IMG/VR virus record: IMGVR_UViG_3300044641_003078
Location: 1 to 31,093 of that record
Length of the DNA stretch: 31,093 nt
Reading direction: 5' to 3' (one strand)
Origin: a virus
A model generated the notes under the pieces. That model did no database searches. It saw only the letters and a program-made list of their open reading frames with translations, and was not told the DNA's origin. Positions 1 through 31,093 of this stretch are shown piece by piece. Each line of letters begins with the position of its first letter. Position 1 is the stretch's first letter. Both the position numbers and the translations under genes were made by a program.

Positions 1-1
1 A

Positions 2-1612
2 TTGAGTTTGCAAGGAAACAATGCACTATTTATTGATAAATCACAATCGGAGAGAAAGGATTTGTTGGCTCAATTTATGGGATTGGATATGTTCGATAAG
101 CTGTATGAAACGGCAACGAATGATATAAAGGATGTGAATGCACTTATCAGAAATTTCAAAAGGACCGACTTCACTTCGGAACTAGCCCAAAAAGAAACCG
201 ACTTGAGTGAGAAAAAAATTGAGTATGGTAACTTAGATAAAGAAAAATCTGAATTAGAAATCCGAAAGGGTGAGTTAGATGAACAAATTGTAGGATTATC
301 TCAACAAATAGTTCCAATTCAAGGTAACTTAGATATTGATGAATTAAATCGTAAGGTTAGAAAGATTGAGGGTGAATTAACAACTTGGGGAGATACTAAA
401 TTTGATAAAACCGAAAAACATACCGAAGCTAAAGAGTTAGTAAGAGAAGCTAAAGAAATGGTTGATTCTAAAGCTACTATAAACGAAATTGGTATAGAAG
501 TTGCATATTCAAATTATCAAAAAGAACAAAAGAATTTAATTGAAGCAGAAAAAGTTTATTCAACAGTAAAATCACAATTAAATTCTGCGGAAGAAAAGAT
601 TAACCATTTGGATAAACATGAATATGACCCAAATTGTAAATTTTGTTGTGATAATGAGTTTGTTAAAGATGCAATGCGAGCAAAAGAATCATTATCTGAA
701 TTACAAAGGCTTGTTCAAAATGCAACTATCCAATGTACAAGCATCCAACAAACTTTGGATTCTTGGGAAGGTGTAGAAGAACAATTCAAAGAATGGAAAC
801 ATTGGGCTGGTGAGTATAATAAATTAATTGTTGTTAGAGATAGATTAGAAGGTGAGATTAAAACAGCAGATAGTAAGATTGAACTATTACAACTTCAATT
901 GGAAAGTGTAAACGCAGATATTCAACGTTATAATGATAATGAAGAAACAATTATAAAGAATCAGGCATTAGATGTTCAAATTCAAAATGTTCGTAGATTG
1001 AAGCAAGGTGTGGAACTGCAAATATCCGATGTGAATAAACAAATGTTACGATTGATGTCTGAAGTAGGTGCAACAAAAACTTTTATAGATAATATGAAAG
1101 ATAAAATGGAAGAAGTAAAAGAATTGGAAACTAAAAACCAATTATACACATTCTATTTAGATGCAGTTAAGAAGGATGGCGTACCATACGAACTAATATC
1201 GAAAGCGCTTCCAGCAATTGAAAACGAAGTGAATAACATATTGGGACAAGTGGTGGATTTCTCAATTTCAATGGATACTGATGGAAAGAACATTAACGCT
1301 AGAATCGTTTATGAGGACCAGGAATGGGCTTTAGAGATGTGTAGTGGTATGGAGAAGTTCATTAGTGGATTAGCGATTAGAGTGGCTCTAATTAACATTT
1401 GTAACCTACCTAGACCTAACTTCTTAGTAATTGATGAAGGGTTCGGTACATTGGATGCAGATAACCTATCATCACTCTTTATGATGATGCAGTATCTTAA
1501 AACTCAATTCGATTTTATTTGGGTAATTTCTCACTTAGAACAAATGAGAGATATAGTAGATGGACTTATCGAAATCAAAAAAGTAGATGGGTTTAGTAAA
1601 ATTAATTTTTAA
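2..1612 (+). CDS. 46: Recombination endonuclease ATPase subunit gp46 (SMC/Rad50-like), 5'-partial
   Basis: This is the C-terminal part of the Rad50/SbcC-type ATPase that works with nuclease gp47 to resect DNA ends in phage recombination and recombination-dependent replication. The 536 visible residues begin near the Q-loop region; the Walker A motif lies upstream, outside the window. Long coiled-coil arms (about 60-210 and 225-390) flank a zinc hook CKFC at residues 212-215. The ATPase lobe follows: signature motif CSGME (447-451), Walker B FLVIDEG (474-480), D-loop FGTLD (481-485) and H-loop histidine 511. The signature is SGME rather than the usual SGGE, a small deviation. The gene ends just before a strong terminator and overlaps the end of a convergent small gene by 11 bases. 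Identification is from motifs seen; the T4 name is by family. The true start is not in this window. Confidence 0.93.
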   Translation: MSLQGNNALFIDKSQSERKDLLAQFMGLDMFDKLYETATNDIKDVNALIRNFKRTDFTSELAQKETDLSEKKIEYGNLDKEKSELEIRKGELDEQIVGLSQQIVPIQGNLDIDELNRKVRKIEGELTTWGDTKFDKTEKHTEAKELVREAKEMVDSKATINEIGIEVAYSNYQKEQKNLIEAEKVYSTVKSQLNSAEEKINHLDKHEYDPNCKFCCDNEFVKDAMRAKESLSELQRLVQNATIQCTSIQQTLDSWEGVEEQFKEWKHWAGEYNKLIVVRDRLEGEIKTADSKIELLQLQLESVNADIQRYNDNEETIIKNQALDVQIQNVRRLKQGVELQISDVNKQMLRLMSEVGATKTFIDNMKDKMEEVKELETKNQLYTFYLDAVKKDGVPYELISKALPAIENEVNNILGQVVDFSISMDTDGKNINARIVYEDQEWALEMCSGMEKFISGLAIRVALINICNLPRPNFLVIDEGFGTLDADNLSSLFMMMQYLKTQFDFIWVISHLEQMRDIVDGLIEIKKVDGFSKINF

Positions 1613-1775
1613 TAACCGGTAATACATTTTTAGGTGGAGTTTTCTTTGAAGACTCCACTTTTTCTTTTATAAGCGTTTCAATTAATCCGCTTATTTTATA
1701 TCCTTTCTCTTTACAAAATTCCTTTAATAATTGATGTACTTCGGCATCAATTTGTATCATAGCGTATTTTTTCAT
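1602..1775 (-). CDS. Small ribbon-helix-helix (Arc/CopG-type) DNA-binding protein
   Basis: A 57-residue reverse-strand gene, the only one in the window on this strand that I consider real. The protein reads MKKYAMIQIDAEVHQLLKEF, then a Gly-Tyr turn, then a second helix KISGLIETLIKEK and a Lys/Pro-rich tail. A short basic beta strand, helix, turn and helix is the ribbon-helix-helix pattern of Arc, MetJ and CopG, whose dimers bind operator DNA through the strand. It fills the 250-base gap between gp46 and the giant fibre, runs towards gp46, and its start lies 90 bases from the divergent fibre start, so it could bind the shared control region. That role is inference. Its C-terminal codons contain the terminator of the opposite strand. 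No clear Shine-Dalgarno sequence is seen; a TATAAT-like box lies upstream on the minus strand. Confidence 0.75.
   Translation of the reverse strand: MKKYAMIQIDAEVHQLLKEFCKEKGYKISGLIETLIKEKVESSKKTPPKNVLPVIKN
1634..1663 (+). terminator. Rho-independent terminator after gp46
   Basis: An 11-bp stem (GTGGAGTTTTC with GAAGACTCCAC, one G.T pair) closes a TTT loop at 1645-1647, with the 3' arm ending at 1658 and a T5 run then C then T4 following. The stem and T-tract point in the + direction, ending the gp46 transcript 22 bases after its stop codon. The hairpin sits entirely inside the reverse-strand ribbon-helix-helix gene. Confidence 0.85.
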
Positions 1776-1835
1776 AACATTCTTTAGTTTTCTTTAGAAT
1801 TCTAATATAATTATAAACATAAAAAATTTAAGCAA

Positions 1836-1843
1836 ATATTTAT
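1836..1843 (+). promoter_or_regulatory. Candidate phage promoter element ATAYTTAT before the giant fibre gene
   Basis: The 8-mer ATATTTAT ends 22 bases before the fibre ATG at 1866. The same word (ATATTTAT or ATACTTAT) stands before seven other + strand transcription units here. No -35-like box is evident. It is assigned as a phage promoter by recurrence and position only. Confidence 0.45.
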
Positions 1844-1865
1844 CATAGAATAATATAAGTACACT

Positions 1866-4800
1866 ATGGCAATAATAAAGAAATTTGCGGAAAACCTTAC
1901 CCAAAATTTAACCACATTTCAAACATATATAAAGGATACCACACCTAATTCTAGGTATTTTAGGATAACCGAATTTAAAGATACGTTTACTGGTGGTAAA
2001 AATGGATTCTTAATTGAAGGTTCTGAGCATTTAAAAGAAACAACTGAAATTAAAATTGAAATTTTAGATGTTGCTGGTAATCCGGTTTATTATGAACCTG
2101 GTAATGGTGTTCCTGAATATTATGAAGGAATTTCTAAAGTAATTGCGGTTTATATATATGAAGATACACCAATTGGTAATGCAAAAATTACTATATTAGG
2201 AGAATTAAAAACTTTTGTTGATGATAATGGTATAACTCAAGATATTCCAGAACAATGGAGAGATGTTTATAATGTTAAATGGGAGCGTGATTTTCAAATA
2301 AATAAATTATTATCAAATGAAGATAAAGTAAGATTCTATCGTAGACCTGAAGTATCGATAAATGAAATAGTAAAGCCCATATTTTCGAATGTAGTAACCC
2401 CAGTAGTTCAAATGGGATTTGTGGATGGTTTTGCACAAGTACCAGAAGTAGGTCAGACATTATCTGATTATTCACTCCCAACAAACTATTTATTACAAAT
2501 AAATGATGGGGGTGCTTGGACTGGTTCTGTTGTTGGAACTAGAATTGAACTTACTGATTTAGGATTATTTACTGAAGCGGATGATGTTATTAGTAAAACT
2601 GATTTAACTGTAAAAACACCATACGTTGCACCAAACCCATTAGGGTCTGCATTTCAAAATACAGTTCAAGACTTTTCAAATCAGAGATATACTGCATCAT
2701 TTAATTATGTTGAGGGAGTTGATAATTTAGCAACTGCATTGACTGGTTCTTTTGCAAAAATAACAATTTCTGATTTAGAAACTTTTGTTGGTGACGTAGC
2801 CAGAGTTAAAATTTATAGAAGGTCACAATCCGATTTAGCTGATTATCAATTTATACAAGAAATTCAATTAGAATCTAATGAATTATTAAAAGATTTAGAA
2901 TCAACTACTAAAAATGAAGAATTTTATGGTATATTTGACCCGTTTAATTTTAAAAATTATTGGATAACATCATCAAATGATTTAAGCACACAATTTAATC
3001 AAACGTTTTTATACAATTCAGTTAAGTTGGATGGTAATGCGGCAACCCCAACACAATTCTTTACATCTAAATCAATTGATTTAACAAAAGATTCCGAATA
3101 TACTTTAGATTTTAATGTAAGACTCTTACAAAACATATCGCCAGCTAATTATATTAAATTTTATATAAGTGGTTCTAGAACAAATAATAATATAACTTCT
3201 GGTGTATCACAAGAAATATTAACAATAACATCTGATAATAGTATTTTACAAAAATCAAATGTTACTGCAAATTTCAAATCACAGGAGTTTAACAATCCAA
3301 AACTTTATGTAGAAGTAAGAGGGTCTGGTTGGTATTTATCTGATATTAGTTTGAGAGCATCTCAAGAAACTTCATTTTCTCCAAATGAAATATCATTTAT
3401 ACAGCCAATTCCAAGAACATTACCAAAGGAAACATTTGAATTTTTATTTCAATTTTATGATATAAATAACAATTATATACCTGTAATTGTAACGGAAACA
3501 AAAACATTTGATGGTGGTAATCTGAATCGTATAAATAAAAGTATCGAATTAGTGCCATCATCTTTATATTTTCAATTTGATTCTGGCTCTGGTAATGGAA
3601 ATCCTGTAAATCCAACTACAATTTTTATAGATATTGTAAAAAACTTCCTAACAGGGTCTGTTACATTTACATCTCGTTCATTTGATTTTTTTAATACCGA
3701 ATTATCATCTTCAATGTATGATACTTCATATTGGGCTACAACTCCATTAAGTAGTTCGTTAGTATCACCACCATTTAACCATTGGCAATTTCCTGGTAAG
3801 TTGCTAGATATGGATAAAGATACGGTTAGATTGACTGTACAAAACTTTACAGGTTCAAGAGACCCGGGTTTAGAAGAAATTGTTGTACAATATATCGAAT
3901 ACACTGCCGAATGTGAAGGTGTTGAAGATTCTATTATAATAACAAGAGTAATTGATGGTAAGGGTGGTGTGAATTATGAGTTAAGACCTTATAATGGACA
4001 ATTTATAAGAAACTCTGACCCATCGGGTTCTTTAGAAGTTCAAGCAATTCGTATTGATGGTGTAAATGAAATTAAACTTAGAGCAGGATTGCCAGCTGGA
4101 AGGTCAGCACCTCAAATTCACGTACAATCTGGTTCGGCATATCTTACACTTAATGATGCGAGTCAAAGTGGATTCATAAAAGGGTTACAACCTGGTACAA
4201 CTGGTTCTGGTGAATTAAACTATAACGCAATTTTTAATAGAGATTCTATTGAAGGGCAATTGACATTATATCTAATACCTTCTGGTTCACCAACCCCGTC
4301 TGCATCGGTGTTGACTGTATTAACTCTCACCGATTTACAGGATGGTTTAGATGCTGGTGTTGTATTATATGATGCCGACACATTTACGATAAACCCAAGA
4401 ACAGAAACAAAGTTCAAACCTGTATTCTCATCAGCAACAGCATCATTTTTCCGTAGAGGTAGATTTGATGAACCAATAAGTTGTTCTATTGAAGTATATC
4501 CATCGATGTCAATCAATGTGGATTTTGTACCTGAATATTGGGTAAATTATATAACTCATAGTTGTAATCCTGATATTAGTGTTATAGCATACGATGAATT
4601 TGGAAATATAATACCATCAAGAGGAAACGCAGCAACTTATCCATTGGGATTGGCTGTATCTCAAAGTAAGCAATTACTAACAAGCTTTATTTATACCGAA
4701 CCTTGGACTTCGGCATCGGTATCGGTTGATAAATTATTTACAATAGTACCTGAAGGTAAGCCAGGTGATGAAAGTATTGTATTCGAAGTAACTCCATCAT

Positions 4801-7800
4801 CCGTAGCATTGGCAGCAAACTCAAGAGGTATTGTTAATGATTATAAACCAACGGTAACTGATATTAAATTAAAGCAAGGTTCTAGATATTTGGCATTTAC
4901 TGGAAGTAGAAAACCTGGTACATTTCATATAGCACAAAATTCTATAACAGCATCAAATATTACAGGTGGATTAGTTTACTTTGATAATGCATATACTGAA
5001 TCTTTAATTATTAGTGCATCTTCTGGATTTATTAATTTAAGTGGAAGTATTACATATCCATTAGAAATACAACCATACTACACATCATCAGTTTATACTG
5101 CTAGTGTGGTTCAGCAATATACAAAAGTATTGGAAGGGCCACCACCAATTCAAATCCTAATAACTCCACCAAACGTAACTTTAACGGCTGATGAAGTTGG
5201 ATTCGTAACACCGGTAGGATATGCACCCGCTAATACAACTTTACAGGTAAAAGAAGGTGATGACTTTTTAAGATTTACAACACAATCAAATTTGCCTGGT
5301 ACTTGGAGAATAAACTCAATTGAAACTAGAGGTGGTTCTGTGTGGAATATTAGAACAGGTTCATTATCATCCTCATCATTGAGTACGGCAACTATAAATT
5401 ATAATAGATTTGACTATCCATACGTTTCGGCAAGTGCATTATATACAATTCAAGTATATCCATTTGCATTAGGAAGCGGACATGAATACACATCATCTAT
5501 TTTTACTCGTACACAAACATTTACAAAAAATGTATCAGTACCAAATGCTCGTTCAGTCGATTTTAAGGCATCAACATATACAGTAAATTTTAATAGAGAT
5601 GGATATAAAACATCTCCTGATGGTAATATAGATTTAGTTGCAACGGCTTTTAATGTTACTGGTTCATCTGGTGAACTAGGACAAGTTGGACCTAATTTTT
5701 ACTTTTTCTTTTTAGAGGAAGATGGTAGTGAAACTTATTACGATGGACCTATACCAGAAACAACACCTGGTTCAAAAGAAGCATTTATTTCGATAGATGC
5801 ATCGGATGCAGTAGGACCTGGTCAAAATAAAACTTGGAAAGTAAAGATAACGGATGGTAAGGCACCATCTATTGGAAGTTTACTACCATCTGATATTAAA
5901 GCAGAAGGGCAATTAACAATTGCTGGTATTAAAGCTGGAGCGGATGCATATAAAATTGTTGGTACTAATGAAAACGCATCAATAAGTGGTGACCTTTGGG
6001 AAAAAAACTTAACAGGTACTGCAATAACATTGAATACTTTTAAGGGAGTAACTCAATTACAAAATGTAACAAATAGTATTGTAACAAATAATGGATACCC
6101 TGCTCCAATATTTCCAACTGATTATGATTATTTAGGTGAATTGATTGGTAATTTGGGATTTTCATCAGCATCTATACATTCTAAACCAAATTGGGTAACT
6201 CAAAGTATAAGTAGATTTACAACCACACCAGCAGCTGCACCAAATTTGTTAGACTGGAGAAAGTGGGCAGTTTCACAATCTGCTCAAATTGTTTACAAAG
6301 TAGATTTTGAAAATAATAGACAAACTCAATTTATAACACAATCGTTAGCAGTACAATTTGAACCACCTGCACCATATAATGTTTATATGCAGAATGATAA
6401 TTGTTCGGTGGTATATAGAGTTTCTGGTGAATTAGAATTTAACAATACTGGAAATACAATAAAAGCATCAAGAGGTAATGTACAACTTAGACATAGACCA
6501 AATGGATTTACTGGAGGACAGTGGGATGCGTATGATGAGTATGGTTATAAAGAACAATATGTAGTTTCAATACTTTCGTATTCAAGTCATTTAGGATTAC
6601 AACCTCCATATAATACACCAAATGCTAGACTGGGAGGTAATCAGGTAACGGCATCAATGCCACCTATAATATCTTGGAATGATCCTGAAAATAATCTTAC
6701 TGGTGAAATTGTTTATCAAATAGATTGTGAATATGTTTCCGGAAGTATTTCTAGACCCGGTACTACATTATTTAAAACACAATCATTATCAGTACAATTT
6801 GAAGGAGCAGTAGGGCCTGGTATTGTTATGAGGGGTGAATGGAGTACGGAAACGGATTACATAGGACAAGTAGAGAATACAAATAATCGTAGAGATGCAG
6901 TTATTTATAATGCGACTCCGGGAGCTACAAACTATTACGCATCAGTTAGTGGTTCTGGGCCAAATACTTATGTAAATCCATTAACATCTACATTTTATGT
7001 TGGGGGTTCTCCACCTTCTGGATTTAATTTAATTGGGGCAAAACAACCAGATACACAACCTGATTTTTGGGAATTTTTAGGACAAGAAGAATTCTTTGTT
7101 GCGGCTAAGATTGCAATATTCGAAGAATCGTATGTTAAGAATACAATCAATGTTGGTACTAAAAACGGAACTGGAGCATTTGCAAATATTGTAATAGCGG
7201 GTGGTAGAACTGACCCGTATATTGCTATTGGACAGAATGCAACAATTGGTACATCGGGTGGAAGCGGTACAACATTAAATCCTGGTGGTGCTGTTATTGG
7301 TTATGAAAGACCTGGTATTTTCTTAGGTATTTATGAACAAGGGGCAGCGGGTACAACTGGAAGATTTTCAATTATGAACACCGCTGGTAACCGATTCCTT
7401 AAATGGGATGGAAGTAGTTTACAAATTGCCGGAGATATTACTGTAACCGGTGGAGATGCTGCAACTCAAAATTTTGCAAATACGGCTGCATCAAATGCTC
7501 AAGCTGCAGCAATAGCAACTGCAGGAACTAATGCACAAACTGCAATTGATTTGTTTGGAGATTCATTGGGTGCAATGGCAGCAATTGATGCAATTAATGC
7601 TGGAACATCTGCTCTTACATATATTGGGCCCGGTGCAATTGTAACATCACGTGTAGCCACAAATTTAATTACTTCTACTAATTATGCATATACGGCGGGT
7701 AATTTCTCAGATGCAGGTACATTTATAGATTTAGCAAGTAGTACAATCAGAACTCAAGGATTTTCGGTTAATGCTGCCGGCAACGCATTTTTCAGAGGAG

Positions 7801-9434
7801 ATATATCAGCGGCTACCGGAAACTTTGCTGGAAACGTAGTTGTAGGTGGTTTTATTCGTTCATCTGGCGCAACTGGATTGGATGCTGGAACTTCAGGATT
7901 CTATATGGCAAATGATGGACAATTCCGTTTTGGAAATACAATAGCATCCGGACTTCCTTCGATAAATTGGGATAACAACACCTTAAGTATTAAAGGTAAA
8001 ATACAAACTGATAATAGTTTAGTATCTGAAATTGGTAACTGGCGAGTGGTTGAAGGTAACTTCCAAGACCAAGACGCATCAATTGTATTAAACGCAAACT
8101 CAAAAGTTATATCTATAAGTGAAACTGGTACACAAAGAGTTATTATTAAACAGGGTACTATTTCTACTCCTGGTAGTGGAGGTACTGGTGTAACAATAGA
8201 CCCAATATCTAGTTTTGGTTTTACCGGAGAGCAATTGGGAATGGGGTATTACAACTATACTAATATTGGGCAGTTATTTGATTCAACGGGATTTTCCGTT
8301 TCAGCTGAAGGATTATACACAACAACTGGTAATTTAGATTGGGGTTCTAATAATAGTTTAACAGTAGAATCGGATTTTAATTTTGATGGTAGTATAACTG
8401 TAGAAGTTATTGGTGAAATTTGGACAACTGATGATTTATCAGGAACACAAATAAATAGTATTGTATTAGCTAATGGTGGTGTATATTCTGGAGGATATGA
8501 GGCATATATTAATTTTAATGATGGATTTCAAAGTTCTCTTTATTTTGCAGAAGCTGGTACATATTATATGCATATAAAAGTGGTTGTTGAAGGATATATT
8601 GCCGATGGTCTAATTGAATTCCAAGGAAGTTTAAATCCACAAGCTCAAACATTTAATCGTTCATTACAACAAACTGAAATTGGTCAAGATGGTATATTAG
8701 TTGTTGCTAATGCGGATAACTATGTAAAGGTTCAAAGAACAACATCGGACCCGATGATTGATATAAAGACTAGTAATACTGGTCCCGGATTAAGAATTAC
8801 AAATACGAATGCAAGCGGTAAATCAATTCAAGTATTAGATGGTGATATTTTACTATCCGGAACTGGAAATAACTTAATGGTAAACGGTGGATTTATTGGA
8901 ACTGAAAATGTTGCTGCTGGAATTCGTATGGGTACTAATGGTACTGAATCAGTACTTATAGGTGCTAACTTCCCTGCACAAGGTTCACCATCTAGAACTG
9001 CCAGATTAAGACCGGGTACACCAAAATTTGGAATCAGTACGGGTCGTGAATTAATATCAGATTCATCTACAATTAGAATAAAGAAAGATATAGAAGATTA
9101 TCCTACTTCCGCGTATGAAAGTATTAGACGTATTAAACCTGTTTTATTTACCCCATTAGCTTCAGTTGATAGTGATGAGGAAGAAGATTATTCTCAAAAC
9201 TATCCATTAATGGAAAATGCAAAAGAATATGTTGGTAAACAAGGAGGATTTATTGCAGAATGGTTGGATAAGGATCCTGAATTACGAAGATTTTGTAATT
9301 ATGGTGTAAGTGGAAGTGTATCTGTTTTAGAATCCGTATCGTATGATAGAATTGTAGTACCTTTAACTAAAACTGTTCAAATTTTGATGGATAAAGTTGA
9401 AGCCTTAGAAGCGTATATTAGTGGTTCATTGTAA
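1866..9434 (+). CDS. Giant tail fibre/adhesin with C-terminal S74 intramolecular chaperone
   Basis: A 2522-residue, Ser/Thr/Gly/Asn-rich, beta-dominated structural protein, about twice the length of T4 gp34. Its N-terminal region (about 1-400) looks globular and probably contacts the virion. At least five tandem beta-domains of about 130 residues begin near residues 697, 826, 963, 1090 and 1226; two related segments carry TQSLAVQFE and TQSLSVQFE near 1491 and 1641. An Ala-rich helical stretch (about 1858-1925) precedes Gly-rich strands with motifs such as GNAFFRGDIS, typical of trimeric fibre shafts. The C-terminus is a peptidase S74 chaperone: STIRIK at 2401-2406 matches the Ser-x4-Lys dyad of the family, followed by a conserved C-terminal helix. 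By family knowledge this domain trimerises the fibre and cuts itself off, releasing about 120 residues. Role in host recognition is inferred. The downstream oxygenase and sugar genes could modify it. Confidence 0.85.
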   Translation: MAIIKKFAENLTQNLTTFQTYIKDTTPNSRYFRITEFKDTFTGGKNGFLIEGSEHLKETTEIKIEILDVAGNPVYYEPGNGVPEYYEGISKVIAVYIYEDTPIGNAKITILGELKTFVDDNGITQDIPEQWRDVYNVKWERDFQINKLLSNEDKVRFYRRPEVSINEIVKPIFSNVVTPVVQMGFVDGFAQVPEVGQTLSDYSLPTNYLLQINDGGAWTGSVVGTRIELTDLGLFTEADDVISKTDLTVKTPYVAPNPLGSAFQNTVQDFSNQRYTASFNYVEGVDNLATALTGSFAKITISDLETFVGDVARVKIYRRSQSDLADYQFIQEIQLESNELLKDLESTTKNEEFYGIFDPFNFKNYWITSSNDLSTQFNQTFLYNSVKLDGNAATPTQFFTSKSIDLTKDSEYTLDFNVRLLQNISPANYIKFYISGSRTNNNITSGVSQEILTITSDNSILQKSNVTANFKSQEFNNPKLYVEVRGSGWYLSDISLRASQETSFSPNEISFIQPIPRTLPKETFEFLFQFYDINNNYIPVIVTETKTFDGGNLNRINKSIELVPSSLYFQFDSGSGNGNPVNPTTIFIDIVKNFLTGSVTFTSRSFDFFNTELSSSMYDTSYWATTPLSSSLVSPPFNHWQFPGKLLDMDKDTVRLTVQNFTGSRDPGLEEIVVQYIEYTAECEGVEDSIIITRVIDGKGGVNYELRPYNGQFIRNSDPSGSLEVQAIRIDGVNEIKLRAGLPAGRSAPQIHVQSGSAYLTLNDASQSGFIKGLQPGTTGSGELNYNAIFNRDSIEGQLTLYLIPSGSPTPSASVLTVLTLTDLQDGLDAGVVLYDADTFTINPRTETKFKPVFSSATASFFRRGRFDEPISCSIEVYPSMSINVDFVPEYWVNYITHSCNPDISVIAYDEFGNIIPSRGNAATYPLGLAVSQSKQLLTSFIYTEPWTSASVSVDKLFTIVPEGKPGDESIVFEVTPSSVALAANSRGIVNDYKPTVTDIKLKQGSRYLAFTGSRKPGTFHIAQNSITASNITGGLVYFDNAYTESLIISASSGFINLSGSITYPLEIQPYYTSSVYTASVVQQYTKVLEGPPPIQILITPPNVTLTADEVGFVTPVGYAPANTTLQVKEGDDFLRFTTQSNLPGTWRINSIETRGGSVWNIRTGSLSSSSLSTATINYNRFDYPYVSASALYTIQVYPFALGSGHEYTSSIFTRTQTFTKNVSVPNARSVDFKASTYTVNFNRDGYKTSPDGNIDLVATAFNVTGSSGELGQVGPNFYFFFLEEDGSETYYDGPIPETTPGSKEAFISIDASDAVGPGQNKTWKVKITDGKAPSIGSLLPSDIKAEGQLTIAGIKAGADAYKIVGTNENASISGDLWEKNLTGTAITLNTFKGVTQLQNVTNSIVTNNGYPAPIFPTDYDYLGELIGNLGFSSASIHSKPNWVTQSISRFTTTPAAAPNLLDWRKWAVSQSAQIVYKVDFENNRQTQFITQSLAVQFEPPAPYNVYMQNDNCSVVYRVSGELEFNNTGNTIKASRGNVQLRHRPNGFTGGQWDAYDEYGYKEQYVVSILSYSSHLGLQPPYNTPNARLGGNQVTASMPPIISWNDPENNLTGEIVYQIDCEYVSGSISRPGTTLFKTQSLSVQFEGAVGPGIVMRGEWSTETDYIGQVENTNNRRDAVIYNATPGATNYYASVSGSGPNTYVNPLTSTFYVGGSPPSGFNLIGAKQPDTQPDFWEFLGQEEFFVAAKIAIFEESYVKNTINVGTKNGTGAFANIVIAGGRTDPYIAIGQNATIGTSGGSGTTLNPGGAVIGYERPGIFLGIYEQGAAGTTGRFSIMNTAGNRFLKWDGSSLQIAGDITVTGGDAATQNFANTAASNAQAAAIATAGTNAQTAIDLFGDSLGAMAAIDAINAGTSALTYIGPGAIVTSRVATNLITSTNYAYTAGNFSDAGTFIDLASSTIRTQGFSVNAAGNAFFRGDISAATGNFAGNVVVGGFIRSSGATGLDAGTSGFYMANDGQFRFGNTIASGLPSINWDNNTLSIKGKIQTDNSLVSEIGNWRVVEGNFQDQDASIVLNANSKVISISETGTQRVIIKQGTISTPGSGGTGVTIDPISSFGFTGEQLGMGYYNYTNIGQLFDSTGFSVSAEGLYTTTGNLDWGSNNSLTVESDFNFDGSITVEVIGEIWTTDDLSGTQINSIVLANGGVYSGGYEAYINFNDGFQSSLYFAEAGTYYMHIKVVVEGYIADGLIEFQGSLNPQAQTFNRSLQQTEIGQDGILVVANADNYVKVQRTTSDPMIDIKTSNTGPGLRITNTNASGKSIQVLDGDILLSGTGNNLMVNGGFIGTENVAAGIRMGTNGTESVLIGANFPAQGSPSRTARLRPGTPKFGISTGRELISDSSTIRIKKDIEDYPTSAYESIRRIKPVLFTPLASVDSDEEEDYSQNYPLMENAKEYVGKQGGFIAEWLDKDPELRRFCNYGVSGSVSVLESVSYDRIVVPLTKTVQILMDKVEALEAYISGSL

Positions 9435-9446
9435 TACGTTTTAAAT

Positions 9447-9464
9447 ATATTTATATATTTATAT
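9447..9464 (+). promoter_or_regulatory. Double ATATTTAT element before the oxygenase gene
   Basis: Two overlapping copies of ATATTTATA occur in tandem, the second ending 14 bases before the ATG at 9479. This is the same candidate phage promoter word found before other units. It lies in the 44-base gap after the fibre gene. Confidence 0.45.
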
Positions 9465-9478
9465 GTACTAAATAAGTT

Positions 9479-10075
9479 ATGGCACAAAAATTAAGTATAA
9501 TTACAATTGATGATTTTTACTCAAATCCGTTTGATGTAAGAAAATTTGCATTAAATCAAAACTTTGATATTGAGGGTAACTTTCCTGGATATAGAACTAA
9601 ATCTTTTTTAAACGATACAATTAAGGAAGCTATTCAATATGTTATATCTCCGTATGCTGGTGAAATTACCGATTGGAATGATGGAGAGGATTCAAGTTGT
9701 GGTTCATTTCAATATACAACTGAAGAACATCATTCATGGATTCATTCCGATGGTGGGTTTAAATGGGCGGGTGTTTTATATTTAACACCAAATGCACCAC
9801 CATCTGCTGGAACTGGATTTTATAGGCATAAACAAACATCGATTGATAGATTTGTACATGAAACTGATGTACCAACTGAAAAAGATTTGAATCACCCATA
9901 TTTGAGAGATTATAAAGATATGACAAAATGGGAATTGACTGATGTAATATCAAACAAATTTAATAGATTGATTTTATACGATGCATCAATGTTTCATAAA
10001 TCGATGGATTACTTTGGTAAAAATAAAATATCTGGAAGACTTTTTCAAGTTTTCTTTTTCAATACAAACAATTAA
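9479..10075 (+). CDS. 2OG-Fe(II) oxygenase-like protein (DUF6445-like)
   Basis: A 198-residue protein with the layout of a 2-oxoglutarate/Fe(II) dioxygenase double-stranded beta-helix. The iron-binding triad can be proposed as H89-x-D91 in WIHSDG and H173 in MFHKSMDYFG, with R187 in GRLFQVFFF as the likely 2-oxoglutarate-binding arginine. The intervening segment WAGVLYLTPNAPPSAGTGFY (residues 96-115) is typical of a family of phage and bacterial proteins related to prolyl-hydroxylase-like enzymes. The family assignment comes from these motifs; the substrate is unknown. Its position directly after the giant fibre and before a sugar operon suggests protein (fibre) hydroxylation or a step in glycan modification, which is inference. 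It starts with ATG after an A-rich leader without a Shine-Dalgarno sequence. Confidence 0.72.
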   Translation: MAQKLSIITIDDFYSNPFDVRKFALNQNFDIEGNFPGYRTKSFLNDTIKEAIQYVISPYAGEITDWNDGEDSSCGSFQYTTEEHHSWIHSDGGFKWAGVLYLTPNAPPSAGTGFYRHKQTSIDRFVHETDVPTEKDLNHPYLRDYKDMTKWELTDVISNKFNRLILYDASMFHKSMDYFGKNKISGRLFQVFFFNTNN

Positions 10076-10084
10076 AAACAAAAT

Positions 10085-10330
10085 ATGACAACTGAAAAAT
10101 TAGAAGTTTCATTGGTAGAAAAACTAAGAGAACTTAACAATAGAAAAAACGAATTAATTATAAATGCTGGACAATTGCATTTAGATATAAAGCAACTAAA
10201 TACATCATTGTTGGTAGTTGAAACTGAATTTGAAAATACAAGCGCACAATTAAATTCATTATTATCTGGTTTGGAAAGGCAATATCCTAATGGTGAAATT
10301 GATTTAATAGAAGGTACTGTCACTTTCTAA
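10085..10330 (+). CDS. Small coiled-coil protein, paralogue of the protein at 14863-15258
   Basis: An 81-residue protein, almost entirely heptad-repeat helix (residues 5-65), ending in a short beta-like tail with YPNGEIDL at 67-74. The tail and the helix end (AQLxxxxxxLxxxYPxGxIDLxxG) are shared with the 131-residue protein at 14863, so the two are paralogues. The gene starts 9 bases after the oxygenase gene and is probably co-transcribed with it. I do not recognise a named family. T4 gp57A is a fibre-folding chaperone of similar size and helical character, and the place after the fibre gene would suit such a role, but no sequence similarity to gp57A is claimed. It could equally be a small virion component. 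Confidence 0.75.
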   Translation: MTTEKLEVSLVEKLRELNNRKNELIINAGQLHLDIKQLNTSLLVVETEFENTSAQLNSLLSGLERQYPNGEIDLIEGTVTF

Positions 10331-10338
10331 AAAATAAA

Positions 10339-10370
10339 TTTGGTAATTCAAAAATAAATTCGTATATTTG
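10339..10370 (+). promoter_or_regulatory. Bacteroidetes-type promoter of the sugar operon
   Basis: TTTG at 10339-10342, a 20-base spacer, and TATATTTG at 10363-10370 match the -33/-7 promoter consensus of Bacteroidetes (TTTG, about 19-21, TAnnTTTG). The start codon at 10378 is only 7 bases further, so the transcript should have almost no leader. The 13-mer TTCGTATATTTGT is identical in the methyltransferase promoter at 26831. Confidence 0.72.
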
Positions 10371-10377
10371 TTACAAT

Positions 10378-12555
10378 ATGGCAAAGAAAAAGTTACTTTA
10401 TGTCTGCCCGCATCTTTCAACGGGAGGACAACCACAATACACATACAAGCAAATAAAACACTTTATAAATGACTTTGAAATAGAAGTTGTTGAAATAAAT
10501 AATAGTGGTGGTGATGCTTATGTAGTTCAAAAAAATAGAATTAAATCATTAGCAATTGTTCATACATTGGGTAGTGATAAATCTGAAATTTTAAATGTAA
10601 TTAAGGAATTTAAACCTGATATTATACATTTTCAAGAAATACCTGAATTTGATTTGGCAACTAATATATTGGATGATATATTCGTTGAACATAGGGATTA
10701 TTTTATAATAGCAACAACACATGGTTCTTTTACAAATCCAAACGAAATACAATACCAACCAGACAAATATGTTTTAGTTTCTGAATGGAGTAAGAAAAAA
10801 TTTGAAGAAGCTAATTTAGGAGTTGATTTGGATATATGGGAATATCCAATTGAAGAATATACTTTTGATAAAGAAGCTGCACAAAAACAATTGGGATTAG
10901 ACCCAACTTGGAAGCACGTACTTAATGTTGGTTTATTTTCACCTGGCAAAAACCAAGCTGAAATATTTCAGATAGCAAGGCAGTTGGAAAAATACAAAGT
11001 AAAATTTCACTTTGTAGGAAATCAAGCTATGAACTATGAAGATTATTGGAAACCACTTATGCAATATAAGCCCGATAATTGTATCGTATGGGGTGAGAGA
11101 GATGATGTAGATACGTTCTATTCTGCATGTGATTTGTTTTACTTTTCATCTAAATTAGAATTAAATCCATTATCAGTCAAGGAAGCACTTTCATATAAGA
11201 TGCCATCGTTATTCCGAAAGTTGCACACTTATTTAGATACCTACGATACAAACGAATTGGTTAGTTATATTGATGATGATTTAAAACTAACTAAACGAAT
11301 TATATTAGAAAAATTACAACCCGAATTCAATGAAATACCTGGTTGGTTTTCTTATACTGATTTGTACGATGAGTTGGTTGAAAAAGTACCTGAAAATGCA
11401 AATGTAGTTGAAGTTGGGGCTTGGTTTGGGAAATCCACAAACTATTTAGCAACTAAAATAAGAGAATCTGATAAGAAAATAAATTTTACAACCATTGATA
11501 CTTTTAAAGGAACTGATGATGAGGAATTGCATCAAACAATAGTAAATAGTTTTACTGGTGATATATTCTATGAATTTATAGATAATACCACATTATCAAA
11601 AAACTATGGTACATTTAATATAATAAAAGATACATCAAAAAACGCAGCAAACCAATTTACAAATTCCAGTATAGATTTCATAATGTTAGATGCTGGGCAT
11701 TCATACGAAGCTCTTATGGATGATTTGAAAGTTTGGTATAATAAAGTTAAACCAGGCGGATATATAACAGGCGATGATTATGGTGTATTTGAAGGAGTTA
11801 CTAGAGCATCAAACGAATATTTTTATGGTCAGATTAATAGAGGCAATCGTTCATTTATTCGTAAGAAACCACGTATTCAAATAAAGCATTTATTGACTAG
11901 GCCTGATGATATGAGGGAAATGGTTAGTATTCAATCTATTAAGCAATTAGAAAAGTATGGAATGATATATCAACCAATTGTTAATGAAGTATATGAAGGA
12001 TTAGCACCTGCTGATAATTGTAGAAGACCTGAACATATAAGTAAAGATAATAAGCCAGGTGAATTATATCCTGGTGCTGGTTTGGGTTGGATGACTGGTA
12101 GGCATTATGGATGTTATTTGGCACATAGAGGGGCATTGGAAACGATAGATACGCAAAACTTTGATTACACTTTAATATTTGAAGCAGATGCATTTATTTA
12201 CACTGGGTTGGAAGAATTTGTAGAAATTGTACATAGAGCTTGTTTTATTTCAGAACTACATGATGTGTATTATATATCATTGGCGGATAATCCATCAAGA
12301 GGTAAAGAAAAAATAGATGAACTATTTTCAAAAACAGCATTTAATCAAGACCTAGCACATGCTTATCTAATACCAAACCGAACGAAGGAATGGTGGTTAG
12401 ATAGAATAAAAGATTGTGGCTGGGATGTGGGTGACCTTTGGTTCAATCATGTATTCTATAATCACCCCAAACCAAGATACACAACAAACAAAGTGTATAG
12501 TAAACAAGCAGAAGGATTTTCCCTATTGGATTTAACAGTTAAAACTTGGAGTTAA
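10378..12555 (+). CDS. Three-domain GT4 glycosyltransferase - SAM methyltransferase - GT25-like glycosyltransferase
   Basis: A 725-residue fusion. Residues 1-310 look like a GT-B, GT4-type glycosyltransferase: early STGGQPQYTY loop, a nucleotide-sugar-binding half starting near 178 (VLNVGLFSPGKN), and an E-x7-E motif ELNPLSVKE at 261-269. Residues 320-485 are a class I SAM methyltransferase of the Methyltransf_24 type: VVEVGAWFGKST (343-354) is motif I, MLDAGHSYEALMDDL (436-450) and PGGYITGDDY (459-468) follow. Residues 500-725 resemble GT25 (LPS glycosyltransferase) with GCYLAHRGALE (578-588) and LIFEADAFI (599-607) in place of the usual LILEDDV; the EAD variant keeps one acidic pair. It opens the operon; its TAA overlaps the next ATG by one base. 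It probably builds and methylates a short glycan, on protein or polysaccharide; donor sugars cannot be told from sequence. Confidence 0.8.
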   Translation: MAKKKLLYVCPHLSTGGQPQYTYKQIKHFINDFEIEVVEINNSGGDAYVVQKNRIKSLAIVHTLGSDKSEILNVIKEFKPDIIHFQEIPEFDLATNILDDIFVEHRDYFIIATTHGSFTNPNEIQYQPDKYVLVSEWSKKKFEEANLGVDLDIWEYPIEEYTFDKEAAQKQLGLDPTWKHVLNVGLFSPGKNQAEIFQIARQLEKYKVKFHFVGNQAMNYEDYWKPLMQYKPDNCIVWGERDDVDTFYSACDLFYFSSKLELNPLSVKEALSYKMPSLFRKLHTYLDTYDTNELVSYIDDDLKLTKRIILEKLQPEFNEIPGWFSYTDLYDELVEKVPENANVVEVGAWFGKSTNYLATKIRESDKKINFTTIDTFKGTDDEELHQTIVNSFTGDIFYEFIDNTTLSKNYGTFNIIKDTSKNAANQFTNSSIDFIMLDAGHSYEALMDDLKVWYNKVKPGGYITGDDYGVFEGVTRASNEYFYGQINRGNRSFIRKKPRIQIKHLLTRPDDMREMVSIQSIKQLEKYGMIYQPIVNEVYEGLAPADNCRRPEHISKDNKPGELYPGAGLGWMTGRHYGCYLAHRGALETIDTQNFDYTLIFEADAFIYTGLEEFVEIVHRACFISELHDVYYISLADNPSRGKEKIDELFSKTAFNQDLAHAYLIPNRTKEWWLDRIKDCGWDVGDLWFNHVFYNHPKPRYTTNKVYSKQAEGFSLLDLTVKTWS

Positions 12556-13700
12556 TGATATACGATAATTTGGTAAAAAATAAAAATAATAAAATTGATA
12601 TAGAAAACAAAGTTCATTATCACTTTGTAAAAGGACCTTTTGTTGAAATTAAAGGACAAAAAAAGGCAGAATATATTGTTGAATTTATAGATAGAAAAGA
12701 TAATAAAGTTTTATTTAAATCAACAATAGGAAATAATTGTTGGTGTAAATGTAGCATAGAATATTTTGTAGATTGGAAAATTGTAATTTATGAAAATGGA
12801 AAACGTTGGGCAGAATATAATTACGAAGCAGAAGGTAAAAAAGTTTATATAGCATTGGATTCTAGAGCATTGGGAGATACATTAGCTTGGTTTCCATATT
12901 TGGAAGAATTTAGAAAAAAACATAATTGTAAATTAGTTGCATCAACCTTTATGAATGATTTCTTTTCCAATGAATATACAAATATAGAATTTATAAAACC
13001 GGGTGATACTGCGGGTGGATTATATGCTATGTATTGTATTGGATTATTCTATAATGAAGATGATTCTATAAACTTATTTAAAAATCCAATTGACCCAAAA
13101 AAAGTAACACTTCAAAAAATGTGTTCTGATATATTGGGATTGGAGTATAAAGAAATAAAACCAAAATTACAAAGAAAAAATCCTCCTTTGGAAAAAATAA
13201 AACAAGTATGTATTGGAGTATTCGGAACAGCTCAATCTAAATTTTGGAATAATCCAACCGGTTGGCAAGATGTAGTAGATTGGTTAAACAATAAAGGATA
13301 TACGGTAAAATTAGTATCAAAAGAAGGTGATGATTATATGGGTAACAAATTACCAAAAGGAATTATACATCACCCAAACGGACCTATTGAATTGGTGATG
13401 GATGAATTAAAAAAATCAAAAGCATTTATTGGTATTGGTAGTGGTTTAAGTTGGTTAAGTTGGTCTTTGGATGTACCTACTGTATTAGTGAGTGGATTTT
13501 CCTATGATTGGGCGGAGATGCAAGATTGTATCAGAATTACTGCACCAAAAGGAAAATGTGAGGGTTGTTTTAATAGGCTACGATTAAATGCTGGTGATTG
13601 GAATTGGTGTCCTGACCATAAAGGTACTGAAAGACAATTTGAATGTACTAAAAGTATTACATCTGAAATGGTAATTAAAGAATTGGAGAAGTTTTTATAA
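12555..13700 (+). CDS. BAHT-type protein O-heptosyltransferase (autotransporter heptosyltransferase family)
   Basis: A 381-residue GT9-like enzyme of the bacterial autotransporter heptosyltransferase (BAHT: AAH, TibC) family, which moves heptose from ADP-heptose to serine on beta-helical adhesins. Seen: an N-terminal beta-rich domain (1-90), then ALDSRALGDTLAW with the putative catalytic Asp108, FWNNPTGWQDVVDWL near 230, GIGSGLSWLSWSLDVP near 293-308, and four cysteines C335, C338, C352 and C364 in the spacing CxxC-x13-C-x11-C, matching the iron-finger of TibC. I chose the ATG at 12555, which overlaps the preceding TAA, over an in-frame TTG three codons upstream. The gene also couples to the next through TAATG. 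The downstream heptose-activation genes strongly support ADP-heptose as donor. The substrate in this phage is inferred; the giant fibre is the best candidate. Confidence 0.85.
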   Translation: MIYDNLVKNKNNKIDIENKVHYHFVKGPFVEIKGQKKAEYIVEFIDRKDNKVLFKSTIGNNCWCKCSIEYFVDWKIVIYENGKRWAEYNYEAEGKKVYIALDSRALGDTLAWFPYLEEFRKKHNCKLVASTFMNDFFSNEYTNIEFIKPGDTAGGLYAMYCIGLFYNEDDSINLFKNPIDPKKVTLQKMCSDILGLEYKEIKPKLQRKNPPLEKIKQVCIGVFGTAQSKFWNNPTGWQDVVDWLNNKGYTVKLVSKEGDDYMGNKLPKGIIHHPNGPIELVMDELKKSKAFIGIGSGLSWLSWSLDVPTVLVSGFSYDWAEMQDCIRITAPKGKCEGCFNRLRLNAGDWNWCPDHKGTERQFECTKSITSEMVIKELEKFL

Positions 13701-14086
13701 TGAAAAAGGTTTGGATAAATGGGTGCTTTGATGTTCTACATTATGGACATTTTAAGTTGATAGATTACGCAAAATCTTTAGGAGATTTAATGATAGGTAT
13801 TGATTCTGATGAACGAATTAAAAAGATGAAAGGCGAGGGTAGACCGTTTCACACAGAAGGACAAAGAGTATTTAATTTATTACAAATAGAGGGCGTAGAT
13901 AAGATTGTAGTGTTTGATAGTGATGATTCTTTAAGAAAACATTTACAAGAATATGAACCTGATATATTTGTAATTGGTGATGAGTATATGTACAAACCTA
14001 TCATTGGTGGGGAGTATGCAAAAGAAATAAAATTCTTTGGTAAATTAGAAGGATTTAGTACTACAAAACTTTTAGATGATGAGTAA
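13700..14086 (+). CDS. Heptose-1-phosphate adenylyltransferase (HldE C-terminal-domain type)
   Basis: A 128-residue nucleotidyltransferase. It has NGCFDVLHYGH with the HxGH motif at 14-17, GRPFHTEGQR at 47-56, EPDIFVIGDEY at 86-96 and the signature FSTTKL at 119-124 (ISTTxI in the family). Glycerol-3-phosphate cytidylyltransferase TagD and the heptose enzyme HldE-C share these motifs, so sequence alone is not decisive. The neighbouring heptose kinase and heptosyltransferase make D-glycero-beta-D-manno-heptose-1-phosphate adenylyltransferase, giving ADP-heptose, the better call. It is a stand-alone domain where many bacteria have a fused HldE. Its start overlaps the preceding stop (TAATG), and its end overlaps the kinase gene by 8-11 bases. 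Confidence 0.8.
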   Translation: MKKVWINGCFDVLHYGHFKLIDYAKSLGDLMIGIDSDERIKKMKGEGRPFHTEGQRVFNLLQIEGVDKIVVFDSDDSLRKHLQEYEPDIFVIGDEYMYKPIIGGEYAKEIKFFGKLEGFSTTKLLDDE

Positions 14087-14819
14087 AGTATTAGTTATAG
14101 GAGAAAGTTGCACGGATATTTTTATATACGGAACATCAGAAAGAAAATCTCCAGAGGGAAGGGGCCCTGTATTTATTCCAAAATATGAAAAGTATGGAGT
14201 TGGTATGGCAGCTAATACAACAAATAATCTAGCAGCTATGGGTGTTGATGTTGATATGTTTTCCGATAACGATAACATAATAAAAACTCGTTATGTTAAT
14301 GAAGATACAAATGAATTGTATTTAAGAGTAGATGAAAACGATTCGGTTAATAGAATCAATATTGATGATTTGCCTGATTTGAAACAATACTCAGCAATTA
14401 TAATATCTGATTATTGTAAAGGATTTTTAGAAGAAGAAGATATTGCTAAAATAGCATCTATGCACCATTTAGTTATTGCTGATACCAAAAAGAAATTGGG
14501 AGATTGGTGTGTGGATTTAAAATTCATCAAAGTAAACCGATTGGAGTGGGCAAATAGTAAGGATATTATACGAGATAATGAGTGGTTATTTGATAAAATT
14601 ATATGTACCCTTGATAAAAAAGGAACAACATATAGACATACCACATATCCAGTTATTCCAATAGAAAATGCAGACGTGAGTGGAGCAGGTGATACCTTTG
14701 TAGCAGGATTTGTATCAAAATATTTAGATTCTAATAATGTTGATGAATCTATTATGTGGGGAAATTATTGTGCTGGTGAAGTTGTGAAAGAAAAAGGAGT
14801 TTCTGTGTTCAAAATTTAA
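14079..14819 (+). CDS. PfkB-family heptose-7-phosphate kinase (HldE N-terminal-domain type)
   Basis: A 246-residue PfkB/ribokinase-fold kinase. It opens with VLVIGESCTDIFIYG, has GVGMAANTTNNLAAMG (the GGAAN region of HldE), then TRYVNEDTNELYLRVDEND matching the HldE pattern of an Arg-rich strand followed by a bound-sugar Asp, IISDYCKGFL (SDYAKG in HldE), FIKVNRLEW (the NxxE motif) and DVSGAGDTF with the catalytic aspartate of GAGD. The predicted reaction is phosphorylation of D-glycero-D-manno-heptose-7-phosphate at O-1. Bacterial HldE kinase domains are about 310-320 residues, so this version is compact by about 70 residues, mainly between the N-terminal lid and GAGD. Two in-frame ATGs (14076 and 14079) overlap the previous gene; I list the second. 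It is the last gene of the operon; no terminator is visible behind it. Confidence 0.82.
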   Translation: MSKVLVIGESCTDIFIYGTSERKSPEGRGPVFIPKYEKYGVGMAANTTNNLAAMGVDVDMFSDNDNIIKTRYVNEDTNELYLRVDENDSVNRINIDDLPDLKQYSAIIISDYCKGFLEEEDIAKIASMHHLVIADTKKKLGDWCVDLKFIKVNRLEWANSKDIIRDNEWLFDKIICTLDKKGTTYRHTTYPVIPIENADVSGAGDTFVAGFVSKYLDSNNVDESIMWGNYCAGEVVKEKGVSVFKI

Positions 14820-14826
14820 AAATAAT

Positions 14827-14835
14827 ATACTTATA
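14827..14835 (+). promoter_or_regulatory. Candidate phage promoter element ATACTTATA
   Basis: ATACTTATA lies in the 43-base gap after the heptose kinase gene, ending 27 bases before the ATG at 14863. It is the C-variant of the recurring ATAYTTAT word. Confidence 0.42.
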
Positions 14836-14862
14836 TATATAAAAACAATAAAACAAAAATTT

Positions 14863-15258
14863 ATGGCAGGATTAGATAACATCCCACAAAAGCAATCTGT
14901 TGAGATTGAAATAGTAAAATTAGATGAGGATATTCTAAAAAATATCACAGAATTAAATCAAAAATCAGCTAATATTATTAGTGAGTTTGGACAAATTTAT
15001 ATCAGAAAAGAAGAAATTCAAGAAGAATTAGTTAGATTGGATGACTTTTTACAATCTGGTAAAGATGAGTTTAAATCATTAAATGCTCAATTAAAGCAAA
15101 TTGTTGATGCATTAGATGATAAATACCCACAAGGTAGAATTGATTTACAAAATGGTGTAATTCAATATCAACCTGGTGCACCATCAAGAAGGCAATTAGC
15201 AGAACAACAAAAACAACAATCTGCAAACTCGAATGATATGAAAGTTGTAAAAGATTAA
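14863..15258 (+). CDS. Coiled-coil protein, paralogue of the protein at 10085-10330
   Basis: A 131-residue protein: heptad-repeat helix over about residues 15-85, then YPQGRIDL at 88-95 and a Gln/Pro/Ala-rich tail (103-125) that looks disordered. The core shares the pattern AQLxxxxxxLxxxYPxGxIDLxxG with the 81-residue protein at 10085, so the two probably arose by duplication. They sit on either side of the sugar operon. No named family is recognised. A structural or chaperone role linked with the fibre or its modification is possible but not shown. Confidence 0.75.
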   Translation: MAGLDNIPQKQSVEIEIVKLDEDILKNITELNQKSANIISEFGQIYIRKEEIQEELVRLDDFLQSGKDEFKSLNAQLKQIVDALDDKYPQGRIDLQNGVIQYQPGAPSRRQLAEQQKQQSANSNDMKVVKD

Positions 15259-15263
15259 TCCTA

Positions 15264-15273
15264 ATATTTATAT
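15264..15273 (+). promoter_or_regulatory. Candidate phage promoter element ATATTTATAT
   Basis: ATATTTATAT lies in the 29-base gap after the coiled-coil gene and ends 14 bases before the ATG at 15288. It is the same spacing as the second copy before 9479. Confidence 0.45.
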
Positions 15274-15287
15274 AGTAAGAAAACTAT

Positions 15288-17972
15288 ATGAAAGGATTAG
15301 CAAAATTTTTGGTTGAAACAATATTGGGAGAAGCGGCTCAAATGGACAAAGTAGTTGTTGTCTATTCGGGCCGCTTTCAACCATTTCATAAGGGTCACTA
15401 CGCAACGTATGACCATTTGGTTAAAAAATTCGGAAAAGATAATGTTTATATAGGAACTTCCGATGTAACCGATAATAAAAAATCTCCATTTGGGTTTAAA
15501 GAAAAGAAGGCAATAATGATGAAGATGTTTGGTATCTCATCAAATAAAATTGTACAAATTAAAAACCCATACGCTCCACAAGAAATACTTAATAAATTTG
15601 ATTCAGATACTACTGGTTTTATAACTGTGGTAGGTGAAAAGGATTCCTCACGTTTAAGTGGTAAATACTTCACGCCATATAAAGGTAAGATAGAACAAGG
15701 GTATTTAGATAAAGGATATGTCTATGCAGCACCTGCACAACCAAATGCAATTAGTGGTACTGATGTTCGTTATTGGTTAAGTGCTGGTAATGAAGAAGAA
15801 AGAAAGAAAAACTTTATAAAAGCATATCCAAAGTTTGATGACCAAATTTTCAAAATGATTACTCTTAAGTTGAAAAAACTAAAAGAATATATCAATGAAG
15901 AAATTAAATTAAATGTAAAGGTTGGAGATACTTTACTAATGGGCAAATTCAAAAACAAAAAAGTAATTGTTAAAAATATAGGAAGTGATGAGTGGGGAAT
16001 GCCAACAATTAATGGTAAGAAAGCAGTAACATTTCGAATTCCTAAAAAAGAAGAATTAAAAGAAGCAGCATCTAATGCAGGATTTACTGGAGGAGATGAA
16101 CCTGATACATCATTTGTGGCAGATGGACAACCAAGAATATTAAATACGGCCAAACCAGAAGGTTGGTATAAGCAAGGTGGATATATCCAACTTGATATTC
16201 CAAAAGCAGATGCTATGAGGGGTAAAGGTAAATCAAAAGATACGGAAACTCAATTTAGAAAAGCTTATTATAAATTAAAGAATGTAGTTCAAAGTACACT
16301 AAATCCGGCAGATGACCCACATAGTGTTGAAGATTGGCAAGAAACTGATAGAAGTAAACCATTGGAAAAACCTAAAAGATTTTGGGAACTTCCTAAAAAT
16401 CAAAAACCACAAATAATTTCAAAAGAAGATATAAAAGAAATAGTTGAAGATTTTGATAATTTAATAGATGAGATGGGACTTGGTGGCGGAGCAGGTGTAG
16501 GATTATCTTTACCAGGTGGATATATTAATGGAGCACCAAATCCAAAAGATGCTAAGAAATTAAAATCTAAATTAGATGGTGATGGTAGTGAAGAATATAC
16601 TCCAGTAAAAGAGGGATTAAAAGATTTAGAGAAAGAACTTGTAGTACTATATAATAAGGCTTTTAAACTGATGCCAAAATCTCCTGCACAAATGAAAGTT
16701 AGAGCAGAGATTGATAAAATTAAAAAACAAATAGATTCACTAAAGAAGGAATCAATAAACGAATCTCTATTATTAGAAGGTGGGGCTTATGGTCACATGA
16801 ATCATCCGTTTGATATTGAAATGAATCTTACCTTTGGTGATTTAAAACAAATTGTAACAAAGGCTCTTAATGGTGATTTAGAATTAACCAGAGAGAAGAC
16901 TGATGGACAAGCATTGGCAGTTAGTTGGGTAAATGGTAGATTAGTTGCAGCACGTAACAAATCACATCTAAAAAGCAAAGGAGCTGGCGCTATGACAATA
17001 GGACAGGTAGCCGATAAGTTTGCTGGTAGGGGTGGTTTAACTGATGCTTACAACTTCGCTATGCAGGATTTATCTAAAGCAATAGCAGCTCTATCCGAAC
17101 CACAAAGAAAAAAGATTTTTAAGGATGGTGCATGTTTTATGAATTTGGAAGTAATATACCCAACATCAGTAAACGTAATTCCATATAACCAACCTCTATT
17201 AGTATTTCATGGTACATTTGAATATGATGATGCTGGTAATATAATTGGAGAGAACCAACAAGCCGCAAGTATATTAGGTGGAATGATTAAGCAAGTAAAT
17301 GCGCATGTACAATCTAAGTACACAATACAAGGACCACCAATGACTAAGTTACCCAAATCAGAACAACTAACCAAATTGCAAGGAAAGTATTTAGGAATGA
17401 TTTCAAAACTACAATCAGAATTTGGATTATCTGATAATGATGGTGTAGGTGAATATCATCAGGCTTGGTGGAGTAAGTTTGTAGAAAAGGGTGGAAAGAA
17501 ATTAGATGCACAAGAAAAAATAGGATTAGTAAAGAGATGGGCATTCGGTGATAAATCATTCCGTATCAATACAATACAAGACCCTAAATTAAGAGCTTGG
17601 GCTGAACAAATAGATAAGCAAGACCAACAAAAAATATCAAAACAAAATCTAATGAGATTTGAGGAGATATTCTTAGGAGTTGGTGCTGATGTATTATCAT
17701 TTATGAGTTCGGTACTTACGGCAAATCCAGAATCAGCAAAAAGACAGATGGTAGCTCGTTTAGAATCTACAATTCAACAAGTAAAAGCAAGTGGTGACCC
17801 TAAAAAGATTGAAAAACTTAAATTAGAACTACAACGTTTAAACGCATTGGGTGGATTTGATAAAATTGTACCAAATGAAGGTATTGTATTTGTATATAGT
17901 GGTAACACTTACAAATTAACAGGTGCATTCGCACCCCTAAATCAAATTTTAGGTATTTTCTTCGATAGTTAA
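15288..17972 (+). CDS. Fusion of NMNAT-like adenylyltransferase and nucleic-acid-ligase-like domain
   Basis: An 894-residue protein. Residues 20-195 form a nucleotidyltransferase domain of the NMN-adenylyltransferase kind: VVVYSGRFQPFHKGH with HxGH at 34-37 and SGTDVR (156-161) in place of ISSTxIR. A linker with a small basic beta segment (205-255), low-complexity and charged helices follows. Residues 495-894 hold motifs in the order of the covalent nucleotidyltransferase (ligase/capping) superfamily: EKTDG with K537 as candidate AMP-accepting lysine, RLVAARNKSH (551-560), MNLEV (618-622) as a motif III-like acidic strand, NEGIVF (863-868) as motif IV and TYKLTG (874-879) as motif V. The N-terminal call is firm; the ligase-like call rests on motif order and is moderate. 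It might act in NAD or RNA/DNA end metabolism, or be a packaged enzyme, since the N-terminus ILGE could be cut by the prohead protease. Confidence 0.72.
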   Translation: MKGLAKFLVETILGEAAQMDKVVVVYSGRFQPFHKGHYATYDHLVKKFGKDNVYIGTSDVTDNKKSPFGFKEKKAIMMKMFGISSNKIVQIKNPYAPQEILNKFDSDTTGFITVVGEKDSSRLSGKYFTPYKGKIEQGYLDKGYVYAAPAQPNAISGTDVRYWLSAGNEEERKKNFIKAYPKFDDQIFKMITLKLKKLKEYINEEIKLNVKVGDTLLMGKFKNKKVIVKNIGSDEWGMPTINGKKAVTFRIPKKEELKEAASNAGFTGGDEPDTSFVADGQPRILNTAKPEGWYKQGGYIQLDIPKADAMRGKGKSKDTETQFRKAYYKLKNVVQSTLNPADDPHSVEDWQETDRSKPLEKPKRFWELPKNQKPQIISKEDIKEIVEDFDNLIDEMGLGGGAGVGLSLPGGYINGAPNPKDAKKLKSKLDGDGSEEYTPVKEGLKDLEKELVVLYNKAFKLMPKSPAQMKVRAEIDKIKKQIDSLKKESINESLLLEGGAYGHMNHPFDIEMNLTFGDLKQIVTKALNGDLELTREKTDGQALAVSWVNGRLVAARNKSHLKSKGAGAMTIGQVADKFAGRGGLTDAYNFAMQDLSKAIAALSEPQRKKIFKDGACFMNLEVIYPTSVNVIPYNQPLLVFHGTFEYDDAGNIIGENQQAASILGGMIKQVNAHVQSKYTIQGPPMTKLPKSEQLTKLQGKYLGMISKLQSEFGLSDNDGVGEYHQAWWSKFVEKGGKKLDAQEKIGLVKRWAFGDKSFRINTIQDPKLRAWAEQIDKQDQQKISKQNLMRFEEIFLGVGADVLSFMSSVLTANPESAKRQMVARLESTIQQVKASGDPKKIEKLKLELQRLNALGGFDKIVPNEGIVFVYSGNTYKLTGAFAPLNQILGIFFDS

Positions 17973-17991
17973 TCGTTTTCTGAATTTTGAT

Positions 17992-18001
17992 ATACTTATA
18001 T
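17992..18001 (+). promoter_or_regulatory. Candidate phage promoter element ATACTTATAT
   Basis: ATACTTATAT ends 22 bases before the ATG at 18024, in the 51-base gap after the adenylyltransferase-ligase gene. A TTTTG at 17985-17989 and a TATATTG at 18009-18015 also give a weak Bacteroidetes-type promoter reading (19-base spacing, one base short in the -7 box), so two promoter types may overlap. Confidence 0.42.
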
Positions 18002-18023
18002 ATACAAATATATTGTAAGTAAT

Positions 18024-18707
18024 ATGGCAAAGGAATTCAATAAAAAGTTTATGCATCCAACTCGTAGAAAGTTGGTAGATATGGTATTATCCGGTGGTGA
18101 ATATCAAAAAGAAGCGTTTGTATCATTTGCAGGAGCTGATAAGCAAGAGGTAAAAAGAAAAGTTGGAGAGAGATGGACTGATGAAAATGGCAAGTCTTGG
18201 GAACAGCATGCTGGCGGTAAAATAGAAGTATCCGAATTGGGAGATATAATGGCGGATACAAGAGCATATCTAGCAGCATTGAATACTTGTAAATCTGATA
18301 ATTGTAAAACAATAAAATACGGAAGGGTTGATAAAAAATTAATATCCAAAACAGGTTATTGTTTACATTGTCTTACGATAAAAGAAGTTGAAATTAAACA
18401 TGATGGATTATGGGAAGCATACGAAGATTATAAGATATATAATAATATGATTTCTTATGGTAAAGATGTAGTTTCTCAATTTCAACAAGCATACAATGAT
18501 GCTAAGCAAGAATACGAAGTTGTAAACGAAGATGGTACAATTGAAAAGTGGAGTATGGAAAGAGATGTGAATGAATTGAAGGCAGAAATCCTTACAGATA
18601 TTACACGATTCGAAGAAGAAATCCAACAGGCAATCAAATTAAGAAACGAAGCTTGGGATAAGTTAAAAGATAAAGGTTACGATTTAGTTAAACCACCAGT
18701 TGATTAA
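18024..18707 (+). CDS. Zinc-ribbon, coiled-coil protein upstream of gp17; candidate small terminase or packaging partner
   Basis: A 227-residue protein. Four cysteines C89-x4-C94 and C113-x2-C116 form a probable zinc ribbon in the middle. The N-terminal part is basic and contains RWTDENGKSWEQH (50-62). The C-terminal third (about 135-215) is acidic and helical, likely coiled coil. The gene lies one base upstream of the terminase gene, the place of gp16 (small terminase) in T4. I see no clear sequence likeness to gp16, so the packaging role is inferred from position only. It heads a transcription unit with an ATAYTTAT element. Other options are a DNA-binding accessory protein or a structural protein. 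Confidence 0.7.
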   Translation: MAKEFNKKFMHPTRRKLVDMVLSGGEYQKEAFVSFAGADKQEVKRKVGERWTDENGKSWEQHAGGKIEVSELGDIMADTRAYLAALNTCKSDNCKTIKYGRVDKKLISKTGYCLHCLTIKEVEIKHDGLWEAYEDYKIYNNMISYGKDVVSQFQQAYNDAKQEYEVVNEDGTIEKWSMERDVNELKAEILTDITRFEEEIQQAIKLRNEAWDKLKDKGYDLVKPPVD

Positions 18708-18708
18708 T

Positions 18709-20304
18709 ATGAGTACTGGTATAACACAAAAAAAATCTCTTAAAGAGATTATAGCAGATGAATACAAAAAGTGTGCGGTAGACCCGATTCACTTTATGAA
18801 AAAATATTGTATGATTCAACATCCGGTGAGAGGTAAGATACCGTTTCACCTTTTCCCATTTCAGGAAAGTACCCTAACACAATTTGCAGGAAACAGATTT
18901 AACATAGTTCTAAAATCTCGTCAAACTGGTATCTCAACTTTATCGGCTGGATATTCACTTTGGAAAATGCTATTTAATAGTGATTTCAACGTATTGGTTA
19001 TCGCAACAAAGCAAGATGTAGCAAAAAACTTAGTAACTAAGGTTAGAGTAATGCATGAATTACTTCCTAGTTGGCTTAAGGGAGGTTCTTTGGAAGATAA
19101 CAAACTTTCACTTAAACTACAAAATGGTTCTCAAATTAAGGCTATTGCATCATCTCCTGATGCTGGACGTTCTGAAGCCTTATCACTTCTAATATTTGAT
19201 GAGGCCGCCTTTATTGGTGATATTGATGAAATTTGGACATCCGCACAATCAACACTTTCAACGGGTGGTAGTTGTATTGCACTTTCTACTCCAAATGGTG
19301 TGGGTAATTGGTTTCATAAAACTTGGTTATCAGCTGAAGAAGGTACTAACCCATTCAATACAATCAGATTACATTGGACAGTTCACCCAGAAAGAGGGCA
19401 AGATTGGAGGGATGAACAAGAGAAATTATTAGGAGCAAAGAAAGCAGCACAAGAATGTGATTGTGACTTCGTATCTTCTGGTGATACCGTAATTGACCCA
19501 GAATTATTAATGTTTTATAAAGAATCATTTTGCCAAGACCCATTAGAAAAAACTGGGTTTGATGGTAACTTATGGAGATGGGAATATCCAACCGCTGGTG
19601 GTTCTTATATGGTTATTGCCGATGTGGCTAGGGGTGATGGCTCGGATTATTCCGCAGCTCATGTTATGGAAATAAATACTTGTACACAGGTTGCCGAATA
19701 TAAAGGTAAGGTGGATACAAAGGATTTTGGAAACTTTTTAGTTGAATTATCTACACAATATAATGATGCACTTCTTGTAATAGAGAACGCAAATATCGGA
19801 TGGGCGTGTATCCAACAGGTGATTGATAGACAATATAAAAACCTATTCTATATGAGTAAGGATTTGAAATATGTAGATATTGAGCATCAAATGAGGAATA
19901 AATATCGTGCGGATGAAAGACAGATGGTTGCTGGTTTCTCAACAACATCTAAGACTAGACCATTAATTGTTTCTAAATTAGATGAATACTTTAGAGAAAA
20001 AGCAGTTGTAGTTCGTTCTAATCGTTTAATAGATGAGTTATTTACTTTTATATTTAACAATGGTAGAGCGGAAGCAATGAAAAGTTATAACGATGACTTG
20101 GTAATGGCATTTTGTATTGGATTATGGGTTAGAGATACAGCACTTCGTTTAAAACAAGAAGGTATAGACCTCACTAAAAGAGCAATGGGTGGTATATCAT
20201 CAAACATGCAGCATTCGGGTGTATATGGTGGTAGTAATATGGATGAGAATCCTTGGAAGATGCGAATTGGAGATGATTTTGAGGATTTATCTCAATGGTT
20301 GTAA
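18709..20304 (+). CDS. 17: Large terminase subunit gp17
   Basis: A 531-residue DNA-packaging motor with an N-terminal ATPase and a C-terminal RNase H-like nuclease. Seen: Walker A-type SRQTGIST at 70-77 (SRQLGKT in T4), Walker B LLIFDEAAF at 160-168 with catalytic E165, coupling motif ALSTPNG at 191-197, and nuclease acids D305 (IADVARGDGSD), E359 (VIEN) and D462/D463 (NDDLVMA). The Walker A lacks the usual GK[ST] lysine at that place, with K69 just before, as in other T4-type terminases with a shifted lysine/arginine. I use the ATG at 18709, one base after the preceding stop, and not an in-frame TTG three codons earlier. The product docks on portal gp20, encoded downstream. Confidence 0.95.
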   Translation: MSTGITQKKSLKEIIADEYKKCAVDPIHFMKKYCMIQHPVRGKIPFHLFPFQESTLTQFAGNRFNIVLKSRQTGISTLSAGYSLWKMLFNSDFNVLVIATKQDVAKNLVTKVRVMHELLPSWLKGGSLEDNKLSLKLQNGSQIKAIASSPDAGRSEALSLLIFDEAAFIGDIDEIWTSAQSTLSTGGSCIALSTPNGVGNWFHKTWLSAEEGTNPFNTIRLHWTVHPERGQDWRDEQEKLLGAKKAAQECDCDFVSSGDTVIDPELLMFYKESFCQDPLEKTGFDGNLWRWEYPTAGGSYMVIADVARGDGSDYSAAHVMEINTCTQVAEYKGKVDTKDFGNFLVELSTQYNDALLVIENANIGWACIQQVIDRQYKNLFYMSKDLKYVDIEHQMRNKYRADERQMVAGFSTTSKTRPLIVSKLDEYFREKAVVVRSNRLIDELFTFIFNNGRAEAMKSYNDDLVMAFCIGLWVRDTALRLKQEGIDLTKRAMGGISSNMQHSGVYGGSNMDENPWKMRIGDDFEDLSQWL

Positions 20305-20331
20305 AAAATAGTAGTGTTTTGATATTTTGCG

Positions 20332-20339
20332 ATATTTAT
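20332..20339 (+). promoter_or_regulatory. Candidate phage promoter element ATATTTAT
   Basis: ATATTTAT ends 27 bases before the ATG at 20367, in the 62-base gap after gp17. It would drive the portal-proximal genes. Confidence 0.42.
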
Positions 20340-20366
20340 GTTATATAATGTCAAAATAGAAATTCT

Positions 20367-20804
20367 ATGATTAGATTAACAAATATCCTAACCGAAGATG
20401 AGTATGTAGACCAAGCTTACGCTATGGGAGATACACCGCAAGACAATCCAATTGATGATTATGATGAATTGGATGTTGAACAAGAAGATATGGATGATTT
20501 TATTTCATATTTAAAATCTTATTCAAATGAACTAACCGAAGCTAATTGTCCTTGTGTATTCGAAGCAGAGTATCAGGGTAGAGAAGTAAAGTTGGGTAAA
20601 CCATCTCAAGGTGATGTTAAGAAATTTAAAGTTTATGTTAAAAACCCAAAAACTGGAAAGGTGATTAAGGTAAACTTTGGACAAAAGGGTATGAATATTA
20701 AAAAAGATAATCCTGAAAGGAGAGCTAATTTCAGAGCAAGACACAATTGTGATAATCCCGGTCCTAGAACAAAAGCAAGATATTGGTCTTGTAGAAAATG
20801 GTAA
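20367..20804 (+). CDS. Conserved phage protein with Cys-rich C-terminal module
   Basis: A 145-residue protein. The N-terminal half is very acidic (residues 9-50) and begins MIRLTNILTE, a possible prohead-protease cleavage/targeting segment (LTE before D). The C-terminal half is basic and conserved in appearance: KKFKVYVKNPKTGKVIKVNFG (85-105), then DNPERRANFRARHNCDNPGP (114-133) and a final YWSCRKW. Four cysteines (61, 63, 128, 142) could bind a metal. I recall this C-terminal pattern from other T4-like phages, where it has no assigned function. It replaces the tail genes gp18 and gp19 that stand between gp17 and gp20 in T4. A head-associated or DNA-binding role is inference. Confidence 0.8.
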   Translation: MIRLTNILTEDEYVDQAYAMGDTPQDNPIDDYDELDVEQEDMDDFISYLKSYSNELTEANCPCVFEAEYQGREVKLGKPSQGDVKKFKVYVKNPKTGKVIKVNFGQKGMNIKKDNPERRANFRARHNCDNPGPRTKARYWSCRKW

Positions 20805-20812
20805 AATAAATT

Positions 20813-22591
20813 ATGGCAGAAGAACAACAATTAGACGATAGAAGTTTCTTTGGTAGACTTAAAAAACTATTCGCAACCAATGCAATTGTAACGGTTGATA
20901 AGGATGGAAAACGAAAAGTTGTAGATACAGAAGACCGTCAGCATAATACAAACTTTGTAAATCTTAGAGATAGATATACTAAATTACAAAGGTCTTATTA
21001 TGAAACAAGTCAGGGTGCACAATCAATGGCATATCATCAAGTTCGTAGAGAACTTTTTAGAGATTATGATGCTATGGACCAAGACCCAATTATATCATCT
21101 GCCTTAGATATATACGCTGATGAAAGTACAACTAAGAACGAATATGGTGATGTACTTCAAATCAAATCTACAAACGAAAATGTAAGAGAATTACTTCATA
21201 ATTTATTCTATGATATAATGAACATAGAATTTAATTTATGGCCTTGGGTTAGAAACCTTGTAAAATATGGAGATGCTTTTTTAGCATTGGAAATTGCAGA
21301 AGGTAAGGGTATTATAAATTGTATGCCACATTCAACATATAATGTTGAGAGATTAGAAGGTACTGACCCTAACAATGCAAATTATGTTAAGTATAAAGTA
21401 GAATTAGATAGATTTGGTAAAAAAGAATATGAGCAGTATGAAATGGCTCACTTCAGAATGTTATCAGATACCAATTTCCTACCTTATGGTAAATCAATGG
21501 TAGAGGGTGCTAGAAGAATTTGGAAACAATTATCTCTTATGGAAGATGCGATGTTAATCCATCGTATTATGAGAGCACCTGAAAAAAGAATATTTAAAAT
21601 TGATATTGGTAATATTCCACCGGTAGAAGTTGATAACTACATGCAAAAGATTATTAACAAAATGAAAAAAACTCCATTTGTTAATAAAGATACTGGTGAT
21701 TACAACTTAAAATACAACATACAAAACCTTACTGAAGATTTCTTCCTACCAGTTCGTGGTAGTGATAGTGGTACAAATATTGAAAACCTACAAGGTTTAG
21801 AATATGCGGCTATTGAGGATATTGAGTATTTGAGAGGTAAATTATTTGCAGCATTAAGAGTACCAAAGGCTTACTTATCATACGATGAGAATGTTAATGG
21901 TAAGGCTACTTTAGCAGCTGAAGATGTTCGTTTTGCTAGAACTATTGAGAGAATCCAACGTACAGTTGTTAGTGAATTAACTAAAATAGCAATTGTACAC
22001 TTAGCAGCGCAAGGTATAGAAGATTCAGAAATGACAAACTTTGAATTAATGCTTACCAATGCTTCTACAATCTATGAACAAGAGAAGGTTAATTTATGGA
22101 GTGAGAAGGTAAGATTGGCAAGTGATGCAAAAGCACTTAATATGTTATCATCGGATTGGGCTTATCATAATATCTTTGGATTATCGCAAGATGAGGTTGA
22201 TATTGAGAGAGCTAAAGTAATATTAGACCTTAAAGATAGATTCAGACATACATCAATCGAACAACAAGGACAAGACCCAGCTAATCCACCAAAACCTCAA
22301 AATGTAGAAGAAGAAATTGGTAAATTAAAGACTGAGATTGAATTAAATAGGGGAGTTGGAAGACCAAGAGAAGGAAATACTTATGGTAAAGATAAGCATC
22401 CGTATGGTAGAGACCCATTAGGTGATATGGAAAATCATAAGGAAAGAAAGAGAGATGATAGAAACTTAAATACAAACGCAAAAAAGTTAGCAAGAGAATA
22501 TATCAACGGAATTTCAGCGAAAAGGAAGATTTTGAGCGAAAAAACTGATATGTTGGATGAAAAAAACCTATTAGATGACACTAAAATTTAA
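20813..22591 (+). CDS. 20: Portal vertex protein gp20
   Basis: A 592-residue T4-type portal protein, a little longer than T4 gp20 (524). Typical stretches are YHQVRRELFRDYDAMDQDP near 75-93, SALDIYADESTTKN near 97-110, LVKYGDAFLALEI near 148-160, and the clip/crown region FFLPVRGSDSGTNIENLQG followed by EDIEYLRGKLFAALRVP near 320-350. The C-terminal 100 residues are charged and probably disordered. The dodecameric ring forms the packaging channel, binds gp17 and starts prohead assembly. It starts 8 bases after the previous gene, so it is co-transcribed. Confidence 0.93.
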   Translation: MAEEQQLDDRSFFGRLKKLFATNAIVTVDKDGKRKVVDTEDRQHNTNFVNLRDRYTKLQRSYYETSQGAQSMAYHQVRRELFRDYDAMDQDPIISSALDIYADESTTKNEYGDVLQIKSTNENVRELLHNLFYDIMNIEFNLWPWVRNLVKYGDAFLALEIAEGKGIINCMPHSTYNVERLEGTDPNNANYVKYKVELDRFGKKEYEQYEMAHFRMLSDTNFLPYGKSMVEGARRIWKQLSLMEDAMLIHRIMRAPEKRIFKIDIGNIPPVEVDNYMQKIINKMKKTPFVNKDTGDYNLKYNIQNLTEDFFLPVRGSDSGTNIENLQGLEYAAIEDIEYLRGKLFAALRVPKAYLSYDENVNGKATLAAEDVRFARTIERIQRTVVSELTKIAIVHLAAQGIEDSEMTNFELMLTNASTIYEQEKVNLWSEKVRLASDAKALNMLSSDWAYHNIFGLSQDEVDIERAKVILDLKDRFRHTSIEQQGQDPANPPKPQNVEEEIGKLKTEIELNRGVGRPREGNTYGKDKHPYGRDPLGDMENHKERKRDDRNLNTNAKKLAREYINGISAKRKILSEKTDMLDEKNLLDDTKI

Positions 22592-22608
22592 TAAAGAAAA
22601 ATTTGTTT

Positions 22609-22618
22609 ATATTTATAT
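22609..22618 (+). promoter_or_regulatory. Candidate phage promoter element ATATTTATAT
   Basis: ATATTTATAT lies 39 bases before the ATG at 22658, in the gap after the portal gene. The leader between them contains GGGTAGATT and TAGGGTAATT, a small direct repeat of TAGGGTA. Confidence 0.42.
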
Positions 22619-22657
22619 GTGTTAGTTTATAGGGTAGATTAAATATAGGGTAATTAA

Positions 22658-23527
22658 ATGAAAAAAATTAAACATTCCAAGTTTAAGAACACTGGGGTGT
22701 TATTTGAATTATTAGTAAGACAAATAACATTAGAAGTTCTTAATGGCGATAAGACTGAAAACGCTAAAAACATCGTAAGAGAATTCTTTGGGCCAAACAC
22801 AGAGTTAAACAAAGAATTGCGTCTATATGATATATTGTTAAAGGAAAAGTATAGTTCCGAAACAAAAGCAGATAGACTGGTAGAAACAGTATGTGATGCA
22901 CATGCTAAATTAAATCAATCGGCGTTATCAAAGGAGAAATTTAATCTTATTAAAGAGGTTTCTGCTAAATTTGATATTGAACAATTCCTTTCATCACCTA
23001 TAACTAATTATAAAGTTTTAGCATCAATATATAAAGTATTTGAATCTAAAAGGGAAAGTGGATATGATATTAAAGATATTTTTAATTCCAAAGTAACGTT
23101 AATCGAAAATATTACCTCAAAACCTTCTCAAAAACTTCAACCAACGGAAGATAAGAAGTTGATTGAATCCTATAAACAACAAGACAAAGACCTACGTTTA
23201 CTTACCTATAAAATCCTTGTAGAAACTTTTAATAAAAAATATACAAATTTAGATGATTCTCAAAAGAATTTATTAAAAGAGTATATTAATAACATTACTA
23301 ATACTACTAAATTCAAAGATTACGTTTTATCCGAACTTCCTAAAATAGTAGCAGAACTAAAATCTATTAAATCAAAGGTAGCGGATAAAGTTACTACTAT
23401 TAAATTATCAGAAACTATTTCCGTTTTAGAAAAAATGAAAATGGGTAAAGGTGTATCCGATAATCAAGTTTCATCTATTATGCTTTCTTATGAGCTAATC
23501 AAAGAACTTAAATCTAAAGTAAAATAA
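22658..23527 (+). CDS. Conserved helical protein of the gp20-gp21 interval
   Basis: A 289-residue, Lys-rich, mostly alpha-helical protein beginning MKKIKHSKFKNTGVLFELLV, a start that I associate with uncharacterised proteins of other T4-like phages. A first helical domain (about 10-130) and a second one (about 165-289) are linked by a charged stretch near 150-170. No catalytic motif is seen. It stands where T4 has the small prohead core genes 67 and 68, so a role in prohead assembly is possible by position. Its TAA overlaps the ATG of the next gene by one base, indicating translational coupling. Confidence 0.8.
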   Translation: MKKIKHSKFKNTGVLFELLVRQITLEVLNGDKTENAKNIVREFFGPNTELNKELRLYDILLKEKYSSETKADRLVETVCDAHAKLNQSALSKEKFNLIKEVSAKFDIEQFLSSPITNYKVLASIYKVFESKRESGYDIKDIFNSKVTLIENITSKPSQKLQPTEDKKLIESYKQQDKDLRLLTYKILVETFNKKYTNLDDSQKNLLKEYINNITNTTKFKDYVLSELPKIVAELKSIKSKVADKVTTIKLSETISVLEKMKMGKGVSDNQVSSIMLSYELIKELKSKVK

Positions 23528-24090
23528 TGGAAGCTAGACTAAAAGAAATAATTAGAACTATTGTTAAAGAAATTCAATCTGAAAAAGAATTGGATGAAAT
23601 GACTGGAACTAGTGCTGTTGCTGGATATAATACCCCAGCTGCATTTTCAAAGCCTGGTCAAACCAAAAAGAAAAACAATAGATTAGCTAGTGTTACTGGT
23701 GGAACTGTTGTAAATAACTTAGATGAAGGTGAAAAGGATTGGGCATTGGGTGATGTGCCTGCTAGTAAAGATGAAGCATTGCCAATAAAACCAACCGCAG
23801 CTAAAAAAGAACCGGGTGCAGAAATTGCAGATATTAGTGGTATGATGATGGCTGAAAATCGTTGGTTAGAATTAAAAAGAGAAGAATCTTCACCAAAATC
23901 AAAAGTTGGTAAAGGTGTTTCTAATATACAAAAGCAACTTTCTGAAATAGAGAAGTTTGTTAATTGGTATTCTAAAATTAAGACTGAAAACGGACTTAAA
24001 AAAGAAGATTACTGGAAAAGAACAAACGCATCCCTATATAAAATCAGAGAAAGGTTAATGGGAATAACTGAAAAATTAAGAACCTTATAA
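23527..24090 (+). CDS. Conserved prohead-region protein with VAGYNTPAAF motif
   Basis: A 187-residue protein. An amphipathic N-terminal helix (LKEIIRTIVKEIQSEKELDE, residues 5-24) is followed by VAGYNTPAAF at 31-40, a motif I have met in several T4-like phage proteins next to prohead genes. The middle (45-110) is low-complexity and probably disordered. The C-terminal helical part contains NRWLELKREESSPKSKVGKG (111-130) and IEKFVNWYSKIKTENGL (141-157). No enzyme motif is seen. The N-terminal helix resembles that of the next protein (LKELVKEVMTEE), hinting at a shared targeting or core-binding signal. Function unknown; virion or core component is inferred from location. Confidence 0.78.
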   Translation: MEARLKEIIRTIVKEIQSEKELDEMTGTSAVAGYNTPAAFSKPGQTKKKNNRLASVTGGTVVNNLDEGEKDWALGDVPASKDEALPIKPTAAKKEPGAEIADISGMMMAENRWLELKREESSPKSKVGKGVSNIQKQLSEIEKFVNWYSKIKTENGLKKEDYWKRTNASLYKIRERLMGITEKLRTL

Positions 24091-24091
24091 T

Positions 24092-24856
24092 ATGCCAGCA
24101 GTATCCAAAGCACAACAAAGATTTATGGGTATGGTACATGCTGTACAAAAAGGCGATATGGAAGCCCCATCCAAAGAAATTGAAAAAGCAGCTGATTCAA
24201 TGAGTGATAAAGATGCTAAAGATTACGCTTCTACATCACATAAAGGTTTACCAAATAAAAAGGAAAATATGAAAATCACTAGAGAAAGACTAAAAGAATT
24301 GGTTAAAGAAGTAATGACAGAAGAATCTGAATATCAGGCATTCTTTCAAAAAGCTTTAGATAAAGCAGGTAAATCTATTCCATCTATGAGTGATGAAGAA
24401 AAGAAAGCATTCTTTGATAAGATTGACACTGCTTGGAATGGTAGAGGTGAAAAAAACGAAGAACTAACTGGTGGACAACATAAATTAGATGTTGATAAGG
24501 ATGGTGATATTGAAGGAGATGATTTAGCAGATTTAAGAGCTGGTAAAAAAGTAGATGAAGTAGAACTACCGGCAGCAACAATCCCATCATCAGTTAAATC
24601 TAAATTGATGATAGCAATTGATAAAATCAAAGACACAAAATTAACATACAACCAAAAAATTCAAGTAGTTGGAAAAGTAATGGATAGTTTAGGGGTTGAT
24701 AAAGGTGAGTTTAATAAAATGTCATCTAAATTAAAAGGAACTATGGAATCTTCTATTAAATCTATTAAAGAAGAATCTCCTTGTTGGAAAGGATACAAAC
24801 AAATTGGAATGAAAGATAAAGGTGGTAAGCAAGTTCCAAATTGCGTACCTGCTTAA
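24092..24856 (+). CDS. Mosaic protein: DUF3008-like, EF-hand-like loop and Cys-rich tail module
   Basis: A 254-residue protein built of short modules. Residues 1-56 match the DUF3008 pattern (PAVSKAQQRFMGM, then DSMSDKDAKDYASTSHKGLP). Residues 60-78 form an amphipathic helix similar to the start of the previous protein. An EF-hand or dockerin-type calcium loop DVDKDGDIEGDD occupies 133-144 with D133, D135, D137, G138, I140 and D144 in the canonical places. The C-terminus PCWKGYKQIGMKDKGGKQ (230-247) with C231 and C251 is a mini-module I have seen at the ends of other T4-like phage proteins. The module combination suggests a structural protein packaged in the head; that is inference. It begins one base after the previous stop. 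Confidence 0.78.
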   Translation: MPAVSKAQQRFMGMVHAVQKGDMEAPSKEIEKAADSMSDKDAKDYASTSHKGLPNKKENMKITRERLKELVKEVMTEESEYQAFFQKALDKAGKSIPSMSDEEKKAFFDKIDTAWNGRGEKNEELTGGQHKLDVDKDGDIEGDDLADLRAGKKVDEVELPAATIPSSVKSKLMIAIDKIKDTKLTYNQKIQVVGKVMDSLGVDKGEFNKMSSKLKGTMESSIKSIKEESPCWKGYKQIGMKDKGGKQVPNCVPA

Positions 24857-24869
24857 ATAAGAATATAAA

Positions 24870-25466
24870 ATGAAATCATTACTAATAGAAACAAACCTAT
24901 TTGAAGGTAAGGTAAAAGAAGATGAAGGTGGGAGAACTTTGGTAAAAGGTGTTCTACAAAGAGCTTCTGCGGAAAACCAAAATGGTAGAGTATATCCTAA
25001 AGAAATCTTAATGAGAGAGGCTAAGAAATACGAAGTACTAATTAAAGAACGTAGAGCATTGGGTGAATTAGACCATCCAGATTCTACTGTAATTAATTTA
25101 AAGAACGTATCTCATAACGTAAGAGAAATACATTGGGAAGGTGATGACCTTTGTGGAACAGTAGAAATTCTACCAACTCCATCGGGAAACATCTTAAAGG
25201 AATTATTAAAAGCTGGAATCTTATTAGGTATCTCATCAAGAGGTATGGGTTCGGTAACTAATATCGGAGAAGGTAAAGTAAAGGTGCAAGATGATTTTGA
25301 ATTGATTGGTTGGGACTTTGTTTCAAACCCATCAACACATGGAGCATTTATGGTGCCTGTAAACGAATCTGTTAATAGAAGTTTACAGCAAATAGGAACT
25401 GATGTTTGTGGTGATTACTGCAAAGCACAGGATTTAATGAGAGAAATAATAACTGAAATAGCATAA
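24870..25466 (+). CDS. 21: Prohead protease gp21
   Basis: A 198-residue serine protease of the T4 gp21 (U9/S80-like, herpes-assemblin-fold) family that matures scaffold and capsid proteins inside the prohead. Seen: ELDHP with catalytic H69, the nucleophile in GISSRG at 120-125 (S122 or S123), and GWDFVSNPS with D149. The start MKSLLIETNLFEGK contains LxE sites at which the enzyme could cut itself; the T4 enzyme also self-processes. The C-terminal 40 residues include two cysteines in CGDYC (180-184). The gene is close to the T4 protein in length (212) and lies in the expected order before the scaffold gene. Confidence 0.92.
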   Translation: MKSLLIETNLFEGKVKEDEGGRTLVKGVLQRASAENQNGRVYPKEILMREAKKYEVLIKERRALGELDHPDSTVINLKNVSHNVREIHWEGDDLCGTVEILPTPSGNILKELLKAGILLGISSRGMGSVTNIGEGKVKVQDDFELIGWDFVSNPSTHGAFMVPVNESVNRSLQQIGTDVCGDYCKAQDLMREIITEIA

Positions 25467-25467
25467 A

Positions 25468-26220
25468 ATGAGCAAACCATTTGACATATACGATTATGTT
25501 CACAACAACAAAATGACTTTGAAAGTTGATGGACCAAAAGGAACTTCTGTAGCTAAGGCATACAATGACATCCGTAAAACTAACTTAAAAGAAGTAAAGA
25601 TAGTTAATGGAAAATTCAGTATTGCTGAAAATTTAGAAGATGCAGATAGAAAACTATCTAACGAAGTAAAAAAACATTTTTTAGAAATCATTTCTACTTA
25701 CAATACTTTTCAAGACCAAATGAAAAGACAATCGGATATGACTGAAGTTGCAAATACTTTAGGTGCGATTGTTGAGGCTGCAAAAGAAATGACATTGAGA
25801 GAAAGTGGTGATTGGTTCGATGCAGTTACTGTAAAAAGAAATATGCAGGAATTGGATAAATTGGGAAAATCATTTGATAAATTCGCAATGGAAGCAAAAG
25901 CAATGGATGAGAGATTACATTCTTTATATGAAGATATGGGTCACATATTAGGCCGTTACTATGAAATAGCAGATATATCTACGGATACAATGCACGAAAG
26001 ATTAGGAAATAAAATAGTAAAAGAAGGTATTTGGCCAAAATCAAAATTAGCAAGTTCATTTCAAATGCAATTAGCATCGGAACTTAGAAAGCATTTTAAA
26101 GGAGTGTTTTATGGTGTAGGTAATGATTTATATCATAACGATAGAAAGGTGTTGACAATAGATGGTGATAGAGATAATATTAATACAATTGTTACAAAAT
26201 TAAAAAAGATAATTAGATAA
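25468..26220 (+). CDS. Conserved helical head-region protein
   Basis: A 250-residue protein, mainly alpha-helical, with no named family recognised. It opens with FDIYDYVHNNKMTLKVDGPK (residues 5-24), a type of N-terminus seen in other uncharacterised T4-like head-cluster proteins. A long helical segment follows (about 60-180, coiled-coil-like), then a small alpha/beta end: SSFQMQLASELRKHFKGVFY and DRKVLTIDGDRDNINTIVTK. The gene follows gp21 by one base and precedes the next by two, so all three are one translational unit. A minor scaffold or core role is suggested by position between gp21 and gp22 only. Confidence 0.78.
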   Translation: MSKPFDIYDYVHNNKMTLKVDGPKGTSVAKAYNDIRKTNLKEVKIVNGKFSIAENLEDADRKLSNEVKKHFLEIISTYNTFQDQMKRQSDMTEVANTLGAIVEAAKEMTLRESGDWFDAVTVKRNMQELDKLGKSFDKFAMEAKAMDERLHSLYEDMGHILGRYYEIADISTDTMHERLGNKIVKEGIWPKSKLASSFQMQLASELRKHFKGVFYGVGNDLYHNDRKVLTIDGDRDNINTIVTKLKKIIR

Positions 26221-26222
26221 TT

Positions 26223-26777
26223 ATGATTCGTTTAGGAGGATTGGTATCACAAAAAGCTTTTGGTAAATTTGAAATGGGTAAAGTAGTTTCTAATCCATTT
26301 GCAAAAGCATTTGTTAATGAAGTAGAAGGTGAAGACCATGAAGTTTCTATGGGACAAAATCAATTAGATACTATAATTAAGATGGCAACTGAATTGAAAG
26401 CTAAGATGGGAGAAAATGAAAAAGAAATCCCAGCTTGGATTCAAGACCATATTTCTAAAGCAGAAAACTACATTTCTCAAGCAGCTGGTAATTACCACGA
26501 ATACGGAAAGAATGAATCTATTAAAGAAGCTCGTGGACTTCCTAAGATGTATGTAAAGTATATGGCAGTACAAAAGAAAGTTAATGAATTAGAAGCAGCA
26601 CAAAAAGCAATGGCTACTAAATATTTTGCAGAAAAGGAATTAAATAAAAAAGCAAAGATGTTGCAAGATTTGAAAAAAGGAACTGAACAATTAGCATCAT
26701 ATAGAAGAAACTTAGCTGCAATTGAAGATAAATACATTACTGGATTATACGCTGATGCAGAATATGAAGGTGAATAA
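26223..26777 (+). CDS. Conserved small helical head-region protein
   Basis: A 184-residue helical protein. The segment EIPAWIQDHISKAENYISQA (about 62-81) matches a short helical module (polar, W, hydrophobic, S/T-K-A) that recurs in uncharacterised T4-like and cyanophage proteins encoded near head genes. The C-terminal half (about 110-165) is Lys/Glu/Ala-rich coiled coil. No enzyme motif is visible. It ends the gp21 transcription unit: a terminator hairpin begins 29 bases after its stop. Function unknown. Confidence 0.78.
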   Translation: MIRLGGLVSQKAFGKFEMGKVVSNPFAKAFVNEVEGEDHEVSMGQNQLDTIIKMATELKAKMGENEKEIPAWIQDHISKAENYISQAAGNYHEYGKNESIKEARGLPKMYVKYMAVQKKVNELEAAQKAMATKYFAEKELNKKAKMLQDLKKGTEQLASYRRNLAAIEDKYITGLYADAEYEGE

Positions 26778-26806
26778 AAGATAAAAAAATAAAATATTTT
26801 TTGATG

Positions 26807-26832
26807 AAAGCTTGGTTATTCCAAGCTTTTTT
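26807..26832 (+). terminator. Terminator hairpin overlapping the methyltransferase promoter
   Basis: A 9-bp perfect stem AAAGCTTGG (26807-26815) and CCAAGCTTT (26821-26829) with loop TTATT and a T run to 26832. It ends the gp21 unit. The TTG of the following promoter's -33 box (26812-26814) lies inside the stem, and the 3' arm fills the promoter spacer. Confidence 0.82.
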
Positions 26833-26842
26833 CGTATATTTG
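26812..26842 (+). promoter_or_regulatory. Bacteroidetes-type promoter of the DNA methyltransferase gene
   Basis: TTG at 26812-26814, a 20-base spacer and TATATTTG at 26835-26842 match the Bacteroidetes -33/-7 consensus. The ATG at 26846 is only 3 bases beyond the -7 box, so the mRNA should be leaderless or nearly so. The core TTCGTATATTTGT is identical to that at 10360. Confidence 0.72.
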
Positions 26843-26845
26843 TGT

Positions 26846-28168
26846 ATGATTAAGCCTTTCTCAATATTAGATACCCGAACTAAAGAATGGCAGGACCGTA
26901 AGAGGTACTGGATACAAACCTACAATATTCAATCAGAATTAGGTAGAGAAGATGCTGAAAGTAGAGCCCGTTTCTGGGAAGATAATACAATTTCAATATT
27001 CGATGCAACCCTTTGTGAGAATATGTATCAATGGTTTACTCCAAAAGAAGGTAAGATATTAGACCCATTTGCCGGCGGAAGTGTTAGGGGTATTGTGGCA
27101 ACTGAAATGGGATATGAGTATATGGGTATCGATTTATCCAAACAGCAAATAGAAGAAAACCGAAAGCAATCCGATAAACCTAAATGGGTAAGTGGTGATA
27201 GTGATGAAATGCTGGATTATTTAAGTGATGAACAATTTGATTTTGTTTTTACGTGTCCTCCTTATTATGATTTAGAAGTTTATAGTGATAATCCATTGGA
27301 TATATCAACTATGGAGGATGATAAATTTGATGAGAAGTATTTCAGTATATTAGGAAAGGCTGCAAAAAAGTTAAAGAATAATAGATTCTTTGCGGTAGTA
27401 GTATCGGAAATAAGAGAAGTATCTACAACAGGAAATTACAAAATAGGAAAGTATAGAGGACTAGTATCCAAAACTATCCAAGCTTGTGAGGAAGCTGGAC
27501 TACACTTCTATAACGATATGATTTTATTCAACTCACAACATCAGGCTGCTAGAGTGGTTGATACATACTTCAAAAGAAATCGTAAGGTAGCATCAGTTCA
27601 CCAAAACATATTAGTATTCGTAAAAGGAAACCCTGATATTGCTGCAGAAGATATTGAATTTGATGGAACATATCAATGTGTGGTAGATGGAAAGAAATAT
27701 AAATCATTTAGAGAAGCAGCTATTTCAATAGACCCCAATACATTAGTAGCTACCGAAGTTGAGAGAAGGTGTCGTTCAACCAAATCCAAATACAAAGAGT
27801 GGCAAATAATTGGTGAGGAAACAAAACCAAATATTAAATACGAAGTTGATGGAGTTCCTTTTGAGAATCCAAAACAAATAGCAGAATTGATTGGTGGTGA
27901 TATGACCGAATCAATGGTTAGAAATTACATAGAATCAAACAATCCCAAATATAGACATTGGAAGAAAGCTGATGGTTGGGATATTACCTACGAACAAATG
28001 CAAGATTTGTGGGGAAACAATATCCGTTTAGAATTACCTATCATTAGTTGTGATGGTATAGAATTTTATTCAATGATAGATGCGGCCAATCACTTTGGTT
28101 GTTCAGATGAACGTATCCGCCAAAAACTCAAATCAGATAAACATACTGATTTTATTTATCTATTCTAA
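26846..28168 (+). CDS. DNA methyltransferase (N6/N4 type) with three C-terminal DNA-binding-like repeats
   Basis: A 440-residue amino-methyltransferase. SAM-binding motif I is LDPFAGGSVRG (72-82), followed by YEYMGIDLS (90-98), and the catalytic motif IV is TCPPYYD (136-142), a variant of the (D/N/S)PPY motif that marks N6-adenine or N4-cytosine methylation. After residue 270 three repeats of about 45-60 residues follow, starting near 275 (VVDGKKYKSFREAA), 331 (EVDGVPFENPKQIAELIG) and 399 (SCDGIEFYSMIDAANHFG). Each has a short beta hairpin and a helix-turn-helix-like part, in the manner of NUMOD1 modules of homing endonucleases. I use the ATG at 26846 because an earlier in-frame ATG at 26801 would put the terminator and promoter inside the gene. 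It probably protects phage DNA from restriction; the target is unknown. No matching restriction enzyme is in the window. Confidence 0.82.
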   Translation: MIKPFSILDTRTKEWQDRKRYWIQTYNIQSELGREDAESRARFWEDNTISIFDATLCENMYQWFTPKEGKILDPFAGGSVRGIVATEMGYEYMGIDLSKQQIEENRKQSDKPKWVSGDSDEMLDYLSDEQFDFVFTCPPYYDLEVYSDNPLDISTMEDDKFDEKYFSILGKAAKKLKNNRFFAVVVSEIREVSTTGNYKIGKYRGLVSKTIQACEEAGLHFYNDMILFNSQHQAARVVDTYFKRNRKVASVHQNILVFVKGNPDIAAEDIEFDGTYQCVVDGKKYKSFREAAISIDPNTLVATEVERRCRSTKSKYKEWQIIGEETKPNIKYEVDGVPFENPKQIAELIGGDMTESMVRNYIESNNPKYRHWKKADGWDITYEQMQDLWGNNIRLELPIISCDGIEFYSMIDAANHFGCSDERIRQKLKSDKHTDFIYLF

Positions 28169-28187
28169 AGATTTTTTTAGAATTTTT
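28162..28187 (+). terminator. Weak terminator at the end of the methyltransferase gene
   Basis: An 8-bp perfect but AT-rich stem ATTCTAAA (28162-28169) and TTTAGAAT (28176-28183) with a 6-base loop and T4 after it. The stop codon TAA (28166-28168) lies in the 5' arm. Low stem stability makes this less certain than the other two hairpins. Confidence 0.55.
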
Positions 28188-28361
28188 ACGTTTTTATCAA
28201 TCTTTATATATTTATTCATACAATAACGTATTTTTTATATGCGTTTTTAGATTGGTAATGAATACTCTCCTTTATGAGCAGTGACCAAAACGCCAATAAA
28301 AACATTCTATTTAAGCTCACAAATCTAATAGCTTAAGAAATCCGATAAATAAGGAAAACAA
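28169..28361 (+). other. 193-base non-coding leader before the scaffold gene
   Basis: No gene is seen on either strand; the longest frame in the + direction here is an 8-codon peptide. It holds the terminator's 3' arm, an ATATTTAT element at 28208, and a possible long-range stem: GTTTTT-AG-ATTGG at 28243-28255 with CCAAT-AAAAAC at 28293-28303 (11 pairs, 2-base bulge). The scaffold ATG is preceded by AAGGAAAAC, the most Shine-Dalgarno-like leader of the head genes. The other unit starts have leaders of only 14-39 bases after their ATAYTTAT word. Confidence 0.55.
28208..28215 (+). promoter_or_regulatory. Candidate phage promoter element ATATTTAT of the gp22-gp23 unit
   Basis: ATATTTAT occurs 146 bases before the scaffold ATG at 28362. 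It is the same word as before the other + strand units but with a much longer leader. Confidence 0.42.
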
Positions 28362-29459
28362 ATGGCAAGTTCAAAATTGTTGAAAGAAGCAATTGCTGAT
28401 GCTAAAGCTGTACGTGAAACTGCTATCGCTAACGCTAAAATCGCATTAGAAGAAGCATTTACTCCTCGTTTACAATCTATTCTTTCTAAGAAATTACAAG
28501 CCGAAATGGAGGGTGATGAAGAAGAAGCAGATATTAACGAAGATAATGATACTTCAAGTGAGATTGGAAGTGGAGCAGATAACAAAATGCCTACAGACAA
28601 AGTAAACTCAGCACAAACTGACCTAAGTGGTATCTCTAAGCAATCTGGTGAACCAGGTTCTGAAGTAGAAGACTATGATAAAGTTAAAGACCTTACTGAA
28701 GGCGAAGATGAGTTCGGTGCAGAAGAAGAAATTCCTGCAGAAGAACCAGCAGCTATGGAAGGTGAAGACATGGCTCCAGAAATGGACACGGACGATGAAG
28801 ATGAATTAGATTTAGAATCTATCATCAGAGAGTTAGAAGCTCAAATCGCAGGTGAAGAAGGTGAGGAAGAAGTTCCTGCTGAAGCGCCAGCAATGGAAGG
28901 TGAGTTCGATGCAGAAGAAGAAATTCCTGCAGAAGAACCAGCTATGGAAGCTGAAATGGATGCTATGGCACCAGCAGCTGACGATGAAGAAATCGACTTA
29001 GACGAAATTCTAAGAGAAATGGGATACGGAGATGATGAAGCTGAAGAAGAAGCTCCTGCAGTTGCGGCTAACGAAGCATTAAAAGCTGAATTAGCAGAAG
29101 CAATGGCAGTAATCAAGTCTTTGAAAGGTACTATCAACGAAGTAAACCTATTAAATGCTAAATTACTTTACGCTAACAAATTGTTCAGAGGTTACAACCT
29201 TACAAACGAACAAAAAGTTAAAGTTGTAGAGAACTTAGACAGAACAACTTCTGTAAGAGAAGTAAAATTAGTTTACGCTACACTATCTGAATCAATGAAA
29301 TTCACAGGAACTGAAAGAAAAGTTGCAGCTAAAAAGACTGTAACTGAAGGCTTTGCTTCTAAAGTACAAGCTTCTACTGCTCCAAAGAAAGAAATCATTT
29401 CAGAAAGCACAAATGAATTAGCAAATCGCTTTAAGCAATTAGCTGGTATCATAAAATAA
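28362..29459 (+). CDS. 22: Major prohead scaffold (core) protein gp22
   Basis: A 365-residue, strongly acidic, Glu/Ala-rich protein (T4 gp22 is 269). An N-terminal helix (1-50, MASSKLLKEAIADAKAVRET) precedes an acidic region (50-235) that contains a tandem duplication of about 64 residues: each unit starts EF(G/D)AEEEIPAEEPA and contains an amphipathic D-L-(E/D)-x-I-(I/L)-R-E helix. The C-terminal domain AKLLYANKLFRGYNLTNEQK (264-283) followed by REVKLVYATLSESM is characteristic of gp22 in T4-like phages. It forms the core around which gp23 assembles and is then degraded to peptides by gp21. The larger size compared with T4 is explained in part by the duplication. The ATG follows AAGGAAAAC. 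Confidence 0.9.
   Translation: MASSKLLKEAIADAKAVRETAIANAKIALEEAFTPRLQSILSKKLQAEMEGDEEEADINEDNDTSSEIGSGADNKMPTDKVNSAQTDLSGISKQSGEPGSEVEDYDKVKDLTEGEDEFGAEEEIPAEEPAAMEGEDMAPEMDTDDEDELDLESIIRELEAQIAGEEGEEEVPAEAPAMEGEFDAEEEIPAEEPAMEAEMDAMAPAADDEEIDLDEILREMGYGDDEAEEEAPAVAANEALKAELAEAMAVIKSLKGTINEVNLLNAKLLYANKLFRGYNLTNEQKVKVVENLDRTTSVREVKLVYATLSESMKFTGTERKVAAKKTVTEGFASKVQASTAPKKEIISESTNELANRFKQLAGIIK
28709..28750 (+). repeat. Direct repeat copy 1 within gp22
   Basis: A 42-base unit identical at 41 of 42 positions to 28901-28942 (one G to A difference). The 192-base offset is exactly 64 codons, so the repeat keeps frame and marks the start of a tandem 64-residue protein duplication. Confidence 0.9.
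28901..28942 (+). repeat. Direct repeat copy 2 within gp22
   Basis: Second copy of the 42-base in-frame repeat in the acidic region of the scaffold gene. The rest of the two 64-codon units has diverged, while the start remains almost identical, which suggests gene conversion or constraint there. Confidence 0.9.
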
Positions 29460-29485
29460 ACAAACCCATAAAAAAATAAAATAAA

Positions 29486-31093
29486 ATGGCAAATTTTGAT
29501 TTAGGAAAACTTATGGAAGGCAAAAACCCACAAGCGGTAATGTTGGCAGAAACTCGCCAATTGAAAGCTAAATGGGAAAAAACTGGCCTTTTAGAAGGAA
29601 TGAAAGAAAGAGAACAACACAGCATGGCTGTATTGTTAGAAAACCAAGCAAAACAATTGCTTGATGAGGCAACTCAAACTGGTACATCAGCAGGTTCAGA
29701 AGAATGGTCTGGTGTTGCTTTACCATTAGTAAGAAGAATCTTCGGAGAAATCGCTGCAAAGGAATTCGTTAGTGTTCAACCAATGAACTTACCTTCAGGT
29801 CTTATCTTCTTCTTAGACTTCAAATATGGTTCTGCACAAGGTGGTACTAACCAATTTAATGGTAAATCATTATTCGGTGGTACTAACATCACTGGTTCAG
29901 CTGATAACTTTGGTAGAACTAACTCAGCTGTAAACGGTCTTTATGGTGAAGGACGTTACGGATATTCAGTAAACGATGCAAGAGCAACAGTTTCAGCAAC
30001 AGGTAACGCAGTAGCTGGTGCAAACGTTGTATCATCTTCTGTAACTGATTGGACTGAAATCGGATACGATTCAGCTGCAGCATCTGCATCTTTATCTGCA
30101 ACAACATTGGTTAAATTCGCTGTATCTAAATCAGCAATTTCTTCAACTGCAGACGTAGACGCAGTAAGAGCATTCCAAGTTACTGGTAATGGTATTGTTG
30201 GAAACTTCCCTCAATTCAACTATTACAATAAAACAAATAACATGGTTTACATCTATGCTGAAACAAACGCAGCTGGAGCAGCTGGTTTAAGAGCAGCAGG
30301 TGGACCTACTAACACTGTAATTTATTCTAACGTTCCTGCAGCTGATAACAGAGGTGACTTTGAAGATAAATCAGTAAATGGATATGGTACTGATTCTTAC
30401 AACGCAGGTACTTTACAATTAGATATTCCTGAAATCGATCTTGAATTGAAATCAGAGGCTATCGTTGCTAAGACTCGTAAGTTGAAAGCAGTATGGACTC
30501 CTGAATTAGCGCAAGACCTTAACGCTTACCACTCAATTGATGCTGAAGCTGAATTAACTTCTATGTTATCTGATTATATCTCTTTAGAGATTGATTTAGA
30601 AATCTTAGATATGTTAAAGAGCAACGCATTAACTACTGAATACTGGTCAACTAACGTTGGTGAGGAATATGTAGGTGGTACTTGGTCTAACATTGGTGGA
30701 GCATCAAATGCATACACTAAGAATGCTTGGTTCCAGACTTTAGGTGTTAAATTGAACAAAGTTTCTAACAAGATTCATCAATTAACACTTCGTGGTGGTG
30801 CTAACTTTATCGTTGCATCTCCTGATGTTTGTACTATCTTAGAATCAATTCCTGGATTCACTGTAAACGCTGATAAAGACGCTTTACAATTCGCAGCTGG
30901 TGTTACTGCAGTAGGTTCTATGAGCAATAGATACACAGTTTACAAAAACCCTTACATGACTTCTAACGAAATCTTGATGGGTTATAGAGGTAACAACTTC
31001 TTAGAGACTGGTGCTGTTTACGCTCCTTATGTTCCATTGATTATGACTCCATTAGTGTATGACCCACAAAACTTTACTCCACGTAGAGGTGTG
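29486..31093 (+). CDS. 23: Major capsid protein gp23, 3'-partial
   Basis: 536 residues are visible, running open to the window edge (T4 gp23 is 521 in total, so only a short end is missing). T4-type hallmarks: PLVRRIFGEIAAKEFVSVQP (80-99), an insertion-rich middle with Gly/Asn/Ala/Ser low complexity (about 120-310), then EIDLELKSEAIVAKTRKLKA near 320-339 and WTPELAQDLNAYHSIDAEAE near 341-360, and near the end YVPLIMTPLVYDP. The N-terminal propeptide probably ends at LLDE61 with A62, next to where T4 gp23 is cut after Glu65. The gene starts 26 bases after gp22 with an A-rich leader and no Shine-Dalgarno sequence. Confidence 0.94.
   Translation, partial: MANFDLGKLMEGKNPQAVMLAETRQLKAKWEKTGLLEGMKEREQHSMAVLLENQAKQLLDEATQTGTSAGSEEWSGVALPLVRRIFGEIAAKEFVSVQPMNLPSGLIFFLDFKYGSAQGGTNQFNGKSLFGGTNITGSADNFGRTNSAVNGLYGEGRYGYSVNDARATVSATGNAVAGANVVSSSVTDWTEIGYDSAAASASLSATTLVKFAVSKSAISSTADVDAVRAFQVTGNGIVGNFPQFNYYNKTNNMVYIYAETNAAGAAGLRAAGGPTNTVIYSNVPAADNRGDFEDKSVNGYGTDSYNAGTLQLDIPEIDLELKSEAIVAKTRKLKAVWTPELAQDLNAYHSIDAEAELTSMLSDYISLEIDLEILDMLKSNALTTEYWSTNVGEEYVGGTWSNIGGASNAYTKNAWFQTLGVKLNKVSNKIHQLTLRGGANFIVASPDVCTILESIPGFTVNADKDALQFAAGVTAVGSMSNRYTVYKNPYMTSNEILMGYRGNNFLETGAVYAPYVPLIMTPLVYDPQNFTPRRGV

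Follow-up and report, generated by a model that had tools for sequence, protein, structure and literature searches.

The locus described here raises the question of what a BAHT-type protein O-heptosyltransferase is doing in the genome of a phage. BAHT enzymes have been described as tools of Gram-negative pathogens, in which they act on autotransporter adhesins. No phage BAHTs were found in the literature we searched (which is not proof of absence), and a role for the family in decorating virion tail proteins is not described there either. The gene lies in the 31-kb IMG/VR virus record IMGVR_UViG_3300044641_003078, from a freshwater virus of bacteria, all 31,093 nucleotides of which were analysed and are referred to below as the window. 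This has a T4-like gene set (SbcC-like, giant fibre, terminase, portal, head protease and Gp23 capsid protein), and the gene string of interest (positions 10378–14819) sits between the fibre and packaging genes. The explanation we prefer, with moderate confidence, is that the string is a phage-encoded module for the O-glycosylation of a virion protein, for which we infer the donor, the acceptor, the order of steps and the benefit to the phage.

The first gene of the string (10378–12555, plus strand, as are all those described in this and the next sentence) encodes a three-domain fusion of an N-terminal GT4-type glycosyltransferase, a TylF/Methyltransf_24-type methyltransferase in the middle and a weak GT25-like domain at the C-terminus. 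Then come the BAHT gene (12555–13700, 381 amino acids), assigned by profile, fold and active-site residues, a gene for an HldC-like sugar-1-phosphate nucleotidyltransferase (13700–14086, 128 amino acids), for which TIGR02199 is the best model, and one for an HldA-like PfkB kinase (14076–14819, 247 amino acids), for which TIGR02198 is the best model and which was also assigned by profile, fold and motifs. Pfam models found in the fusion were Glycos_transf_1 (1.4e-10), Methyltransf_24 (2.4e-17) and TylF (4.7e-8), and the GT25 model matched the C-terminal domains of 8/10 of its relatives (best 8e-5), with the window's own domain below the cut-off. The BAHT gene starts with the ATG at 12555, which overlaps the TAA stop of the preceding gene (12553–12555) as TAATG (the alternative longer start, TTG 12546, is mechanical), and the BAHT/nucleotidyltransferase junction is also TAATG (13698–13702), while the kinase starts at 14076, 11 bases inside the nucleotidyltransferase gene. 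These three overlaps make translational coupling likely, and the stop-start-coupled genes listed in the initial annotation proved to be real open reading frames at the positions given there, with the TAATG junctions in place.

The gene order fusion–BAHT–(HldC)–(HldK) is kept in about 80 viral contigs, which indicates that the arrangement has not arisen by chance, and the GT4/methyltransferase/GT25-like fusion adjoins BAHT in 79/82 loci. A homologue of the accessory DUF6445 / phrog_1644 'minor coat protein' encoded upstream (9479–10075, plus strand; assigned by Pfam and PHROG) occurs in 3/82 loci only, the window counted. We also note that this protein has an HxD...H pattern as in 2-oxoglutarate/Fe(II) dioxygenases, and that window positions 15288–17972 encode an 894-amino acid protein with an N-terminal cytidylyltransferase-like domain, syntenic throughout the window's clade, whose C-terminal half has a KTDGQ stretch that recalls a nucleic-acid ligase.

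The assignment of the 12555–13700 protein to the BAHT enzymes is firm in both sequence family and fold. Against the TIGR04414 profile, a check the initial annotation had proposed together with a structural comparison to TibC, it scored 274.5 bits (1.3e-81; curated cut-off 200), and the profile was also matched by 49/49 members of set A2. TibC is its sole strong match by sequence among solved structures (4e-55), and the AlphaFold2 model (pLDDT 92), which has an N-terminal β-barrel and a GT-B-like catalytic domain, superimposes on TibC with a TM of 0.85 (E 4e-33). LPS heptosyltransferase models reach no more than 22 bits (22 for the LPS heptosyltransferase I model) and the fold of WaaC is far less similar (TM 0.43–0.54), and on these grounds we rejected an identity as an LPS heptosyltransferase.

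In TibC, Asp110 acts as the catalytic base, Thr226 and Lys230 bind phosphate, Trp305 binds the heptose, Arg286 contacts N1 of the adenine and four cysteines bind iron; replacement of Arg286 by alanine abolished or largely diminished activity (Yao et al. 2014, PMC4358343). The window enzyme aligns D111, T228, K232 and W303 (numbered from TTG 12546) with Asp110, Thr226, Lys230 and Trp305, and these residues and the four cysteines are conserved in 50/50 clusters of the window's clade. The iron-finger cysteines (C338, C341, C355 and C367 in the same numbering) have exactly the CxxC-x13-C-x11-C spacing claimed earlier and are found in nearly every other relative as well. The enzyme thus resembles TibC and AAH (TIGR04414; PMC4358343) in its fold, β-barrel, iron finger, catalytic Asp and Thr/Lys/Trp donor-site residues, and the initial BAHT family call was borne out by sequence, fold and active site. 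Unlike TibC and AAH, it has Val (V284) at the Arg286 position and Gly at position 300, it is phage-encoded beside tail genes without an autotransporter partner, and its relatives are often fused to a GT4 or methyltransferase domain and are at times accompanied by HldC/HldK genes. At the tip of the β-hairpin thumb, where TibC has the two hydrophobic residues F265-V266, the alignment places Y264-M265.

A sequence set drawn from five viral scans, one bacterial scan and phage records gave 178 clusters at 90% identity, and the tree, from which one long-branched sequence (L171) was excluded, had three parts: the autotransporter clade, which contains TibC and whose 37 rows are all bacterial; the window's clade, made up of 50 exclusively viral clusters; and a third group of 91 other clusters, mainly viral along with Methylobacter, Polaromonas and a small number of metagenome-assembled bacteria. 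As the tree was rooted at the midpoint only, we claim that these groups are separate and do not name an ancestral one. Judged from the tree, the window's BAHT is outside the autotransporter clade. The Arg286 position is R in 35/36 autotransporter-clade clusters, V in 50/50 of the window's clade and V/T/L/I/A in 83/91 other clusters, and the stereoselectivity position (Pro300 in TibC, Ser294 in AAH) is Gly in 50/50 clusters of the window's clade versus Ser in 31/36 of the autotransporter clade. Many of the third group are longer proteins (690–1300 amino acids) fused to GT4 or methyltransferase domains, and the cultured Microcystis phage Mel-JY01 has GT4, methyltransferase-like and BAHT domains in one 1226-amino acid protein annotated as 'methyltransferase FkbM'.

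The name of TIGR04414 and the way in which TibC and AAH work (PMC4358343) could suggest that the window encodes a true autotransporter heptosyltransferase, one taken over from a host that continues to modify β-helical strand-loop-strand proteins. We consider this very improbable, as the tree members of the autotransporter clade are bacterial in 37/37 cases and the strand-loop-strand repeats (TIGR04415), found in 12/12 autotransporter-clade genomes, are present in 0/9 genomes of phage-like relatives and gave no match in the window's fibre (1866–9434; the window's own genome is incomplete). An acceptor of the autotransporter type was ruled out for the window's clade by this absence, and with two tested features of the autotransporter clade lacking (Arg286 and a TIGR04415 partner) the enzyme, though BAHT-like in its working, should be classed apart from the autotransporter heptosyltransferases. 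The analogy with β-helical acceptors drawn in the initial annotation was accordingly not supported, as relatives adjoin genes with Gly-Ser/Thr-rich collagen-like repeats instead.

These Gly-Ser/Thr-Ser/Thr (GSS) repeats were scored where a gene had at least 10 consecutive Gly-X-Y triplets rich in Ser/Thr within the fetched locus (10 kb), for loci with a flank of at least 8 kb. Such a gene lies near BAHT in 60/81 clusters of the third group (a few loci with two BAHT copies each enter this count twice) versus 0/30 of the autotransporter clade. The clearest examples come from bacteria: within genomes of 9.2, 6.1 and 2.3 Mb, a six-repeat pattern was matched on the BAHT contig only, some 0.1–5 kb from BAHT. 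Such phages might simply tend to carry GSS genes, which would account for the association; a single weak match was obtained in 1/8 phages in which no BAHT was detected, though this control is small. Within the window's own clade a collagen-like repeat is nearby in 3/48 clusters only, and no GSS-repeat gene was found in the window. Among the long contigs of BAHT carriers, mostly of the window's clade, 6/11 have GSS repeats elsewhere, and on one contig of 136 kb (G001) they lie some 40 kb from BAHT, in giant proteins that are tail-like; one short match was all that came from 15 contigs of the same clade, none longer than 63 kb.

The fibre-like protein of the window (1866–9434, plus strand, 2522 amino acids) is a candidate acceptor by its synteny upstream of BAHT. 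It matched no family in Pfam, NCBIfam or PHROG, its Gly-X-Y stretches are very short (the longest run is 4 triplets), GTSG stretches, likewise short, occur at these sites in some sister phages, and a homologue is found upstream of BAHT in those window-clade loci with enough flank. Since the fibre is adjoining and syntenic and GSS repeats occur elsewhere in long contigs, we regard the fibre as one candidate acceptor and a GSS-repeat tail protein encoded beyond the window as another. Two further types of repetitive sequence were seen in relatives: Mel-JY01 (L082, PP395634.1) has at positions 2–3052 a frame of about 1016 amino acids rich in GSSGTSGTRGTSG repeats, over most of which the record annotates ORFs on the other strand, and two relatives of the window have poly-threonine mucin-like proteins (TTTTTTEAPTTTTTT) upstream of BAHT (L030:211–900 and L061:4287–5654).

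The virion is also implicated by the position of BAHT near structural genes in unrelated phages, and this part of the initial annotation stood. In the window's clade these are the fibre, TerL and portal genes; the BAHT of Mel-JY01 likewise adjoins virion structural genes, and that of the 735-kb phage LR756501 is beside a GSS-repeat tail-like gene and a baseplate J-like gene. Some of the phage-like 'bacterial' contigs appear to be phage themselves: L091, assigned to a bacterial metagenome-assembled genome, has baseplate, terminase and PhoH-like genes and is apparently phage DNA that was binned there, and L097 may be alike. It is improbable, in our view, that the target of the module is a protein or surface glycan of the host instead of the virion (to block superinfection, for example): phage glycosyltransferases that alter host surfaces are known (also noted in PMC12619734), and the kinase relatives of marine cyanophages lie inside large sugar-gene clusters, but BAHT has late structural genes around it in phages that are unrelated to one another, has the fold of the protein-modifying TibC and not of the LPS-type WaaC, and has GSS-repeat genes nearby in relatives. 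Least probable of all is that these are sugar genes for DNA hypermodification (glycosylated bases). DNA modification is frequent among phage glycosyltransferases (PMC12619734) and the window has a DNA methyltransferase-like gene (26801–28168), but the BAHT fold and iron finger suit protein acceptors and no gene for base hydroxymethylation was seen in the window.

The donor may be considered from the two downstream genes, in which the HxGH, FSTTKL and PfkB motifs noted initially are present. The nucleotidyltransferase scored 95 bits with TIGR02199, below the cut-off of 181.5, and 51 bits with the glycerol-3-phosphate cytidylyltransferase model, which makes the latter activity the less likely of the two. 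TIGR02199 is also the top family among 31 relatives, while the best solved matches are cytidylyltransferases, and the protein appears closest to HldC, though not decisively so. The kinase scored 95.5 bits with TIGR02198, below the cut-off of 345 and yet its best-scoring family. Its profile best matched the heptose-7-phosphate kinase HldA among PDB entries (3e-19) and its predicted fold is also closest to HldA among PfkB kinases (2e-17, with the next at 1.4e-12). It has the motifs SPEG-x-GPV and GAGD, with the exact SPEAPVPV in some relatives. The pair therefore resembles HldE, or HldA plus HldC, in best models, fold matches and motifs (SPE...PV, GAGD, HxGH and STT), in agreement with the HldE-like nature first proposed, but differs in being two separate short genes, far under the curated cut-offs and with neither GmhA nor GmhB alongside.

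The supply genes form an optional cassette. Among the 50 clusters of the window's clade, HldC occurs with HldK in 16 and on its own in 8, and both are missing from 26; the pair is immediately 3' of BAHT in the 16 and just downstream of it in ten clusters from elsewhere in the tree. On a tree of 60, at least 8 changes in the presence of HldC and at least 7 in that of HldK are needed, and close relatives of the window have a different HldC type, from which we conclude that the cassette is exchanged or lost and that the transferase is independent of it. A search for gmhA and gmhB, as initially advised, found no GmhA in 50 same-clade records; in 31 long records there were two clear cases, from near-identical jumbo phages, and one weak one, and GmhB was found in 0/31. 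GmhA was rejected as part of the module, being absent from those 50 records and clear in one jumbo-phage lineage only, and both heptose-7-phosphate and the phosphatase step (the latter taken from the known ADP-heptose pathway) would then be supplied by the host.

ADP-heptose is the probable donor as far as these comparisons go, and the initial proposal of this sugar was upheld in part: supply genes are recurrently linked to BAHT, but both enzymes score under the cut-offs, Val stands in place of Arg286 and the supply genes are missing from half of the clade. That the virion protein is glycosylated from a different nucleotide sugar, with a changed donor pocket and an HldC-like enzyme that charges another sugar-1-phosphate, is unlikely but the most serious of the alternatives. 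It is favoured by the substitutions at Arg286 and position 300 across the window's clade (V 50/50, G 50/50) and by a nucleotidyltransferase that falls under the HldC cut-off with cytidylyltransferases as its best solved matches; it is disfavoured by a linked kinase nearest HldA in profile and fold, with SPEAPVPV intact in some relatives, by the conservation of Lys230 and Trp305 (phosphate and heptose contacts), and by TIGR02199 topping the models for the nucleotidyltransferase.

We therefore return to virion-protein O-glycosylation as the likely role. The BAHT-like enzyme would move heptose from an activated donor, most likely ADP-heptose, to Ser/Thr of a tail structural protein, which may be the giant fibre immediately upstream and/or a GSS collagen-like tail protein elsewhere in the genome, and the GT4/methyltransferase/GT25-like neighbour would probably extend and methylate the first sugar. 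HldK and HldC would boost donor supply from host heptose-7-phosphate, and phages without them would draw on the host donor pool. The remark on ALPK1 in the initial annotation gained no support from this analysis. Counting against this are the lack of a GSS gene in the window, the Val at Arg286, supply enzymes under cut-offs and the 26/50 clusters without supply genes. A broader proposal, which we put forward tentatively and hold to be somewhat short of an even chance, is that a large phage-centred BAHT-fold subfamily, with the adenine-contacting Arg lost and a swappable HldC/HldK cassette, hyper-O-heptosylates GSS collagen-like tail proteins to give mucin-like fibres, with the same pairing in a few free-living bacteria.

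Known phage systems share parts of this arrangement. The cassettes of marine T4-like cyanophages (P-SSM2, S-SM2 and P-TIM68) have a homologous kinase (34–41% identity) beside nucleotidyltransferases, but these phages are without BAHT (E ≤ 1e-5) and have a gene annotated as phosphoheptose isomerase. In P-SSM2 (L399, 5610–10247) some 2 kb separates the kinase/nucleotidyltransferase/phosphoheptose isomerase cassette from a tail-fibre-like gene; a dioxygenase gene lies in this interval, and there is no BAHT. Capsid and tail proteins of mycobacteriophages also bear glycans (Freeman et al. 2023, as cited in PMC12619734), though involvement of BAHT-type enzymes or heptose is not described there.

The biology of the family would be broadened by hundreds of viral contigs that share the BAHT fold and form a clade of their own, in which the donor site is altered and the acceptor is probably another one. 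Our reading would also offer a role for the GSS-repeat tail proteins found in large phages and predicts which residue change sets the two clades apart; it can be put to a direct test in Mel-JY01, a cultured phage. Finally, some large phages have a second, short BAHT-like paralogue of 308–321 amino acids (L255:7055–7987, and on the minus strand L359:7823–8749, L368:2602–3567 and L386:6798–7736, with others similar). Seven clusters of this group carry Asn, Arg and His in place of Thr226, Lys230 and Trp305, a change that points to a different donor or lost activity.
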